Positions 1 through 64,000 of a DNA stretch of 64,000 bases are shown in pieces. How positions within the stretch are numbered: position 1 is the first letter of the stretch; every line of letters starts with the position of its first letter. The DNA comes from Paracandidimonas soli. GTDB lineage: Bacteria > Pseudomonadota > Gammaproteobacteria > Burkholderiales > Burkholderiaceae_B. The notes beneath the pieces were generated by a model. The model ran no database searches. It was not told the DNA's origin and worked only from the letters and a program-made list of their open reading frames with translations. The DNA is taken from positions 158,995 to 222,994 of the forward strand of contig NZ_SMBX01000006.1 in the NCBI RefSeq assembly GCF_004342005.1, read 5' to 3'. The position numbers and the translations under genes were made by a program.

Positions 1-11
1 TATGTCCGAGC

Positions 12-185
12 TCATCCCCCGCAGCCGCCGCAGCAGCCGCCTTCGGCGTGGACGTCGCGGGCGGGTTCTTGCGTGTCTGCGTCATTGCGGGTCTTGCGGG
101 AGATTTCGGTGGCTTCCGCGGCGTTGCCTGCGGCCTGTTCGTTGCGGTCGGTTTCCGGAGTGCGGGAAAGGGAGGAGGCTTGCAT
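12..185 (-). CDS. possible small Cys-rich protein
   Basis: A 57-codon frame reads leftward from an ATG at 185 to a TGA at 12-14 and ends in a Gly/Cys-rich tail (GGCCGGCGG). The rest is polar, rich in Glu, Arg and Ala, with no membrane segment or known motif. No Shine-Dalgarno sequence precedes the ATG, and the frame is open far upstream as the antisense of the MocR gene, so it may be chance. I see no other gene in 1-400. The product is unrecognised; the Cys-rich tail could bind a metal, but that is a guess. Confidence 0.22.
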   Translation of the reverse strand: MQASSLSRTPETDRNEQAAGNAAEATEISRKTRNDADTQEPARDVHAEGGCCGGCGG

Positions 186-400
186 GGAGGGAGTTCCTGT
201 GGGTTGCGATGAGTGGCCTGGGCGGCATGAGTGCGTCGGTATCGAAGCGCTCATGTGCGCGAGCGACGTCCGCCATTTTATGGGGGAGGGGTGCGGAACC
301 ACGGAATAACCGCATGTCGAAAATGGTGACGCCAGGGGACTCCGGGCGTATGCGGGCCGAGGGATGGAAGAGCCGATGCGGGCTCGTCCTGGACGCCTGG

Positions 401-1789
401 CTATGCTGCCTGGGACAGCGTCCGCGACAATACGCTGAAGATGCGCTCGTCGCCGCATTGGGCTACATTGAAGCGTAGAAATCCGCTTGCGCTCAGGGAC
501 TGGCTGAAGACGTTGCCCGGCGCCAGCACGACGCCCTGCTTCAGGCAGGCGCGGGCGATGCCGGCGGCATCGATGCCGTGAGGGAGCTGGCACCAGAGGA
601 ACATGCCGGCTTGCGGGACGAGCCAAGGGACGATGCCCAGCCTGCCCAGTCGCGCAACGGCGGTTTCCATGGCGGCCGCCAGCCGGTTGCGCAGGGCCTC
701 CAGGTGCTTGCGGTAGCCGCTGTCGGTCAGGGTGGACAGCATGGCTGCCGCGGCAAGATGGCCTCCGCCGAAAGCGGTGGCGATCTTCAAGTCGGTCAAT
801 TGGTCGATCCAGTCTGCGCGGGCGGCGATGTAGCCGCAGCGCAGCGAGGCGGAAACGGTCTTGGAGAAACTGCCGATGTGGATCACGTTCGACAGGCCGT
901 CGAATGCCGCCAGACGGGGAGCGGGATGGATTTCGAAGTCGGCAAAGATGTCGTCTTCCACAATGATCAGCCCGGCGCTGTCGGCCAGCTTGAGCAGGCG
1001 GTGGGCCGTGAGCGGCGACAGGATCGCGCCGGTGGGATTGTGGATGCCGGAATTCGTGATGTACAGGCGGGGCTTGTGCTGGCGCAGTGCCGTTTCGAAG
1101 GCGGCCGTGTCCGGGCCGGAAGGAGTCATGGGAATGCCGGTGGCCGTGGCGCGGTGGGCGCGCAGCAGGGCATGGAAGTTGAAATAGCAGGGGTCGTCCA
1201 CCAGCACGGTGTCCCCGGGTTCCAGCAGGAGCCGGCAGATGAGGTCGATGGCTTGTGTGCTGGAATCCGCCAGCAGGATCTGGCGGGGCGGGGCCTCGAT
1301 ATCCAGCGCGGCCATGCGCCGCGCCAGCAGCTGGCGCAACTCGGGCAGGCCCTGCGGCGTGGCGTAGTCCACCAGCCTGGCGTTGCGGGACTGCGCCAGG
1401 CTGCGCAGGGCGCGGCGCATGCCGGCTTCGTACATCCAGTCGTCGGGCAGCCAGCCGCAGCCCGGCTTCAGCGTATCGGGACCGGCTTCCAGCGCCTGGC
1501 GCGATACCCATAGCGGGTCGATGGCGCGGTCCGCGCGCGGCTCGATGTCCGACAGCGCCAGCGGCGGCATGGGGCCGCAGACATAGAAGCCGGATCCCTG
1601 GCGGGCGCGGATGACGTTTTCCGCCGCCAGCCGCTCGTAGGCCTCGACGACCGTGGAGACCGAGAAACCCAGTGTCTTGGCCAGGGCGCGTACGGAAGGA
1701 AGGCGCGTCCCGGGAGGGTAGGTGCGCGAGGTGATCCTGGACTGGATGGTCTGCATGACCGTTTCTATGCGTGTCGGGCTTTGGGCCAT
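401..1789 (-). CDS. MocR-type regulator (GntR HTH + aminotransferase domain)
   Basis: This 462-residue protein has an N-terminal GntR winged helix (about residues 5-72, with PPGTRLPSVRALA) joined to a fold-type I aminotransferase domain (about 100-455). HNPTG at 250-254, EDD at 278-280 and the pyridoxal-phosphate lysine K310 in SFSK are all present, so it should bind PLP and sense an amine or amino acid rather than act as an enzyme. I chose the ATG at 1789 because the HTH begins directly there; the frame is open to 1963. It is divergent from an EamA exporter, its likely target, with paired direct repeats between them. The effector is unknown. Confidence 0.9.
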   Translation of the reverse strand: MAQSPTRIETVMQTIQSRITSRTYPPGTRLPSVRALAKTLGFSVSTVVEAYERLAAENVIRARQGSGFYVCGPMPPLALSDIEPRADRAIDPLWVSRQALEAGPDTLKPGCGWLPDDWMYEAGMRRALRSLAQSRNARLVDYATPQGLPELRQLLARRMAALDIEAPPRQILLADSSTQAIDLICRLLLEPGDTVLVDDPCYFNFHALLRAHRATATGIPMTPSGPDTAAFETALRQHKPRLYITNSGIHNPTGAILSPLTAHRLLKLADSAGLIIVEDDIFADFEIHPAPRLAAFDGLSNVIHIGSFSKTVSASLRCGYIAARADWIDQLTDLKIATAFGGGHLAAAAMLSTLTDSGYRKHLEALRNRLAAAMETAVARLGRLGIVPWLVPQAGMFLWCQLPHGIDAAGIARACLKQGVVLAPGNVFSQSLSASGFLRFNVAQCGDERIFSVLSRTLSQAA

Positions 1790-1815
1790 GGCGGTGACTT
1801 CCTGGCGGCGATATG

Positions 1816-1865
1816 ACTGTATTGCTGAAATATGCATAACAGTTTCTGAAAATTGTACTGTATTG
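1816..1865. promoter_or_regulatory. paired direct repeats, probable MocR operator
   Basis: Two identical 9-mers ACTGTATTG lie at 1816-1824 and 1857-1865, same orientation, 41 bp apart (about four helical turns), in an AT-richer island between the divergent MocR and EamA genes. MocR regulators typically bind widely spaced direct repeats in such regions. The repeats are seen; the binding is inferred. Confidence 0.5.
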
Positions 1866-1923
1866 TGCATGGCGCGGCGGGTGTCTTCCGTGGTGAACTG
1901 CATGCAGGCCGCGAGGTGAGGCG

Positions 1924-1948
1924 CAAGCCGAAGGCGCAGCGTGGGGGC
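1924..1948 (+). repeat. 25-nt leader element, copy 1
   Basis: This 25-mer, 28 bp before the EamA start codon, recurs with one mismatch at 26030-26054 before the CoA-transferase gene. It contains a small AGCC-GAA-GGC-type fold followed by GCAGCGTGGGGGC. Both copies sit in the 5' leader of a rightward gene that is divergent from a regulator. Its function is unknown. Confidence 0.5.
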
Positions 1949-1975
1949 ATATTTTTCATTCATGGAACAGATTCA

Positions 1976-2836
1976 ATGGAAACGACGACGCGGGGCTGGT
2001 GGAATGGTTTTGCCGGGGTCCTGATATTTGCCGGATCGCTGCCGGCGACCCGCGTGGCTGTCCTGGATTTCGATCCGGTTTTTCTCACCGTGGCAAGGGC
2101 GACCATCGCCGGTATTCTGGGATTGTGGATGCTGCTGATGCTGCGTCAGCCCAGGCCCGGGCGCGAAATGCTGCCCGCGCTGGCGGTCGTGTCGCTGGGC
2201 GTGGTGCTTGGATTTCCGCTGCTGTCGGCCCTGGCGCTGTTGCACATGACTTCCGCCAATGCGCTGGTCTACCTGGGCCTGCTGCCTTTGTGCACGGCCA
2301 TTTTCGGGGTCGTCCGCGCGGGCGACAGGCCGCGTCCGCTGTTCTGGCTGTTTGCCTTGCTGGGCAGCGCATTCGTCGCCGCGTTCGCGGCGCAAGGAAC
2401 CGCGGACGCGTCGCTGGAAGGCGGGCTGCTGATGCTGGGCGCCTGCATCGTATGCGGCCTGGGCTACGCAGAAGGCGCGCGATTGACGCGTGTGCTGGGC
2501 GGATGGCAGGTGATCAGTTGGGCGCTGGTGCTGGCCTTGCCCATCATGCTTCCCCTGGCTTTCTGGCTCATGCCGGCGTCGTTTTCCGGCATCCGTCCGG
2601 ATGCGTGGTTCGGCCTGGCCTATGTATCCCTGTTCAGCATGCTGATCGGTTTCATTTTCTGGTACCGGGGGCTGGCCCTGGGCGGGATCGCGGCGGTGAG
2701 CCAGCTGCAGCTGATACAGCCCTTCTTCGGGCTGGCACTGGCGGCAGTGTTGCTGAACGAGACGGTGAGCGGGTCGATGCTGCTGGTGACGCTGGGAACG
2801 GTGGCATGCGTGGCGGGCGCCAAGCGATTCGCGTGA
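1976..2836 (+). CDS. EamA/DMT-family inner-membrane transporter
   Basis: The 286-residue product is almost entirely hydrophobic, with about ten predicted membrane helices in two EamA repeats, the standard size for drug/metabolite (RhaT/YdcZ/EamA) exporters. The second repeat ends in GSMLLVTLGTVACVAGAK, the usual DMT C-terminal helix. The ATG at 1976 is the first in frame after the leader element; the Shine-Dalgarno sequence is weak (GGAACAG). The divergent MocR gene suggests export of an amino acid or amine controlled by a PLP-linked signal, which is inference. A terminator follows at 2902. Confidence 0.85.
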   Translation: METTTRGWWNGFAGVLIFAGSLPATRVAVLDFDPVFLTVARATIAGILGLWMLLMLRQPRPGREMLPALAVVSLGVVLGFPLLSALALLHMTSANALVYLGLLPLCTAIFGVVRAGDRPRPLFWLFALLGSAFVAAFAAQGTADASLEGGLLMLGACIVCGLGYAEGARLTRVLGGWQVISWALVLALPIMLPLAFWLMPASFSGIRPDAWFGLAYVSLFSMLIGFIFWYRGLALGGIAAVSQLQLIQPFFGLALAAVLLNETVSGSMLLVTLGTVACVAGAKRFA

Positions 2837-2901
2837 GAGCCTGATCCTCGCGCAGTCGGCGGCGGGGACTTCGTCCTGGCGTGGATCTATACTGCGACCT
2901 T

Positions 2902-2930
2902 CGGCCGGCAAATGCCGGCCGCGACTTTTT
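2902..2930 (+). terminator. rho-independent terminator after the first EamA gene
   Basis: The 8-bp perfect stem CGGCCGGC/GCCGGCCG (2902-2909 / 2914-2921) with loop AAAT is followed by CGAC and a T6 run. It lies 66 bp past the EamA stop codon and just before the next transporter gene. Confidence 0.75.
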
Positions 2931-2951
2931 TCGCTACCCTACGGACACAGT

Positions 2952-3857
2952 ATGGATCTCGCCTGGCTCTGGGTTCCCGCAACGATTTTCGCCGCCGCTG
3001 CTCAGGCGGGGCGCAATGCCGTGCAGCGCGGATTGACCCAGACGCTGGGTACCCTGGGAGCGACTCAGGTCCGCTTCATCTACGGCTTTCCCTTCGCACT
3101 GCTGTTCCTGGCGGTGGCCGCCGGCATTGCGGACACTCCGCTGCCTGGCGTAAACGGGCCTTTCCTGGCTTATGTGGCGGCGGGAGCCGTGGTGCAGATT
3201 GCCGCCACTGCCCTGATGCTGGCCGCCATGCGCGACCGGGCCTTCGTAGTGGTGACGGCCTGGACCAAGACCGAGCCTGTGCAGGTGGCGGTCTTCGGCT
3301 TCGCCATTCTGGGCGACCCCTTCACTCTGATGGGGGCCGCCGCCGTGGTGGTGGCGACCCTCGGCGTGATCCTGATGTCGGTCCGCACAGGCATGGCGCA
3401 CGAGGCGCGCGCGGCGGGCTGGCGCCCCACTGTGCTGGGCCTGGTCTCGGGCGCCGGCTTCGCCCTGGCGTCGGTCAGTTTCCGGGGGGCCATCCTGTCG
3501 CTGGAGGAGGGGCCGTTTTTCCTGCAGGCGTCATGGAGCCTGGTCTGGTCCCTGGGCATGCAGGTGGTGATGCTGGCCCTGTGGATGCTGCTGTTCCGTC
3601 GTGATCTGTTGCGGCGTTGCCTGGCCGCCTGGCGCGTTTCGATCTGGGGAGGTTTGCTGGGCGCAGCCGCTTCGCAAGGATGGTTCCTGGGCTTTGCCCT
3701 GACTTCGGCGGCCAATGTGCGCACGCTGGGGTTGCTGGAAGTGTTGTTCGCCCAGGCGCTTTCGTACCGCGTATTCTCCCAGGGGGCGACGGGCAGGGAA
3801 TGGGCAGGCATCGCGCTGATCATCGCCGGGGTGGGCATGCTGCTGATGGCCGCCTGA
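2952..3857 (+). CDS. DMT-family transporter (EamA type)
   Basis: This 301-residue protein has about ten hydrophobic helices in two halves separated near residue 150, with basic cytoplasmic loops (LMSVRTGMAHEARAAGW; LFRRDLLRRC). It is unlike its left neighbour at sequence level, so it is not a recent tandem copy. It has its own transcription unit behind the terminator at 2902 and converges on the methyltransferase gene 23 bp downstream. The substrate is unknown; members of this superfamily export metabolites and amino acids. Confidence 0.82.
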   Translation: MDLAWLWVPATIFAAAAQAGRNAVQRGLTQTLGTLGATQVRFIYGFPFALLFLAVAAGIADTPLPGVNGPFLAYVAAGAVVQIAATALMLAAMRDRAFVVVTAWTKTEPVQVAVFGFAILGDPFTLMGAAAVVVATLGVILMSVRTGMAHEARAAGWRPTVLGLVSGAGFALASVSFRGAILSLEEGPFFLQASWSLVWSLGMQVVMLALWMLLFRRDLLRRCLAAWRVSIWGGLLGAAASQGWFLGFALTSAANVRTLGLLEVLFAQALSYRVFSQGATGREWAGIALIIAGVGMLLMAA

Positions 3858-3880
3858 CGGCTTGCCACCGGTGTGTGTGA

Positions 3881-4702
3881 TCAGTGCGCGTTGGCGGCAC
3901 GCAGCTTCGGGACTTGTCCTTTTACCGCATTGGCGCGGGCGTCATAGGTGATTCTGCCGGAGGCGTCCGCCGGGAGGCGGTCACGCACCCGGGTCTTGAG
4001 CGTGGCCAGGTCGTCGTCCGCCATGGTTGCAAGCGTCGGTCCGACGCTTGGCGCTCCGAGCGCCGTTTCCCAGAAGTCGGCGAAATCGGCAAACGTGCGC
4101 CGCACGTCTATGCCACGCGTTTCAATTTCGACCAGTCCGGCGCCAGCCCATAAATCCTGCATGACGTTCATTCGCGATGCGTCGGGGCTTGGCGGCGCTG
4201 GCACGGCAATGCCAAGCCCGCGTATTTCCGCCAGCAGCATTTCATAGGGAAAACCGCCGCCGGGCATGTCCCACGCGTAAGCGGCCACAGTGCCGCCGGG
4301 ACGAACCACTCGGCCCATCTCGACGATGCCTCTGGCCGGATCCGGTACGAAGAAGATAACTAGTGGCATCACTGCCAAATCGAATGTGGCATCAGGGTAG
4401 GGCAGCGCCATGGCATCCCCTACGCGGAACTGCGCGGTCCGCAATGCGGGGCGCCCACGCGCGTAGGCGAGTTGTTCTCCGGATGGGTCTATGCCGTGCA
4501 CCGACGCCGGGCTGCACCGTTCGATGAGCAATTCGGTGAAGGCCCCGTTGCCGCAGCCTACGTCCAGCCATTGCCGGGTCGGCTCCGGAGAGAGCCAATC
4601 GAGGAAGGTTGCGCCCGCGAGCTGGCTCCACTTGCCCATGTATCGTTCGTAGGCGGCGCCATTGTTGAAGCGGATTGCGTTTGTCTGCATATCATTCATC
4701 AT
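3881..4702 (-). CDS. class I SAM-dependent methyltransferase
   Basis: This 273-residue soluble protein has the Rossmann methyltransferase motif I WLDVGCGNGAFTELLI near residue 45, motif II acidic residue in VHGIDPSGEQLAYAR, and a later FRVGDAMALPYPDATFDLAVM block, as in the Methyltransf_11/UbiE-like group. The substrate is not evident. ATGATG at 4702 is the only plausible start. It is convergent with the DMT transporter. It may be a resistance or small-molecule methylase; context gives no further clue. Confidence 0.85.
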   Translation of the reverse strand: MMNDMQTNAIRFNNGAAYERYMGKWSQLAGATFLDWLSPEPTRQWLDVGCGNGAFTELLIERCSPASVHGIDPSGEQLAYARGRPALRTAQFRVGDAMALPYPDATFDLAVMPLVIFFVPDPARGIVEMGRVVRPGGTVAAYAWDMPGGGFPYEMLLAEIRGLGIAVPAPPSPDASRMNVMQDLWAGAGLVEIETRGIDVRRTFADFADFWETALGAPSVGPTLATMADDDLATLKTRVRDRLPADASGRITYDARANAVKGQVPKLRAANAH

Positions 4703-4844
4703 TGGTTCGTAGTTCGTAGAGCGCGTAGAAAGGCACGCGCAACAACAGCCTGGACAGCGGTCCGAGGAACGAATATGGCAAGCCGTAGCCTTCCATCACG
4801 CGATGGGCGGCGGCGAGCCGCCAGCGGAATGCGCAACGTGTCAC
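4692..4844 (-). other. possible gene remnant upstream of the methyltransferase
   Basis: One reverse frame here is protein-like: from a GTG at 4844 it reads through GYGLPYSFLGPLSRLLLRV and PFYALYELRT to a TGA at 4692-4694, overlapping the methyltransferase start by 11 bp. It has a hydrophobic amphipathic character and no Shine-Dalgarno. It could be the C-terminal remnant of a membrane protein or a short real gene. Otherwise 4703-5021 shows no convincing gene. Confidence 0.2.
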
Positions 4845-5021
4845 TGACTGCGTGCGCCGCCACGGCAGCGCCGATGGGCGGACGGCTCAAGCTTGCTGCG
4901 GGGATCTCTTGTGTTTCGCCAGTGTCGCCGGCCATGGAGAAGTCCATCCCAGAGAGTGAATAAGAATATTATAAATAGGAATTATTCTCTTTTGTGGGTA
5001 TGCTCTTCCAATGGACACATG

Positions 5022-5053
5022 AAAAAGCCCCGCAGGGGGTTCTGCAGGGCTTT
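5022..5053 (-). terminator. terminator of sodA
   Basis: Read leftward, a 12-bp stem AAAGCCCTGCAG/CTGCGGGGCTTT (one T-G pair) with loop AACCCC ends in a T run. It begins 50 bp after the sodA stop, the expected position. Confidence 0.85.
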
Positions 5054-5102
5054 GAACACACGCGTCATGGCTGGGTTGCCGTCAGGCGGCAACCCGCATC
5101 AT

Positions 5103-5714
5103 TCAGGCCAGGGCTGCTTCGTAGCGGCGAGCGACTTCCGCCCAGTTGATGACATTGTAGAACGCAGCGATGTACTCGGGGCGGCGGTTCTGGTATTTCA
5201 GGTAGTAGGCGTGCTCCCATACATCCAGGCCCAGGATGGGGGTGTTGCCGGACGTGAACAGCGGGTTGTCCTGATTGCCGGTGCTTTCCACCACCAGCTT
5301 CTTCTGGGGGGTGACGCTCAGCCAGGCCCAGCCGCTGCCGAAGCGGGTCAGCGCAGCCTTGGTGAAGGCTTCCTTGAAGGCGTCCAGGCCGCCCAGGTCG
5401 GCGTCGATGGCTGCCGCCAGCTTGCCTTCGGGGGCGCCGCCCTTGGGCGACATGACGGTCCAGAACAGGCTGTGGTTGGCGTGGCCGCCGCCATTGTTCT
5501 GCACGGCAGTCTTGATATTGGCTGGCAGGGAGTCCAGCTTGCTGATCAGCGCTTCGACCGGCTGGCCGCCCAGGTCGGTGCCTTCCAGCGCGGCGTTCAG
5601 ATTGTTGATGTAGGTCTGGTGATGCTTGGTGTAATGGATTTCCATTGTCTGTGCATCGATGTTGGGTTCCAGCGCATCGTAAGCATAGGGGAGGGCTGGC
5701 AGGGTATAGCTCAT
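5103..5714 (-). CDS. sodA: superoxide dismutase, Mn-type
   Basis: The 203-residue protein carries all Fe/Mn-SOD signatures: [15 protein letters not shown] (first metal His), [11 protein letters not shown] (second His), and [18 protein letters not shown] (metal Asp and His). The GGGHANH block and the Gln in GNQDNP are those of manganese rather than iron SODs, where Gln lies earlier. It detoxifies superoxide in the cytoplasm. The ATG at 5714 follows GGAGAA at good spacing; an in-frame extension to 5777 is basic and unlike the family. Monocistronic, with its own terminator. Confidence 0.95.
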
Positions 5715-5907
5715 CTGAATTCTCCGAATGACAACAAAGGAAAGGATGCATCGCTCATGCCTGCAGCGATGCATCATGGTTCACTTCCGGGCCGCTTGCG
5801 GCGCAATGCCTGAAGAGGCGGGGAACCTTGCATGCAGTATATTAGAAACCGTTCCCGTATGCTCGATTCTCTCTGTTTCCATGTTTGACCACGAGCCTAT
5901 GCGCAAG

Positions 5908-6007
5908 CCTCGCCCTTCAGGGCGAGGTCAAGCGAGGCAAATTTTAAATACGGCACCGTAGGTGCCCCCGTATTGTGGCGGAGAAGCTCCGGCCGATACG
6001 GCCGGAG
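5908..6007. terminator. two hairpins between sodA and the lipoprotein gene
   Basis: An 8-bp stem CCTCGCCC/GGGCGAGG with loop TTCA is at 5908-5927, and a 9-bp stem CTCCGGCCG/CGGCCGGAG with loop ATA is at 5987-6007. Neither has a long T run. The second lies 24 bp past the stop codon of the leftward lipoprotein gene and probably ends that iron operon. Confidence 0.5.
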
Positions 6008-6030
6008 TTCTTCACGGCTGCCGGGAGGAA

Positions 6031-7197
6031 TCACAGTGGCGCGGGAATGCGCGCGACGGTTTCATCGCGCAGCCTGCCTGTCGTCATGTCATTCTTGACG
6101 GTCACGAACAATGTACTGCCGGACGCATCCATGGACAGGCTGTTCGGATGTTCGGGCAGCGCATACGAATGCAGCATCGACAGCGTGCGGCTGTCGAGCA
6201 CAGACACGGTGCCGGCGAGCCGGTGCGTCACATACAGGAGGCCGTGCGCGGCGTCCAGGTGCAACGCCAGCGGACCCTCGGGCACGGCGGCGCTATGCAC
6301 CAGGCGGCCCGTCCGCGCATCCAGGATGACGACCCGGCTGCCCTCTCCCTGCGATACGAAGCCGGGAACTTCCGTCTGCTGGATTTTCCGCATTTCCGCC
6401 TGCCCCTGGTCCGTGAGGATCAGGTGGCCGCGTTCCTGGTCGAACGCCAGGTTCAGCGGCTGGTCGGCATGCGCGGGATACTCCTGCAGCCGCTGCTGCG
6501 ACTGAGCGTCCAGGACGATGATCCGGCCTTCCATGTTCGAGACATAGAGCCTGTTTCCCTGCGGATCCAGCGCGATCCCGGTGGCGAATGTGCCCAGGCC
6601 GGGCACAACGTTCACCAGTTGCAGTGACTGCGTGTCCACGACATACAGCGCGCTGTCGCGCAGGCCTGCGCCCAGCGTGTAGAGGCGCTTGCCCGGCGCG
6701 TCCACGAGCAGCTTGCGCAGCTTGTGCGGATAGCGCGTCACGCCCTTCGCATCAGTGCTGCCCTGCGCCAGCTGCAGTGTCGCCACCAGTGCATTGCTGC
6801 GCGTATCCAGGACGGATACCGACGCATCCAGCGGGCTGCTCACATACAGGCGGCCGTTCCCGTCATCGAGCGCCAGGCCGGTGCCCATGCGGGGCAAGTC
6901 GATGTGCGCCTGCGCTTCCAGTGTTTCCGGGTTCAGCCGGTAGATGCGCGGCGGTACGATGGGTTCTACCCGGCCGGATCCGGCGGAGACGACGAACAAT
7001 GCGGACTGCCGGTCGCTGTAGGCTAGCTCATAGAGATTGCGTGCCAGCTCGGTCTGGCGTACCGTCGCGGCCTCTGTGGAGGATGTCGCAATCTGCGTGA
7101 CCGGCGCGCAGGCTCCCAATGACAGCGCCAGCGCAAGAAGCGCCGCCAGCCGAAGGCCGGCTGGCCGGGATCGGGTCTTCCGGAATACGGATGTCAT
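6031..7197 (-). CDS. beta-propeller (YncE-like) lipoprotein
   Basis: This 388-residue protein starts with a lipoprotein signal (LALLALALSLGAC, lipidated Cys near residue 30). It then shows repeated propeller blades with RLYVSSPLDASVSVLD, RLYVSNMEGRIIVLD and LLYVTHRLAGTVSVLD, typical of YVTN/YncE seven-bladed proteins. The start at 7197 is set by GGGAGAAA just upstream and the signal sequence. It follows the TonB receptor by 14 bp in the same direction, so it is probably in the iron operon; a role in capturing or handing over the ferric ligand is inference. Confidence 0.85.
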   Translation of the reverse strand: MTSVFRKTRSRPAGLRLAALLALALSLGACAPVTQIATSSTEAATVRQTELARNLYELAYSDRQSALFVVSAGSGRVEPIVPPRIYRLNPETLEAQAHIDLPRMGTGLALDDGNGRLYVSSPLDASVSVLDTRSNALVATLQLAQGSTDAKGVTRYPHKLRKLLVDAPGKRLYTLGAGLRDSALYVVDTQSLQLVNVVPGLGTFATGIALDPQGNRLYVSNMEGRIIVLDAQSQQRLQEYPAHADQPLNLAFDQERGHLILTDQGQAEMRKIQQTEVPGFVSQGEGSRVVILDARTGRLVHSAAVPEGPLALHLDAAHGLLYVTHRLAGTVSVLDSRTLSMLHSYALPEHPNSLSMDASGSTLFVTVKNDMTTGRLRDETVARIPAPL

Positions 7198-7211
7198 GCG
7201 TTTCTCCCGTC

Positions 7212-9632
7212 TTACCAGCGATAGCGCAGCGTGGCCAGCACGACCCGGCCCTGGCCGAAGTAGCATTGGAGCGGACCCTGGCAGTAGCCGACATAGCGCT
7301 TGTCGGCCAGGTTGCTGGCCGTCAGGCGCAGGCTCAGGCCGTCGAGCGCGGGCGAACGCGGGCCGAAATCATAGTTCAGCGCGGCATCCCACAGCGTGTG
7401 CGCAGCGATGCGCTGGGTGTTGGCGGCATCGCCGTAGCTCTTTCCAACGTAGCGTGTTCCGGCGCCTGCGGACAGTCCTTGCAGCGGCCCTTGCGCGAAT
7501 TGATAGTTCAGCCACAGCGACGCCTGCTGGCGCGGCACCATGACGAGTTCATTGCCTTCGGTGGATACACCTCCCGCATTGGCGTTGGCCTTGGTGACCT
7601 TGGACTGGTTATAGGCATAGGAGGCCACCAGGTCCAGATTGTCGTTCAGGCTGGCCTTGGCTTCCAGCTCCACGCCGCGCAACCGCGCTTCGCCCGTCTG
7701 TACGCTGAAGCCCGTGTGTCCGGGCCTTTCGTCCGGTGTGAGTCCATTGCGCTGCACCAGCTCGAAAGCCGACAGGGTCACGAGGCTATTTCCGTCCGGC
7801 AACTGGTACTTGATGCCGGCCTCCATCTGGCGGCCCTTCATGGGCTTGAACATTTCGCCGAAGTAGTCCGAGCCATCCAGCGGTTCGAAGGAAGTGCTGT
7901 AGCTGACGTAGGGCGCCAGTCCCATGTCGAAGCGATAGCCCAATCCGACGCGTCCGGTGAAGGCGGTGTCCGTCTGCGTGGCAGACGACGGTGCCGGCAA
8001 CTGGTTGCGGGTGCGCGCGGAAGAGCGGTCGTAGCGGCCGCCCAGCGTCGCGAACCAGCGGCCGTAGCGGATCTGGTCCTGGAAATAGCCGCCGACCTGT
8101 TCCCGCTTCTGGCGGTAGTCGATGCGGGGAATCAGGTCGGGAACGGGCTGGCCGTACTGCGGGTCGTACAGATCCAGCGGCGTGCCGTACAGGCCGGACG
8201 CGAAGTTGTAGGTGTTGTCGATGTGCAGGTAGTCCACGCCCAGCAACAGCGTATGCTCGAGCCCGGCGGTATTGAAGACGGCCTGCAGGTTGGTGTCCAG
8301 GTTGATGGTGTCCGCGTCGCCCTTGCCGTGCGAGGCGACGCGGGACAGGAAGCGCTGGCTGGGATCCAGCATATAGCCCGGGCTGGCGGTCGTGTCCACT
8401 TCGACGCGGGACCATTGTCCGGATTGCTCCACCCGCCAGGTGTCGTTGAAGCGATGCGTGAACTTGTATCCAACGGCCGCCTGCTTGCGCTCGTATCCGT
8501 CGAAATCGGGCTCTCCGGGATAGCGGTTGGTGGGAAATTCGCCGTTGGGGTTGGGCAGGTGGGTGCCTGCCGCAGGCAGGGGTGCGTAATCGGAAATGGT
8601 GCGGTCGCGCTGGTAGTGGCCGAACACCAGCAGTTCCGTATCCGCGCTCGGCTTCCACTGGAACGACGGAGCGATGAACTCGCGCTTGTCATAGCCGTAA
8701 TCCACTTCGCCGTCCGCATCGCGCGCCAGGCCCGTCAGGCGCACGCCGAACTGGTCGTCGCTGCCGAAGCGTTCGGAGATGTCCAGGCCCAGTTGGCGGC
8801 GCTTGTGGGTGCCGCCCTGCACCTGCACCTCGCGCAGGGATCCGGCGACCGGGCGCTTGCTGACCATATTGACCAGGCCGCCGGGCGTGCTTTGCCCGTA
8901 CAGCATGGAGGTCGGGCCTTTCAGCACTTCGATGCGCTCCAGGCCGTAGGGCTCCATGCGCAGCATGGCGAAGCTGTGGGCGCCGTAGGGCAGACGCGCG
9001 CCATTGTAATTGTGGCGCAGATAGAAGCCTCGGCTCTGCAGCGTGTCGCCGCGGCTGTCGCTGTCTCCGAACGTGGGAATCACGCCGGGCGTGTAGCGGG
9101 TGGCCTCGATAATGCTCTGTGCGCCGCGCGCTTCGATTTCTTCGCGTCCGATCACATTGACGGTCTGCGGCATTTCCAGGATGGGCGTGGCGGTCTTGGA
9201 TCCTGTTGTCGTCCAGGTGGCGACATAGCCTTTGACCTGGACTGTATCGTCGGCTTGGCCGGTGACCGTGATCCGGTCGAGCTGCGTCGCGGAATCCTGG
9301 CGTGACAGCGTGATCGTGTCGCCGTTGCGCCGGTAGGTCAGCGGTGTGCCGCGCAGCAGGCGCGCCAGCGCTTCCTCAGGCGGCAGGCTGCCGGATACGG
9401 CGGACGCCATCAGGCCGTCGACGATCTCCTGCGCGTAGAAAATCTGCAGCGAAGTCTGCTCTCCCAGTTGCAGCAATGCCTTGCCCAGGGGCTGGGCCGC
9501 GATGCGGATCTGGCGCGGCGCGTCCTGCTCCGCCGCGGCCAGCGGCGGCATCAGGGCCGACGACGCGGCAAGCGCGATCAGCAATGCGGAAATACGCTTG
9601 CGCCCCGAGCGGGTGTTGCTTCTGGAAAGCAT
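7212..9632 (-). CDS. TonB-dependent siderophore receptor with signalling (STN) domain
   Basis: The 806-residue outer-membrane receptor has a signal peptide (basic start, ALLIALAASSALMPPLAAA), then a secretin/TonB N-terminal domain (about residues 40-115; APRQIRIAAQPLGKALLQL). That is the module that talks to a FecR-type anti-sigma factor. Next come plug (MPQTVNVIGREEI; GPTSMLYGQSTPGGLVNMVSKRP) and a 22-strand barrel ending in an aromatic residue (LATLRYRW). The start at 9632 is set by the signal peptide and a GAGG 6 nt upstream; the frame is open to 9785. With fecI/fecR-like genes upstream this is a cell-surface signalling system for a ferric chelate of unknown identity. Confidence 0.92.
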   Translation of the reverse strand: MLSRSNTRSGRKRISALLIALAASSALMPPLAAAEQDAPRQIRIAAQPLGKALLQLGEQTSLQIFYAQEIVDGLMASAVSGSLPPEEALARLLRGTPLTYRRNGDTITLSRQDSATQLDRITVTGQADDTVQVKGYVATWTTTGSKTATPILEMPQTVNVIGREEIEARGAQSIIEATRYTPGVIPTFGDSDSRGDTLQSRGFYLRHNYNGARLPYGAHSFAMLRMEPYGLERIEVLKGPTSMLYGQSTPGGLVNMVSKRPVAGSLREVQVQGGTHKRRQLGLDISERFGSDDQFGVRLTGLARDADGEVDYGYDKREFIAPSFQWKPSADTELLVFGHYQRDRTISDYAPLPAAGTHLPNPNGEFPTNRYPGEPDFDGYERKQAAVGYKFTHRFNDTWRVEQSGQWSRVEVDTTASPGYMLDPSQRFLSRVASHGKGDADTINLDTNLQAVFNTAGLEHTLLLGVDYLHIDNTYNFASGLYGTPLDLYDPQYGQPVPDLIPRIDYRQKREQVGGYFQDQIRYGRWFATLGGRYDRSSARTRNQLPAPSSATQTDTAFTGRVGLGYRFDMGLAPYVSYSTSFEPLDGSDYFGEMFKPMKGRQMEAGIKYQLPDGNSLVTLSAFELVQRNGLTPDERPGHTGFSVQTGEARLRGVELEAKASLNDNLDLVASYAYNQSKVTKANANAGGVSTEGNELVMVPRQQASLWLNYQFAQGPLQGLSAGAGTRYVGKSYGDAANTQRIAAHTLWDAALNYDFGPRSPALDGLSLRLTASNLADKRYVGYCQGPLQCYFGQGRVVLATLRYRW

Positions 9633-9786
9633 GGCCGCCTCATGCGGTTTCGTGCAGATATGGTTCACTTGGTCGATCCTGTTCTGGTTGGAAGCCGGCC
9701 TGGCGGCCGGCACGACAGGCCCACGCCATATCGACATGGCGCGGCTCCTCAACAGGCAGATGCGCGAGAAGGGTGTGAACCACAAT

Positions 9787-9805
9787 GAGAATGAGGATAA
9801 TTTAG
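9787..9805. promoter_or_regulatory. Fur-box-like site upstream of the receptor
   Basis: GAGAATGAGGATAATTTAG matches 12 of 19 positions of the Fur consensus GATAATGATAATCATTATC (hand count) and lies in the 240-bp gap between fecR-like and receptor genes. The receptor may have its own promoter here, used by the FecI-like sigma factor. Confidence 0.4.
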
Positions 9806-9872
9806 AAATAAAATGTATCTTTCCGGGGCGATATCGGGCGGAGGCTCATTGCATGGAGCGGATCCCATGCAG

Positions 9873-10889
9873 TCAGCGCGCCCGCAGCAGGACGGTTCCG
9901 GTCGGAGAACGTTGGATCGCCACGGGTGCAATGAGCGGCAGCGCGTCCAGGATGGATTCGGGTCGGTCGATATCGAATACGCCGGCAATGCGGTATTGCG
10001 CCAGGTCGCCGGGCTCCAGCAGCAGAGGACGTTCCAGGTAGCGATTGACTTCCTTGACGGCCTGCGCAAGGGGCTGGTTCTCGAAGATGATCTTGCCGCG
10101 CTGCCAGGCCAGTGCATTCGACGCATTGACGGCATAGGGAACGCCGAGGCCGGGTCCATCCCCGAGGCCGATGCCCTGACCCGCCACGAGATCGTGCGTT
10201 TGCGCGTTCCACCAATGGCCGCTGCGGACCCTGACCGAGCCCGATTCCACTACGACTTGCATCTGGGCGGGTTCGCGACGGACATTGAACCGGGTGCCGA
10301 TGACAGACACGGTGCCCAGGCCGCCGTCGACCACGAAAGAGCGCTGGGGATCGGAGCTTACCGTGAACAGGGCCTCGCCCTGGTGCAGCAGTACTTCCCG
10401 GCGCGAATCCTGCAGTTTCACCGTCAGGCGCGTCGCCGTATTGAGATCGATCAGCGAGCCGTCGGGCAACGAGATCTGGCGCCGTTCGCCCTGCGCGGTG
10501 GCGAATTCGGCCTGGTAGCGTACGGGGTCCCGCCAGAAGGACCGGCCTGCGGTTGCGATGAGCGCCAGCGCACAGCCGCCCGCCAGGCCCATGAACAGGC
10601 GGCGCGACAGTTGAGAACGGCCTGTCGCGGCCATGGCGGGAATGGATGCGGCGGGTGGCGGCGCCATCAGGCTGCGCAGCCTGTCTTCCGGAATGTCCAG
10701 CGTGGCGTCCCAGAAAACGCCCAGGTTGCGGTAGTGGCGGCCATGCTCGGGATCCTGGGTCAGCCATGCTTCGAAGGCTTGCCGGTCCTCCCGGGTGGCT
10801 TCGCCCGAATGCATGCGGGCGAACCAGCGGGCGGCGAGTTCTTGCGCCTGGGCGTCTCCGGGGCCGAGGCTGTGGTCAGTATGGCGCAT
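9873..10889 (-). CDS. FecR-like anti-sigma/sigma-activating protein
   Basis: This 338-residue protein has an N-terminal cytoplasmic DUF4880 part (AARWFARMHSGEATREDRQAFEAWL), one membrane helix (LFMGLAGGCALALIATAG, about residues 97-115) and a periplasmic FecR domain (LPDGSLIDLNTATRLTV; VIGTRFNVR). It should bind the STN domain of the receptor outside and the sigma factor inside. The ATG at 10889 overlaps the sigma gene stop by 14 bp, showing translational coupling. The C-terminal STN-like tail (NRYLERPLLLEP) is usual for the family. Confidence 0.93.
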   Translation of the reverse strand: MRHTDHSLGPGDAQAQELAARWFARMHSGEATREDRQAFEAWLTQDPEHGRHYRNLGVFWDATLDIPEDRLRSLMAPPPAASIPAMAATGRSQLSRRLFMGLAGGCALALIATAGRSFWRDPVRYQAEFATAQGERRQISLPDGSLIDLNTATRLTVKLQDSRREVLLHQGEALFTVSSDPQRSFVVDGGLGTVSVIGTRFNVRREPAQMQVVVESGSVRVRSGHWWNAQTHDLVAGQGIGLGDGPGLGVPYAVNASNALAWQRGKIIFENQPLAQAVKEVNRYLERPLLLEPGDLAQYRIAGVFDIDRPESILDALPLIAPVAIQRSPTGTVLLRAR

Positions 10890-11382
10890 AGTGCTGCAGT
10901 CGCTCGTGAAGATGCCGTAATGCGCGTGTCATGTGCTTTTCGACCATGCTGCGCGAGATGCCCATGTCTTCGGCGATCTCCGTGTGCGTCCATCCTTCCA
11001 GGCGATGGAGGATGAATGTCTGGCGGCAGGAAAGCGGGAGCTCGGACAGGGCCAGCCACAGCGCATCGTGCAGTTCCTGCGTCCGGGCGGACGATTCGGC
11101 GGAGTCGGTGACGGGATGATCGTGGTCGGCCAAGGCATGCAGCGGCAGCATGTCCAGCACCTTGCGGTGCCTGTGCCGGCCCGCCATGCCGTTTGCGGCG
11201 CTGCGGGAGAGATAGGCGCGCGGATCCTTGATCGTGCCGTCGCCGTTGACAAGAATCCTGACGGCTGCGTCCTGCACGGCATCCTGGGCGTCATCGTGCG
11301 CGCTGCCTTTGCGCCGCCAGATGTGCAGCAGATTGCTGTACTGCGCAAGCCAGCTTTTCTTGGGCGGAGGGCGGACAGGCAT
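10876..11382 (-). CDS. FecI-like ECF sigma factor
   Basis: The product is 168 residues, with a region 2 part (WRRKGSAHDDAQDAVQDAAVRILV) and a region 4 part (LSCRQTFILHRLEGWTHTEIAEDMGISRSMVEKHMTRAL, split here by regions). This is the iron-starvation sigma class partnered with FecR. Two starts are possible: ATG at 11415 sits against the Fur-like site, so 11382 is preferred because a promoter there would put transcription start inside the longer version. Neither has a strong Shine-Dalgarno. It should direct transcription of the receptor gene when ferric ligand is bound. Confidence 0.9.
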   Translation of the reverse strand: MPVRPPPKKSWLAQYSNLLHIWRRKGSAHDDAQDAVQDAAVRILVNGDGTIKDPRAYLSRSAANGMAGRHRHRKVLDMLPLHALADHDHPVTDSAESSARTQELHDALWLALSELPLSCRQTFILHRLEGWTHTEIAEDMGISRSMVEKHMTRALRHLHERLQHYAPY

Positions 11383-11419
11383 GAAGCAGGGCCGGCGGGA
11401 ATAGAAAACGAGCATTATT

Positions 11420-11438
11420 ACAAATCATTCTCATTTTC
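11420..11438. promoter_or_regulatory. Fur-box-like site controlling the sigma gene
   Basis: On the minus strand GAAAATGAGAATGATTTGT matches 13 of 19 positions of the Fur consensus by hand count. It is directly upstream of the sigma gene, where Fur-iron repression of FecI-type genes is normally exerted. Confidence 0.55.
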
Positions 11439-11502
11439 ACAAATGGCATGCCCTGGCGCCATCCGGCCGGTATCGATGAACGGAGAATGCCCTGGATCGG
11501 CA

Positions 11503-12210
11503 CTATTTGAACAGTCCGGGCAGTGCCTGCTGCAGGTTGGATGCGCCCTGGGGCAGCGCGAATCGATTGTCCGCGACGGCCGTCGTATCCAGGCGCTGCA
11601 GGGTCAGGTCGTTGCCGAAGCGCAGCAGGCCGAGCTTGCGGGAGCGGACTTCCTGGGTCAGTTGCTCGACGCCTTCCTGGCCGGTGTTGGCGGCGACCGC
11701 ATGGATGGTCTGCGCCAGTTCCAGGAGCCGGCCTGTCATGGCCGCCAAGGCGGAATTGCGTGTCATGACGACTTCGACCATGCGCTCTTTGCCGTTGCCG
11801 TCGGTATAGACGAGTTCGTGCACGCTGCCGGAGATGCCGCCGACGGTTTCCTTGCGTTGCGTATCGGTCAGGCGTACGAATCCGCTGATATCGCGCGTGT
11901 ATTTGTCCAGGTCCAGCAGCTTGCCTCCCATGGCGCCGCCGGTGTGTTTGGCGAGCTGGAGCATCTGGACCGCGTCCATGACCATCTGGCGGCCGCCGGC
12001 GGTGGAGACGGCGTAGATGCGCTGGTCGCGGGCGATCAGGTAGCCGCCTTTGTCCGGCTCGGTGCCTGCGCGCAGTTTGTCCTGGGCTGTTTCGATGACG
12101 ACGGCGGCATCCTTGGCGCCGGAGGCGGAGAATGTGGCCGTGGCGGCATGCGTCGCGGCGGCGCCTAGCAGGCAGGCGGCGAGCAGTGCTGGTCGAAGAA
12201 TACGTTGCAT
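11503..12210 (-). CDS. exported protein of unknown function (DUF4412-like)
   Basis: This 235-residue protein has a clear Sec signal (LRPALLAACLLGAAATHAATA, split near AHA-AT) and is otherwise soluble. The body has GGRQMVMDAVQMLQLAKHTGG and SGSVHELVYTDGNGKERMVEVVMT, the kind of sequence seen in DUF4412-type periplasmic proteins that include a YTDxxG-like strand. No catalytic motif is visible. It stands alone between the sigma gene and the FAD oxidase; its function is unknown. Confidence 0.75.
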   Translation of the reverse strand: MQRILRPALLAACLLGAAATHAATATFSASGAKDAAVVIETAQDKLRAGTEPDKGGYLIARDQRIYAVSTAGGRQMVMDAVQMLQLAKHTGGAMGGKLLDLDKYTRDISGFVRLTDTQRKETVGGISGSVHELVYTDGNGKERMVEVVMTRNSALAAMTGRLLELAQTIHAVAANTGQEGVEQLTQEVRSRKLGLLRFGNDLTLQRLDTTAVADNRFALPQGASNLQQALPGLFK

Positions 12211-12314
12211 AGTGGGAGCAGCCTCTTTCTTTGCTGATGAGGGCGGCCGAGATGTCTGATGCCGCCGAATATGCGCTTATTGTCGTGCTTGTCGGCGGGT
12301 TTGTGTGTTACAGA

Positions 12315-13751
12315 CTATAAGGAATGAGGGGGCGCGATCACGCGACCGGGGTTGAGGCGGTTGTCGGGATCCAGCGCCTGTTTGATCCGCTTCATCATGG
12401 CGATTTCCAGCGGGGACTTGTAGTGGGCGATGCTGGAGACGCGCAACTGGCCGACGCCGTGTTCGGCGGAGATGGAACCGTTCATCTGGGTGACGACGTC
12501 GTAGACCGCGCGCGAAATGGTTTTTTCGTTGTCGCGCATGGCCTGGTAGGCGGCGGCGTCGGAACCGGCGGGGGCGGACACGTTGTAGTGCAGGTTGCCG
12601 TCGCCGAGGTGGCCGAAGACGAAGATGCGCCCCCCGGGCAGTTTGGACTGGACGGCAGCCGCGCCTCGTTCGATGAATTCGGGGATGCTGGAAATGGGCA
12701 GCGAGATGTCGTGCTTGATGTTCTCGCCGTCGGCCGCCTGGGCTTCGGGCAGGTGATGGCGGATCTGCCAGAACGTGGCCGATTGCGAAAGCGACGAGGC
12801 GATGGCGGCGTCGAGGATGATGCCGTCTTCGAACGCCGTGGACATCAGGTGTTCGAAGCGTTCCGCGGCATGCGCTTCGCCCTCGGCATCGCTGGATTCC
12901 AGCAGGACGTAGTAGGGCGCGTCGGTGGCGACGGGGTTGCGCATCTGCGGGGCGTGCTTCAGCACCAGTTGCACGGATGCGCCGCAGATCAGCTCGAACG
13001 CGGTCAGGCTTGCGGACAGCTGCTGTTGCGCAAGGGCCAGCAGGCGCACCGCGCTTTGCGCGTCGGGCAGGGCGGCGAATGCCGTCATCTGGGCGGCGGG
13101 CTGGGGATACAGCTTGACGGTGGCCGCGGTGATGATGCCCAGCGTGCCTTCCGAGCCGACGAACAGGTGCTTCAGGTCGTAGCCTGTGTTGTCCTTGCGC
13201 AGTCCGCGCAGGCCGTTCCAGATTTCGCCGTCGGCCGTGACCACTTCCAGGCCCAGGCACAGGTCGCGGGCGTTGCCGTAGCGCAGCACCTGGATGCCGC
13301 CGGCATTGGTGGCCAGGTTGCCGCCCAGCGTGCAGCTGCCTTCGGCCCCGAGGCTCAGGGGAAACAGGCGCTGTTCCCTGGCGGCGGCTTCCTGGACGTG
13401 CTGTAGCACGGCTCCGGCTTGCGCCGTGAGCGTGTTGTTGTAGGGGTTGACCTCCAGGATGCGATTCATGCGCTGCAGGGACAGCACGATGTTGGGCGTG
13501 TGCGCGCTGTCGGGGATGTTGCCGCCCACGAGGCCTGTGTTGCCACCCTGGGGATAAATGGTGACGTTGTTCTTGACGCACCAGCGCACGACGGCGGCGA
13601 CGTCTTCGGTGCTGTCCGGCTGCACGACTGCCAGGGTGGTTCCGGTCCAGCGCTTGCGGAAGTCGCTCAGGAAGGGTTTGACGTCGTCTTCGGCGTGCAG
13701 CAGCCGTCCCTGGAAGCTGCCGCGCAATGAGTCGATAAGGGCTTGTTGCAT
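12315..13751 (-). CDS. FAD-linked oxidase, GlcD/D-2-hydroxyacid dehydrogenase type
   Basis: This 478-residue flavoenzyme has an FAD_binding_4 (PCMH) domain with YPQGGNTGLVGGNIP and LGAEGSCTLGGNLATNAGG. The C-terminal cap and FAD-oxidase domain has FGHLGDGNLHYN and SAEHGVGQ, the metal-binding histidine motifs of D-2-hydroxyglutarate/D-lactate dehydrogenases. It would oxidise a D-2-hydroxyacid and pass electrons to a flavoprotein or quinone. It lies 18 bp behind the DHDPS-family gene in the same direction and likely belongs to one small catabolic operon under the LacI regulator. Confidence 0.92.
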   Translation of the reverse strand: MQQALIDSLRGSFQGRLLHAEDDVKPFLSDFRKRWTGTTLAVVQPDSTEDVAAVVRWCVKNNVTIYPQGGNTGLVGGNIPDSAHTPNIVLSLQRMNRILEVNPYNNTLTAQAGAVLQHVQEAAAREQRLFPLSLGAEGSCTLGGNLATNAGGIQVLRYGNARDLCLGLEVVTADGEIWNGLRGLRKDNTGYDLKHLFVGSEGTLGIITAATVKLYPQPAAQMTAFAALPDAQSAVRLLALAQQQLSASLTAFELICGASVQLVLKHAPQMRNPVATDAPYYVLLESSDAEGEAHAAERFEHLMSTAFEDGIILDAAIASSLSQSATFWQIRHHLPEAQAADGENIKHDISLPISSIPEFIERGAAAVQSKLPGGRIFVFGHLGDGNLHYNVSAPAGSDAAAYQAMRDNEKTISRAVYDVVTQMNGSISAEHGVGQLRVSSIAHYKSPLEIAMMKRIKQALDPDNRLNPGRVIAPPHSL

Positions 13752-13769
13752 GTCGTGTGGTCCTGTAGA

Positions 13770-14678
13770 TCAGTTGCCCAGCGCGGCAAGCGCCTGTTGC
13801 TGGTGCGCGAGCAGCATGTCGATTTCGGCATGGGCGCGGGCGTCCAGCGCGGGGCTGGGGCTGCGCATGCCCGCGTGCTTCAGCGCGCCGCGGCGGCGCA
13901 TGACTTCCTTGCGGACAGCTACGCCCCACTGGCTCTGGTTTTCGTAGCTGAGCAGGGGCAGGTAGCAGTTATACAGCTTGTGGGCTTCGTCCGTCTTGCC
14001 GGCGGTGTAAAGGTTGTAGACGCTGGAGAGCATTTCGGGATGGGAGAACCCGGCCATCGGCCCGTCGATGCCGCGGCCCAGTTCCAGCGGCAGGAACATG
14101 GCATTGTTGCCGGTCAGGATGGCGACGCGCCTGCCGGGCAGGTCGCGCAGCCTGGTGATCTTGGTGATGCTGGGAATGTCTTCTTCCTTGATGACCTGGA
14201 TCTGCGGGTGGCGCTCGATCAGCTGGGCGATCACGGGAACGGACATCCAGACGCCGGTGGAGAAGGGGAAGTCCTGCAGCACGATGGGCACGTCGCCAAT
14301 GCGCTTGAAGACGGCTTCGAAGTAGTTGAGGATGTCCTGGTCGGTGCGCAGGCCGTTGGGCGGGGCGATCATTACGCCGCTGGCGCCGTCGTCCATGACG
14401 CGCTTCGTCAGCTCGTCGAGCTGCGCGATGCTGGGATTGCTGACGCCCACGATGACCGGCTTGCCCTGCGCGCGGCGGATGAAGCGGTTGGCGACCTGCA
14501 CGGATTCGCCGAAGGTCAGCTTGTTGGATTCTCCGGACACGCCCAGTACCGTCAGCCCGCTTGCGCCGTGCGAGAAGTAGAAATCGGTCAGCGTATCGAC
14601 GCTTTCCAGGTCGATATCGTCGTTTTCCTTGAAGGGGGTTTGCGCAATGATGTAGACGCCTTTGGCATTGGACAGCAT
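13770..14678 (-). CDS. dihydrodipicolinate-synthase-family aldolase/dehydratase
   Basis: This is a 302-residue TIM-barrel of the DHDPS/N-acetylneuraminate lyase family. The Schiff-base lysine is in QVIKEED and the GVSGES loop replaces GTTGES. The usual catalytic tyrosine in LYNxP is absent: the equivalent is VLQDFP. So it is not a normal DapA; it is more likely a 2-keto-sugar-acid aldolase or dehydratase-like enzyme. ATG at 14678 follows GGAGA at 8 nt; an upstream in-frame ATG at 14720 would run into the operator palindrome. First gene of the pair with the FAD oxidase. Confidence 0.85.
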   Translation of the reverse strand: MLSNAKGVYIIAQTPFKENDDIDLESVDTLTDFYFSHGASGLTVLGVSGESNKLTFGESVQVANRFIRRAQGKPVIVGVSNPSIAQLDELTKRVMDDGASGVMIAPPNGLRTDQDILNYFEAVFKRIGDVPIVLQDFPFSTGVWMSVPVIAQLIERHPQIQVIKEEDIPSITKITRLRDLPGRRVAILTGNNAMFLPLELGRGIDGPMAGFSHPEMLSSVYNLYTAGKTDEAHKLYNCYLPLLSYENQSQWGVAVRKEVMRRRGALKHAGMRSPSPALDARAHAEIDMLLAHQQQALAALGN

Positions 14679-14725
14679 GGGTGTGTCTCCAGTCGGGGAT
14701 TTCGGGTTCGGTATGGGCAAAGCAG

Positions 14726-14745
14726 AAATATTAGCGCTAATATTT
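14726..14745. promoter_or_regulatory. perfect 20-bp palindrome, probable LacI-family operator
   Basis: AAATATTAGCGCTAATATTT is a perfect palindrome with the central CG/GC step expected of LacI-family operators. It sits 48 bp upstream of the aldolase start and 129 bp after the lacI-type gene ends, so the regulator probably represses the aldolase-oxidase pair here. The palindrome is seen; binding is inferred. Confidence 0.7.
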
Positions 14746-14873
14746 TACAGAGGCAACAGGTGGGAAGACGGGAGTGCCTCCGTGCAACGGCGGCGGAAGC
14801 TATGGACGGAACAGCCGGATTGGCAAGGCCTGGCCGGGGCGCGAGGCGACGCTGGCGCCTGGAGGCGCGCGGG

Positions 14874-15929
14874 TCAGGCGCTGCCGCGCCGGATGAGCTG
14901 GAAGCCGATGTCCACGATGGGCTGCTCGACCGGCCGGCCCTCGACGCGCTGGACGATGTAGTTGCCCGCCCTGGCTCCGATATTGGAGCCGTCGATGCGG
15001 ACCGTGGTCAGGGCGGGCGTGGTGGCGGCGGCCAGGGGATGGTCGCCGAAACCGATGACGGCGATGTCTTCAGGAACGCGCCTGCCATGGGCGGCGGCCT
15101 CCAGCAGCACGCCCATGGCGATGATGTCGGTGCTGCAGAATACGGAGTCGACCTTCGGCTCGCGCGCCAGGATGTCGGCCATGGCCTTGCGGCTGTCGCC
15201 CAGGGGGACCGGCGCCTTGCAGATGACGGAAACCGGCTCGGCCATGTCCGGCGCCAGCCAGCCTCCGCGCAGCGCGGCATCCCGGAAGCTGTTGGCGCGC
15301 CTGGAGGCGCGGGGGTCGTCGCCCAGGACCAGGGCGGGCCGGCTCCTGCCGCTGGCCTGGAGGAAATCGGCCACGGCCGCGCCGGACGCCTCATGGGAAA
15401 AGCCGATGAGCATGTCGACCGGGTTGTCGCACAGGTCCCAGGCCTCGATGACGGGGATGCGGCTGGATTTCAGCAGGTGGCGCGCCTCCTCCGTGATGAC
15501 CAGGCGCATCAGGACGATGCCGTCAGGCTGGCGGCCCAGCACGTTGGAAAGCGTGCGGTATTCCTGTGCCGGATCGTAGGCGTTCTGGACAAGCATCATC
15601 TGGTAGCCGTGCCGCTCCAGCGTGTCGCCCAGGACCTGCAGCGTTTCCAGGAAGACCGGGCTACTGATGGCGGGAACGATGACGGCGACCAGGCGGCTGC
15701 GCCCGGAGGCAAGGCCGCCGGCCAGCAGATTGGGAACGTAGCCTGTCTTTGCGATGGCTTCGCGGATGAGGGCGACCGTTTTTTCCGGCACGTTCTCCGG
15801 CGTGTTCAGCACGCGGGAAACCGTATGCATGGACATGCCGGCGGCGCGCGCGACGTCCGCGATCGTCACGCGCCCGGTGCCGCGCCGCGGCCGGCGTTTC
15901 TGGGCGAGGGACTGCGGTTCGTCAGTCAT
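14874..15929 (-). CDS. LacI-family transcriptional regulator
   Basis: The 351-residue protein has an N-terminal LacI HTH (VTIADVARAAGMSMHTVSRVLN) with hinge helix, followed by a periplasmic-binding-protein-like effector domain (LVAVIVPAISSPVFLETLQVLGD; FCSTDIIAMGVLLEAAAHG; IAVIGFGDHPLAA). The ATG at 15929 is chosen for the family-like basic leader; 15980 is a possible alternative. It is upstream of and codirectional with the aldolase/oxidase genes and likely autoregulates via the palindrome at 14726. The effector may be a sugar acid, by inference from the neighbours. Confidence 0.92.
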   Translation of the reverse strand: MTDEPQSLAQKRRPRRGTGRVTIADVARAAGMSMHTVSRVLNTPENVPEKTVALIREAIAKTGYVPNLLAGGLASGRSRLVAVIVPAISSPVFLETLQVLGDTLERHGYQMMLVQNAYDPAQEYRTLSNVLGRQPDGIVLMRLVITEEARHLLKSSRIPVIEAWDLCDNPVDMLIGFSHEASGAAVADFLQASGRSRPALVLGDDPRASRRANSFRDAALRGGWLAPDMAEPVSVICKAPVPLGDSRKAMADILAREPKVDSVFCSTDIIAMGVLLEAAAHGRRVPEDIAVIGFGDHPLAAATTPALTTVRIDGSNIGARAGNYIVQRVEGRPVEQPIVDIGFQLIRRGSA

Positions 15930-16103
15930 GGCGTGGGCGTTGCCTGCGTGGAGGGCGGAAAAAGGCGGATGCCGGGGCATCCCGGAGAGACGGAATCTTC
16001 GCGGCTGATTATAGCGATTCGGACAGAAACGCCATCAGGGCGGGCGCTTGAGGCTACACTTGCATTCTTTTGCATCTTTCCATATTCATTGCGGGTGGAC
16101 TCT

Positions 16104-16922
16104 ATGCTGCTGGATCCTTTGGTTATCGTTGGCCTGTTGCTGCTGGGGTGCGGGGCGGGTTTCATGGCGGGGTTGCTGGGCGTCGGCGGCGGCATGATCA
16201 TGGTGCCGTTCCTGACCGCCTTCATGTCGGGTCAGGGCATGGAGGCCGGTATCGCCGTCAAGATGGCGATCGCGACATCGATGGCGACCATCATGTTCAC
16301 CTCGCTGTCCAGCGTCAGGGCGCACCACAGGCGCGGCGCCGTGCGCTGGGATATCGTCCGCAAGCTGGCGCCGGGCATCGTGATCGGCAGCCTGGTGGGC
16401 AGCATGGGGATTTTCGCGTTTCTGCGCGGCACCTGGCTGGCGCTGTTCTTCGGCGTGTTCGTGGCGTTTTCCGCCACGCAGATGCTGCTGGGCAAGAAGC
16501 CCAAGGCCTCGCGCCAGATGCCCGGCACCGTCGGACAATTGGCGGCGGGCGGCGGCATCGGCATGATCTCCGGGCTGGTGGGCGCGGGTGGCGGATTCCT
16601 GAGCGTACCGTTCATGACCTGGTGCAACGTGGCCATGCACAATGCGGTGGCGACCAGCGCCGCGCTGGGATTCCCCATCGCCATCAGCAATGTGCTGGGC
16701 TATGTCATCGGCGGAATCGGCGCCGAAGGCCTGCCTGAATGGTCGCTGGGCTATGTCTGGCTGCCCGCCCTGGGCATCATCGTGCTGGCCAGCGTGATGA
16801 CGGCTCCGCTGGGCGCGAAGGCCGCGCACGGCCTGCCCGTATCGAAGCTGAAGCGTATTTTCGCGATGGTGCTGTATGCGCTGGCCGCCTATATGCTGTG
16901 GAAGGGCCTGCAGGGAAGCTGA
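16104..16922 (+). CDS. TauE/SafE-family membrane transporter
   Basis: This 272-residue integral membrane protein has eight or so helices and the two family repeats with Gly-rich motifs (AGLLGVGGGMIMVPFL and SGLVGAGGGFLSVPFM). TauE/SafE proteins move sulfonate-related or sulfite-type anions, but specificity cannot be read here. It is divergent from the LacI gene across 174 bp and has no partner genes. ATG at 16104 begins just before the first helix. Confidence 0.88.
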   Translation: MLLDPLVIVGLLLLGCGAGFMAGLLGVGGGMIMVPFLTAFMSGQGMEAGIAVKMAIATSMATIMFTSLSSVRAHHRRGAVRWDIVRKLAPGIVIGSLVGSMGIFAFLRGTWLALFFGVFVAFSATQMLLGKKPKASRQMPGTVGQLAAGGGIGMISGLVGAGGGFLSVPFMTWCNVAMHNAVATSAALGFPIAISNVLGYVIGGIGAEGLPEWSLGYVWLPALGIIVLASVMTAPLGAKAAHGLPVSKLKRIFAMVLYALAAYMLWKGLQGS

Positions 16923-17191
16923 GGAACGAAACGCTCTTTCGAGGGGCGGCAAGCAGGTGCAGGCCTGCGCGACGAGAGGGCGTTTTCCGGGTTTGTGACG
17001 CTTTATGAGGCAAGATCATGAGCAAATTGCCCAAACCTAGTGCATTCCCTAAGTGTATTACGCGGAAACATGGTGCAGAATTCGTCACATGCAGGTGAGG
17101 AGACGACAACAGCTCTTAAAGAGCGACGCCGCAAACCAGCGGAATAACGATAAAACCATAATAGGCAGTGCCCGATAAGAACAAGAAGAAC
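16923..17191. other. intergenic region after tauE
   Basis: No convincing gene is seen. A 26-codon frame (ATG at 17020, preceded by GAGG) could be a short peptide but lacks support. An imperfect long-range stem pairs AAACGCTCT near 16930 with AGAGGGCGTTT near 16975 and may end tauE transcription. Confidence 0.4.
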
Positions 17192-17217
17192 AAAAGCCGA
17201 CAGCGATGTCGGCTTTT
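17192..17217. terminator. bidirectional terminator
   Basis: The 11-bp perfect stem AAAAGCCGACA/TGTCGGCTTTT with loop GCGA is flanked by A-rich sequence on one side and T-rich on the other. It lies 105 bp beyond the smr stop codon and downstream of tauE, so it can serve both convergent units. Confidence 0.85.
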
Positions 17218-17322
17218 GTCGTTTTGGACGGCTCTTTTTGTCGCCAGGGCCGCGCCTGGGTGCACAGCGCCCCTTGAGCGGCAGCCCTTGCGGCGCCGGG
17301 CATTGTTCTTTTTTCGGACAGG

Positions 17323-18991
<1,669 letters not shown>

Positions 18992-19009
18992 CTAAGTATC
19001 GATGCGGCA

Positions 19010-19017
19010 ATTATAAT
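19010..19017. promoter_or_regulatory. shared -10-like element between trxB and ftsK
   Basis: ATTATAAT reads TATAAT on both strands. For trxB it would give a leader of about 25 nt; for ftsK it would place the start of transcription at or next to the ATG (19024), so a leaderless message is possible. No good -35 is visible on either strand. Confidence 0.35.
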
Positions 19018-19023
19018 GAGTCC

Positions 19024-21381
19024 ATGGCTAGACTTCCTGTTTCCTCCTCCAGAGGCTCGCGCAATGTGCGCAATGGCCCGTCCCCGCTGCAATCCCGGCT
19101 GTCATCGCTGCTGCGCGAAGCGCGCTGGATCGTGTTCGCCGCGCTCGCCGTCTGGCTGGCGCTGGTGCTTGCCAGCTGGAACAAGACCGATCCCGCGTGG
19201 TCGCAATCGGTGCCCGGCAATATCGTCCATAACCGCGGCGGCGCCCTGGGCGCCTACGTGGCCGACCTGCTGCTGTTCCTGTTCGGCTACTCCGCCTGGC
19301 TGTGGGTGGTGCTGCTGGGCCAGCGGGTGCTGGCGGGCTTTTATCGCCTGACCGCTTTCTTCTCGCCCGGCGAAAAGCCGGATGAGCTGCCGCGCCTGCA
19401 CTGGGAGGCCGGCGTCGGCTTCTTCTTGCTGCTGGTCGGCTGCATGGGCCTGGAGGCCCTGCAGTTCAGCGCCAGCGCCGCGCACCTGCCCGCCGGAGCG
19501 GGCGGACAACTGGGCAGCCTGCTGGCCCAGGCGCTTTCCGTGGCGGTGGGCAGCACGGGCTGCACCGTGCTGCTGCTGGCCTGCATTGCCGTGGGAGCCA
19601 GCCTGTTTTTCCGTTTTTCGTGGCTGTTCGTCTGCGAGCGCGTCGGCCTGGCGCTGGAGAAGCTGTTCCGCAAGCTGCTCGAATTGCGCACTGCCTACCA
19701 GGACCGCAAGGTCGGCGTCGTCAAAAGCGCCGAGCGCAGCGAAACCGTTGTCGCCAAGCAGGAAATGCTCGTGCACGAGCAGCCCGTGCGCATCGAGCCA
19801 GCCATTACGCAGGTGCAGAAATCGGTGCGCGTCGAAAAGGAAAAACAGAAAACGCTGTTCACCGCGCCGCTGGAGCATGGCGGCAGCGGCGACCTGCCGG
19901 CCATCAGCCTGCTGGACGCGCCTGAGGAAAACCAGGAGACCGTCTCCGCGGAAACAATCGAATTCACCTCGCGCCTCATCGAGAAAAAGCTCTCCGACTT
20001 CGGCGTGAAGGTGGTCGTGGTGGCGGCCCAGGCCGGCCCGGTGATCACCCGCTACGAAATCGAGCCGGCCACCGGGGTCAAGGGTAGCCAGATCGTCAAC
20101 CTGGCCAAGGACCTGGCGCGGGCGCTGAGCCTGGTCAGCATCCGCGTGGTGGAAACCATCCCGGGCAAGAACCTGATGGGCCTGGAACTGCCCAATCCGC
20201 GCAGGCAGATGGTGCGCCTGGCGGAGATCATCGGCTCGCAGACCTATCACGCCAGCACCTCGCCGCTGACCATGGTGCTGGGCAAGGACATCGCCGGCAA
20301 TCCGGCCGTGGCCGACCTGGCGAAGATGCCGCACCTGCTGGTGGCGGGTACCACGGGCTCCGGGAAATCGGTGGGGATCAACGCCATGCTGATCTCCCTG
20401 CTGTACAAATCCGACGCCACGCAGGTCCGCCTGATCCTGATCGATCCCAAGATGCTTGAAATGAGCATCTACGAAGGCATTCCGCACCTGCTGGCGCCGG
20501 TCGTCACCGACATGCGCCATGCCGCCAACGCGCTGAACTGGTGCGTTGCCGAAATGGAAAAGCGCTACCGCCTGATGAGTAAGCTGGGCGTGCGCAACCT
20601 GGCCGGCTATAACGCCAAGATCCGTGACGCGCAGAAGCGCGAAGAGCCCATTCCCAATCCGTTCTCGCTGACGCCGGATGCGCCGGAGCCCCTGTCCACG
20701 CTGCCCATGATCGTGGTGGTCATCGATGAACTGGCCGACCTGATGATGGTGGTGGGCAAGAAGATCGAAGAACTGATCGCCCGCCTGGCGCAGAAAGCGC
20801 GCGCGGCCGGCATCCACCTGGTGCTGGCGACGCAGCGGCCCAGCGTAGACGTGATCACCGGCCTGATCAAGGCCAACATTCCCACGCGCATCGCCTTCCA
20901 GGTATCGTCCAAGATCGACTCCCGCACGATTCTCGACCAGATGGGTGCGGAAACCCTGCTGGGACAGGGCGACATGCTCTACATGCCGCCGGGAACCGGC
21001 CTGCCAGTGCGTGTGCACGGCGCCTTCGTGCACGACGACGAAGTGCACCGCGTGGTCGAATATCTCAAGACGCAGGGCGAGCCCGACTATATCGACGGCT
21101 TGCTGGAAGGCGCGCTCGAGGGAGAAACGGGCGATGGCGTCGGTGGCGTGACCGGCTTTGCCGATGCCGAGTCCGATCCACTCTACGACCAGGCCGTCGA
21201 GGTCATCCTGAAGAACCGCAGGGCATCCATCTCCTCGGTGCAGCGCCATCTGCGCATTGGCTACAACCGCGCGGCAAGGCTGCTGGAGCAGATGGAGCAG
21301 GCGGGGCTGGTGTCCTCCATGCAATCCAATGGCAACCGTGAAATTCTGGTACCCGCAGGGAGCGCATCCGATGCTGATTAA
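19024..21381 (+). CDS. ftsK: DNA translocase FtsK
   Basis: This 785-residue protein has four N-terminal membrane helices (about residues 35-190), a short linker, and the FtsK motor with Walker [18 protein letters not shown] (around residue 440) and Walker [16 protein letters not shown]. The C-terminal winged-helix gamma domain ([20 protein letters not shown]) reads KOPS sites. It moves chromosome ends through the septum for dif resolution. The linker is short compared with E. coli, normal for betaproteobacteria. The stop overlaps lolA by 11 bp. Confidence 0.97.
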
Positions 21382-21991
21382 AAAACTTTGCGCAGCCGCC
21401 GTTCTGGCGGCGGCGCCGCTCATGGCGCATGCCGCCGATGCCGTGACGCAGCTGCGCCAGTTCGTCAATACCGTCACTTCCGCCAGCGGGTCCTTCGTGC
21501 AGGAACAATCCTCGGCCGAGCGCCGCACGTCCTCCCAGTCCGGCGTGTTCTCGTTCGAGCGGCCGGGCAAGTTCCGCTGGGACGTGCAGAAACCGTACGA
21601 GCAACTGACGGTTTCCGACGGCAAGCGCGTCTACCAGTACGATCCCGATCTTGCCCAGGTGACGGAGCGCAGCGTTGACGCGTCTGTCGGCGCCTCGCCC
21701 GCGGCCATCCTGTTCGGCTCGGGTTCGTTCGACGAGTCGTTCAACGCCCAGGCCTTGCCGGATGCGGACGGCATGCAGTGGATGCGGGCCACGCCCAAGC
21801 AGGGCGATGCCGGTTTCGAATACGTGGACATCGGCTTTCGCGACGGCATGCCAGCCCGGCTGATGCTGCTGGATGCGTTCGGCCAGACGACGAGGATCGA
21901 GCTGGGTGGAATCCAGTCCAATCCGAAGCTGCCTGCCTCTGCATTCCGTTTCCAGGCCCCGGAAGGCACGGACGTCGTGCGCATGCCCTGA
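21371..21991 (+). CDS. lolA: outer-membrane lipoprotein carrier LolA
   Basis: This 206-residue periplasmic protein has a signal peptide ending AHA-AD and the LolA pattern [52 protein letters not shown] (seen in pieces) and a C-terminal strand set ending DVVRMP. It ferries lipoproteins from LolCDE to LolB. The ATG at 21371 lies inside the end of ftsK, giving translational coupling; ftsK-lolA-rarA is a common proteobacterial order. Confidence 0.95.
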
Positions 21992-22052
21992 GCGGCAGCC
22001 GGAACAGCGCCGCCGCTGGCGCGCGCCGAAATCATTTTCCCGCCTGATCCCT

Positions 22053-23417
22053 ATGCCCGATACTCCCGACCTGTTTTCTTCCACTGGCTTCAACGCCGGC
22101 ACGCCGCTGGCGGAACGCCTGCGCCCGGCCGTGCTGGACGACGTCGTCGGACAGAAGCACCTGCTGGGTCCGGGCAAGCCCCTGCGCGTCGCTTTCGATT
22201 CGGGGCGGCCGCATTCCATGATCTTCTGGGGGCCGCCCGGCGTCGGCAAGACGACGCTGGCGCGCCTGATGGCGGCGGGCTTCGATGCCCAGTTCCTGTC
22301 CATTTCCGCCGTGCTGGGCGGGGTGAAGGATATCCGCGAGGCCGTGACCGCCGCGCAGGTGGCGCGCGCCCAGGGGCGGCGCACTATCCTGTTTGTCGAC
22401 GAGGTGCATCGTTTCAACAAGGCGCAGCAGGATGCTTTCCTGCCCTATGTGGAAAATGGCCTGTTCACCTTCATTGGCGCCACCACCGAAAATCCTTCGT
22501 TCGAAGTGAACTCGGCCTTGTTGTCTCGCGCCAGGGTCTATGTGCTGGAACCCTTGTCCGCTGAGGATCTGCAAGAACTGGTCGGCAGGGCGGAGCTTGC
22601 CTTGAACGCACCGCCGGGCGACGGCGCGGATGCGCCCGCGTCCATCGCCTTCACGGAAGACGCGCGGGCGCAGCTGGCCGCGTGGGCCGACGGCGACGCC
22701 CGCCGCTTGATCAATGCGCTGGAAGTGGTGGCGGAATCCGCCCGCTCCGCGGGACGGACGCAGGTGGATCCCGAATGGTTGGAGACGGCGCTGTCGCAGA
22801 ATCTGCGCCGCTTCGACAAAGGGGGCGACGCCTTCTACGACCAGATCAGCGCCCTGCACAAGTCCGTACGCGGCTCGGACCCGGACGCCTCGCTGTACTG
22901 GTTCACGCGCATGCTGGACGGCGGCGCGGATCCACGCTACCTGGCGCGCCGCATCGTGCGCATGGCGATCGAGGACATCGGCCTGGCCGATCCGCGCGCG
23001 ACGGAAATCGCGCTTAACGGCGCCGACGTGTATGAACGCCTGGGTTCGCCGGAGGGCGAACTGGCGCTGGCGCAGGCGGTCGTCTACCTGGCTTGCGCCG
23101 CCAAGTCGAATGCGCTTTACATGGCCTATTCGCAGGCGCGCCGCTATGTGCAGGAGCACGGCTCGGCGCCGGTGCCACTGCATCTGCGCAATGCGCCCAC
23201 CAAGCTGATGAAGGCCCAGGGCTACGGCAAAACCTATCGCTATGCGCATGACGAACCGCACGGCTATGCGGCGGGCGAGCGCTATTTCCCTGATGGCCTG
23301 AATGCCACCTTCTACCGTCCGGTCGATCGCGGGCTGGAGGGTAAAATCCGCGAGAAGCTGGCCTTTCTCAGGGAGCTGGACGGCCAGGCGCGCAAGGAAA
23401 AATCCGGCAAGGAATGA
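22053..23417 (+). CDS. rarA: replication-associated recombination protein RarA (MgsA)
   Basis: This 454-residue AAA+ ATPase has Walker A IFWGPPGVGKTTLARLMA, Walker B TILFVDEVHRFNKAQQD and sensor TTENPSFEVNSALLSRARVY, followed by the tetramerisation domain with KLMKAQGYGKTYRYAHDEP near the end. It acts at stalled replication forks. It starts 61 bp after lolA, and serS follows 83 bp downstream, the usual ftsK-lolA-rarA-serS arrangement. Confidence 0.96.
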   Translation: MPDTPDLFSSTGFNAGTPLAERLRPAVLDDVVGQKHLLGPGKPLRVAFDSGRPHSMIFWGPPGVGKTTLARLMAAGFDAQFLSISAVLGGVKDIREAVTAAQVARAQGRRTILFVDEVHRFNKAQQDAFLPYVENGLFTFIGATTENPSFEVNSALLSRARVYVLEPLSAEDLQELVGRAELALNAPPGDGADAPASIAFTEDARAQLAAWADGDARRLINALEVVAESARSAGRTQVDPEWLETALSQNLRRFDKGGDAFYDQISALHKSVRGSDPDASLYWFTRMLDGGADPRYLARRIVRMAIEDIGLADPRATEIALNGADVYERLGSPEGELALAQAVVYLACAAKSNALYMAYSQARRYVQEHGSAPVPLHLRNAPTKLMKAQGYGKTYRYAHDEPHGYAAGERYFPDGLNATFYRPVDRGLEGKIREKLAFLRELDGQARKEKSGKE

Positions 23418-23494
23418 ACTGGAACCACTCTTGCACGCGCCGTCTCCCTGTCATTTACCCATTATTCTTTCTGCTCACTACTGGAAACCGGTAA

Positions 23495-24838
<1,344 letters not shown>

Positions 24839-24860
24839 TCGTCTTTTTGATGAGTTTTGC

Positions 24861-24898
24861 AGAGGCGGCACGGCGATGGCCGTGCTGCCTCTTTGCCT
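24861..24898 (+). terminator. terminator of serS
   Basis: A 14-bp stem AGAGGCGGCACGGC/GCCGTGCTGCCTCT with one G-T pair and loop GATG (24861-24892) is followed by a T-rich stretch, 23 bp after the serS stop. Confidence 0.85.
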
Positions 24899-25005
24899 TT
24901 GGGCCGAGCACTCGTGCCGAGCGTCGGCAGGCAGAATTCAGCGCCGGGGCTGATGGAAAAGGCGGAGCGGACGCCGGAGGCAATCCGTAGCGCTTGCGCC
25001 TGGTC

Positions 25006-25674
25006 TCAGAAGCGCTCGAAATCCGACATGTTTTCGATCAGCCGCTGTTTGCCTGCCAGGACGTGCTGTTCGGCCAGTTCGCTGGCCTTGGCGGCGTCGC
25101 CGGCGATGATGGCCGCCAGGATGGCGCGGTGTTCTTCGTTCGAGCGCACCATTTTGCTGGTGTAGTTGAAGAAGCGCCGGCGGAAGAAATGCAGCTCGTT
25201 GACATAGGCCTCGTAGGCCTGCGCTGCGTGCCGGTTGTTGCTGTATTCCAGCAGGCGATCATGGAATGCCAGGTTCAGGTCGTAATACCGGTCGTGGTCG
25301 TGCTGCTCGGTAGCGTCTTCCATTTCCTGGATCAGCCCTTCGAGCACCTGGCGGCGTTCCGGAGTCAGGAATTCCGTGGTGCGCCGGGCGGCGAAGCCGA
25401 AGATAAGCGCGCGCAGGTCATAGCTTTCCAGCATGTCGCGAAAGGACATTTCGCGCACGAACATGCCGCGATGCGCGATGGATGTGACCAGACCCTTGCC
25501 GGCCAGGATGCGGATGGCTTCGCGGATGGGGCCGCGGCTCGTGCCCATGCGCGTGGCCAGCGCCGCTTCGTTCAGGCGGCTGCCCGGCGCCAGTTCGCCT
25601 GAATAGATCATCCTGCGCAGTTCATCGGCCACTGTCGTGGCCAGCAGTGGAGGGCGAGTGTCGGAGGCTGACAT
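25006..25674 (-). CDS. GntR-family regulator, FCD (FadR) subfamily
   Basis: This 222-residue protein has a winged HTH (about residues 10-75; LNEAALATRMGTSRGPIREAIRIL) and an all-helical FCD ligand domain with metal-type residues (LNLAFHDRLLEYS; EEHRAILAAI). The ATG at 25674 is preferred; a longer frame to 25737 starts with a basic stretch unlike the family. It is divergent from the CaiB-crotonase-enolase-TctCBA operon and most likely controls it in response to an organic acid or its CoA ester, by context. Confidence 0.92.
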   Translation of the reverse strand: MSASDTRPPLLATTVADELRRMIYSGELAPGSRLNEAALATRMGTSRGPIREAIRILAGKGLVTSIAHRGMFVREMSFRDMLESYDLRALIFGFAARRTTEFLTPERRQVLEGLIQEMEDATEQHDHDRYYDLNLAFHDRLLEYSNNRHAAQAYEAYVNELHFFRRRFFNYTSKMVRSNEEHRAILAAIIAGDAAKASELAEQHVLAGKQRLIENMSDFERF

Positions 25675-25896
25675 GGATGAAATGGAAAGTCCTGAACGGA
25701 GCCGTCTGCTTGTTAGGCGGACGGGAGTTGAGCACAAGCGCGGCCACTGATGGAGGCCCGCCGGCGGAGGCCAAGTATAGCGTATGCCTGGGAAAAACCT
25801 TGCCCTGGCGCATCACCGCCCGGTTCTGCATGCAGACCGGAATACCTGGAACGTATTCACATCATAGCTTAAGTGAAAACACTATAACAAAAATCG

Positions 25897-25925
25897 TTGA
25901 CACTTTTATTTGATCTGAATACTAT
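25897..25925 (+). promoter_or_regulatory. near-consensus sigma-70 promoter of the CoA-transferase operon
   Basis: TTGACA (25897-25902), a 17-bp spacer and TACTAT (25920-25925) form an almost ideal promoter, in an AT-rich patch between the GntR gene and the operon. A short inverted repeat AGTG-AAAA-CACT lies about 20 bp upstream (25872-25883) and could be part of the GntR operator. The transcript would have a leader of about 185 nt. Confidence 0.75.
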
Positions 25926-26029
25926 TTTAATCACGGATCTGGCAGAAAGCCGTTGCTTGTCAAGGCGATTGCCAGGGTGTTTTTGCCGCCGGGCCGCTCC
26001 AAGGCAAAAAGCGCACCTCTTTGGAGGAG

Positions 26030-26054
26030 CAAGCCTAAGGCGCAGCGTGGGGGC
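26030..26054 (+). repeat. 25-nt leader element, copy 2
   Basis: It is identical to 1924-1948 except one base (T for G). It lies in the leader of the CoA-transferase operon 63 bp before its ATG. Here it is preceded by a stem pairing GCTCCAA (25996-26002) with TTGGAG (26021-26026), so the leader can fold. Function unknown. Confidence 0.5.
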
Positions 26055-26116
26055 CTTCTGTAAAACGTCTCGCGCGCCTGGCGGCGCAGGGCGTATCCAA
26101 GGATTGTGATCTGGCG

Positions 26117-27319
26117 ATGAATCAAGAAACTCTGACTGCTTCCGCTCTGCCGCTGTCCGGCGTGCGTGTATTGGACCTGACCCGCGTGCGGGCCGGCCCC
26201 ACCGCCATCCGCCAGCTGGCTGACTGGGGCGCCGACGTGATCAAGATAGAAGAGCCGGTCAATCCCGAGACCGAAACGGAAATGGGCGGAATGCGCCTGG
26301 GGCCGGACTACCAGAATCTGCAGCGCAACAAGCGCAGCATCACGCTGAACCTGAAGGACCCGGAAGGCGTGGCGCTCTTCAAGCAACTGGTGAAGGATGC
26401 CGACGTGGTGGCCGAGAACTACCGGCCCGACGTCAAGACCCGCCTGGGAATCGACTACGAAACCCTGCGCGCAATCAATCCGCGCCTGATCTATGCCAGC
26501 ATCTCGGGGTTCGGTCAGGACGGCCCCTATGCCAGGCGCCCCGGCTACGACCAGATCGTGCAGGGCATGGGCGGGCTGATGTCCATCACGGGGCTGCCCG
26601 GCCAGGGGCCGGTGCGCGCCGGTATTGCCATTTGCGATACCACGGCGGGCCTGTATGCGGCGTTCGGTATCGTGATGGCGCTGTTCGAGCGCACCAGGAC
26701 CAATCTGGGTCAATGGGTGCAAGCTTCCCTGCTGGAGTCGGAACTGGCCATTCTCGACCTGCAGGCCGCGCGATGGCTGGTGTCGAAAGAGGTGCCGACG
26801 CAGGCGGGCAACAATCATCCCACCATGATTCCGACAGGTCTGTTCCAGGCCAAGGACGGTTACATCACGCTGCAGGTGCCGGGCCAGGTCATGTGGGAGC
26901 GTTTCTGCAAGGCCATGGAGCGCGAGGACTGGCTGGACGATCCGCGCTTCCGCATGAATCGCGATCGTTCCAGGAACCGCGTGGAACTGAACAGCCTGAT
27001 CACGGAGATATTCAGCGAACACCCGCGCGAATACTGGATCGAGCGCCTGAACAAGGCGGGCATTGCCTGCGGCGCGGTCAATTCCATCGACGAGGCCTTT
27101 GCCGACCCGCAGGTGCGCCACCTGGGCACCGCCATTCCCGTCAAGCATCCGCAACTAGGCGACATCGCGCTGGTGGGCCAGCCCATCCGCACCGATCGCC
27201 ATCGCGCAACCGTGCGCTCGGTCGCGCCGATGCCGGGCGCGCACAATGAGGAAATCCTGTCCGGCCTGGGTCTGGATGCCGCTGCAATTGATGAGCTGAG
27301 GAGCCGCCATGTCATCTGA
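26117..27319 (+). CDS. CaiB/BaiF (formyl-CoA transferase) family CoA-transferase
   Basis: This 400-residue class III CoA-transferase has the N-terminal VLDLTRVRAGPTAIRQLADWGADVIKIEEP pattern (in part), YASISGFGQDGPY and the active-site aspartate in AGIAICDTTAGLYAAFG (around residue 175). It would move CoA between a carboxylic-acid pair, activating the substrate for the next enzymes. First gene of the operon; its stop overlaps the crotonase start by 11 bp. The acyl group cannot be read from sequence. Confidence 0.93.
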   Translation: MNQETLTASALPLSGVRVLDLTRVRAGPTAIRQLADWGADVIKIEEPVNPETETEMGGMRLGPDYQNLQRNKRSITLNLKDPEGVALFKQLVKDADVVAENYRPDVKTRLGIDYETLRAINPRLIYASISGFGQDGPYARRPGYDQIVQGMGGLMSITGLPGQGPVRAGIAICDTTAGLYAAFGIVMALFERTRTNLGQWVQASLLESELAILDLQAARWLVSKEVPTQAGNNHPTMIPTGLFQAKDGYITLQVPGQVMWERFCKAMEREDWLDDPRFRMNRDRSRNRVELNSLITEIFSEHPREYWIERLNKAGIACGAVNSIDEAFADPQVRHLGTAIPVKHPQLGDIALVGQPIRTDRHRATVRSVAPMPGAHNEEILSGLGLDAAAIDELRSRHVI

Positions 27320-28094
27320 AGAATATGTTCCTTCCCTGCGATTGCAGAGGGACGCCCGCGTCGCGACCTTGACGATCGCGCATCCCAGGCGCCTGAATGC
27401 AATGACGTTCGAGATGTGGGAGTCGATTCCCCGGTTCCTGAAAGAGGTGGCCGAAGATCCGGAGCTGCGCGTGCTCGTATTGCGCGGCGGCGATGAAAAG
27501 GCCTTCTCATCGGGGGCGGATATATCCCAGTTCGGCGAACGCCGCAGCACGGAAGAGGGCGTGCGCCTGTGGAACAGCACCGTCCAGGCCAGCGTGGCCC
27601 AACTGGCGGAGTTTCCCAAGCCGGTGGTGGCCCTGATCAGCGGTATTTGCTACGGAGGCGGATTCGGCCTGGCCCTGCACTGCGACCTGCGCTATGTCGT
27701 GGGCGAGGCGGCTTTTGCCATTCCGGCAGCCAAGCTGGGCATAGGCTACTACCCGAGCTGGCTGCGTCGCCTCACGGCGCTGGTGGGGCCGGCCGCCGCC
27801 AAGGAGATCATGTTCGCTTCGCGCCGCTACGACCAGGCGCAGGCCCTGAGGCTGGGGCTGATCAATGACGTGCTGGACGAAGCGGCCGCGTGCGACATGG
27901 TCGAGCGCATCGGTGGCCTGGCGCCGTTGAGCCACCGGGCCAGCAAGATGGCGATAGAAGAGGCCGTGGTGCCGGGCGCATACGGCACGCAGGCTTGCGA
28001 GGATGCCGTGCTCGAATGCTTCCACAGCGAGGATTACAAAGAAGGCCGGGCCGCTTTCCAGGAAAAGCGGCCCGCACTTTTCAAGGGGTGCTGA
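27309..28094 (+). CDS. crotonase-fold (enoyl-CoA hydratase/isomerase family) protein
   Basis: This 261-residue protein has the crotonase oxyanion-hole motifs (DEKAFSSGADISQFGE and ISGICYGGGFGLALHCD). Both catalytic glutamates of classical hydratases are missing: the GGGCE position is GGGFG and the QPE position is IPA. So hydration as in FadB is unlikely; a decarboxylase, hydrolase or other crotonase reaction is more plausible. Translationally coupled to the CoA-transferase and 1 bp from the next gene, so it surely acts in the same pathway. Confidence 0.9.
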   Translation: MSSEEYVPSLRLQRDARVATLTIAHPRRLNAMTFEMWESIPRFLKEVAEDPELRVLVLRGGDEKAFSSGADISQFGERRSTEEGVRLWNSTVQASVAQLAEFPKPVVALISGICYGGGFGLALHCDLRYVVGEAAFAIPAAKLGIGYYPSWLRRLTALVGPAAAKEIMFASRRYDQAQALRLGLINDVLDEAAACDMVERIGGLAPLSHRASKMAIEEAVVPGAYGTQACEDAVLECFHSEDYKEGRAAFQEKRPALFKGC

Positions 28095-28095
28095 C

Positions 28096-29262
28096 ATGAA
28101 AATCGCGGATATCCGCTGCAGTTTGCACCGGCACGAGATCGACCTGCCGGGAATTGGAAAATCGATTGAAAGCCGCATGTTCGTGTTCGTCGAGGTAGAG
28201 ACGGACGACGGCCTTTCGGGTTTTGGCATCACCGGCTCTATGCTGCCGTGGGCGGTGATGGCATGCATCGAGCATCATCTCAAGCCCGCGCTGGTGGGCA
28301 TGGACGTGCTGCATACTGATGCTATCCATGCCAAGGTGTGGAAGCAGCTGAACAGCCGTACCTATACCGGCGTGATCTCCAATGCCTTGTCGGCCGTGGA
28401 CATCGCGCTGTGGGATATCCGGGGCAAGAAGGAAAACCGTTCCGTGCACGAGCTGCTGGGCGGCTATCGCGACTGGGCGCCCACCTATGCCACGTTCGGC
28501 TATCCTTTCTTCGACGAGGACCAGTTGGCCGAGTATGCGCGCAAGTTCATCGCCGATGGCCATCGCATGTTGAAGATGGTGGTGGGGGGCGAGCCCACGC
28601 GCACCTGGCGCGATGACGTGCGGCGCGTGCGTGCCGCGCGCGAGGCTGCCGGCCCCGACGTAGCGCTGATGATCGACGCTAACTGCTATTTCGATCCGAA
28701 CGAGGCGCGGCTCCTGTGCCGCGAGATCGAGGACTGCAATGTGCACTGGTTCGAAGAACCGCTGCATCAGAACGATGCGCGGGCGCTGGCGGACTTGCGT
28801 GCGCATACCTCCATTCCGATCGCTGCCGGCCAGATGGAGGGTCACCGATGGCGCTACCGCGAACTGGTGGTGAATCATTCGGTCGATGTGCTGCAGCCCA
28901 ATGTGCTGTACAACGGGGGCTTCACCGAGTCGCTGAAGGTGGCGCACATGGCGCAAGCCTTCAACCTGCCTCTGGCCAACGGCGGCGGCTGGCCCATCTT
29001 CAACATGCATCTGCTGTGCGGGGTGCTCAATGGCGGGCCGGTCGAATTTCATTACGGCATGTGGCAGACGGGGCGCCATTTCTTCGACGGTACTCCCGAT
29101 CCAGTGGATGGCCGCATGCAGTTGTCGGGCCGTCCAGGCCTAGGTTTCACACCCAACCGCGATCACCTGCGCGATGCACGGATCACGGATCCCCAGAAAA
29201 GCCGCTTCGACGGCCGCGACGGGCATGGCTATTTGTTGCGCGACGCCATCGGCCGTCCCTAA
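28096..29262 (+). CDS. mandelate racemase/muconate lactonizing (enolase superfamily) enzyme
   Basis: The 388-residue enzyme has the N-terminal capping domain and a TIM barrel with the metal ligands in LMIDANCYF (Asp) and HWFEEPL (Glu), then IPIAAGQMEGHRW (Glu region). A lysine is in HRMLKMVVGG on the second strand. The base histidine of true mandelate racemase is not evident at PLANGGGWP. It would abstract a proton next to a carboxylate, as in sugar-acid dehydration or racemisation. Next to a TctCBA transporter it likely handles the imported acid. Confidence 0.9.
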   Translation: MKIADIRCSLHRHEIDLPGIGKSIESRMFVFVEVETDDGLSGFGITGSMLPWAVMACIEHHLKPALVGMDVLHTDAIHAKVWKQLNSRTYTGVISNALSAVDIALWDIRGKKENRSVHELLGGYRDWAPTYATFGYPFFDEDQLAEYARKFIADGHRMLKMVVGGEPTRTWRDDVRRVRAAREAAGPDVALMIDANCYFDPNEARLLCREIEDCNVHWFEEPLHQNDARALADLRAHTSIPIAAGQMEGHRWRYRELVVNHSVDVLQPNVLYNGGFTESLKVAHMAQAFNLPLANGGGWPIFNMHLLCGVLNGGPVEFHYGMWQTGRHFFDGTPDPVDGRMQLSGRPGLGFTPNRDHLRDARITDPQKSRFDGRDGHGYLLRDAIGRP

Positions 29263-29285
29263 CGCATCTATTGGAGGAGACATCA

Positions 29286-30278
29286 ATGAAAGACACTAAT
29301 CAATATATCCGTTCCACTTCCGCCATGCGCAGGCTGGTCCTGCATGGCCTGCTCGGCGCCGCGCTGGGGCTGGGCGCGGCAGCGCCGGCCGCGGCGGCCG
29401 ACTATCCGGAGAAGAACATACGCTTTGTGATCCCTTTCGGAGCCGGAGGCGGCAGCGACGTGCTGGCGCGCACCATCGGCGGCGTCATCAAGGACCTCAA
29501 CCTGACGCCGGTGGACTTCATCTACGAGAACCTCCCGGGCAGCAGCGGTGCGCGCGGCTACCGCGACGTGGCTCGCCGCCAGGGCGACGCCTATCAACTG
29601 GCCACCGTCAGCGTCAGCTTCTTCACCACGCCGCTGCTGGGCGGAGCGCCGTTCAAGCTGGAAGACTTCACGCCGGTGTCTGCCATTGCCATGTCGCCGT
29701 ACGTGCTGGTGGTCCGTCCCGACAGCAAGATCCAGAAGCTGGAGGACCTGAAGGAACAGGAACGCCTGACCACTGGCTCTGTCGGCGTGGTGTCCGATGC
29801 GCGCCTGCTCGCGGACATGATGAGCGAGGAAATGAAGGTGCGTGTGGACGTGGTGCCGTTCGACGGCGAGGGCGAGATCATCACCGGCGTGCTGGGCGGC
29901 CACATCGACTTCATGTGGGGCAACCTGGGTGAAATCCTGCCGCAGATCGAGGCCGGTACGATGCGGGCCATCGCGGTCAGCACCGGCGAGCGCCTGGCGG
30001 CGCTGTCGGACGTGCCTTCCTTCAAGGAAAAGGGCTATGACGTCGAGCATGTGATGCTGCGCGGCGTGGTGATGCCCAAGGGCGTGCCCGACGATGTCGT
30101 GAAGTACTGGGAGGGCGTGTTCGAGAAGGTGGCCGCCAGCGACCTGTGGAGGGAGCGCTATCTGGACCGTTTCAAGGAACAGCCGCGCTACGAGGGCGCC
30201 GAGCAGTTCGCCAAGTCGCTCAAGCAGACTCGGGACGACTACGCTGCGATCCTGAAGAAGCTGGATCTGTTGAAATAA
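29286..30278 (+). CDS. tripartite tricarboxylate transporter substrate-binding protein (Bug/TctC)
   Basis: This 330-residue periplasmic protein has a signal peptide (LLGAALGLGAAAPAAAA-DYP) and the Bug family hallmarks: IRFVIPFGAGGGSDVLARTI, an ENLPGSSGARGYRDVA segment and the late MWGNLGEILPQIEAGTMRAIAVS region, cited in part. It captures a carboxylate for TctAB. ATG 29286 follows GGAGGAG. A strong hairpin separates it from tctB. Bug proteins are hugely expanded in Bordetella-type genomes. Confidence 0.94.
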   Translation: MKDTNQYIRSTSAMRRLVLHGLLGAALGLGAAAPAAAADYPEKNIRFVIPFGAGGGSDVLARTIGGVIKDLNLTPVDFIYENLPGSSGARGYRDVARRQGDAYQLATVSVSFFTTPLLGGAPFKLEDFTPVSAIAMSPYVLVVRPDSKIQKLEDLKEQERLTTGSVGVVSDARLLADMMSEEMKVRVDVVPFDGEGEIITGVLGGHIDFMWGNLGEILPQIEAGTMRAIAVSTGERLAALSDVPSFKEKGYDVEHVMLRGVVMPKGVPDDVVKYWEGVFEKVAASDLWRERYLDRFKEQPRYEGAEQFAKSLKQTRDDYAAILKKLDLLK

Positions 30279-30286
30279 AGCGGGAT

Positions 30287-30315
30287 AGAGCGGGCGGCCT
30301 TTGGCCGCCCGCTCT
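30287..30315 (+). promoter_or_regulatory. intercistronic hairpin between tctC and tctB
   Basis: The 13-bp perfect stem AGAGCGGGCGGCC/GGCCGCCCGCTCT with loop TTT lacks a T tail, so it is probably not a full terminator. Such hairpins after binding-protein genes stabilise the upstream message and lower expression of the membrane subunits. Confidence 0.6.
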
Positions 30316-30342
30316 GCCTGCGCATCCCGGCATAACGCTATC

Positions 30343-30810
30343 ATGAACATTCATACCCTGGATAAAGTATTTGCCCTGCTGCTGTTCCTGCTGGGGATCT
30401 ACATCACGACGACATCCGTCGAGTACGGCTACATGCAGGGCACCACGCCCGGACCCGGCTTCTTTCCGTTCTGGGTGGGGCTGCTGATCGCCGGTCTGAG
30501 CCTCGTCAATGTCGTGCGCAGCATCGCCCGGCGCGAGACGCTCGACAATGAGATCGATGTGCCCGGCGTCATCAAGTCGGTCATCATTTCCCTGCTGTTG
30601 CTGGCTTTCGTGATGTTCAGCGAAGAGATCGGCATGCTGCTGGGCTGCTTCATTCTGGTGCTGCTCATTGCCTGGGTCATCCAGCCGCGCTGGAGCCGCA
30701 CGTTCACGCTGAAAATCGTCGCCACCGCCGTACTGTTTCCCTTGCTGGCGTATCTGGTTTTCGGCGTTTATCTCAACGTGCCGGTCCCGCTGGGGACGTG
30801 GTTCTCATAG
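30343..30810 (+). CDS. tripartite tricarboxylate transporter small membrane subunit TctB
   Basis: This 155-residue protein has four hydrophobic helices and the family signature TTPGPGFFPFWVGLLIAGLSLV after the first helix. It pairs with TctA to make the permease. It is followed 46 bp later by tctA in the same direction; the starts suggest one operon. Confidence 0.93.
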   Translation: MNIHTLDKVFALLLFLLGIYITTTSVEYGYMQGTTPGPGFFPFWVGLLIAGLSLVNVVRSIARRETLDNEIDVPGVIKSVIISLLLLAFVMFSEEIGMLLGCFILVLLIAWVIQPRWSRTFTLKIVATAVLFPLLAYLVFGVYLNVPVPLGTWFS

Positions 30811-30856
30811 TCCCGTCCACGCATAAACGACAGAACAGAAATCAGGAGCAGACAAC

Positions 30857-32359
30857 GTGGAATCCCTATCGCTTTTAATCGGAGGCATCGCCGACGCACT
30901 GACAGTCTCGGTGCTGGTCGCGACGCTGGTGGGCGTACTGGTGGGCCTGCTGGTGGGCGTGCTGCCAGGCCTGGGGCCGGCGGCGGGCACAGCCATCATG
31001 CTGCCGGTGGCCATCAGCTTTGGCGGCGTCGAGGCTATCGCGGGCCTGGGCGGCATTTATTACGGTGCCATGTTCGGCGGCGCTGTGACTTCGATTCTAT
31101 TGGGCATCCCGGGGGAGTCTGCCTCCGTGATGACAGTCATCGATGGACATGCCATGGCCAAGCAGGGCCGGGCTGGCGAGGCGCTGGGCGTGAGCGTGTT
31201 TTCGTCGTTCATTGGCGGCATGCTGGGGCTGGTATTCATGTCTTTCCTGGCTGTCACCATCGCCAGCGTGGCGCTGAAGTTCGGTCCGACCGAGATGACG
31301 GCGGTGATGGTGTTCGCCTTCTCCCTGGTCAGCGTGCTTGGCGGGCGCAATATGATCAAGGGCTTCGTGGCCTTGTTCATCGGCATCTGGATCGGCATGA
31401 TCGGCATGGATCCCGTCGGCGGGCCGATGCGCTATACCTTCGGCCAGGTCGACCTGATCGACGGCGTGGACTTCACGATCATCGCCGTGGGCATCTTCGG
31501 CCTGTCCGAAATCTTCCTGAGCCTTTCCGACAAGGCCAGCAGTGCGTCGAGCATGATGACCTACAGCTTCCGCCAGCTGCTGCCGCGCGTCGGCCACATG
31601 ATCCGCTGCAAGACGGCGGTGGCTGTCGGTTCGGTGATTGGCTTCGTCATCGGCGTGCTGCCCGGCGTGGGCACTACCGCGGCAACGATGCTGGCGTATG
31701 CGGTGGCGAAGAAGATCGCGCCCAACGCCGAGGAATTCGGCCATGGAGCGATGGAAGGCGTGGCCGCGCCCGAGGCTTCCAACAACAGCGCGGCCTATGT
31801 ATCCATGGTGCCGATGTTCACGCTGGGCATTCCCGGGTCGGCGACCACCGCCATCATGCTGGGAGGCCTGCTGATGATAGGCCTGCAGCCGGGCCCGCTG
31901 CTGTTCCAGAACCACCCCGACTTCGTCTGGACGGTGTTCGGCAGCTTCTGGCTGGGCAACGTGATGCTGCTGGTATTGACGCTGCTGCTGATCCCTTTCC
32001 TGGCAAGCATCGTGTTCGTGTCCACGGCCATCCTGTATCCGGTCATCATCGGCTTCATTCTGTTCGGTGTGTTCTCCATCGATTATTCGATGTCGGATGT
32101 GCTTATCGCCCTGTTGGCGGGCGTCGTGGGCTACGTGATGCTGAAGCTGGACTATTCGCCGGTGCCGCTGGTGCTGGGCCTGGTGCTGGGGCCGCTGCTG
32201 GAAAACAATATCCGCCGGACCATGATCCTGTCCGAAGGCAAGCTGTCGGTCTTCTTCGAGCGCCCCATCGCTCTGCTGTTCTTTGTGGCTGCCGCGCTGG
32301 TGATCGTGGCCCCGCTATTCATTCGCAAGCTGCGGAAAAAGGACCTGGCCGCCACCTGA
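30857..32359 (+). CDS. tripartite tricarboxylate transporter large permease TctA
   Basis: This 500-residue permease has about twelve helices and the TctA motifs LVGVLPGLGPAAGTAIMLP, YYGAMFGGAVTSILLGIPGE and GVAAPEASNNSAAYVSMVPM. The start is a GTG at 30857 with GGAG 9 nt upstream; no ATG fits. Uptake of a carboxylate driven by the proton or sodium gradient, delivered by the upstream Bug protein, is the family role. Confidence 0.95.
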   Translation: MESLSLLIGGIADALTVSVLVATLVGVLVGLLVGVLPGLGPAAGTAIMLPVAISFGGVEAIAGLGGIYYGAMFGGAVTSILLGIPGESASVMTVIDGHAMAKQGRAGEALGVSVFSSFIGGMLGLVFMSFLAVTIASVALKFGPTEMTAVMVFAFSLVSVLGGRNMIKGFVALFIGIWIGMIGMDPVGGPMRYTFGQVDLIDGVDFTIIAVGIFGLSEIFLSLSDKASSASSMMTYSFRQLLPRVGHMIRCKTAVAVGSVIGFVIGVLPGVGTTAATMLAYAVAKKIAPNAEEFGHGAMEGVAAPEASNNSAAYVSMVPMFTLGIPGSATTAIMLGGLLMIGLQPGPLLFQNHPDFVWTVFGSFWLGNVMLLVLTLLLIPFLASIVFVSTAILYPVIIGFILFGVFSIDYSMSDVLIALLAGVVGYVMLKLDYSPVPLVLGLVLGPLLENNIRRTMILSEGKLSVFFERPIALLFFVAAALVIVAPLFIRKLRKKDLAAT

Positions 32360-32377
32360 ACGCGCAGTATCTCGCCG

Positions 32378-32409
32378 CGCCCTTCCGGTTCTGTCGGAAG
32401 GGCGTTTTC
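32378..32409 (+). terminator. terminator of the tct operon
   Basis: A 10-bp perfect stem CGCCCTTCCG/CGGAAGGGCG with loop GTTCTGT is followed by TTTTCTT, 18 bp after the tctA stop. Confidence 0.9.
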
Positions 32410-32453
32410 TTGCGAGCTTGGAGTCCGCTCTTGCTGCATCCGACGCTGATATG

Positions 32454-33383
32454 TCAGGGCTGGCTGGTACGCTGGAAGGCGCTATGCGTCGATATGAGCA
32501 GCGGCAGCATCAGGATGAGTATGGCCAGCAGACGCATCACGATGATCTGGCTCACCTGCATGCCATCGGCCAGATTCAGTTGACCGCTCCAGGCGAAAGT
32601 CATGAGCCACAGGCTGAACGCCAGCGTCAGCAGGGAAGTGGAAAAAACGGAGTAGCGCGCGGCACACCAGAGCAGCGCCAGCAAGGGAAGCAGCGTCATG
32701 GCCTCGGGCGTGCCGATATGGATGCCCAGGACGGCAAGGGCGCACAGCAAGAACAGGGGCAGCAGATTACCCTTCGAGCGCGTCCCGTACGGCGCTGGGC
32801 TCCTGAGCAGTTCCCGCCATCGGGACGGGTCGGGGATGGTCAGCATGGCGGGCAATATGGCGATGAAGTTCAACAGCTCGTTGCTGAACCACAGGCTGAA
32901 GCCGGCCAGCGACGATAGGCCGATGATGAAAGGGGCCGAGCCGGCGCCCGCGATAGCCCCCGCCAGTGCGGCGCCTATCGAAATCACGACCAGGCGCAAC
33001 ATGGAGCTGGGCTGCGCCAGCTTGCGATGGATGGATGGTTGCATCTGGGATAGAAGATAGCCTGCGGCGATACCCACCATGTGCGATGAAGTCAGCCACA
33101 ACGTGGACAGCATGGTGCTTTCGACGATCAGGTCCGCGATGCACAGGCCGGCTGTAGCCGCCAGCCAGCCATGGATATCAGCTAGCCGCGGCCAGCGCAG
33201 GAACAGGCCGAGCAGCAGGGCGTTGGCGGGCCAGAACAAGGCCAGCGCGCCATGGGGGCGCGTCAGTATGCCCAGCAGCGCCGCAAGCAGCGCGCAGCAA
33301 AAGACCAGGATGGTTTCGCCCGCGATCCGCCATTCGGTCGGAGGAGTGGGGGCGTGCGGTGGATTAGTGTGCGTGCTGTGCAT
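32454..33383 (-). CDS. MASE1-like membrane sensor domain without output domain
   Basis: This 309-residue protein is membrane-embedded, with about eight helices. FWPANALLLGLFLRWPRLADIHGWLAA matches the MASE1 pattern (cited in part), followed by SHMVGIAAGYLLS and GFSLWFSNELLNFIAILPAML. MASE1 normally carries a GGDEF, kinase or similar output domain; here the frame stops straight after the last helix at 32454 with SAFQRTSQP. ATG at 33383 is chosen because upstream codons are AT-rich and unrelated. It may be a stand-alone sensor or a truncated one. It is the last chromosomal gene before the prophage. Confidence 0.7.
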   Translation of the reverse strand: MHSTHTNPPHAPTPPTEWRIAGETILVFCCALLAALLGILTRPHGALALFWPANALLLGLFLRWPRLADIHGWLAATAGLCIADLIVESTMLSTLWLTSSHMVGIAAGYLLSQMQPSIHRKLAQPSSMLRLVVISIGAALAGAIAGAGSAPFIIGLSSLAGFSLWFSNELLNFIAILPAMLTIPDPSRWRELLRSPAPYGTRSKGNLLPLFLLCALAVLGIHIGTPEAMTLLPLLALLWCAARYSVFSTSLLTLAFSLWLMTFAWSGQLNLADGMQVSQIIVMRLLAILILMLPLLISTHSAFQRTSQP

Positions 33384-33662
33384 GATGAAAGCAAAGAGGG
33401 CCCGGCATACATGCTTTGCATACTGATAGCTGACAGTGCGCTGCATGTTCCATATAAAGTGGAAATCAACTGACGTTTTGTTACTTTTGAATTTCTGTTG
33501 CTTTACAAAATTTGACGTAGGCTCAGGAATCAATCCCTGCCGTTTTGCGGAAGGGCAGATGACTTGGTATTGCTATCAAATGAAACACAATGTTTAATTT
33601 TATATGAACAATATTTCCTTGCGTGCAAGGTGATGGAATTTTTATGCGGGCGAAGACAGCAT
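33384..33662. other. AT-rich intergenic stretch before the tRNA gene
   Basis: This is clearly lower in GC than the surroundings, with no coding frame I believe in. It holds a short palindrome CCTTGC-GT-GCAAGG (33617-33630). The low GC may reflect old transfer near the tRNA integration hot spot. Confidence 0.4.
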
Positions 33663-33692
33663 TTGGCGCGACAGAATGATTTCTGCTATGAT
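33663..33692 (+). promoter_or_regulatory. promoter of tRNA-Ser
   Basis: TTGGCG (33663-33668), an 18-bp spacer and TATGAT (33687-33692) precede the mature tRNA 5' end by about 40 bp. Confidence 0.55.
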
Positions 33693-33733
33693 GCTCGACT
33701 ATGCTGAAATCGCAACGGTTCCGGCGTAGTCGC

Positions 33734-33824
33734 GGACAGGTGGCAGAGTGGTCGAATGTACCTGACTCGAAATCAGGCGTACGTGATAAGCGTACCGTGG
33801 GTTCGAATCCCACCCTGTCCGCCA
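33734..33824 (+). tRNA. tRNA-Ser(CGA)
   Basis: The acceptor stem GGACAGG/CCTGTCC, a long serine-type variable arm, the T-loop GGTTCGAATCC, discriminator G and an encoded CCA are all present. The anticodon loop CTCGAAA gives anticodon CGA (reads UCG). The 91-nt length with the extra arm is typical for tRNA-Ser. The phage integrase gene ends 15 bp after the CCA, marking this as the attachment site. Confidence 0.97.
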
Positions 33825-33838
33825 TTTAGTCAATGATA

Positions 33839-34909
33839 TCAAGCTGCTACGGCAACAAGGGCGCAATCCTCGTTGCCGTTTTTTTGTGCTTGCTCTTGGT
33901 CGTGTGACCAAAACGTGACCGCCCCGGCGTGGCTGGCTAAGTGGCTGGGAGCCAGGTGTGCGTACTTCATCACCATCTCCAGCGTCTCCCATCCTCCCAA
34001 CTGTTGCAGCACCAGCAAGGGCGTTCCTGCCTGTGCGTGCCAGCTTGCCCAGGTGTGCCGGATGTCGTGAAACCGGAAATTCTGGATTCCCGCATCGGTG
34101 ACCGATTGGCGGAACATACGGTCATCGCCACCGCGAATGCGCCGACCGTTGCGCATAAGCACGTAGCGCCCGTCAGCGCCTTTCCTGCGCTGCAGGACGG
34201 CCATGGCATCATCGTTTAGTGGGATCGTGCGTGATCGTCCGGACTTCGCCCGGTCGGCATCAACCCAGGCCGTTCTGGCTGGTAGGTTCACGTGAGACCA
34301 TTCCAGCCCGTAGATTTCATCCTCACGCATGCCTGTGGCGAAACCCAAAATGCAGGCGTCGCGCAGCCATTCTTGCGGAACGGTCTGGATCAGCTTTGCG
34401 GCCTCGCCACGTGGTATCCAGCGGACGCGGCGTTTAGGCTCCGGCAATGCTGGCAACTGCGGCGCCCGGGCAATCCAGCCCCAGGCGGCGCACATGTTGA
34501 GCATGGTGCGGATGCAGGCCAGGTAACGGTTCTTTGTTGCTGGCGTCAGCGGTTCCGGGCCACGCTTCTTGTACGTCTTGTGAGTGGGCAGGGCGTCCAG
34601 CACGTGAGCGGTCGAGATATTGGCAACCGGTATTCGGCCTAGGTGTTGCCGCCAGTATTCAACGTAGCGCACCTTGGACTCGTAGTCGGCTTGTCCTTCG
34701 TATGCCGCCAGAAATCGTAGTGCGGCCTCGTCGTAGCTGCGGTCGGCCTGTTCGCCTAATTTATGTTGTCGCCAGAGCTGGGCTTTCAGGCGGTCGTGAT
34801 ATTCCTGCGCTGCTTTTTTGTCCGGCGTGCCAGTAGAGCGTCTAATTCGCTGGCCGCTTGGCGTGCGGAAATCGATCCACCAAACCCCATTACGTTGTCG
34901 GATTGGCAT
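33839..34909 (-). CDS. int: phage tyrosine integrase
   Basis: This 356-residue recombinase has an N-terminal arm-type domain (MPIRQRNGVWWIDF), a SAM-like core-binding domain and a catalytic domain. All active residues are visible: R195 in TGMRED, K222 in AKSGR, H281-x-x-R284 in HDIRHTWASW, W307 in LGGW and nucleophile Y316 in VMKYAHL. It catalyses attP/attB exchange at the adjacent tRNA-Ser. The upstream xis-like frame overlaps its first 124 bp. Confidence 0.97.
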   Translation of the reverse strand: MPIRQRNGVWWIDFRTPSGQRIRRSTGTPDKKAAQEYHDRLKAQLWRQHKLGEQADRSYDEAALRFLAAYEGQADYESKVRYVEYWRQHLGRIPVANISTAHVLDALPTHKTYKKRGPEPLTPATKNRYLACIRTMLNMCAAWGWIARAPQLPALPEPKRRVRWIPRGEAAKLIQTVPQEWLRDACILGFATGMREDEIYGLEWSHVNLPARTAWVDADRAKSGRSRTIPLNDDAMAVLQRRKGADGRYVLMRNGRRIRGGDDRMFRQSVTDAGIQNFRFHDIRHTWASWHAQAGTPLLVLQQLGGWETLEMVMKYAHLAPSHLASHAGAVTFWSHDQEQAQKNGNEDCALVAVAA

Positions 34910-35121
34910 GTGTCTGTACTCCTGTGCGTGCCAACCGACGCTATCCGAGTGACGTTGTAGCGCGGCTGGCTAAGTTCCGCAAGCCTGGATGGCCAGATCC
35001 TCCAGATACGGGATCCGGGCAGGCGGAAGCCCAACTCATGGCGGCGGGCAAAAATTGTTTGATAGGAAAGGTTCAGCCGCTCGGCGGCTTCTTTGAGGGT
35101 GAGGGCTTTTTCGTCGTTCAC
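34786..35121 (-). CDS. excisionase-like HTH protein
   Basis: This 111-residue basic protein starts at a GTG (35121) with GGGAGG 6 nt upstream. The N-terminal half is an AlpA/MerR-like winged HTH (LTLKEAAERLNLSYQTIFARRHELGF) of the excisionase type. The C-terminal half runs for 124 bp in a different frame over the start of int, like but longer than the lambda xis-int overlap. It probably bends attachment-site DNA to favour excision. Regulated with the rest of the PL operon. Confidence 0.75.
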   Translation of the reverse strand: MNDEKALTLKEAAERLNLSYQTIFARRHELGFRLPGSRIWRIWPSRLAELSQPRYNVTRIASVGTHRSTDTCQSDNVMGFGGSISARQAASELDALLARRTKKQRRNITTA

Positions 35122-35123
35122 GA

Positions 35124-35252
35124 TCAACCTCCCGGCAGATGCCGATCCAGGCGGCGAATCGCCGCATCGCAGAGCTTGCGCAGGCCCATCAACGGCCCCA
35201 TAAGCATGATCCGGGCGGCGGTGCCGAGCACCCATTTGGCGTCTGATTTCAT
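35124..35252 (-). CDS. small phage protein, 42 residues
   Basis: ATG at 35252 to TGA at 35124-35126 encodes a short basic peptide starting MKSDAKWVLGTAARIMLMGP with an amphipathic, partly hydrophobic middle. It sits tightly between neighbours: the start overlaps the preceding gene's stop region and the end is 2 bp from the xis start, and its final codons carry the xis Shine-Dalgarno. It could be membrane-active. Not recognised. Confidence 0.55.
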   Translation of the reverse strand: MKSDAKWVLGTAARIMLMGPLMGLRKLCDAAIRRLDRHLPGG

Positions 35253-35554
35253 TGTTCGCTCCCTGCCGCCCGTGCGGCAAGTTCGCCGGCGAGAAAGTCG
35301 TCATAGTCCCGGCCTTCGGCGTGGGCGCGAATCCAGCGCTCATACTCGGCGGCCACCTCGGCGTTTGTGGAATCCTGCCAGCTGACCTGGGCGGCGATGT
35401 TGTTCCGCTCGATCTCCTGGCCAGCATCGATGCCAGCGCGCCAGTCTGGTTGCTGTTCTGCTCTGAGCGCCTTGATCTCGGCTGCAGCCTCCCGCATGAT
35501 GTCGCTTGTGGGAGTGGCGAGAAGGCGGTCTACGATGTCCGCTTTTTTACTCAT
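35249..35554 (-). CDS. hypothetical phage protein, 101 residues
   Basis: This acidic, helical protein (MSKKADIVDRLLATPTSDI; AAEIKALRAE; a segment SWQDSTNAEVAAEYERWIRA) resembles the short ead/Ea22-like accessory proteins of phage early operons in composition. I cannot assign a family. Its start overlaps the ParB-like gene stop by 8 bp, so it is co-translated. Confidence 0.65.
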   Translation of the reverse strand: MSKKADIVDRLLATPTSDIMREAAAEIKALRAEQQPDWRAGIDAGQEIERNNIAAQVSWQDSTNAEVAAEYERWIRAHAEGRDYDDFLAGELAARAAGSEQ

Positions 35555-36830
35555 GATGGGCCTCCTTCTGTTGCGGAATAAGCGGCCTGGTGCTCGGGTT
35601 GAGCTCCTCGCGCAGCCATCGGTAAAGGTGACGGCAGGCCTGCTGTGTCCTGTTGTGGTCTGGGTGCCTTTTCATGGCGTCGATAATGACCTCTTCCAGG
35701 TTCCGGGCGGCAGATAACAATGCGGCAGTTGCCGTCGAATAGGCCGGATCTGAAAGTGATGGGTAGCTTCCTCCGCCTCCGCCGGTGGGAAGCGAGTAAT
35801 TGACGCTGCTGCGCCAGCAGTCGTTTCTCCTCGCTATCCTGATTTCAAGCGCGGAGTTGAAAATTGGAGGGCTGTATATCGTCGCAACATCGACAAAGAC
35901 ACCGTGCTCGTTCGGTTGCATTTCTGGAACTATGCGCTCCCACTCCGAATTGCATTCATTGTGGTACCTCATGAGCTCGGCCAGGTGTTCGTCTATCCTG
36001 AGCAGGTCAATCGTTGATAGCTGCAAAATGCCTTTGCCGAAAGCTGGTTCTATTTCCTTTGGCGGCGTGGGCTGTTGATCATCAGGTTCTGCTGCAGGTG
36101 GCGATGAGGTGCGGGGTGGCGTCGGCAAGTGTTTTTTTGTTGCCTTCGACTTACCAGCGTCATGCGCAACCCTGACTGCCTCCTGCAGGCGCTTGGCTGC
36201 GGCCTCCGGATCGCTGCGCAGCTCTTGCATGGCGAGCGTGGCCGCGACCTGGCCGCTTGATACCAGGTCGCGGATGGGCTTCTCTGCGCCGACCAACAAC
36301 AGCAGGCCGTCGATGTAGTTCTTGCTGAATCCCAAGCGCTGCGCGATGGTTTTTTCGTCCAGGCCCATGCCGAGCAGCCGTTTGCACACCATGCCGATTT
36401 CCATCGGCGCGAGCGGCCGGCCTTCATTTGATTTCACGAGCGCTACTGTCAGGTCCTCCATCGAGGATCCTGCAGGCTTGATCACAACCGGCACGGTCTC
36501 TATGTTGTGGCCGCGCTCAATGGCACGCATGACGGCAGCAAGGCGGGTGTGTCCATCAATGACATAGATGATGTTCTCGCCGTCTTTGCGGGCCACGTAT
36601 CCGGCAATGGGGCGGTCAGAGTAGTAGCCGTTTTCGATAATCGATAGCGTGATCGACTCGATGTGCTCATCGTATTCCGGCGTATTCTGCCGTACGTTGA
36701 AGCCTTCCATGACATGCAGCAGTCGGGGATCGACTTGCCAGAGATCTGCCGATCTTGCGCCAGCGGACTTCATGGCTGCTTTTGTATTGCCACGCGCAGG
36801 CGCCGTGGTCAGATCGAGTTCAGCGTTCAT
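35547..36830 (-). CDS. ParB/Srx-fold DNA-binding protein
   Basis: This 427-residue protein has an N-terminal ParB-like domain (about residues 35-125; FNVRQNTPEYDEHIESITLSI and YVIDGHTRLAAVMRAIERG). The HTH region reads MGLDEKTIAQRLGFSKNYIDGLL, then come a proline-rich linker (TPPRTSSPPAAEPDDQQPTPP) and an unrelated C-terminal domain with a GGGGGS stretch. No parA is present, so plasmid-type partition is unlikely; it may be a nuclease-like or regulatory ParB paralogue. It overlaps the reverse transcriptase stop by 11 bp and is thus translated directly after it. Confidence 0.8.
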   Translation of the reverse strand: MNAELDLTTAPARGNTKAAMKSAGARSADLWQVDPRLLHVMEGFNVRQNTPEYDEHIESITLSIIENGYYSDRPIAGYVARKDGENIIYVIDGHTRLAAVMRAIERGHNIETVPVVIKPAGSSMEDLTVALVKSNEGRPLAPMEIGMVCKRLLGMGLDEKTIAQRLGFSKNYIDGLLLLVGAEKPIRDLVSSGQVAATLAMQELRSDPEAAAKRLQEAVRVAHDAGKSKATKKHLPTPPRTSSPPAAEPDDQQPTPPKEIEPAFGKGILQLSTIDLLRIDEHLAELMRYHNECNSEWERIVPEMQPNEHGVFVDVATIYSPPIFNSALEIRIARRNDCWRSSVNYSLPTGGGGGSYPSLSDPAYSTATAALLSAARNLEEVIIDAMKRHPDHNRTQQACRHLYRWLREELNPSTRPLIPQQKEAHHE

Positions 36831-37929
36831 GCTGTTTCCTCCGGTAGACTTTGGATATGTCGCCTGCCACGCAGTGGCCGCGACGGCGTAGAGTGTTTGC
36901 GATGCGGGTGGCGTCAGCGTGGCCGTGGGATGCCTGACTGGTCAGCCCTAGATAGCTGTTCCCGGCCTCGAACAGATTCACGGAAGGCATCGACCGCAGC
37001 CGAGAAACGGCAGCATTGGCAGTCCTGGGGCGTACGGTGCGCCGCCACGGCCGGATCACCTGGCCGACGAAATCAATGCCGTGCTCGATGGGCTGCAGGA
37101 CGGTTTTCGTCGGGTTAATGAACAGGCGCAGGCGCTGCGTCAGGAACTCCTGGATGAGCTCGTATGCCTCCAGCAGGTACGCTGGAGACTCGTGCAACAG
37201 AATGAAGTCATCCACATAGCGCACGTATCTGCAGCGCAGCTGGTGCACCACAAACTGATCCAGGGCGTTGAGGTGGACATTGGCTAGAAACTGACTATCG
37301 AGGTTGCCGATCGGCAGACCATGATCGTCAGGCGCGTTGAACAAGCTCTTGTGGGGCGGCACCAGGTCCAGATTGCCGCGCACGTCGACGTTCGTGCGTG
37401 GGTCGTGGAACAGGATGGTTTCGGCTAGGTCACGCCACCATCCCCGCGGCAGCTTTTCGCAGAGCTGGCCGAATACGATTTCCTTGCTGATGCTGACGAA
37501 AAAGTTACTCAGATCGCACTGCAAGAAAAATGCGCGCTTGCTCCAGTTCTGCGTGATGCTGCGCACGTCGCTCTCCAGGCGCGTAGCAGCATAGAGCGTG
37601 CCTCGGCCAGGGATGCAGGCCGAGCTGCCAGCGACGAAGCCGGCGATAAAGCGGGGCGCGACATGGTTGTAGAGCAGGTGATGAACGACGCGATCACGAT
37701 AATCTGCTGCCCACACCTCCCTTGGGCGCGGCCTGGTGATGACAAAGCAGGTCGATTTCCCGGGCCTGTATCGGCCTGAAATCAGATCCTGGTGCAGCTC
37801 GTACAGGTTGCGCTCCTGGTGCAGCTCGAACGCGATAGCGCTCTTGGTGTTGCGCTTGCGGCGGCGGCAGTCGCGATGGGCTGTCACCACATCGCAGAGT
37901 GCGGGTTGGGTTGAATCTGCGGACGGCAC
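36820..37929 (-). CDS. DGR reverse transcriptase
   Basis: This RT is of the diversity-generating-retroelement clade: ADYRDRVVHHLLYN, ACIPGRGTLYAA, first catalytic Asp in FFLQCDLSNFFVSI (D139), the DGR-specific GLPIGNLDSQFLANVHLN in place of the QGxxxSP of other RTs, and the YVDD box (238-241) in RYVRYVDDFILL. It copies TR RNA into adenine-mutated cDNA. The start is uncertain: homology begins near residue 10, and GTG 37929 (inside the TR 3' end) or GTG 37890 fit; the frame is open to 38193 but that part is TR and spacer. No maturase or endonuclease domain. Confidence 0.95.
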   Translation of the reverse strand: MPSADSTQPALCDVVTAHRDCRRRKRNTKSAIAFELHQERNLYELHQDLISGRYRPGKSTCFVITRPRPREVWAADYRDRVVHHLLYNHVAPRFIAGFVAGSSACIPGRGTLYAATRLESDVRSITQNWSKRAFFLQCDLSNFFVSISKEIVFGQLCEKLPRGWWRDLAETILFHDPRTNVDVRGNLDLVPPHKSLFNAPDDHGLPIGNLDSQFLANVHLNALDQFVVHQLRCRYVRYVDDFILLHESPAYLLEAYELIQEFLTQRLRLFINPTKTVLQPIEHGIDFVGQVIRPWRRTVRPRTANAAVSRLRSMPSVNLFEAGNSYLGLTSQASHGHADATRIANTLRRRGHCVAGDISKVYRRKQHER

Positions 37930-38017
37930 GGACACGGCCTGTGTTGTTCTTGTTGTTGATGTTCTGGTTGCCGTTGTTGAAGGACTGGTACCAAGCGTTG
38001 TGGGCCGAGTACTGCGT
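37914..38017 (-). repeat. DGR template repeat (TR), 104 bp
   Basis: It aligns without gaps to 38594-38697 (VR1) and 40235-40338 (VR2). By hand count, VR1 differs at 10 and VR2 at 12 positions, and every one is an adenine on the coding (minus) strand of TR; 15 of its 32 adenines differ in at least one VR and none of the 72 other bases does. Translated in the VR frame it has nine AAC codons (SFNNGNQNINNKNN). The invariant 3' part is GC-rich (GGCCGTGTCCGTGCCGTCCG). It lies between avd and the RT gene, as in known DGRs. Confidence 0.97.
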
Positions 38018-38189
38018 TTATTCGCGCAAAACACGTCGCCGGACCGAAGGTTATTACCGATCAGTTCGGAAACTGCGCCAGACCTGCCCTGACTGCTGCC
38101 AGCGGTATCTGTGATGCGCATGGCACCGGCCTTGTGAGCCGATGGCGCGACCAGATTCAAGTTGCGTACTGTCGTGACGGCCATGGCGA

Positions 38190-38546
38190 TCACGCTCCTG
38201 ACGCATTGCGTTGTTGGCTACGCCGCCATCCGCCGGCCTGGTTGCCGACCCTCGCGCATACATCGGCCGCACGGGCATACTGCCTGTCAGACAGAATTCC
38301 CTCATCAAGGGATAGTCGGAACAGGATCTCTGCAACGTGCAGCTGCTCCAGCAGCTCGTCGAGGATCTCGATCTTGCGCCGCGCTGCGTTCGCCCTGGCA
38401 ATGAGAACAAGCATCGACAGGCATGCGTCGTTGATGCGCGTGGCGATGCCTCGTTGATGCCTCGGATAGTGCCTGGTCAGGGATGCAGACATACGCAAGA
38501 GATCTTGCGCCAGCTTGTATACGGGTAGGTGGTTGTGGATAGCCAT
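38190..38546 (-). CDS. avd: DGR accessory variability determinant (Avd)
   Basis: This 118-residue helical protein of the Avd four-helix-bundle family shows LPVYKLAQDLLRMSASL, then INDACLSMLVLIARANAARR and ILFRLSLDEGILSDRQYARA, ending GNQAGGWRRS. Avd forms a basic pentameric barrel that binds the RT and template RNA and is required for mutagenic cDNA synthesis. ATG at 38546 begins right before the conserved LPVYK; a GTG at 38564 is an alternative lying inside a hairpin. No clear Shine-Dalgarno. The stop is 172 bp upstream of TR. Confidence 0.93.
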   Translation of the reverse strand: MAIHNHLPVYKLAQDLLRMSASLTRHYPRHQRGIATRINDACLSMLVLIARANAARRKIEILDELLEQLHVAEILFRLSLDEGILSDRQYARAADVCARVGNQAGGWRRSQQRNASGA

Positions 38547-38554
38547 AGCGGTAA

Positions 38555-38571
38555 TCGGCGCCACGCGCCGA
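38555..38571 (-). promoter_or_regulatory. hairpin just downstream of VR1
   Basis: A 7-bp stem TCGGCGC/GCGCCGA with a 3-nt loop lies 10 bp past the variable-protein-1 stop codon. In BPP-1, a hairpin or cruciform at this position after VR promotes retrohoming. It may equally affect avd translation, because it covers the avd leader. Confidence 0.5.
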
Positions 38572-38580
38572 ATAACTAAA

Positions 38581-39177
38581 TTACTGAATGATTAATCTGC
38601 GGACGGCACGGACACGGCCTGTGCTGCTCTTGTCGATGATGCCCTGGTCGCCGTCGCTGAAGGACTGGCACCAAGCGTTGTGGGCCGAGTACTGCGTGCT
38701 TGTCCAGTACCAGGTCTTTTGGAACAGGTGCCGGCAGGTCGCTCGGCATAGCGAGGATTCGGCCTGGGCCATCAGATACCAGTCGGCGAATTGATCACCG
38801 GCATTGGCCTGGTGGATTGCCTGCGCAGCCGGGTGGTCATGCTTGGAATCAACAAGGGCGCGAGTATTGGCCCGGCCGTCCCATATTGATGTCGCTCCAG
38901 GCTCTTCCTTTCCATATGCTCCCCAGGGCTGGTCCCCGATATCCGTGGCCTCGGGGCCGACGATCAGGTGATAGAGGGTGCCGTCGTCTCCGCGCATGAT
39001 GCCTGCGTAGGTGCCGCCCTGCTCGGGCCAGTTCTGGCCCGGCAGGGGAACATTGAGCAGGGCCGGATCCGGACTGGGGTTAAGATCTGGCGGTGGGGGA
39101 GAGATAATGGCCAGCAATTGGCGCAGCAGGTCTTGATCTGCCTCGATGCGTGTGGTGCTTTCGATAACGGTAGTCAT
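38581..39177 (-). CDS. DGR variable protein 1 (DUF1566/C-type-lectin-like)
   Basis: This 198-residue soluble protein has a helical N-terminus and proline linker (ISPPPPDLNPSPDPALLNVP), then a DUF1566-type C-type-lectin fold with TYAGIMRGDDGTLYHLIVGP, WGAYGKEE and TWYWTSTQYSAHNAW, ending VRAVRRLIIQ. The last third is VR1; residues at the mutable codons are N167, C170, S174, D175, D177, G179, I181, D182, S184, S185 and T186. ATG 39177 follows AAGGAG; the longer frame to 39270 lacks one. No signal peptide. It overlaps or abuts the kinase gene. Likely a displayed ligand-binding protein; target unknown. Confidence 0.92.
   Translation of the reverse strand: MTTVIESTTRIEADQDLLRQLLAIISPPPPDLNPSPDPALLNVPLPGQNWPEQGGTYAGIMRGDDGTLYHLIVGPEATDIGDQPWGAYGKEEPGATSIWDGRANTRALVDSKHDHPAAQAIHQANAGDQFADWYLMAQAESSLCRATCRHLFQKTWYWTSTQYSAHNAWCQSFSDGDQGIIDKSSTGRVRAVRRLIIQ
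38594..38697 (-). repeat. DGR variable repeat 1 (VR1)
   Basis: This is the 104-bp counterpart of TR with 10 substitutions, all at TR adenines: nine A to G and one A to T on the coding strand. Identity with TR stops just before the stop codon on the 3' side (after CGCAGATT) and at the STQY codons on the 5' side. Confidence 0.96.
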
Positions 39178-39178
39178 G

Positions 39179-39838
39179 TCACTCTCCTTGTCGTGAGCGT
39201 TCGTCGGTGCGGTCGATGAGAGTGCGCACTGACAGGGACGCCAGGCGCACGATGGAATCGTTGTTTTCAATGGTCGCGTCGGTATGAATCAGGCCGACTT
39301 CCGTTTCTGACTGGTGATCAGCACGCGCAGCGTCAGCGGAATTTCGCTGGATCATCCATACGTCTCCGTCGTAGTGACGGATCAGGTCTGCTTCGTTGGT
39401 GAAGCGGACATCGGTGACGATGATTCGGCGGAATCCGCGGCGCATTGCGTCGTTGATTTTTTCTGCGGCACGGTCCAGCCAGTAGGCTGGGTTTTGGGCG
39501 CGGCGGTACTCGGTGCCCCACCAGCGCATGATTTCCCTCGGGGTCCTGGCGGCGCTGATGTTCTCGCCCCTGGATGACATCAGGCGGATGAAGTCCGCGT
39601 CAGCGCATCGACCGATAGCCAGGCCGATGGTTTTTTGCTCCTTGTCCTCCCTGCTGAAAATGGCAGGATCCACGCCGAAGCTGTGGACGATTTCCGCCCG
39701 GACGGCATCGGCGAATGCCAGCCGATAAAAACTAAATGCTTCGCACAGAATGTCGGCGCAAGTGTCCTTGCCTGCGCCGGCTCTGCCGCAAAGGCCCAGG
39801 ACCATATATGGCCCCTCGTTGTAGGGTGTTGGTTTCAT
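39179..39838 (-). CDS. deoxynucleoside monophosphate kinase-like P-loop protein
   Basis: The 219-residue P-loop kinase has Walker A GLCGRAGAGKDT (residues 15-26), a basic LID-like region and RRIIVTDVRFTNEADLIR near residue 150, as in T4 gp1-type phage dNMP kinases and DUF-class adenylate-kinase relatives. It phosphorylates dNMPs to raise dNTP supply in other phages. ATG 39838 is the first Met before the conserved core. It lies between the two DGR target genes and ends next to the VP1 start, so it shares their transcript. Identification is by motif only. Confidence 0.8.
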   Translation of the reverse strand: MKPTPYNEGPYMVLGLCGRAGAGKDTCADILCEAFSFYRLAFADAVRAEIVHSFGVDPAIFSREDKEQKTIGLAIGRCADADFIRLMSSRGENISAARTPREIMRWWGTEYRRAQNPAYWLDRAAEKINDAMRRGFRRIIVTDVRFTNEADLIRHYDGDVWMIQRNSADAARADHQSETEVGLIHTDATIENNDSIVRLASLSVRTLIDRTDERSRQGE

Positions 39839-39845
39839 TGTTCGC

Positions 39846-40040
39846 TCAATCAATGTCGCCGGCGGCGAGTCGTTTGTGATCGATGGGCGGCGACTTTTTG
39901 CGCTGCTTTTCCAGCGCAATCGCCGTGTTGCGGAGGGCCAGGGCGAGGGCTTTTGACTGCAATGCCGCGGCCAGACTTAGGTTGATGCCCGATACGCGCA
40001 GCGCCTCTATGAGCTGTTCGCGGGTGGCATCGGGCCGCAT
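39846..40040 (-). CDS. small phage protein, 64 residues
   Basis: A basic helical peptide (REQLIEALRVSGINLSLAAA, then KALALALRNTAIALEKQRKK). It starts one base past the stop of the membrane peptide gene and ends 7 bp before the kinase ATG, so it is translationally linked in the leftward operon. Not recognised; no HTH is evident. Confidence 0.6.
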   Translation of the reverse strand: MRPDATREQLIEALRVSGINLSLAAALQSKALALALRNTAIALEKQRKKSPPIDHKRLAAGDID

Positions 40041-40041
40041 G

Positions 40042-40197
40042 TCAGAACCCCACGGCAGCGCCGATGCTCATGACGATGTAGAGCCCGTACAGGACTACAC
40101 CGGCTGCGGCGACAGCGGTTGGGGGGATATCGTCCTTTTCGGACTTGCGCATCGATACCTGGTACCAGATGCGCTGCAGGCGTTTGAGCAGACTCAT
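40042..40197 (-). CDS. small membrane protein, 51 residues
   Basis: ATG 40197, preceded by GGAGGG at 6 nt, encodes a basic N-terminal half (MSLLKRLQRIWYQV) and one C-terminal transmembrane helix (AVAAAGVVLYGLYIVMSIGA). It lies 24 bp after the variable-protein-2 gene in the same operon. The single helix with positive cytoplasmic end could be a superinfection-type or holin-like membrane peptide, but no family is recognised. Confidence 0.7.
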   Translation of the reverse strand: MSLLKRLQRIWYQVSMRKSEKDDIPPTAVAAAGVVLYGLYIVMSIGAAVGF

Positions 40198-40221
40198 GGC
40201 AAGCCCTCCGGAATGACTGAA

Positions 40222-40713
40222 TTACTGAATAATTAATCTGCGGACGGCACGGACACGGCCTGCGTAGCTCTTGTAGTTGATGACCTGGAGGCCGTTGAGG
40301 AAGGACTGGAACCAAGCGCTGTGGGCCGAGTACTGCGTGCTGGACCAGTACCAGTCGTCGGTCTGGAAGAGGTGGGGGACCGTTGCCCAGCACAGCGCGA
40401 GTTCGCGTTGGGAGGGGAGGTAGAACGGGGCGGATTCGTTGCCAGCGTTGAGTTTGGAAATTAGTTCCAGAACATCAAGGTCGGAATCGGATGCCACCAG
40501 TTCCTGTGTGTTCAGGAGGCCATCCCAGCGGGAGGATGCGCCGTTGATGGATTTGCCGTAGCAGCCCCATTCGGAGACATCGGTATCCGTGGCGGGGTCA
40601 TTGGGAACCACCAGGACGTACCGTGTGCCGTCGTCGCCACGCATGATGCCTGCGCTGGTGCCTTCGAGTTCGGGGACGGCCTGTCCGGGGAGATAGATTT
40701 GCGGTGTCTGCAT
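40222..40713 (-). CDS. DGR variable protein 2 (DUF1566/C-type-lectin-like)
   Basis: This 163-residue paralogue of variable protein 1 aligns along its whole length: TSAGIMRGDDGTRYVLVVP, WGCYGKS, SSRWDGLLNTQELV and DWYWSSTQYSAHSAW, ending VRAVRRLIIQ. It lacks the N-terminal helix and proline linker of its partner. VR2 codons give S132, F135, L139, N140, L142, V144, N146, Y147, S149, Y150 and A151. ATG 40713 has AAGGAG upstream. It is the first gene after PL, so it should be the most strongly transcribed when CI is lost. Confidence 0.92.
   Translation of the reverse strand: MQTPQIYLPGQAVPELEGTSAGIMRGDDGTRYVLVVPNDPATDTDVSEWGCYGKSINGASSRWDGLLNTQELVASDSDLDVLELISKLNAGNESAPFYLPSQRELALCWATVPHLFQTDDWYWSSTQYSAHSAWFQSFLNGLQVINYKSYAGRVRAVRRLIIQ
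40235..40338 (-). repeat. DGR variable repeat 2 (VR2)
   Basis: This is the 104-bp counterpart of TR with 12 substitutions, all at TR adenines (coding strand: four A to G, six A to T, two A to C). VR1 and VR2 differ from each other at 13 positions, so they diversified independently from the same template. Confidence 0.96.
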
Positions 40714-40834
40714 GACAGCTCCTTGATGTCAGATCACCACCTGCACCCGGTGTAAGGCCCCGGTTCTATCGAATACCCTGAAGATGTGAATGAAGTGCCA
40801 GGATGCCAACACCTGGCTGCAGGTGATGGTGACT

Positions 40835-40877
40835 ATAGTAGCAAGTCGCTACTATACAGTCAACAGCGAATTGCTAC
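40835..40877 (-). promoter_or_regulatory. leftward early promoter PL with two CI-type operators
   Basis: On the minus strand TTGACT (40858-40863), a 17-bp spacer and TACTAT (40835-40840) form a good promoter. The spacer is filled by the perfect inverted repeat ATAGTAGC-AAGTC-GCTACTAT (40835-40855); a second, weaker site CAGCGAATTGCTAC lies at 40864-40877. The same motif recurs three times between cI and cro. PL would transcribe variable protein 2 through avd, RT and int. Confidence 0.85.
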
Positions 40878-41051
40878 CAATTGGGCGAAATAAGGGTAAA
40901 CCATGGATCTTCGAAGAGAGTCCAGGCCTAACAAGGCTGAGTCTGTGACGTTGGCTGGGCCAAATGGGGGGGAATCGTGGACCCGATCTCGTTGTTTTAA
41001 GTTGTTTTGATCGGGGTTGTGTGGGTTGGAATCGTCGGTATTTAGGTGCGG
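40878..41051. other. region between PL and the cI stop
   Basis: No convincing gene is seen. An inverted repeat CCCGATC/GATCGGG with a 20-nt loop containing two GTTGTTTT-like repeats (40980-41015) may end cI transcription. Confidence 0.35.
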
Positions 41052-41780
41052 CTAAAAGTCTTCGCTACGCCAGACTTTCAATACACGACCGAACACCTCC
41101 ATGTCCATGTCGGACTGGATGATCCAGTCTCTGTATGCTTGATTCTCGGAAATTGCGAGTAGGCCGGTGCCTGGTACGCGTTGTAGTCGCTTGATAAAGC
41201 CTTCATCCCCAACCCGGAAGAAGTAGACAGCATCGAACTCGACGGACTTCACGCCGGCATCAACTATCAGCGGATCCCCTGGATTGAACATCGGGCGCAT
41301 GCTGTCACCAAATCCGGTCACCACACACAGGTTCCGCGCGGAGGTAAACCCTCGGACGTTCTTCTCGAGCCACTCTTTGCTGACGTCTAAGCGCTCAATT
41401 ATTCCCGGCTGATCGCGCAGAATTGTGCCTGTCCCCATAGATCCCCCAGTGTTGTACCGGGTAATCGTAACAATTCCTGTTTTTTTATCCAGTAGGGAAA
41501 GCCCCGGAATTGTCGCTGTTTCGTTTGTTGCGTCAGCGTCCCATAGCTCCGGGTGTGGCAGGTCAATCCAGTACGGATCGTGCCCTAGCGCTCTTGCTAT
41601 CTTGGCTGCTACCGAGTCACCCAGTTTTCTTGGGTTTTTATCCTTGCCGCTCTGAAAGCCCTGGACAATTTGCTCTAAGTACTTCTTGCTGCACTCTGCT
41701 CGTTCTGCCAGTGCGGCCGTGCCTCCGAAAAATCGGATGGCGTACTTGAGGTTGTGCAGGCGAATTTCTCTATTGTCCAT
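41052..41780 (-). CDS. CI-type phage repressor (self-cleaving, LexA/S24 type)
   Basis: This 242-residue repressor has an N-terminal HTH (FGGTAALAERAECSKKYLEQIVQG) and a C-terminal S24 autoprotease/dimerisation domain. The catalytic Ser160 is in TGFGDSMRPMFNPGD and Lys197 in EGFIKRLQR; cleavage should be triggered by RecA, giving SOS induction. ATG 41780 fits the family; an upstream in-frame Met at 41798 would overlap the operator. Its likely operators (GTAGC-N5-GCTAC) flank it on both sides. Confidence 0.93.
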   Translation of the reverse strand: MDNREIRLHNLKYAIRFFGGTAALAERAECSKKYLEQIVQGFQSGKDKNPRKLGDSVAAKIARALGHDPYWIDLPHPELWDADATNETATIPGLSLLDKKTGIVTITRYNTGGSMGTGTILRDQPGIIERLDVSKEWLEKNVRGFTSARNLCVVTGFGDSMRPMFNPGDPLIVDAGVKSVEFDAVYFFRVGDEGFIKRLQRVPGTGLLAISENQAYRDWIIQSDMDMEVFGRVLKVWRSEDF

Positions 41781-41790
41781 ATCTTCTAAT

Positions 41791-41860
41791 AGTAGCAATC
41801 AGCTACTCGCTGGCATACCAGCAATTCGCTGTTGACGGAACGGTAGCGAGTCGCTACCAT
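41791..41860 (+). promoter_or_regulatory. right operator region OR and promoter PR
   Basis: Three operator-like inverted repeats are seen: AGTAGC-AATCA-GCTACT (41791-41807), CAGC-AATTC-GCTG (41819-41831) and GGTAGC-GAGTC-GCTACC (41842-41858). PR reads TTGACG (41832-41837), a 17-bp spacer, TACCAT (41855-41860), with the third operator between -35 and -10, as at PL. Lambda-like layout of three right and two left operators. Confidence 0.88.
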
Positions 41861-41867
41861 AGGTGGC

Positions 41868-42068
41868 ATGAGCACATTGTCCGACCTTTATTCCAAAGAG
41901 GGACCTTCTCTCTTTATCAGGCTCCACGAGGCTACTGGAGCGAACCCGAAATACCTCTACCAAATAGCGGTGGGTATTCGACGGCCTTCGCCCGACATGG
42001 CCCGTCGCTTAATTAAGGCTGAGCCGTCATTGACGCTCGATGGGCTCTTATTCGAAGGGCGTTCCTAA
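41868..42068 (+). CDS. cro: Cro-like repressor
   Basis: This 66-residue single-domain HTH protein has FIRLHEATGANPKYLYQIAVG (helix-turn-helix, about residues 16-36), followed by RRPSPDMARRLIKAEP, like YdaS/Cro proteins. It is the first gene from PR, opposite cI, where Cro is expected. The ATG is 7 bp from the -10, so the leader is very short or absent. Confidence 0.88.
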   Translation: MSTLSDLYSKEGPSLFIRLHEATGANPKYLYQIAVGIRRPSPDMARRLIKAEPSLTLDGLLFEGRS

Positions 42069-42250
42069 TGGCAGATTCCTACCGTCTGGGGCGGTTCTTC
42101 GTTTTTATTTTGATAGTCCTCCAAGTCAAGCGACTGGAAGACGGAGCAAAGCAGGTCATCGGAAACATGATTTCTTCCAGTGATCTGCATGCAGATTTCA
42201 GCGGCTTTGCGCATTAAGCGTTCTGTCCGTGTGGTGGTTGCGGGGGTCAT
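42065..42250 (-). CDS. hypothetical protein antisense to the PR leader region
   Basis: A 61-residue frame on the minus strand (ERLMRKAAEICMQITGRNHV, SDDLLCSVFQSLDLEDY) with AAGGAG 7 nt before the ATG at 42250 and an acidic, helical make-up that looks like real protein. It lies between cro and the cII-like gene, opposite to them and overlapping the cro stop by 4 bp. Function unknown; it might be expressed in the lysogen. Confidence 0.6.
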   Translation of the reverse strand: MTPATTTRTERLMRKAAEICMQITGRNHVSDDLLCSVFQSLDLEDYQNKNEEPPQTVGICH

Positions 42251-42355
42251 AGGTTGGCTCCTTGTTTGGCGGAGATGGCTGAGGGGCCATCGATGTCAGC
42301 AGTGTGCGCCGATGCATACGCATTGGCACGCAGCGTTTTTTGCAGAGGGTTGCAG

Positions 42356-42673
42356 ATGATTGATTCGTCGAATTCAGTTCCAACAAAACCCCGGCTCACG
42401 GTCGAGCGTGTCCTGCGTGACGCGCTGACCGACCCGCGCCGACGGGACGCCATCAGCACGGCCGCTGGATGGAAAGATGCGTCCAGCGCCAGCAGTAGGG
42501 TGCTATCCGGTCAGCAAGGACTCCAGCTCGACCGACTAGATGCTGTGCTGCTAGCGGCCGGCCTGACCGTCGTGACGCCCGGTTATCTGGACTGGCTGTC
42601 CAAAGGTGCCGTGATGGGCGCGAACTGCTGGTGCGAACGAAATTCCATGGGTGCGTGCGGTGCGAACTGGTGA
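42356..42673 (+). CDS. CII-like phage regulator
   Basis: A 105-residue protein starting at ATG 42356 with GAGGG upstream; the helical core TVERVLRDALTDPRRRDAISTAAGWKDASSASSRVLSGQQG (in part) followed by LDRLDAVLLAAGLTVV matches the layout of lambda CII (a HTH and position after cro). It would activate lysogenic promoters. Sequence similarity is only suggestive. Confidence 0.6.
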   Translation: MIDSSNSVPTKPRLTVERVLRDALTDPRRRDAISTAAGWKDASSASSRVLSGQQGLQLDRLDAVLLAAGLTVVTPGYLDWLSKGAVMGANCWCERNSMGACGANW

Positions 42674-42974
42674 ACGGCATATAGAGCGTCGGTCTCCTGG
42701 GAGGCCGATCGGAGAAGTCGCGGAATCCATCCTTGAGGCGCTGCGTGAGCATCCGCGCACGGTGAGGCAATTGGCGCTTAAGCTGAAGTGCGCAGTCCCT
42801 GTCGTGGATGAGTCATGCCGGCGCCTACGTGCCGCAGAACGCATCAAGGTTGCCGAGCTGGTGCGCGTCGAGGGGTCGAACCGAAGAGTTGCGGTCTACC
42901 AGATAGCAGAGGATGGCAGCGATGCAATTCCTGCCCCATCCCTACTTTTCGGGGGGCGGCATGGCAGACGATAA
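42651..42974 (+). CDS. winged-helix DNA-binding protein (early region)
   Basis: This 107-residue basic protein shows IGEVAESILEALREHPRTV, then RQLALKLKCAVPVVDESCRR and LRAAERIKVAELVR, ending in a strand pair, the pattern of a winged helix. The start is a GTG at 42651, overlapping the cII-like end by 23 bp. Its end overlaps the primase start by 14 bp. Possibly a replication-initiation helper like an O-type N-terminus; not recognised further. Confidence 0.65.
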   Translation: MRAVRTGERHIERRSPGRPIGEVAESILEALREHPRTVRQLALKLKCAVPVVDESCRRLRAAERIKVAELVRVEGSNRRVAVYQIAEDGSDAIPAPSLLFGGRHGRR

Positions 42975-45348
42975 ACTGGATTTTCAAGGGATCGCGGACG
43001 CTGCCCTGAACCGCGCCGAGGAGCTTGTGGCTGATTGGCTGCCGAACGGCAATCGTGCGGGGCATGAGTGGCGGTGTGGAAACCTGCGGGGTGATGCGGG
43101 CCGCTCACTGTCGGTCAATCTGAGTACAGGCGTGTGGGCGGACTTTTCGTCTGGAGAGAAAGGCTCCGACCTGATATCTCTGTACGCGGCAATCCATACA
43201 GGCAACAACCAGGGCCAGGCCGCCAGGGAACTGTCGCAACGGCTGGGTGTGGTTGGCTCGTCGTCTCCTGCTAAAAAAAATCCTGTGCGCAAGTCGTCCG
43301 AGTGGTCGCCGATCCTGCCTGTGCCTCCTGGTGCATCAATCCCGCCAGTTGCGCATGCAGTCCGAGGGCGTCCCTCCCATACATGGGCCTACAAGGACTC
43401 GGCCGGCGCGATCCTGGGCTACATCCATAGATTCAACACGTCGGATGGCGGGAAAGAGGTCCTGCCGTGCGTGTATGCCCAGGACAGCACAGGACGCAGG
43501 GATTGGCGTTGGATGCAGTTTCCGGTACCGCGCCCGCTCTACGGACTGCATGATATGTCCGGTCGCGACTATGTCCTGGTGGTCGAGGGTGAAAAGTGCC
43601 GCGATGCGGCGGCAGCGGCGTTTTCGCATGTTTACGATGTCGTGTCCTGGCCCGGCGGCGGTAAAGCAGTCAGCAAGGCCGACTGGAGTCCGCTGGCTGG
43701 CAGGAAGGTCATCATATGGCCGGATTGCGATGCCAAGGTCGACAAGATCTCTGGCGATCTGCTGCCGGAGATGCCGGAGAAAGGCCGGCAGACGCAGCCG
43801 GGCATCAAGGCCGCCGAGGATGTCGCAAATATCCTGCTGGGGATCGGTTGCGTCGTCAGGATCATCAAGGTGCCTGCGCCAGGCGCGGTTGCCGACGGGT
43901 GGGATGTGGTCGATGCATTGGACGATGGCCGGACCCCGGACGAGCTGCTGGCCTGGATTCGTGCGAACTTGAGAAAGCCGCAATGCCAACAGGATCCGGA
44001 TCCAGTCTCCGGCATTCCTGATCAGGATCACGTTCCCGACTCTGCCTCTACCCCTGGACCCGCTGACGCGGACAGATACTGGAAGGATTCGCTCATCTGC
44101 CGGCCCAGGGGCGGCTTTGAGGACTGCAAGGAGAATGTCGCCCTAGCCCTGGAGCGATGCCCGGAGCTGCGCGGCATGGTTGGTTTCAATGAGTTTTCCG
44201 GGCGGATAGAAAAGCTGCGGCAACCGCCCTGGGACAGCGTGCCGGGAGAATGGACCACGGACGATGACCTGGAGTTGAGCATGTGGCTCGGTACCAGGGC
44301 CGGGCTCCTGTTTCGATCGACAGGCACGATCAGCGAAGGCGTGCGCCTGGTCGCAACTCGGAACAAATACCATCCAGTACGCGAGTATTTGATGGCGGTG
44401 GAAAAACGCTGGGATGGGCAGGAGCGTAACAGCCTATGGTTGCATCGTTATCTCGGCGCCGAGGAAAACGAATACACGGCCCTGATCGGCCGGTTGTGGC
44501 TACGCCAGGCGGTTCGACGCGTGCTCTATCCTGGCTGCAAGGCCGACTACGTGCTGATCCTGGAGGGTAGCCAGGGCGCCGCCAAATCCACGTCACTACG
44601 CGTCCTGGGCGGAGAATGGTTCTCCGATGCGCCGCTGGACATGAACAACAAGGATGCGTATCAGCAGATCTTCGGTGTCTGGATCTACGAGATCGCAGAA
44701 CTCGACGCGTTCAATCGCGCCGAGGCGACGCGAATCAAGGCCTTCCTGACGCAGAACAACGACAGGTATCGGCCTGCCTATGAGCGCAGAACCATCACAC
44801 AGCTGCGCCAGACAGTGTTCGCTGCTACGACCAATTTTTACGAATACCACAAGGATCCGACAGGCAACCGGCGATTCTGGTCAGTGCTGTGCGGGAAGAT
44901 CGACATACCGGCCCTGCAGCGCGACCGGGACCAGCTGTTCGCGCAGGCGGTAGCCGAGGTGCTGGCTGATGAGCGTGCGTACCCGACGCGTCAGGAGGAG
45001 CAAACACTGATCGTTCCCGAGCAGCAGATGCGCGAGATTGTCGACCCTTGGATGGAGGTGATTGCGATCTGGCTCAACGAACCGGAGCAGGCCATAAAGA
45101 GCCGGTTCACGTCCGCAGACATTCTCATGGGCGCGATCAAGATGGAGATCTCCAAGATTGACGGGCAGCGCTCCGCAACCACCCGTGTCGGCTCCATCAT
45201 GATGCGCCTGGGCTGGCGGAAGATCCGTGAGAGCGGTGGATTGCGGACGTATTTTTATGTGCGGCCGTCAGTGCCGCCAGCGCAACAGCAGGCCGGCAGC
45301 GACAGCCGGTATTCGATGGTGGATGAGGATGCTGATCTGCCTATCTGA
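42961..45348 (+). CDS. phage primase-helicase (Toprim-like + VapE/VirE domain)
   Basis: This 795-residue replication protein has an N-terminal part with EWRCGNLRGDAGRSLSVNL and GEKGSDLISLYAAI. A Toprim-like block (YVLVVEGEKCRDAAAAAF; VIIWPDCDAK) follows, with a C-terminal virulence-associated-E helicase domain with P-loop LEGSQGAAKSTSLRVLG (about residue 535) and later VFAATTNFYEYHKDPTGNRRFW. Such proteins initiate phage DNA synthesis. ATG 42961 follows a run of Gs. A repeat-rich region, a likely origin, lies directly downstream. Confidence 0.9.
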   Translation: MADDKLDFQGIADAALNRAEELVADWLPNGNRAGHEWRCGNLRGDAGRSLSVNLSTGVWADFSSGEKGSDLISLYAAIHTGNNQGQAARELSQRLGVVGSSSPAKKNPVRKSSEWSPILPVPPGASIPPVAHAVRGRPSHTWAYKDSAGAILGYIHRFNTSDGGKEVLPCVYAQDSTGRRDWRWMQFPVPRPLYGLHDMSGRDYVLVVEGEKCRDAAAAAFSHVYDVVSWPGGGKAVSKADWSPLAGRKVIIWPDCDAKVDKISGDLLPEMPEKGRQTQPGIKAAEDVANILLGIGCVVRIIKVPAPGAVADGWDVVDALDDGRTPDELLAWIRANLRKPQCQQDPDPVSGIPDQDHVPDSASTPGPADADRYWKDSLICRPRGGFEDCKENVALALERCPELRGMVGFNEFSGRIEKLRQPPWDSVPGEWTTDDDLELSMWLGTRAGLLFRSTGTISEGVRLVATRNKYHPVREYLMAVEKRWDGQERNSLWLHRYLGAEENEYTALIGRLWLRQAVRRVLYPGCKADYVLILEGSQGAAKSTSLRVLGGEWFSDAPLDMNNKDAYQQIFGVWIYEIAELDAFNRAEATRIKAFLTQNNDRYRPAYERRTITQLRQTVFAATTNFYEYHKDPTGNRRFWSVLCGKIDIPALQRDRDQLFAQAVAEVLADERAYPTRQEEQTLIVPEQQMREIVDPWMEVIAIWLNEPEQAIKSRFTSADILMGAIKMEISKIDGQRSATTRVGSIMMRLGWRKIRESGGLRTYFYVRPSVPPAQQQAGSDSRYSMVDEDADLPI

Positions 45349-45426
45349 TCTCTCTATCGGCGCGAAGCCGGTCAACCTGACGCACAACCAGGGATGGGTG
45401 GCGATGAGACGCGTGCGCGCGTTTCC

Positions 45427-45676
45427 GTCTAACCCGAAAAGGTTGGCCGTCAGGTTGGACGGCGGAAAGCCGCATAAACATTGGCCCCGTCCAACCTCCT
45501 AACCTTTTCTCGGATTTCCTACGCACATGCGCATACGTGTGCGCGTAACGTGCGTGCGCACTGTTTTCGATCTGTATTTATTTTTTTACTGGTAATGGTT
45601 AGGAGGTTGGACGGGGCCAATGTTTATGCGGCTCTCAAGCGTCTAACCCTCCTGTCCAACCTTTTTGAGGTTAGAC
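45427..45676. repeat. 37-bp inverted repeat and GGTTGGAC repeats, putative replication origin
   Basis: Arms 45468-45504 and 45597-45633 are perfect reverse complements over 37 bp, 92 bp apart. The octamer GGTTGGAC occurs four times in alternating orientation (45453, 45489 reverse, 45605, 45654 reverse), and GTCTAACC three times (45427, 45641, 45669 reverse). An AT-rich patch (TATTTATTTTTTTACTGG) lies in the spacer. No credible gene is here. Placed right after the primase-helicase gene, this looks like an origin with iterons; a transcript hairpin is the alternative. Confidence 0.55.
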
Positions 45677-45678
45677 GA

Positions 45679-45873
45679 GTGAGCAAGAATCTTCGCGAGG
45701 AAATGCCCGAGACGGCTGCCTTTATCGATCGGCTTCGGCAAACCTTCGGCGCGGAGTCGATCAACCGGCAGATACGCGCAGGAATGAATGGGCAGCCAAC
45801 GTTCTATGCGAAGGAGAACGGGCATGAGATCGGGACAAAGTGGATCAAGGGGAAGGATGATGCAGCGAATTAA
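45679..45873 (+). CDS. small phage protein, 64 residues
   Basis: The GTG at 45679 with GAGG upstream begins VSKNLREEMPETAAFIDRLR; the middle SINRQIRAGMNGQPTFYAKEN and the end IGTKWIKGKD look protein-like, and DinI- or NinX-like in size only. It overlaps the Q-like start by 14 bp, so it is coupled to it. The long upstream frame runs through the inverted repeat and is unlikely. Unknown function. Confidence 0.6.
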   Translation: MSKNLREEMPETAAFIDRLRQTFGAESINRQIRAGMNGQPTFYAKENGHEIGTKWIKGKDDAAN

Positions 45874-46231
45874 ATGGATAGATATGCGGCTCCAGGCCTG
45901 GGCGCAGTGGCGTGCGGGATCCTGCGGCTATCGGAGCCCGAACTACGAGTATGACGGAGATGCGCCGAAGGCGGGTAGCGTCGTGGAGTTCAATGCCGAG
46001 CAAGAGGCGGATGCAATGGAGATCGATGCAGCGGTTGCTCAGCTGCCGGAGGACCTGCGTAAGACGGTGGTTGCGCACTACACATGGGAGGGCGGAATGG
46101 ATCAGGTGGCGGAAAAGCTGCGCGTCACCAGGGCGACGATCCACCGCAGGCTATGCCACGCCGACATTCGCATCAGCGATTGGCTGGACTGGAAGCGGCA
46201 GCACGAGCAGAAAAAATCGCGTGTCGCGTAA
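45860..46231 (+). CDS. Q-like antitermination/late-gene regulator
   Basis: This 123-residue protein shows MQRIKWIDMRLQAWAQWRAG with CGYRSPNYEYDGDAPKAGS, then a sigma-region-4-like HTH at the end (DQVAEKLRVTRATIHRRLCH). Its position just before the terminator and terminase fits the AntitermQ-type late regulators of phages. ATG 45857 or 45860 follow AAGGGGAAGG. It should switch on head, tail and lysis genes. Assignment rests on layout and HTH, not on a confident family match. Confidence 0.7.
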   Translation: MQRIKWIDMRLQAWAQWRAGSCGYRSPNYEYDGDAPKAGSVVEFNAEQEADAMEIDAAVAQLPEDLRKTVVAHYTWEGGMDQVAEKLRVTRATIHRRLCHADIRISDWLDWKRQHEQKKSRVA

Positions 46232-46307
46232 AAACAATTTCGTGGGTTATACAAAGTAGGGCAGAATACGCTACATTCCAGCGGTCGTTGCGACTCGCTA
46301 CTAAATT

Positions 46308-46343
46308 CAAAAGGCTCGGGCTCACTGCTCCGGGCCTTTTTCA
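46308..46343 (+). terminator. terminator after the Q-like gene (possible tR')
   Basis: A stem AAAAGGCTCGG/CCGGGCCTTTT with one T-G pair and a 10-nt loop, ending in T5, lies 77 bp past the Q-like stop and before HNH/terminase. In lambdoid phages a terminator here is the target of Q antitermination. No second gene lies in 46232-46415. Confidence 0.75.
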
Positions 46344-46415
46344 TTGGGCAACCCTCCGCGAGCTGCGACGCGCTCCTTACGCCTGGCCCGGGTAAATCGC
46401 AGCAGGGCAAGAACA

Positions 46416-46811
46416 ATGGCACGACAATCCCCCAAACCATGCATGCATGCTGGCTGTGGAACGCTGGTGTACGACGGCAGCGGTTATTGCGTCAAGCACG
46501 CGGGCGATGCGGAAAAGGAATGGATCAAGGCTTCAGACGAGTCCGGTCGTGGCGGTAGACCATGGCGACGGCTGCGTGATCAGGTGCTGCGTCGTGATGG
46601 GTACCTGTGTCAGTGTGAGGATTGCGCTAAGAAGCCCGTACCGCTGGTGGCGCATGAGGTGGACCACATCGACAACACGCGCGGCTCGGATGGCCGTTTG
46701 AGCGACGATCCGGACAACCTTCGCGCCATCAACCGGGATTGCCATCGCAGGAAAACCCAGCGCGAAGCCGCGGCCGGTCGAAAGGGAGGGGTGGGTCGAA
46801 AGTTCGGGTGA
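46416..46811 (+). CDS. HNH endonuclease
   Basis: This 131-residue protein has the HNH core VAHEVDHIDNTRGSDGRLS, then DDPDNLRAINRDCHRRKTQRE, plus N-terminal Cys pairs (CMHAGCGT; YCVKHAG; CQCEDC) for zinc. HNH proteins beside the terminase genes of HK97-type cos phages stimulate the specific nicking by TerL. The placement just upstream of terS is typical. Confidence 0.93.
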   Translation: MARQSPKPCMHAGCGTLVYDGSGYCVKHAGDAEKEWIKASDESGRGGRPWRRLRDQVLRRDGYLCQCEDCAKKPVPLVAHEVDHIDNTRGSDGRLSDDPDNLRAINRDCHRRKTQREAAAGRKGGVGRKFG

Positions 46812-46899
46812 TCCTGCCGGACACCCGCCGCCCAGTCTTTTTTCGCGCACGACAGATTTTTGAAGAGGGGGGGGGTCAAGATGGCCTCCCTGGATTCAC
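46812..46899. other. probable cos-side region with G9 tract
   Basis: This 88-bp gap between HNH and terS is where cos usually lies in such phages. It has a run of nine Gs (46867-46875) followed by TCAAG and an ATG at 46881 that opens a 26-codon frame overlapping the terS start. terS itself has no Shine-Dalgarno, so coupling through that mini-frame is possible. No cos sequence can be recognised by eye. Confidence 0.3.
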
Positions 46900-47403
46900 A
46901 TGAGCACACATCTTTACCCAGTCCCATCAGGCGCTGCGGTTGGGGATGGTGCGCCTGCTGATAACGTGGCGTCCGAAATCCCCAGGCCGCTTGCAAAGCT
47001 GACGGCAAAAGAAAAGGCGCTGTGGGAGCACGTCACACAAGCGTTGCAGGAGTATGGGCTGATCCATCTGACGGACGCTATGACGATCACGGTCATCTGC
47101 CGGACGTTCGCTCGGTGGGTTGATACCGAGGAGCAGTTGACGAAGTTCGCCAGGGAGCACGGCGGTAGCTACATCGTCAAGACGCCGAACGGATATGAGC
47201 AGCCGCACCAGCTTTTCTATGCTGCCCGGACGCTCAAGCGCGAGTTGCTGTCCTGGTTGCCCGAAGCGGCGCTGACGATACCCTCGTTCCAGAAGGTGAT
47301 GGGCGAACGGGCGTTCCCAGGCCAGCCGACGTTGCCGGGCATTGAGGATCCGGTCGAGGCGCATCGCCGTCGCCGTGTCGCGGCAGGCCTGCGATCGGTA
47401 TGA
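46900..47403 (+). CDS. terS: terminase small subunit (P27 family)
   Basis: This 167-residue protein has an HTH-like N-terminal half (RPLAKLTAKEKALWEHVTQAL; GLIHLTDAMTITVICRTFARW) and a family C-terminus (ERAFPGQPTLPGIEDP). P27-type TerS binds the packaging start site. Its stop overlaps the terL start (4 bp), the usual arrangement. The start codon lacks a clear Shine-Dalgarno. Confidence 0.9.
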   Translation: MSTHLYPVPSGAAVGDGAPADNVASEIPRPLAKLTAKEKALWEHVTQALQEYGLIHLTDAMTITVICRTFARWVDTEEQLTKFAREHGGSYIVKTPNGYEQPHQLFYAARTLKRELLSWLPEAALTIPSFQKVMGERAFPGQPTLPGIEDPVEAHRRRRVAAGLRSV

Positions 47404-49085
47404 GCGCCGCCCAGGTGTCCCGGTCGTTCGACTGGGATGCGTATGGCCGTAAGGTCATGGCCGGCGAGATCCCGGTCTGCAAGTGGATTCGGCTGGCTGT
47501 CGAGCGTCACTACCGGGATCTGGAAACCTGCCATGCGCGCGGGCTGTACTTCAGTGAAGATCTGGCACAGCATGCTCTGGAGTCGTTCCTGTTCCTGCGG
47601 CACTCCAAGGGAGAGTGGGCAGGTCAGGCGTTCGAGTTGTCGGACTGGCAACAGTTCTGGGTGGCGCTGGCCTTCGGCTGGATGAGGGCGGACGGCACAC
47701 GGCGATTCCGCGAGATATGGGAAGAAGTCCCCAGGAAGAACGGTAAGACCACGAAGCTGGCCGGCGTTGGACTTTACCTCTTTGCGTTCGATGGCGAAGG
47801 CGGCGCGGAGGTCTATAGCGCGGCCACGAAGATGGACCAGGCCAAGATTCTGCACGGCGAGGCGCAGCGTATGGTCCAGGCGTCGCCTTACTTGCGTCGC
47901 GCCATCGGCATCAGGCTGAATGAGATGTACGACCCGCGCCCGGGCCGCGCCGACAAGCTGGTGCCGCTGGGTCGCGACGCAAAGAGCCTGGACGGTCTGA
48001 ACCCTCACGCCGGGCTGCTGGACGAGGTGCACGCGCATCCGAACCGCGAGCTGTACGACATCATCAAGTCGGGGATGGGGGCCAGGCGGCAACCGATGAT
48101 CTGGCAGATCACGACGGCGGGCTTTGATCTGTCGTCGTTTGGGTACTCGCAGCATGAGTACGCCACGAAGGTGCTCGAAGGGATCTTCGAGGATGACGAG
48201 CTGCTGGTCATCATCTACACCGTCGATCATCCGGAGCGTTGGGATGATCCGGTGGAGTGGGCCAAGGCAAACCCGAACTTGGGCGTTTCGGTGTACGAGG
48301 AGCAGCTGAGGGCAATGGTGGAGCGGGCACGGCGCCAGCCCACTGAACTACCGAACCTGCTGACCAAGCGCCTTAACGTTTGGGTACGCGGTGGCTCGCG
48401 TTGGTTGGGTGCTGAGCAGTGGGCGGACTGTGGTGATGTCGGCCTGCGTATCGAGGACTTTGTCGGCCAACCGTGCTGGATCGGCCTGGACCTGGCGGAG
48501 AAAAGCGACATTGCGGCGTTGGCCATTGTGTTCAAGCGACCCGACGGAGGCTATGCGGTGATCTTCCGTCTTTACCTGAACGAGGATCAGGCGCACGCGC
48601 CGGAGAACCGGCACTTCTATGGCTGGGAGCAGTCTGGCCACCTGATTGTGACGCCGGGCAACGCGACGGATTTCGACGTGATCCGTGCCGACCTGCAGGA
48701 GCTGGCTCGGACGCACCAGGTGCAGGAGGTCGTATATGACCCGAAGTTCGCAACTTATTTTGCAACCAAGTTGGCGGATGAGGACGGCATCCTGATGGTG
48801 GAGATGCCGCAGACGTCGGCCCGGTTCACTCTGCCCATTGTGGAGATTGAGAACCTGGTGTTGACGCAAGACCTGGCGCATGACGCCAACCCGGCCGTGG
48901 CATGGATGATCAGCAATGTAGTGATGCGGGAATCCAAGTTTTCCGGCTTGCGGCATCCAACGAAGGAGAAGCCGGAAAACAAGATCGATGCGCCGGTGGC
49001 GCTGATCATGGCCATGGGCCGGGCGCTGAGCTGTGATGCTGAGCCTGACCTGAGTGATTACTTCAACAACGCGGTGACTGGATGA
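47400..49085 (+). CDS. terL: terminase large subunit
   Basis: This 561-residue packaging motor has an N-terminal ATPase with the adenine and Walker A region EIWEEVPRKNGKTTKLAGVG (about residues 106-125), Walker B HAGLLDEVHAHPN, and a nuclease domain with acidic residues (WIGLDLAEKSDIAALAIVF; VVYDPKFATYFA). It is of the HK97/Terminase_1 type. It overlaps both neighbours by 4 bp. Confidence 0.95.
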   Translation: MSAAQVSRSFDWDAYGRKVMAGEIPVCKWIRLAVERHYRDLETCHARGLYFSEDLAQHALESFLFLRHSKGEWAGQAFELSDWQQFWVALAFGWMRADGTRRFREIWEEVPRKNGKTTKLAGVGLYLFAFDGEGGAEVYSAATKMDQAKILHGEAQRMVQASPYLRRAIGIRLNEMYDPRPGRADKLVPLGRDAKSLDGLNPHAGLLDEVHAHPNRELYDIIKSGMGARRQPMIWQITTAGFDLSSFGYSQHEYATKVLEGIFEDDELLVIIYTVDHPERWDDPVEWAKANPNLGVSVYEEQLRAMVERARRQPTELPNLLTKRLNVWVRGGSRWLGAEQWADCGDVGLRIEDFVGQPCWIGLDLAEKSDIAALAIVFKRPDGGYAVIFRLYLNEDQAHAPENRHFYGWEQSGHLIVTPGNATDFDVIRADLQELARTHQVQEVVYDPKFATYFATKLADEDGILMVEMPQTSARFTLPIVEIENLVLTQDLAHDANPAVAWMISNVVMRESKFSGLRHPTKEKPENKIDAPVALIMAMGRALSCDAEPDLSDYFNNAVTG

Positions 49086-50380
49086 AACAGAAAGCGCAGA
49101 AGGTGGGCCGGATCCGGGCAGCAGTGCTCGGCTGGCTGGGCGCCCCGTTTGGCCTCACCGATGTGGATGCCTGGGCAAGGTTGGGGGCGACCAGTTCGGC
49201 AGGCGTGAGTGTCAACGATCAGAATATTCTGCGCTTGTCAGCGGTTTGGGCGTGCGTGCGACTGATCTCCGAAACCATCGGCACGCTGCCTCTGGGCATG
49301 CATGAGCGCACGCGTGACGGCAAGCGTCCGGCGCCGCAGCATCCATTGCATTTCATTTTGGGCGCGCAGCCCAATGCCGACACGGTGTCGTCTGTACATT
49401 GGGAGTCCGTCGTATCCGCCATGCTGCTGCGCGGCAATGCGCAGTGCGAGAAACTGATGGTGGGCGATCGTGTTGTAGGGCTGCAATTCCTCTATCCGAA
49501 TCGCCTGTCAATCACGCGCAAGGCTGATGGAAATGAAGAGTACCGCTACACCGAGGACGACGGGCGACAGCGCATCATTCCCGCTGCTCGTATATGGACG
49601 ATCCCGGGCTGGTCCCTGGACGGGAAAACCGGTGTGTCGGTGATCCATTACGGGGCTCAAGTTTTCGGCGCCGCTCTGGCGACGGATGAAGCCGCCAGCG
49701 GCACATTCAGGCGCGGCTTGATGCCCACGACGTGGTTCAAATACCCCAAGGTCATGAAGCCGGACCAGCGCAAAGAGGCGCGGGAGTTCATTGAAGATCG
49801 CCTGTCCGGGGCCGTGAATGCGGGAAAGCCAGCAATCCTAGAAGCTGACATGGAGGTCGGCACGCTGGGGATCAATCCGAAGGATGCGCAGCTCCTGGAG
49901 TCGCGGGCATTTAGCGTCGAGGAGATTTGCCGCTGGTTTCGGGTTCCGCCCTGGATGGTGGGGCATACAGACAAGTCGACCAGCTGGGGTACCGGCATCG
50001 AGCAGCAGATGATCGGGTTTCTCGTATTTACGCTGGGCCCATGGCTCAAGCGCATCGAGCAGAGCATCGTCAAGGATTTGCTCACGCCGGCCGAGCGCCT
50101 GCGCTACTACCCCAAATTTGCCGTGGAAGGGCTGCTGCGTGCCGATAGCGCGGCGCGGGCGGCGTTCTATAGCGTGATGGTCAACAACGGCATCCTGACC
50201 CGCGACGAAGTTCGGGAACTGGAAGACCGGCCACCGATGGGCGGCAACGCTGCGGTGCTGACCGTGCAGACCGCCCTGGCGCCGCTGGATAGCCTGGGCA
50301 GCAACACTGCAGACCAACAGGCCCGCGCCGCGCTGGCCAACTGGCTGAAAGACATGATGGCCGAATCGGCCGAAACCTGA
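49082..50380 (+). CDS. portal protein (HK97 family)
   Basis: The 432-residue protein has the HK97 portal pattern: LRLSAVWACVRLISETIGTLP near residue 45, FLYPNRLSITR, FRRGLMPTTWFKYP, and VEEICRWFRVPPWMVGH with FAVEGLLRADSAARAAFY toward the C-terminus. It forms the dodecameric DNA gate of the head. It overlaps terL by 4 bp and precedes the protease. Confidence 0.95.
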   Translation: MKQKAQKVGRIRAAVLGWLGAPFGLTDVDAWARLGATSSAGVSVNDQNILRLSAVWACVRLISETIGTLPLGMHERTRDGKRPAPQHPLHFILGAQPNADTVSSVHWESVVSAMLLRGNAQCEKLMVGDRVVGLQFLYPNRLSITRKADGNEEYRYTEDDGRQRIIPAARIWTIPGWSLDGKTGVSVIHYGAQVFGAALATDEAASGTFRRGLMPTTWFKYPKVMKPDQRKEAREFIEDRLSGAVNAGKPAILEADMEVGTLGINPKDAQLLESRAFSVEEICRWFRVPPWMVGHTDKSTSWGTGIEQQMIGFLVFTLGPWLKRIEQSIVKDLLTPAERLRYYPKFAVEGLLRADSAARAAFYSVMVNNGILTRDEVRELEDRPPMGGNAAVLTVQTALAPLDSLGSNTADQQARAALANWLKDMMAESAET

Positions 50381-50391
50381 AGGATATTCAC

Positions 50392-51267
50392 ATGAGTAAC
50401 AAAAGCCTTCCGGCTGCACCGGGCGGTCGTCCCCGCGCGTCTGCAAAGACGTTTATCGCGCCCGCGGTGTTCGACCGCTGGGATCCTGGCATTCAGGCGG
50501 CAAGCAATGACGACGCTGATCGAACCATCACGATCATGGATGTGATCGGCTACGACTGGTGGACGGGAGAGGGAGTGACGGCCAAACGCGTTTCCGCCGC
50601 ACTGCGGCACATGGGCGCCGGTCCAGTGACCGTTGTCATCAACAGCCCCGGCGGTGATGTGTTCGAGGGATTTGCCATCTACAACCTGTTGCGAGACCAC
50701 CAGGGCGAAGTGACCGTGAAAGTGATCGGGCTGGCTGCATCGTCAGCATCGATCATCGCTATGGCTGGCGACACCATTCAGATTGCCCGAGCGGGTTTCT
50801 TCATGGTGCATAACTGCTGGACCATCGCCATCGGCAATCGCCACGAGCTGCGTGGCCTCGCTGACGACATGGAACCGATAGATGCGGCGATTGCTGACAT
50901 CTATGTCGCGCAGACCGGTATTGACCTGAAGGACATCGAAAAGCAGATGGACAGCGAGACCTGGATCAACGGTAGCGCTGCGGTCGAGCAGGGTTATGCC
51001 GATGAACTGCTTTCCGCCGATCAGACTACCAAGTCGGACGCCAAGGCCTCGGTCAGTGCCGTGCGCCGCATTGAGGCCTCCTTGCGTGCCACCGGCATGC
51101 CTCGCAGCGAAGCCCAACGGCTTATCTCAGATTTCAAGTCCAGCCTGAGCGATTCGGCTGGCGGCGGTGCGCGTGATGCCACCGAACGCGGCCTGCGCGA
51201 TGCGGCCGCACTCAGTACCACCGCCGCATTGGCGGCATCACTCACCAATATTTTGCCTACGAGGTAA
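50392..51267 (+). CDS. ClpP-type head maturation protease
   Basis: The 291-residue serine protease of the ClpP/S14 phage type has VTVVINSPGGDVFEGFAIYN, the nucleophile in GLAASSASIIAMAG and the His in FFMVHNCWTIAIG, followed by a capsid-assembly helical tail. It trims the scaffold (delta) part of the capsid protein during prohead maturation. It lies between portal and major capsid genes as in HK97. Confidence 0.94.
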   Translation: MSNKSLPAAPGGRPRASAKTFIAPAVFDRWDPGIQAASNDDADRTITIMDVIGYDWWTGEGVTAKRVSAALRHMGAGPVTVVINSPGGDVFEGFAIYNLLRDHQGEVTVKVIGLAASSASIIAMAGDTIQIARAGFFMVHNCWTIAIGNRHELRGLADDMEPIDAAIADIYVAQTGIDLKDIEKQMDSETWINGSAAVEQGYADELLSADQTTKSDAKASVSAVRRIEASLRATGMPRSEAQRLISDFKSSLSDSAGGGARDATERGLRDAAALSTTAALAASLTNILPTR

Positions 51268-51269
51268 TC

Positions 51270-52478
51270 ATGACTCCCGAACAGCAGATCGAACAGATCA
51301 ATGCCAACCTGAAGACGGTTGGCGACCAGCTCAAAACCATGGCTGAAAAGGCCGATGCCGACATGAAGAATCGCGGCACTCTCGATCAGCAACTGCGTGC
51401 CGATATCGACAAAACTCTGACGACGCAGGGCGAGCTGCTTGCCCGCCTGTCCACCGCTGAGCAACTGCTGGCGAAGGTTCAGAACGGTGGCGGCGCTCCC
51501 GGACAACCGCAATCCATCGGCGCCAAAATCACCGAAAGTGAGGATTTCAAGGCGTTCTCGGCCAACCCCAAGGGTGACTTTAAGATGTCCGTCCAGGCTG
51601 CGGTAACGAGCGATGGCGCATCGGCTGGCGATCTGATTGTCCCTGATCGCATCCCTGGCATCCAGGCTCCGGCGCTGCGCAGGCTGACCATCCGTGACCT
51701 GATCTCGTGGGGGCGCACTTCCAGCAACGCTGTCGAGTATGCGCGTGAATTGGTCTTCACCAACAATGCTGCGCCAGTAGCGGAAGGCGCACAAAAACCG
51801 GAATCTGACATCACTTTCGAAGCTACCCAGGCGCCGATTGTGACCATCGCACACTGGATTCCCGCGTCAAAGCAGGTGATTGCAGACATTCCAATGCTGC
51901 AGTCCTACATCGACGGTCGCCTGCGGTACGGACTGAAGTTCAAGGAAGAGGCACAGCTTCTCAAGGGTAGCGGCGTTGGCCTGAACATCAATGGTATTTA
52001 CACGCAGGCATCTGCCTACGCTAACCCTGGTGTTCTGGTCCAGGCAGAAACCCGCATTGACCGCCTGCGTCTGGCGCTGCTGCAGGTGGAGCTGGCCGAG
52101 TATTGGGCGGACGGCATTGTGATCAGTCCGCTGGACTGGGCCGCCATCGAACTGACCAAGACCGACAACAACGCCTATCTGTTCGCCAACCCGCGCGCAC
52201 AGAATCTTCCTGGTCTGTGGGGGCGCAACGTGGTTCCGACCCAGGCCATGGACATGGGAGATTTCCTGGTTGGAGCTTTTGGCGGCGCGCTGGCCGTTGA
52301 AGGATGGGACCGCGAGGATGTCACGGTCGCGATCTCCGAGCACGATCGTGACAACTTCGTGAAGAACATGCTCACGATCCGCTGCGAAGAGCGCGTCGGT
52401 CTGACGGTCTATCGGCCCCAGGCCTTCGTTAAGGGCGACTTCGATGGAATCGACGCCGATCCGGGCACTGGCGGCTGA
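51270..52478 (+). CDS. major capsid protein (HK97 fold)
   Basis: The 402-residue protein has an N-terminal coiled-coil delta domain (about residues 1-85, rich in Gln, Asp and Lys) that the protease removes, then the HK97 core (LTIRDLISWGRTSSNAVEYA; MLQSYIDGRLRYGLKFKEEAQLLKG; DMGDFLVGAFGGALAVEGWD). It begins 2 bp after the protease stop. A hairpin follows the gene. Confidence 0.95.
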   Translation: MTPEQQIEQINANLKTVGDQLKTMAEKADADMKNRGTLDQQLRADIDKTLTTQGELLARLSTAEQLLAKVQNGGGAPGQPQSIGAKITESEDFKAFSANPKGDFKMSVQAAVTSDGASAGDLIVPDRIPGIQAPALRRLTIRDLISWGRTSSNAVEYARELVFTNNAAPVAEGAQKPESDITFEATQAPIVTIAHWIPASKQVIADIPMLQSYIDGRLRYGLKFKEEAQLLKGSGVGLNINGIYTQASAYANPGVLVQAETRIDRLRLALLQVELAEYWADGIVISPLDWAAIELTKTDNNAYLFANPRAQNLPGLWGRNVVPTQAMDMGDFLVGAFGGALAVEGWDREDVTVAISEHDRDNFVKNMLTIRCEERVGLTVYRPQAFVKGDFDGIDADPGTGG

Positions 52479-52506
52479 TTGCCGCAACACCAGAGGGCCA
52501 ACCATC

Positions 52507-52536
52507 GGGCCGCGCTGTCTTCGGATGGCGCGGCCC
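52507..52536 (+). terminator. hairpin after the capsid gene
   Basis: A 9-bp stem GGGCCGCGC/GCGCGGCCC with a 12-nt loop and TTTCC behind it. It probably protects the capsid message or partly stops transcription. Confidence 0.6.
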
Positions 52537-52555
52537 TTTCCATTTGGAGAGCACC

Positions 52556-52783
52556 ATGAAGATCACCGCGAAAGCAACATTCGTTCACGGCAGCACGACT
52601 TTCAAGCGCGGCGCCACTGCCGAGGTGTCTGAGGCCACCGGCCAGGCTTTGCTGAATGCTGGCCTGGTGCGCGAAGCCAGCAAGGCTGACGAGAAACCCG
52701 CGTCGAAGCCCGCCACCAAGCCTGCGACAAAGCCAACCACAAAGCCCGACACGGCATCAGCGAAGGCAGAAAGCAAGGAATAA
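52556..52783 (+). CDS. small head-region protein with KPATKP repeats
   Basis: This 75-residue protein has an N-terminal strand-rich half (KITAKATFVHGSTTFKRGAT; GQALLNAGLV) and a low-complexity tail of Lys-Pro-Ala-Thr repeats. ATG 52556 has GGAGA upstream. Similar short proteins follow the capsid gene in many Siphoviridae; a head decoration or connector role is possible but not shown. Confidence 0.7.
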   Translation: MKITAKATFVHGSTTFKRGATAEVSEATGQALLNAGLVREASKADEKPASKPATKPATKPTTKPDTASAKAESKE

Positions 52784-52785
52784 CC

Positions 52786-53073
52786 ATGTCGGTCATCAAG
52801 CTGGCCGTGGCCAAGGGATACCTCGATGTCATCCATAACGCCGACGATGCGAAGCTGCAGGCGCTGCTGGACGGCGCAGAGGACGAAGCCGCTCAGTATA
52901 TGAACAAGGCGCTGGATGACCTCAGCACGGATGACGGCCTTCCTGGCAGCGTGGTGCTGGGCGTCATGCTGCTGTTGCAGGCTGCTTACCAAGCAACGCC
53001 GGACGATGCCGAAAAGCTGCGGCGGGCTGCTGAAGTGAAGTTGGCTCCGTACCGCTGCGGCTGGGGGGCGTGA
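52786..53073 (+). CDS. head-tail connector (HK97 gp6-like)
   Basis: This 95-residue helical protein (LDVIHNADDAKLQALLDGAE; ALDDLSTDDGLPGSVVLGVM; LLLQAAYQ) matches the gp6-like adaptor pattern. It starts 2 bp after the preceding gene and its stop overlaps the next ATG. It would form the ring under the portal. Confidence 0.85.
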   Translation: MSVIKLAVAKGYLDVIHNADDAKLQALLDGAEDEAAQYMNKALDDLSTDDGLPGSVVLGVMLLLQAAYQATPDDAEKLRRAAEVKLAPYRCGWGA

Positions 53074-53447
53074 TGCTGGCGCATCGACTTCGACACCGTA
53101 TTACGTTCCAGCGTAACGAGCCGGCTCAGCGCGACGAGAACAACGTGCCGATTCCCAACTCTGGCGGCTGGCAGACGGTCGTGCTGGCAGATGGTACGCG
53201 CTTGGAGAACGTGCCCGCCGAGGTGCTTACTGGCCCAGGCCGGGAGTTTCAGGGCGGTGCAGCTACTCAGGCGGAAGCCTCGGCGCGCATCAATCTCCGG
53301 TGGTTCCCGGCGTCCGAGCGTGACATGGCCGTCTGGCGCGTCTTGTGGGATGGCCGGGTCTACAACATCACGTCGGCAGAAGCCGACGTTACCGCCCGTA
53401 GGGAATGGCGTTTGCGCGTCGTGGACGGGCCGAGCGAGGGGCAATGA
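53073..53447 (+). CDS. head closure protein (HK97 gp7/SPP1 gp16-like)
   Basis: This 124-residue beta-rich protein begins MLAHRLRHRITFQRNEPAQR and has the family ARINLRWFPASERDMAVWRV and WDGRVYNITSAE segments of phage head-tail adaptors. The TGATG overlap with gp6 shows coupling. It plugs the filled head. Confidence 0.88.
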   Translation: MLAHRLRHRITFQRNEPAQRDENNVPIPNSGGWQTVVLADGTRLENVPAEVLTGPGREFQGGAATQAEASARINLRWFPASERDMAVWRVLWDGRVYNITSAEADVTARREWRLRVVDGPSEGQ

Positions 53448-53647
53448 TGAGCAGAAACCAGATGCCGCCACGGCGGAACCCTACCCCCCGGAAGATGAAG
53501 CCATCGCAACTGGATCGCATCGAAGCCAAGCTCGATGCGCTGCTGGATATCCTCGCCGAAGACGTCGGAGATGAGGGGGTGCGGTACGACCTTGACGGCA
53601 ATCCGCTCAAAGGCGGCGAGCGTGACGAAACCCAATCTTTGGACTGA
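53444..53647 (+). CDS. small phage protein, 67 residues
   Basis: A short charged protein (PPRRNPTPRKMKPSQLDRIE; KLDALLDILAEDVGDEG) with a basic, proline-rich N-terminus and an acidic helix. Its ATGATG overlaps the previous stop, and it ends 2 bp before the gp10-like gene. Unknown function, but clearly coding by its tight spacing. Confidence 0.7.
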   Translation: MMSRNQMPPRRNPTPRKMKPSQLDRIEAKLDALLDILAEDVGDEGVRYDLDGNPLKGGERDETQSLD

Positions 53648-53649
53648 GC

Positions 53650-54162
53650 ATGAAAATCATCATGAGCGTGCGGGGTCTGGATGGCGTGCTGGAGACGCTG
53701 CAGGCCTTACCTGCTGAAGTCGTCTCGAAGAAAGGTGGTCCAGTAAAGCTGGCCCTGGCGAAGGCCGCCCGCGTGATCCGCGCTCAGGCAGTTGCAAACC
53801 TCACGGCGACAATTTCCTCTACTCAGGACAGCGAGTCCACGGGGTTGTTGGCCAAGAACGTCATTGTGACTCGTGGCAAGGAGCCGCACGGTACGAAGGG
53901 CGAGCGCTACCTGGTGCGCGTGCGCCGCAAAGCCTACGACGGCGACAAGCTCGGCCGCCGACAGAAGGCGGGAAAACGTGTCACGACTCACAAGACGGCC
54001 AGCTTGAAGGAATACGGATCCAGCCACCAGCCGGCCACGCCTTGGCTGCGTCCTGCCGTCCAGCAGAAGGGGCAGGAAGCAATCGATGTATTCACGGCCG
54101 ACCTGAATAAGCGTATCGACGCCACGGTCAGGAAGCTGGCCCAGCAGAACAAGGGGAAGTGA
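53650..54162 (+). CDS. HK97 gp10-like tail completion protein
   Basis: This 170-residue basic protein has the HK97-gp10 pattern (SVRGLDGVLETLQALPAEVV, then KAARVIRAQAVANL and a late PATPWLRPAVQQKGQEAIDV). It joins head and tail. Its TGATG overlap couples it to the next gene. Confidence 0.88.
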   Translation: MKIIMSVRGLDGVLETLQALPAEVVSKKGGPVKLALAKAARVIRAQAVANLTATISSTQDSESTGLLAKNVIVTRGKEPHGTKGERYLVRVRRKAYDGDKLGRRQKAGKRVTTHKTASLKEYGSSHQPATPWLRPAVQQKGQEAIDVFTADLNKRIDATVRKLAQQNKGK

Positions 54163-54527
54163 TGCTTGCACCGATCTACCAGACCATCAGTACATCAGCG
54201 GTTCAGGCCATTGTCGGTGATCGACTCTACGGCAAAGGCATGGCGCCGCAGAATACGCCCACTCCATACATCACCTGGTTCACGGTGACAGGCGATCCGT
54301 ACTTGAACCTGAGCGAAGCCCCGCACGCGGACAGCGATGCCATCCAGATCGATTGCTGGGCTGGCCCCGCTGACGACCAGGAGGGCGTCTGCAACCAGTT
54401 GGCCGCGGCAGTACGTGATGCATTGGATGCCGCCGGCCAGGCTTGCCGAATCATCATAGATACCCGTGAAGCCGACACCAAGCTGTTTCGCATCGGCCTG
54501 CAGGTCGATTTCATCCATAACCGATAA
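54162..54527 (+). CDS. tail terminator-like protein (DUF3168)
   Basis: This 121-residue protein has the DUF3168 look: LAPIYQTISTSAVQAIVGDR, YITWFTVTGDPYLNL, IQIDCWAGPADDQEGVCNQL and a last strand FRIGLQVDFIH. Such proteins cap the tail tube (like lambda U). It is followed by a terminator. Confidence 0.85.
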   Translation: MLAPIYQTISTSAVQAIVGDRLYGKGMAPQNTPTPYITWFTVTGDPYLNLSEAPHADSDAIQIDCWAGPADDQEGVCNQLAAAVRDALDAAGQACRIIIDTREADTKLFRIGLQVDFIHNR

Positions 54528-54552
54528 CCCGGTGCTTTGCCGGATTGCATCG

Positions 54553-54573
54553 CCGCCGCTGGCGGTTTTTTTT
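54553..54573 (+). terminator. terminator before the tail tube gene
   Basis: The short stem CCGCC-GCT-GGCGG is followed at once by T8. It lies 25 bp after the DUF3168 stop; it may set expression of the tail tube. Confidence 0.7.
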
Positions 54574-54587
54574 ATTTGGAGTCCACC

Positions 54588-55058
54588 ATGACTGTGAAAA
54601 CGCAGGGCACTCACCTGTACTTCCTCAACACGCTTGAATCCACCGTTGCGCTGGTCAAGCTGACTTGCCCGACTGGAATCTCCGGCTTGGGTGGCGCACG
54701 CGATCAGATCGATTCGACCTGCCTGGATGACACTGATGATCGTCGGTACGTTGCCGGTCTGGGCAATCCCGGCCAGGTTTCGGTACCGTTCAATCTGCAC
54801 CCCGAGGATGCCAGCCACCAAGTGCTATTCGACTTGAAAGAATCGGGCGAGACGTTGAGCTGGATCATCTGCTTGTCCGATGGTACAGCCGTTCCCACAC
54901 TGACCGATGATGAGATCACGCCGCCGACCGGCCGCACCTCAGCCGAATTCCAAGCGTTCGTCCAGGACGTGAATATCGATGCCGCCACCAATGACATCGT
55001 GAAGGGCACGCTCACGCTGCAGCGCAGCGGAAAAGTGACCTGGAATTGGAAGGCGTAA
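54588..55058 (+). CDS. tail tube protein
   Basis: This 156-residue protein (TVKTQGTHLYFLNTLESTVA; GLGGARDQIDSTCLDDTDDR; NIDAATNDIVKGTLTLQRSG) matches the major tail tube pattern of lambda-like and HK97-like phages. ATG 54588 follows TTGGAG. Next come the tail assembly chaperones, as usual. Confidence 0.9.
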   Translation: MTVKTQGTHLYFLNTLESTVALVKLTCPTGISGLGGARDQIDSTCLDDTDDRRYVAGLGNPGQVSVPFNLHPEDASHQVLFDLKESGETLSWIICLSDGTAVPTLTDDEITPPTGRTSAEFQAFVQDVNIDAATNDIVKGTLTLQRSGKVTWNWKA

Positions 55059-55067
55059 GGAGGCGAC

Positions 55068-55427
55068 ATGGATCCCATTCTTGATGAAGCCAACTTTGTC
55101 AGCGAAGACATTCATGAGCGAGAGGTCGAGCTCGGCGACGGGAAGAAGCATCTGTTGCGTTTCAAGCGTTTGCCAGGCGTCGAGTATTACGCCTTCGTGA
55201 CTGCGCAGCAGTCCCGAGATGATGATACTCGCGCGCGTGCAGTGGCAAGGCTTGTATCAGTCTCGCTGGTGGATGCTGTTGGTGATCGCGTTCTGTCGGT
55301 CGAGAGAGCGGCGGCGTTGAAGGACAGCGTACTTAATCGTCTGCTAGCGACCATCAACAAGATAAATCAGGGGGGCGACGGAAAAAAGTCTTCGACGCCG
55401 GAAGTGACCGATACTTCTGGCACCTGA
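55068..55427 (+). CDS. tail assembly chaperone (lambda gpG-like)
   Basis: This 119-residue acidic protein (DEANFVSEDIHEREVELGDG; RFKRLPGVEYYAFVTAQQ; LLATINKINQGGDG) is in the G position between tube and tape measure. Near its end is the slippery heptamer A-AAA-AAG at 55382-55388 in zero frame, allowing a -1 shift into the next frame to make the gpGT-like fusion. Family similarity is by position and frameshift. Confidence 0.85.
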   Translation: MDPILDEANFVSEDIHEREVELGDGKKHLLRFKRLPGVEYYAFVTAQQSRDDDTRARAVARLVSVSLVDAVGDRVLSVERAAALKDSVLNRLLATINKINQGGDGKKSSTPEVTDTSGT

Positions 55428-55705
55428 TCGCGCTGTCGCTCGGCGGCAGGACGGTCGTCGAGTGGCAGGCGTCGATGTCCTACGTTGAGTTTTGCGACTG
55501 GGTGGCCTTTTACGTTGCACATCCCTTTGATGATGAGCACCGCTACCACAGGCCGGCAGCACTGATCGCTCAGTCATTGGCGGGCGGGGAAATGAACGAG
55601 AAGCTGCGCTGGCTGAAAGGAGCGATTGTCGATGATGATTCCATGATTGATGGCGAATTCTCCGAAGCCGATCGGCGCACCATTGCTGCGCTGAGTGCGC
55701 CTTAA
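55388..55705 (+). CDS. T part of the G-T tail chaperone, made by -1 frameshift
   Basis: From the slippery site the -1 frame reads VFDAGSDRYFWHLIALSLGG and continues without a stop through SYVEFCDWVAFYVAHPFDDE to 55705. It is the equivalent of the T domain of lambda gpGT, which binds the tape measure protein. The first in-frame ATG (55475) would lose the conserved FWHLIALSLGG piece, so it is not an independent start. Full product: 55068-55388 joined to 55388-55705. Confidence 0.85.
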   Translation, partial: VFDAGSDRYFWHLIALSLGGRTVVEWQASMSYVEFCDWVAFYVAHPFDDEHRYHRPAALIAQSLAGGEMNEKLRWLKGAIVDDDSMIDGEFSEADRRTIAALSAP

Positions 55706-55752
55706 TCGTGATGTATGATTTCCGTATCGTTTTGTTTCGGAGGGGGACGGAA

Positions 55753-56112
55753 GTGGCAAGCATCATGATGTTGTTTTCAGTATTGGCCCCGTTCTGGTTT
55801 TTGTTGGCGTGGCTTGCTTGCGCGATATTTGCGGGCCATCTGGCGGGGGAAAAGGGACGATGCACGGGTTGCTGGTTCTTGTGGGGAATTCTGTTTGGCC
55901 CTATATCGCTTATCGCTGCTGCGGGGTTACCCATTAAAGCTGTTGCTAGTGCATCGGGGTTTATGGTGGATCGATCTACGCAGATCCAAGAAAAGCAAGA
56001 TAGATCTGCGCTGGTGAGGGAGATCGGAGCGGATGTTTCGCGAAGCCCTTTTTTTTGGATAATCGGATCAATAATATTGGCCGTTATTGTGAGTTTCTGG
56101 ATAGGAAAATAA
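55753..56112 (+). CDS. membrane protein, probable moron
   Basis: This 119-residue protein has three hydrophobic segments (MLFSVLAPFWFLLAWLACAI; WGILFGPISLIAAAGLPIKA; FFWIIGSIILAVIVSFW) and a cytosolic loop. It lies between the tail chaperones and the tape measure, has lower GC than its neighbours and its own terminator. GTG 55753 has GGAGGGGG upstream; ATG 55711 has none. A lysogenic conversion or superinfection role is possible; not recognised. Confidence 0.65.
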   Translation: MASIMMLFSVLAPFWFLLAWLACAIFAGHLAGEKGRCTGCWFLWGILFGPISLIAAAGLPIKAVASASGFMVDRSTQIQEKQDRSALVREIGADVSRSPFFWIIGSIILAVIVSFWIGK

Positions 56113-56126
56113 TTCCAATCCGAACA

Positions 56127-56149
56127 AAGCCCGCTTTGGCGGGTTTTTT
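56127..56149 (+). terminator. terminator of the membrane moron
   Basis: The stem CCCGC/GCGGG with loop TTTG plus flanking AAA/TTT pairing ends in T6, 15 bp after the stop and just before the tape measure gene. Confidence 0.8.
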
Positions 56150-56163
56150 ATTGGACGTTCGAT

Positions 56164-58491
56164 ATGGCTACAGCCGGCTCCATTGTTGTTGACCTGCTCG
56201 CCAGGACGGGCAGCTTCGAAACCGACATGAACCGTGCCGCGCGCGCAGCAAAGCGTGCCGGGAGCGAAATTTCCACATCGTGGGGTAAGGTTCAGACCTT
56301 AGTTGCGACATCCATCGCGGGTATATCAGCAGTCGGAATCTTCCAGAGGGTCATATCGGAAACGCGTAACTTCGAGCAAGAGCAGGCGCAGCTTGCTGCC
56401 GTTCTCAAATCCACAGGCAATGCAGCAGGCTTCAGTCGAGATCAACTGAACGATATGGCAAGCGCCATGTCCAGGTCGTCGTTGCTGACGGGAGGGGAGA
56501 TTTCCCAGGCCCAAACAGCACTGTTAGCGTTCACTGGGATTGTGGGAAACCAGTTCGCCGAAGCCCTGCAGGCAGCGGTCGATATGTCTGCGCGCACAGG
56601 CATGAGCGTTGCGTCAGCAGCAGAAACTATTGGCCGCGCCCTTGATGTGCCGTCGAAAGGCCTGGCGGCCCTGAGCAAGCAAGGATTCCGCTTCACCGAC
56701 GATCAGAAGAAGCTGGCCGAGCGACTTGAGGCAACAGGGAAAACTGCCGAAGCGCAAGGCATGATTCTTTCCGCGCTGAAAGAATCGTATGGAGGAGCGG
56801 CGGCGGCTGCTAGAAATACATTCGGCGGGGCGTTGACCGGACTGCAAAATACGATCAGCGACCTGATGAGCGGCGGTGATGGGAGTCTTGATGGCGCAAG
56901 GGACGCAATCAACGATTTGACGGGAGCGCTAGAAAGCGAAGACACCAAGAGGGCTTTTGCTGAATTCGTTAGGATGGTGACTGATGCCACGACCAAGATG
57001 GTCGAGTTTGCGGCAGCGTCTCGGTTTGGCTGGGCTGGGATGCTTGGCAATCTTGAGATCGGCATGTTTTCTACCGATGATGCGGAAGGAAAAATAAAGC
57101 GTCTCCGTGCAGAAATAGAAGACACGAAAACAGCAATGGAAAATGCTGGCGACGTTAATTCTTGGGTGTTTCAACAGGGGATCAACTTCAAGGAGGGGCA
57201 GATAGCGGCGTTGGAGGCGCAAATCAAGGCCGCGGAGCGAGATTACGTTCAGAACAATTTTGTTGGCCCGATGTTGCCAACAACGCTGGATCCGATCAGC
57301 ATTTCCCCTTCCGGCAGGAGCAGTGGCTCCACCAAAAAGCAACTGGACGAAGGCACAAGATACATCCAGCAACTGAACCAGCGCATTGCCCTGCTTGGCA
57401 AAGAAACCGAGCACGAGCAACTGCTGGCCCGCATTTCAGCAGGAACCCTCAAGTTCAAAACGCCTGAGATGGAGAAGCAGGCGAAGTTGCTTGCTGAACA
57501 ACTAGATCTCAGCCAGCGCCAGATTGAGGTCGAGGAGGTGCTGAAAGGCCTCCGCACTCAGCAATCCGTCACCCAGCTCCAGTTCATGCGCGACCTGGAA
57601 TCCTTCGGCCAGGGCGACCGGATACGGGAGCTGAACGCGGATCTGGCTAAGGTCGAAGATCGTTACCGCAGCCTGATCGAAGCGCGCCGGAATTCTGCTC
57701 AAGGGCTGTCGGATACTGAGCTTGAGCAGATCCGCGAGTCGCTGCAAGTCGAACTCGACATGGTGCGCGACTTCCACGAGAAGAAGCGGGCCATAGAGCA
57801 AGATGGGGCGCTCGGTGCCATTGATGCATTGCGCAACTACGCAGACGAAGCCGCGAACGTGTACGACTCCATGGGCCGGATGGTAAGCGGTGCCTTCCGG
57901 GGAATGGAAGACGCGCTCACGAACTTCGTCACAACCGGCAAGTTGGACTTCAAGAGCCTAGCCGACAGCATCATCAAGGACATGGTTCGGATTGCCATAC
58001 AGCAGTCGATTACCGGGCCGCTGGCGGGGATGATGTTTGGCGCTTTCTCTGGTCCAGCGGCGCCGGCCGGCGTCACGCCTGGAGTGAACTGGACTTTCTC
58101 GTCTGGCGGATATACCGGCGACGGCGGCAAGTACGAACCTGCTGGCATCGTCCACCGGGGCGAGGGTGTTCTGAATCAGGAGGAAATCCGGGCGCTGGGC
58201 GGGGAGAGCGGGTTCAATGCGCTGCGCCGGGCGATTCGCACCGGGCATGCGGCGGGCGGGATGGCTGGGCGGCCGATGCTACCTCCATCAGCTCCCGCTT
58301 CGGGCCGCGCCAACGTCAATGTCACTGTCAACGTAGCAAACGGCCAGAGCCAAACCCAAGCGCCTGCTGGCTGGGAGGATTTCGCCAAGGAGATTGGCGA
58401 TTTTGTGGACGCACGAATCCGTGAGCGTGAAATCAAGTCCCAGCGCCAGGGCGGGCTGGCTTGGCAAGCGAAGCAGGGGGCATTTGGCTGA
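56164..58491 (+). CDS. tail tape measure protein
   Basis: The 775-residue protein starts with a TMP_2/lambda-H-like head (SIVVDLLARTGSFETDMNRA; GKVQTLVATSIAGISAVGIF). A long helical, coiled-coil body follows (TRYIQQLNQRIALLGKETEH), with a C-terminal part VYDSMGRMVSGAFRGMEDAL and LADSIIKDMVRIAIQQSITG typical of lambda-family tape measures. It sets tail length. The TGATG overlap couples it to M. Confidence 0.93.
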   Translation: MATAGSIVVDLLARTGSFETDMNRAARAAKRAGSEISTSWGKVQTLVATSIAGISAVGIFQRVISETRNFEQEQAQLAAVLKSTGNAAGFSRDQLNDMASAMSRSSLLTGGEISQAQTALLAFTGIVGNQFAEALQAAVDMSARTGMSVASAAETIGRALDVPSKGLAALSKQGFRFTDDQKKLAERLEATGKTAEAQGMILSALKESYGGAAAAARNTFGGALTGLQNTISDLMSGGDGSLDGARDAINDLTGALESEDTKRAFAEFVRMVTDATTKMVEFAAASRFGWAGMLGNLEIGMFSTDDAEGKIKRLRAEIEDTKTAMENAGDVNSWVFQQGINFKEGQIAALEAQIKAAERDYVQNNFVGPMLPTTLDPISISPSGRSSGSTKKQLDEGTRYIQQLNQRIALLGKETEHEQLLARISAGTLKFKTPEMEKQAKLLAEQLDLSQRQIEVEEVLKGLRTQQSVTQLQFMRDLESFGQGDRIRELNADLAKVEDRYRSLIEARRNSAQGLSDTELEQIRESLQVELDMVRDFHEKKRAIEQDGALGAIDALRNYADEAANVYDSMGRMVSGAFRGMEDALTNFVTTGKLDFKSLADSIIKDMVRIAIQQSITGPLAGMMFGAFSGPAAPAGVTPGVNWTFSSGGYTGDGGKYEPAGIVHRGEGVLNQEEIRALGGESGFNALRRAIRTGHAAGGMAGRPMLPPSAPASGRANVNVTVNVANGQSQTQAPAGWEDFAKEIGDFVDARIREREIKSQRQGGLAWQAKQGAFG

Positions 58492-58832
58492 TGGCATACG
58501 AAACTTTTACCTGGTGCCCACGCACCGACCCGGATGGGAAAAGCACATTCCGGGTTCTGTCTGCTCAGTTCGGCGACGGATATGCGCAAGAGGTAGGCGA
58601 TGGCATCAACAACGAAACGCGGTCCTGGCCGCTTCAGTTCGTTGGGTATGACACGGAAATCCAGCCAATCCGGAACTTCTTGAGGCGTCACGCGGGATTC
58701 AAGCCGTTTTCCTGGACTCCTCCCATGGAGACAGAGCCAGGACTGTTTGTTGTGCGCGAGTTCAGTCTCAGGCCAATGGGCGGGAAGGTCTATACGCTTG
58801 CCGCTACATTTGAAGAGAGGTTCGCGCCGTGA
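58491..58832 (+). CDS. minor tail protein, lambda M-like
   Basis: This 113-residue beta-rich protein (ETFTWCPRTDPDGKSTFRVL; RSWPLQFVGYDTEIQPIRNF; PFSWTPP; TLAATFEERF) matches the phage tail M (DUF2460-like, minor tail) family. It is placed right after the tape measure, as in lambda H-M-L-K-I-J. Confidence 0.9.
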   Translation: MAYETFTWCPRTDPDGKSTFRVLSAQFGDGYAQEVGDGINNETRSWPLQFVGYDTEIQPIRNFLRRHAGFKPFSWTPPMETEPGLFVVREFSLRPMGGKVYTLAATFEERFAP

Positions 58833-59378
58833 CTAATTCAGCTCTCCAGACTCCAGAAGCTCAAAGAATCGTTGAGCGTGAGAAATCAATATCCGGTGAT
58901 GAGCCTCAGAAACGGCCCGTAGATCCATGCATACGAGCAATCGCCGATCGATTTCGGGCCGCAGGTAAAAGTGCCTGTATGTCATTCGACAACTTTCCTC
59001 CAGCAGATGTCGTATTCCCTCGGTCTGAGACTCAGCACGCTCAAGGAAGTGTTTCCACTTCTGCTCAAATTCCTGCGGCCAATCCGTGCTCCTGGCTAAC
59101 TCAGCGTAGCGAATCGTGAGCTCAAGATAAGAGTAATACAGGCCATCGTCTTCTATGCCTGCAGCACAGCCCAGGGTCATGAAACAGCCCACAGGCCTAT
59201 TGAGATACTTGATCAGGGGTCTCAGGCCGTTGGCATCTGTGGCTTCGTGGATGGAGTCGATCTTGTGGGGCTGGCTGATGAGATCAAAAGCCCCGTTATT
59301 GATCTCGCCATCCTCGCGCCGTTCTTCAGCGTGAAACGGCCAGCCTTGGAAGCGGTTTGATTCTCGGTCTTCTTTCAT
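58833..59378 (-). CDS. hypothetical moron, reverse strand in the tail operon
   Basis: This 181-residue soluble acidic protein (KEDRESNRFQGWPFHAEERR; AAGIEDDGLYYSYLELTIRY; EFEQKWKHFLERAESQTEGI) has no hydrophobic segment or known motif. It sits between M and L on the opposite strand, ending 1 bp past the M stop. ATG 59378 is preferred; the frame is open to 59456. Opposite orientation means expression in the lysogen from its own promoter, as for morons affecting host fitness or phage exclusion. Confidence 0.7.
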   Translation of the reverse strand: MKEDRESNRFQGWPFHAEERREDGEINNGAFDLISQPHKIDSIHEATDANGLRPLIKYLNRPVGCFMTLGCAAGIEDDGLYYSYLELTIRYAELARSTDWPQEFEQKWKHFLERAESQTEGIRHLLEESCRMTYRHFYLRPEIDRRLLVCMDLRAVSEAHHRILISHAQRFFELLESGELN

Positions 59379-59457
59379 GACGCCTGATCTTGTGAGTAGG
59401 ACTCTGTAACTTACCTTGCGCCCGCCTTTAGTGGAACTGGACAAAAACACAGGCATG

Positions 59458-59480
59458 CCTACTGCTTAGTAGGATTTTTT
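59458..59480 (+). terminator. terminator upstream of the L-like gene
   Basis: CCTACT-GCTT-AGTAGG followed by ATTTTTT lies 14 bp before the L start. Together with the reverse gene it marks an inserted moron cassette (58833-59480). Confidence 0.7.
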
Positions 59481-59493
59481 ATTGAGGTCAGGA

Positions 59494-60225
59494 ATGATCC
59501 TTGAGGACGTACAAAAGCTAGTTCCAGGCAATCTGGTCACACTCTACGAGATCGACTGTACGGGCATTGGCGGCGATATCGAGCGGTATCACAACCACAA
59601 CGACGGTGAGATCGTCTGGCAAGGCAACGTCTACTACCCGTGGGCGATTGAGGCAAAGGATTTCGAGCGCACAGGCGATGGCCAGCAGCCCAACCCGACG
59701 ATCACTGTCAGCAACATTGGTACCGACGATGAAGGCGAGCCAATTACCGGCGTGGTGACGGCGCTGTGCCTGGCGCTGGATGATCTGCGCGGAGCGACAC
59801 TGATCCGGCGCCGGACATTTGCGAAGTACCTGGATGCGGTTAATTTTCCTGATGGGAATCCGGGCGCGAACCCGAACGAGCACCTGCCCGATGAGCGTTG
59901 GATCATCAGCCAGAAGCAGGCGGAGACGCCGGAGTTGGTGACGTTTGTGCTGTCGTCGCCGCTGCAGTTCGATGGCGTCCAGCTTCCGCGCCGCCAGGTT
60001 ATGGCCGGCATGTGCTCCTGGCTGACGATGGCCGGGCCTGAGGGCGGATATAGGGGCGCTTGGTGTGGTTATACGGGATCGGCAATGTTTGACCGAGACG
60101 GCAACCCTGTGACGGATCCGAGCCAGGATAAATGTGGCGGTCGGGTATCCGACTGCAAAAAGCGGTTTGGAGAGTGGCAACCGCTGAGTTTTGGTGGCTT
60201 CCCGAGCGCGGACAGGGTGAGGTGA
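59494..60225 (+). CDS. minor tail protein, lambda L-like, with Fe-S cysteines
   Basis: This 243-residue protein (DVQKLVPGNLVTLYEIDCTG; RYHNHNDGEIVWQGNVYYPW) has C-terminal four cysteines C174, C191, C214 and C221 (AGMCSWL, AWCGY, DKCGG, SDCKK). That spacing is like the lambda gpL residues that bind a [4Fe-4S] cluster. It helps assemble the tail tip. ATG 59494 follows GAGG. The stop overlaps K. Confidence 0.92.
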   Translation: MILEDVQKLVPGNLVTLYEIDCTGIGGDIERYHNHNDGEIVWQGNVYYPWAIEAKDFERTGDGQQPNPTITVSNIGTDDEGEPITGVVTALCLALDDLRGATLIRRRTFAKYLDAVNFPDGNPGANPNEHLPDERWIISQKQAETPELVTFVLSSPLQFDGVQLPRRQVMAGMCSWLTMAGPEGGYRGAWCGYTGSAMFDRDGNPVTDPSQDKCGGRVSDCKKRFGEWQPLSFGGFPSADRVR

Positions 60226-61007
60226 TGAGGCTATCAGCAAGCATCAAGCGGATCATCGAGCGTCATGCCCTGGCGGACTATCCCCGCGAAGCCTGTGGCC
60301 TGATCGTTGCCTCCGGCGACAAGCAGCAGTATGTGCCGTGCCGCAATGTGGCAAGCCACGGCCAGGACTTCCGCCTGCCGGCGGAGGATTATGCGGCCGC
60401 CGAGGACCAGGGCCAGGTGCTGGCCGTCGTGCATTCTCACGTAGACCGCGACCCGATGCCGACGGAAGTCGATCTGGTGTCCTGCGAGGCAACTGGTATG
60501 CCCTGGCACATCGTGTCAGTAGGGCGGCACGCCGGGGACGACATGCCTATTGTGCGCGACTGGCATTCGTTTGCACCGTCCGGATACGTGGCGCCCCTGG
60601 TGGGCCGAACGTTCCACCATGGCAGCCTTGACTGCTACGGGCTGATTCGGGATTTCTTTACCCGAGAAATCAGCATCGAGATTCCAGATTTCGACCGGCC
60701 GGACGACTGGTGGATGAAACCGGAGCACGGCGAGCTATACCTTGAAAACTTCGAGGCCGCAGGATTCGTGCGCGTTGATGACGGCCCGCGTTACGGGGAT
60801 GTGGTCCTGATGCAATACCGCAGCGACCGAACAAACCACGGCGGCGTCTACCTGGGTGATGCCGAACTGAAAACGCAGCCCGGCCTGCATCCGGTGCCTG
60901 GCGCCATGCTGCATCACGCGATGCCCCGGCTATCGGAGCGGGTGATGTATGCCGGGTACTGGCGGGACATCACCAGAATGATCGTGAGGCACAGAGACTT
61001 GCTATGA
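60225..61007 (+). CDS. tail tip assembly protein, lambda K-like (JAMM + NlpC/P60)
   Basis: This 260-residue protein has two domains. The N-terminal JAMM/Mov34-type (residues 1-130) has HSHVDRDPMPTEVD, with Thr where Ser is usual. The C-terminal NlpC/P60 hydrolase has its nucleophile in LDCYGLIRDFF (near residue 137) and His in NHGGVYLGD. It is used in tail assembly and possibly to cut peptidoglycan during DNA entry. Overlaps L and I by 1-4 bp. Confidence 0.92.
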   Translation: MRLSASIKRIIERHALADYPREACGLIVASGDKQQYVPCRNVASHGQDFRLPAEDYAAAEDQGQVLAVVHSHVDRDPMPTEVDLVSCEATGMPWHIVSVGRHAGDDMPIVRDWHSFAPSGYVAPLVGRTFHHGSLDCYGLIRDFFTREISIEIPDFDRPDDWWMKPEHGELYLENFEAAGFVRVDDGPRYGDVVLMQYRSDRTNHGGVYLGDAELKTQPGLHPVPGAMLHHAMPRLSERVMYAGYWRDITRMIVRHRDLL

Positions 61008-61666
61008 CTGATATTGCGCTGAATCAGCCCGCGGATGCGGGTTTTTTTTCGCCCGGAGAGAGGGTGCGAACGGTGCGTCTTTATGGTCGCCTGGGTGCGA
61101 CCTTTGGCCGAGTGCATCAGTTTGTCTGTAGCGATACGGCGGGCGCAATCCGGGCGCTCTGCGCCATGGTGCCTGGCTTTCAAAAGTTTTTGCTAGAGAG
61201 CAAGGATAAGGGGCTCGGATACACCGTATTCATCGGCCGAGAAAACATTGGCGAAGACATGCTGCAGACCCCGCCGGGCGACGAGGATATCCGCATTGCG
61301 CCTGTGATCCTCGGATCTGGTCGTGGCGGCTTTTTCCAGATTGTTCTGGGTGCTGCGCTGATTGGAGCCGCATTCCTGACCGGCGGCGCATCCTTGGCTG
61401 CTGGAAAGCTGGCGTTCTCTGGTCTCATGGGTCAAATGGCATTCGGCATGGGCGTAGCCATGGTGCTCGGTGGGGTATCCCAATTGCTCACTCGCCAGCC
61501 GCAAGGCATTACTGGCGTCGAGTCGCCCGATAACGGCGCCAGCTACAACTTCAACGGCCCGGTCAATGTGACCGCCCAGGGAAACCCGGTACCGGTCCTG
61601 TACGGCGAAATGATTGTCGGCTCGGTCACGGTGTCTGGCGATATGTATTCTGAGGATCAGCAATGA
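61004..61666 (+). CDS. tail assembly protein, lambda I-like
   Basis: The 220-residue protein has a ubiquitin-like N-terminal part (RTVRLYGRLGATFGRVHQFV) and a C-terminal hydrophobic hairpin (GAALIGAAFLTGGASLAAGK, MAFGMGVAMVLGGVSQLL), the usual features of lambda I. It helps J assembly and is not in the virion in lambda. It overlaps J by 4 bp. Confidence 0.9.
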   Translation: MTDIALNQPADAGFFSPGERVRTVRLYGRLGATFGRVHQFVCSDTAGAIRALCAMVPGFQKFLLESKDKGLGYTVFIGRENIGEDMLQTPPGDEDIRIAPVILGSGRGGFFQIVLGAALIGAAFLTGGASLAAGKLAFSGLMGQMAFGMGVAMVLGGVSQLLTRQPQGITGVESPDNGASYNFNGPVNVTAQGNPVPVLYGEMIVGSVTVSGDMYSEDQQ

Positions 61667-64000
61667 CGGTGGTTGTGGAAGATCGTCGCGGTGGCCTGCG
61701 CATCGTCGGTTCAGGCGGCGGCGGTAAGGGTGGTGGCGGAAGCGCTCGCACGCCCGTAGAGCATCCGGACAGCCTGCACAACACGTCCTATGCGGCCGTG
61801 CTGGACGTGATCGGCAACGGGGAAATGGCTGGGCCCGCGCATGGATCTGATGTGCTGCGCGACATCTACCTGAACGGCACGCCGATCCAGAATGCAGACG
61901 GGACCCTGAATTTCCGCAATGTGCAGGTTGAATACCGAGTCGGCACTCAGGATCAGGAACATATTCCGGGATTCCCGGCATCGGCAAACGTCACGTCTGT
62001 TGGCACTGAGGTAACGACGCTGCAGCCGTGGGTGCAGGCATTCAGCAATTCGGATTTGTCCGCGGTGCGCGTGAGCATCCATGCGCCGCGGCTGATAAAG
62101 GCGATTGAGTCTGGTGGGAATCTTGGTGATCGAGTCGGCCACAAGGTCGAGTACGCAATTGACCGATCTGTTGGCGGCGGCTCGTATGTCGAGGTCGTGC
62201 GCACCAGCCTGGACGGCAAGACCATCAACGGATACACGCGTACCCACCGAATCGAACTGCCGGCCGGCGCGTCTAGCTGGGCTGTGCGCGTGCGGCGCAT
62301 CACGCCGGATTCGACATCCAGCTCGGTCGAGGATGACATCTATGTGCAATCCTATGCCGAAGTCATTGATGGAAAGTTCCGCTACCCGATGACGGCGCTC
62401 GTTGGCATCAAGATCGATGCCGAGCAGTTCCAGTCGATCCCGACGCGGGCCTATCACTGGCGTGGGCAGATCATCCGCGTGCCGAGCAACTATGATCCGC
62501 AGACGCGCACCTATTCCGGCGTCTGGGACGGCACGTTTAAGCGAGCCTGGTCGAATAATCCCGCCTGGGTGTACTTCGATATCCTGACCAATAAACTGTA
62601 TGGGCTGGGCGAGCGCATCGACGCCAGCATGATCGACAGGTACGCGCTGTATCAGATCGGCGCGTACTGCGACCAGATGGTGCCGGATGGGCTGGGCGGT
62701 ACTGAGCCGCGCTTTGCCTGCAATGTGTACCTGCAATCTGCCGCCGACGCGCTGCGCGTGCTAAATGACCTGACAAGCGTATTCCGAGGCATGGCCTACT
62801 GGGCGAATGGGCAGGTCGTGGCTGTAGCAGACATGCCTGGCGATCCGGTGTACACGTACACCAACGGGAATGTCATTGATGGCCGCTTTGAATACACGGG
62901 CGCTGACCTGTCTACGCTCAAGACCGTGGCGCTTGTCAGTTGGAACGACCCCAGCGACTTCGGCCGCTCGAAGGTCGAGGTTGTCGAGGATGAAGACGGC
63001 ATCCGTCGCTACGGCATCCGAAAAACCGAGGTCGTGGCATTTGGCTGCTCGTCGCGCGGTCAGGCCCAACGCGTTGGCTTGTACCACCTGTACACATCAC
63101 GCATGGAGACGGGCGGTGTGGCGTTCTCCGTGGGCCTGGATGGCGTCATCCCGCAGCCCGGCAGCATTGTTAAGGTGGCTGATCGCAACCGGGCAGGGCG
63201 CCATATTGGCGGGCGTATCCGGCAGGCAACAGCCAGCACCGTCACCCTTGATCGCGATCACCCGATCAAAGTGGGCGATTCACTGACTGTCAACCTGCCT
63301 GACGGCACAGCGCAGTCGCGCCCTGTGTCCCTGGTGTCGGATCGTGTCGTGACGGTCAATCCGGCGTTTTCACAAGCGCCGGCCGTCGAAGCCGTATGGG
63401 CTGTGGATGCCGACGACCTGGTGACACAACATGTGCGCGTGATGTCCGTCAAGGAAAACGACGGCATCACGTTCACCATGTCCGGCGTCTTTCATCATCC
63501 GGGTAAACATGCCGCTATCGATTCGGGCGTGAGGCTCGATCCGTTGCCGGTGTCGGTTGTGCCTCCCAGGGTGCAGCGTGCGCCGACGAACGTCCAGATC
63601 AGCCAGCACCATACGTTCCATCAGGGAACGACGCGGCATTATGCGGAAATCTCATGGGATGCGCCCGAGCATGCCGTGATGTATGACGCGCAGTGGCGCC
63701 GAGACAATGGCGACTGGGTGCAGGCTCCCCGCACAGGCACGCGCCTGATCGAGATCCCGGACATCTACGCTGGCCTGTACGTCGTGCGTGTTCGGGCAAT
63801 CAACAGCCTGGATGTTCCGTCGCTATGGGCCTATTCGGATGCGACCGAGCTGGATGGGCTTATTGGGGAGCCACCAACCGTAACGGGGATTACGACGCAG
63901 TCAATTCCGTGGGGGATCATTGTCTCCTGGTCGTTTCCGACCGGCCCGAACATTGTCGAGCGCACGGAGATCAGGTACAGCACGACATCGAGTTTTGCTG
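61663..64000 (+). CDS. tail tip host-specificity protein, lambda J-like (partial)
   Basis: The frame is open from ATG 61663 to the window end (779 codons, no stop). The start has the Gly-rich J leader (GSGGGGKGGGGSARTPVEHP). The middle shows FWDGTFKRAWSNNPAWVYFD-like central tail-hub sequence and ends in fibronectin-type repeats (ISWDAPEHAVMYDAQWRRDN). It sits at the tip of the tail and contacts the receptor. Not linked to VRs in the window; any tail fibre genes would be further right. Confidence 0.93.
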   Translation, partial: MTVVVEDRRGGLRIVGSGGGGKGGGGSARTPVEHPDSLHNTSYAAVLDVIGNGEMAGPAHGSDVLRDIYLNGTPIQNADGTLNFRNVQVEYRVGTQDQEHIPGFPASANVTSVGTEVTTLQPWVQAFSNSDLSAVRVSIHAPRLIKAIESGGNLGDRVGHKVEYAIDRSVGGGSYVEVVRTSLDGKTINGYTRTHRIELPAGASSWAVRVRRITPDSTSSSVEDDIYVQSYAEVIDGKFRYPMTALVGIKIDAEQFQSIPTRAYHWRGQIIRVPSNYDPQTRTYSGVWDGTFKRAWSNNPAWVYFDILTNKLYGLGERIDASMIDRYALYQIGAYCDQMVPDGLGGTEPRFACNVYLQSAADALRVLNDLTSVFRGMAYWANGQVVAVADMPGDPVYTYTNGNVIDGRFEYTGADLSTLKTVALVSWNDPSDFGRSKVEVVEDEDGIRRYGIRKTEVVAFGCSSRGQAQRVGLYHLYTSRMETGGVAFSVGLDGVIPQPGSIVKVADRNRAGRHIGGRIRQATASTVTLDRDHPIKVGDSLTVNLPDGTAQSRPVSLVSDRVVTVNPAFSQAPAVEAVWAVDADDLVTQHVRVMSVKENDGITFTMSGVFHHPGKHAAIDSGVRLDPLPVSVVPPRVQRAPTNVQISQHHTFHQGTTRHYAEISWDAPEHAVMYDAQWRRDNGDWVQAPRTGTRLIEIPDIYAGLYVVRVRAINSLDVPSLWAYSDATELDGLIGEPPTVTGITTQSIPWGIIVSWSFPTGPNIVERTEIRYSTTSSFA

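What the first reader, a model, noticed from the sequence alone, without database searches (positions are those of the whole stretch)
36820..40713. Complete diversity-generating retroelement with adenine-only variation
The sequence shows an RT with the DGR-type IGNLDSQ motif and YVDD box, an Avd protein, a 104-bp TR and two VRs at the 3' ends of DUF1566-like genes. Aligned by hand, 22 of 22 TR/VR differences fall on the 32 TR adenines and none on the 72 other bases. TR has nine AAC codons; both VRs end in the same GC-rich 3' block. Known family rules (Bordetella BPP-1, Legionella, Treponema DGRs) make this a DGR of the mtd-avd-TR-brt layout. Activity is inferred.
Basis: partly seen in the sequence, partly recalled or inferred. 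Interest (0 to 1): 0.95.

Follow-up and report, generated by a model that had tools for sequence, protein, structure and literature searches.

The report
Mutation-making retroelement with clamped template RNA
A prophage carries a diversity-generating retroelement, a device that would rewrite two of its genes at adenines only, and paired base changes across its relatives predict that the two ends of its template RNA zip together into a clamp that likely starts the copying, an arrangement we did not find in relatives of the best-studied element, BPP-1.

Summary
In detail: RT, Avd, a 104-bp TR and two VRs, with 22 of 22 TR/VR differences on TR adenines. The DGR itself is ordinary, but its template RNA does not have the BPP-1 layout. 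Between avd and TR lies the Rfam orphan RNA RT-15 (160 bits). It ends at the TR 5' edge in all 24 RT-15 loci examined, and 91 of 97 well-covered loci found by RT-15 patterns are DGRs. A leader segment pairs with the TR 3' end (UUGAAUCUG with CAGAUUCAA in the window). The pair just outside TR covaries: 107 of 114 paired, reached by 0 of 1000 tree simulations. A sister RT clade shows the same clamp with other sequences (35 representatives, 0 of 1000 permutations). BPP-1-type loci show no sign of it (26 representatives) and have about 148 nt, not about 32 nt, between TR and RT. The topology is that of a retron RNA, in a DGR. That the clamp primes cDNA is inferred. The paper that defined RT-15 could not be read, so priority is unchecked.

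The parts
40222..40713 (-). target gene 2 (163 aa, Lcl_C/DUF1566-like)
   Evidence: phrog_4245 1.9e-24
40235..40338 (-). VR2
   Evidence: 12/32 A, 0/72 other differences from TR
38581..39177 (-). target gene 1 (198 aa)
   Evidence: phrog_4245 4.3e-29; low-confidence model nearest to 8q4e
38594..38697 (-). VR1
   Evidence: 10/32 A, 0/72 other differences from TR
39179..39838 (-). deoxynucleoside monophosphate kinase gene between the two targets
   Evidence: DNMK 6.5e-15; phrog_139 1.7e-42
38190..38564 (-). avd
   Evidence: (phrog_3206 5.3e-25)
38015..38206 (-). RT-15 RNA (RF03018), structured leader of the template RNA; overlaps the last 17 nt of avd
   Evidence: 160 bits (cut-off 82), model 1-192
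38152..38160 (-). 5' arm of the clamp, UUGAAUCUG; unpaired in the Rfam model
   Evidence: covariation
38151..38151 (-). G directly 3' of the clamp arm, part of UCUGGU, invariant in 23 of 23 distinct sequences not chosen by it; candidate primer, role untested
37914..38017 (-). TR (104 nt)
37911..37919 (-). 3' arm of the clamp, CAGAUUCAA: last 6 nt of TR plus 3 nt beyond it
36820..38193 (-). RT ORF; its frame is open through TR and most of RT-15 (candidate starts GTG 38193, ATG 38184, ATG 38121); conserved RT region used as query from 37887
38556..38570 (-). possible DNA hairpin CGGCGC-GTG-GCGCCG, 23 nt after VR1
   Evidence: read from the sequence; not tested

Best explanation
This is a prophage diversity-generating retroelement whose template RNA begins with a structured leader (Rfam RT-15) directly upstream of TR, and covariation predicts that the leader base-pairs with the 3' end of TR in a clamp that likely sets up self-primed, adenine-mutagenic reverse transcription in the manner of a retron. 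Shown by sequence: the DGR parts; RT-15 abutting TR; the 9-nt complementarity; covariation of the clamp across relatives and its sequence replacement in a sister RT clade; no room for a 3' spacer of BPP-1 size before the RT. Inferred: RT-Avd binds the leader; the clamp brings the TR 3' end beside the invariant G of UCUGGU, whose 2'-OH (or a neighbour's) would prime cDNA; cDNA with random bases opposite A then replaces VR1 or VR2 and diversifies two lectin-like proteins.
For: RT-15 at 160 bits ending at the TR edge. In 24 of 24 RT-15 loci examined, TR starts within 3 nt of the RT-15 end by at least one VR, with 2-3 VRs each (L006 and L015 look like copies of one locus). Of 97 well-covered pattern-found loci, 91 have avd, RT and a VR. 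Clamp column just outside TR: 87.9% paired against 43.7% in shuffles, max 58.1% (124 distinct); 107 of 114 on the RT tree with 20 and 18 changes on its two sides; simulations mean 49.8, max 88, 0 of 1000. The VR pairs less there: 55% against 93% (d=6), 40% against 86% (d=7), 18% against 67% (d=8). Sister clade: leader window -194..-159 own 15.00 against 12.68 sd 0.43, 0 of 1000; ten 3' windows null. Window MFE and centroid both hold the 9-bp clamp; 65 of 114 loci have at least 4 of 8 clamp pairs in the unconstrained MFE. No lowered synonymous variation in the RT 5' codons, so no sign of a spacer hidden there. Retron review PMC6868368 (passages): the 5' end of msr pairs with the 3' end of msd; the stem contains or ends just 5' of the priming G.
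Against: Only one column (d=6) covaries beyond chance in the RT-15 clade; nine others tested did not (187-991 of 1000). d=5 pairs in only 63 of 114, and there the VR pairs better than the TR (86% against 56%). In 7 of 24 loci the TR 3' end departs from CAGAU without a full answering change in the leader, so their helix is shorter or mismatched. In the window a shuffled leader does as well in 9 of 300, and total folding energy is no better than shuffles (z -0.14). 49 of 114 MFEs hold fewer than 4 clamp pairs. In the sister clade 11 of 53 loci are individually significant, and the arm is often followed by AAUGGG rather than UCUGGU. Adenines in the last about 21 nt of TR are mostly spared, which fits an IMH block but does not locate the primer. 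No biochemistry.
Confidence: 0.8

Rival explanations
1. The clamp and RT-15 hold and end the template but do not prime: they would fix the TR 3' end and stop cDNA at the TR 5' edge, while the primer is nicked VR DNA (target-primed).
For: The RT-15 domain abuts TR 5', where cDNA should end. Target priming was the older proposal for BPP-1 (PMC3240598 passages).
Against: BPP-1 is now described as self-primed from its spacer RNA (PMC12875486 passage). A clamp at the TR 3' end in two clades fits priming better than stopping (inference).
Confidence: 0.3
2. An ordinary BPP-1-type DGR in which RT-15 is an unrelated regulatory RNA or RT 5' UTR.
For: RT-15 overlaps the avd end and lies in the RT reading frame in many loci (frame open at least 100 nt upstream of TR in 88 of 118, against 4 and 3 of 118 for the other frames), so it could control RT translation.
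Against: RT-15 ends at the TR edge in the 24 loci examined, pairs with the TR 3' flank, and the TR-RT gap is too short for a BPP-1-sized spacer. BPP-1-type loci show no such pairing.
Confidence: 0.08
3. The pairing signal reflects pairing of the leader with VR DNA or cDNA for target recognition.
For: The core CAGAU is shared by TR and VR, and at d=5 the VR pairs better than TR.
Against: The covarying column and the two beyond it lie outside TR/VR identity and pair with TR more than with VR.
Confidence: 0.05

Closest known systems
BPP-1 DGR (Bordetella phage; brt, avd, mtd, RF03022 RNA)
   Same: RT (28.8% identity by tblastn), Avd, adenine-biased TR/VR differences (18 of 25 A, 4 of 109 others), VR at the 3' end of mtd
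   Different: BPP-1: TR abuts avd, structured RNA lies 3' of TR (144 nt to brt). Window: structured RNA lies 5' of TR, about 26 nt to the conserved RT region, clamp between leader and TR 3' end, two targets, a kinase gene between them
Rfam RT-15 (RF03018)
   Same: full-length match, 160 bits
   Different: Rfam types it as an sRNA gene and leaves the UUGAAUCUG segment unpaired; here it is read as the template-RNA leader whose partner lies beyond the model
Retron msr-msd RNA
   Same: 5' arm, G, structured domain, template, 3' arm that pairs with the 5' arm (retron side from PMC6868368 passages)
   Different: RT is a DGR RT, template is a TR with VRs, Avd present; 2'-5' priming not shown
DGRs of Burkholderia phage Magia, Pseudomonas phages Cruim01, LPPA56, Haboob, SC_8, Shewanella phage QDWS
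   Same: RT-15, TR, two or three VRs; Magia's record marks possible DGR targets, Cruim01's record marks RT-15
   Different: 53-57% RT identity; no kinase is named between their targets in the records, where many genes are unnamed and SC_8 has almost no annotation

Membership tests
Diversity-generating retroelement | DGR-type reverse transcriptase | tested here: met
   8ub7 1.3e-32 against 2e-9 for the best group II maturase; in one tree with RTs that have A-specific TR/VR. That 8ub7 is BPP-1 bRT is recalled. No retron or group II rows in the tree
Diversity-generating retroelement | Avd accessory protein | tested here: met
   phrog_3206 5.3e-25; below NCBIfam and Pfam cut-offs
Diversity-generating retroelement | TR/VR repeats differing only at TR adenines | tested here: met
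   22/64 A sites, 0/144 others over the two VRs
Diversity-generating retroelement | target with C-type-lectin-like variable domain | tested here: inconclusive
   8q4e Lcl C-terminal domain, Foldseek 3.5e-5, TM by target 0.63, but the model has mean pLDDT 62.5
Diversity-generating retroelement | 3' block of VR with spared adenines (IMH-like) | tested here: met
   relatives (103 loci, 205 pairs): A changed 41-47% at -100..-21, 4 of 71 at -20..-1, 13 of 205 at +1, but 51 of 205 at +3 near the repeat end
Diversity-generating retroelement | hairpin/cruciform after VR | tested here: inconclusive
   possible hairpin 23 nt after VR1; none evident after VR2 (read)
Diversity-generating retroelement | mutagenic retrohoming activity | not testable with these tools
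   needs experiment
BPP-1-type DGR RNA | structured spacer 3' of TR (RF03022, about 140 nt) | tested here: not met
   no RF03022 match listed at E<=1 in 33000-46000; about 26 nt from TR to the conserved RT region
RT-15 RNA (RF03018) | covariance-model score above cut-off | tested here: met
   160 bits, cut-off 82
Retron | 5'/3' clamp enclosing structured domain and template | tested here: met
   by prediction and covariation:
Retron | retron reverse transcriptase | tested here: not met
   retron_St85_RT 46.6 bits, cut-off 235; best PDB match is a DGR-type RT
Retron | 2'-5' branched RNA-DNA product | not testable with these tools
   needs biochemistry

The most novel reading that the evidence does not exclude
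DGRs come in two RNA architectures. In one, represented by this window, the template RNA is permuted relative to BPP-1 and built like a retron: 5' arm, branch-point G, structured domain, TR, 3' arm. Its cDNA is primed from the 2'-OH of that G, making a branched RNA-cDNA, so DGRs and retrons share or converged on one way of starting cDNA; and the orphan RNA family RT-15 is this DGR template leader.
Probability: 0.5. Interest if true: 0.9.

Novelty: new variant of a known kind. Interest (0 to 1): 0.75.

Why it matters
It gives a role to an orphan RNA family (RT-15). It indicates that the template RNA of DGRs is not one design: a group of RTs with two subclades puts the structured RNA before TR and ties it to the TR 3' end. 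This makes the initiation step directly testable and gives a simple anatomical link between DGRs and retrons. It also warns that a spacer such as BPP-1's cannot be assumed 3' of every TR when DGRs are annotated or used as mutagenesis tools.

Tried and rejected
RT protein dual-coded through TR as the main finding: the RT frame is open at least 100 nt upstream of TR in 88 of 118 loci, but 25 of 118 close inside TR, so it is common, not obligatory; annotated RT ORFs also cover TR in phages ACA1, VP58.5 and phiARM81mr.

Hidden 3' spacer inside the RT gene: synonymous variation in the first 60 codons (0.82-1.03 of expectation) is like the rest (0.70-1.06) in 113 complete RT genes.

A first reading of the clamp as AAUCUG:CAGAU alone: not covarying where TR ends vary (two rows there, window and L010, show a wrong anchor); the signal is in the column outside TR. 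Adenine sparing as proof of the priming site: rejected, since sparing reaches about 21 nt into TR (one search gave blurred numbers because some anchors were wrong).

L045 and L046 (distant RTs, 35-36% identity): no convincing A-specific TR found. Plasmid records: no near match. Single-locus clamp tests in 10 named phages outside the RT-15 group: on the 5' side only VP58.5 (5 of 300) stood out, Bacuni_F1 had 58 of 300; the larger BPP-1-type control did not bear out a 5' clamp.

Rows dropped: one search scanned 11 of the 16 loci (L005, L009, L011, L012, L016 left out). One search used 97 of 145 distinct pattern loci (at least 1300 nt on both sides; the set includes the window's own locus L053). 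One search used 144 loci (5 missed), 124 distinct. Searches used 114 of 133 RT-bearing loci (clean anchor, identical rows collapsed). Searches used 78 of 82 loci (L222, L252, L253, L272 left out for lack of upstream DNA), 66 with TR, 53 distinct, 35 representatives. Searches used 75 of 80 (L314, L324, L340, L358, L375 left out), 67 with TR, 26 representatives. The tree has 53 rows picked by me (19 RT-15 rows drawn at random with L053 added, the rest by hand). The pattern fixes AATCTGGTCG, so invariance there is counted only on the 23 distinct sequences not chosen by it. The finder penalises non-A mismatches; one search uses base-neutral scoring; favour A mildly.
Full report
CHECK OF THE OBSERVATION. 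On the minus strand, 36820-40713 holds target gene 2 with VR2, a deoxynucleoside monophosphate kinase gene, target gene 1 with VR1, avd, TR and RT. TR is 38017-37914. VR1 differs at 10 of 32 A and 0 of 72 other positions, VR2 at 12 of 32 and 0 of 72 (Fisher 2.5e-6 and 1.3e-7). A TR search of the genome assembly at E<=0.001 gave three matches: TR, VR1 and VR2.

SURROUNDINGS. A tRNA-Ser (33734-33824) and an integrase (33839-34909) probably mark one prophage end; an S24-type repressor lies at 41052-41780; primase/helicase, terminase, portal, head, tail and tape-measure genes follow to at least 61007. The window end is also the contig end. So the DGR sits in the integrase-repressor arm, not beside the tail genes. 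Of five annotated RT-15 phages, four (Magia, Cruim01, QDWS, LPPA56) have an integrase downstream on the same strand, and two (Magia, Haboob) have a named repressor upstream on the same strand.

THE LEADER RNA. Rfam RT-15 (RF03018) matches 38206-38015 at 160 bits (cut-off 82). It overlaps the last 17 nt of avd and ends in the first bases of TR. RT-15 was over cut-off in 11 of 11 RT-related loci scanned (11 of the 16 fetched) and in 12 of 14 further ones (the two without, L027 and L028, are distant RTs). In these 23 loci and the window, TR begins at the RT-15 3' end, within 3 nt by at least one VR, and each has 2-3 VRs (L006 and L015 look like copies of one locus). As a test free of the RT, two RT-15 sequence patterns were scanned over viral contigs. 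With pattern-bearing loci they gave 145 distinct loci, 97 with at least 1300 nt on both sides. Of these 97, 91 have avd upstream, RT downstream and at least one VR; 90 of the 97 have at least two VRs. The six exceptions are L075, L108 (avd and three VRs, no RT match), L157 (avd, no close RT), L191, L200 and L208. Over 258 TR/VR pairs scored without favouring A, 3223 of 7713 A sites differ against 131 of 8680 C, 148 of 5956 G and 104 of 3418 T. Among sampled whole genomes, RT-15 is over cut-off in 9 of 399 of the order and 3 of 398 of the phylum, the window's own genome included both times, and in 0 of 14 controls.

NO 3' SPACER. BPP-1 has 144 nt between TR and brt, holding RF03022 'Phage_DGR'. 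In the RT-15 loci the distance from TR to the conserved RT region used as query is a median 32 nt (5-95%: 16-44, n 118), and the RT 5' codons show no lowered synonymous variation (113 genes). Measured to the same region, BPP-1 has 199 nt and eight other phages outside the group 154-339 nt, with Bacuni_F1 at 55. In 67 BPP-1-type loci the distance to the RT start is a median 148 nt (140-169).

THE CLAMP. In the Rfam model the segment ...UUGAAUCUGG is unpaired. In the window it can form 9 pairs with CAGAUUCAA, the last 6 nt of TR plus 3 nt beyond (shuffled leaders do as well in 9 of 300); MFE and centroid hold all nine. Across 124 distinct segment pairs the column just outside TR (d=6) is paired in 87.9% (42 G-C, 38 C-G, 20 U-A, 9 wobble) against 43.7% sd 4.3 in 1000 shuffles, maximum 58.1%. 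On an RT tree of 114 rows, 107 pair, although the 5' side changes at least 20 times and the 3' side 18 times. Independent-pair counts on starred branches were few (3, 11 and 3) and always the same way or no difference, never the other way, but too few for a significant sign test in most pairings. With the 3' column evolved independently on that tree at a matched rate, the mean is 49.8, the maximum 88 and 0 of 1000 reach 107. Nine other columns tested gave 187-991 of 1000. The VR at the same columns pairs less at d=6, 7 and 8 (55% against 93%, 40% against 86%, 18% against 67%) but more at d=5 (86% against 56%); so beyond the TR/VR identity the partner is the template RNA itself. UCUGGU is invariant in 23 of 23 distinct sequences not picked by that motif.

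SISTER CLADE. Bacteroides phages F1 and F2 and their relatives carry a DGR RT of about 35% identity to the window's. F1 has no RT-15 match at the gathering cut-off; the others were not scanned. At a matching site in their avd-TR leader lie GUUAUCUGUG:UGCAGAUAAC (F1, F2, L213), UUUCCGUAA:UUACGGAAG (L214, L215) and UUUCUUUUA:UAAAAGAAA (L217). Of 80 loci fetched by RT alignment plus two phage records, 78 were tried, 66 had a TR (859 of 2204 A against 77 of 4449 others) and 53 were distinct. With 35 representatives whose TR tails differ by at least 5 of about 20 nt, the own leader pairs with the own tail better than with permuted tails only around -206..-135 from the TR end: two windows (-194..-159, -182..-147) at 0 of 1000, the two adjoining ones at 12 and 11 of 1000, the eight others at 372-980. 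Ten 3' windows are null (206-967). In the BPP-1-type control (26 representatives) none of 16 windows on the 5' side (70-917) or ten on the 3' side (248-942) stands out. An RT tree of 53 chosen rows puts the RT-15 rows (99.7) and the sister clade (100) together on one side of a branch (95.4), against BPP-1-type rows (their own grouping unsupported, 4.7) and two other RTs with A-specific TR/VR.

HOW IT LIKELY WORKS. The order 5' arm, G, structured domain, template, 3' arm is that of a retron RNA. [quoted passage not shown] In BPP-1 the structured spacer 3' of TR recruits bRT-Avd and an internal adenine primes at the TR 3' end (PMC12875486, passage). I infer that RT-15 does the spacer's job from the other side and that the clamp presents the TR 3' end to a primer hydroxyl at or next to the invariant G. 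The clamp is supported by covariation; priming is not shown.

KNOWN OR NEW. The DGR is a new member of a known kind; the RNA architecture is the variant. RT-15 was named for its neighbourhood to RTs (inferred from its name), and the phage record of Cruim01 already carries the RT-15 annotation, so the co-occurrence is visible to others. The defining paper is not held. Searches for RT-15 with reverse transcriptase and other terms found no paper, and the 15 of 45 papers listed hold no 'RT-15'. Searches pairing DGR with RNA-structure, Rfam, retron or priming terms listed no paper whose title or abstract start makes the link. Two DGR surveys, PMC6642488 and PMC8144416, have no occurrence of 'RNA structure' or 'secondary structure' in the main text. 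This is an open-access library only. BalMu-1 carries RT-14 (RF02921) starting at the TR 3' end, so RT-14 looks like a 3'-side DGR RNA in that one locus.

LIMITS. One strongly covarying column in the RT-15 clade; individually weak helices in much of the sister clade (11 of 53 with 5 or fewer of 100 shuffles); relatedness handled by one tree model and by representatives; trees are quick searches; the target model is of low confidence (pLDDT 62.5).

Noticed in passing
G000:C10 (locus L047, minus-strand RT ORF 6305-7612): A second DGR-like RT in the same genome: a 121-nt TR at its 5' end and one other copy, with 16 of 27 A and 1 of 94 other differences.
   Followed up: partly
39179-39838: A deoxynucleoside monophosphate kinase gene lies between the two DGR target genes; whether it affects the nucleotide pool during mutagenesis is unknown.
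   Followed up: no
40833-40875 and 41820-41862: 43-nt inverted repeat (84%) flanking the S24-type repressor gene, operator-like.
   Followed up: no
45456-45646: Long inverted repeat that scores against the MIR7724 microRNA model below its cut-off (48.1 of 100 bits); likely a chance match to a real long hairpin.
   Followed up: no
L064 3277-3420: Orphan RNA RT-14 (RF02921) begins at the 3' end of the TR of Bacillus phage BalMu-1, so it looks like a BPP-1-side DGR RNA.
   Followed up: partly
38193-37914 and 118 related loci: The RT reading frame stays open at least 100 nt upstream of TR far more often (88 of 118) than the other two frames (4 and 3), so TR may also encode a Thr-rich RT N-terminus.
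   Followed up: partly
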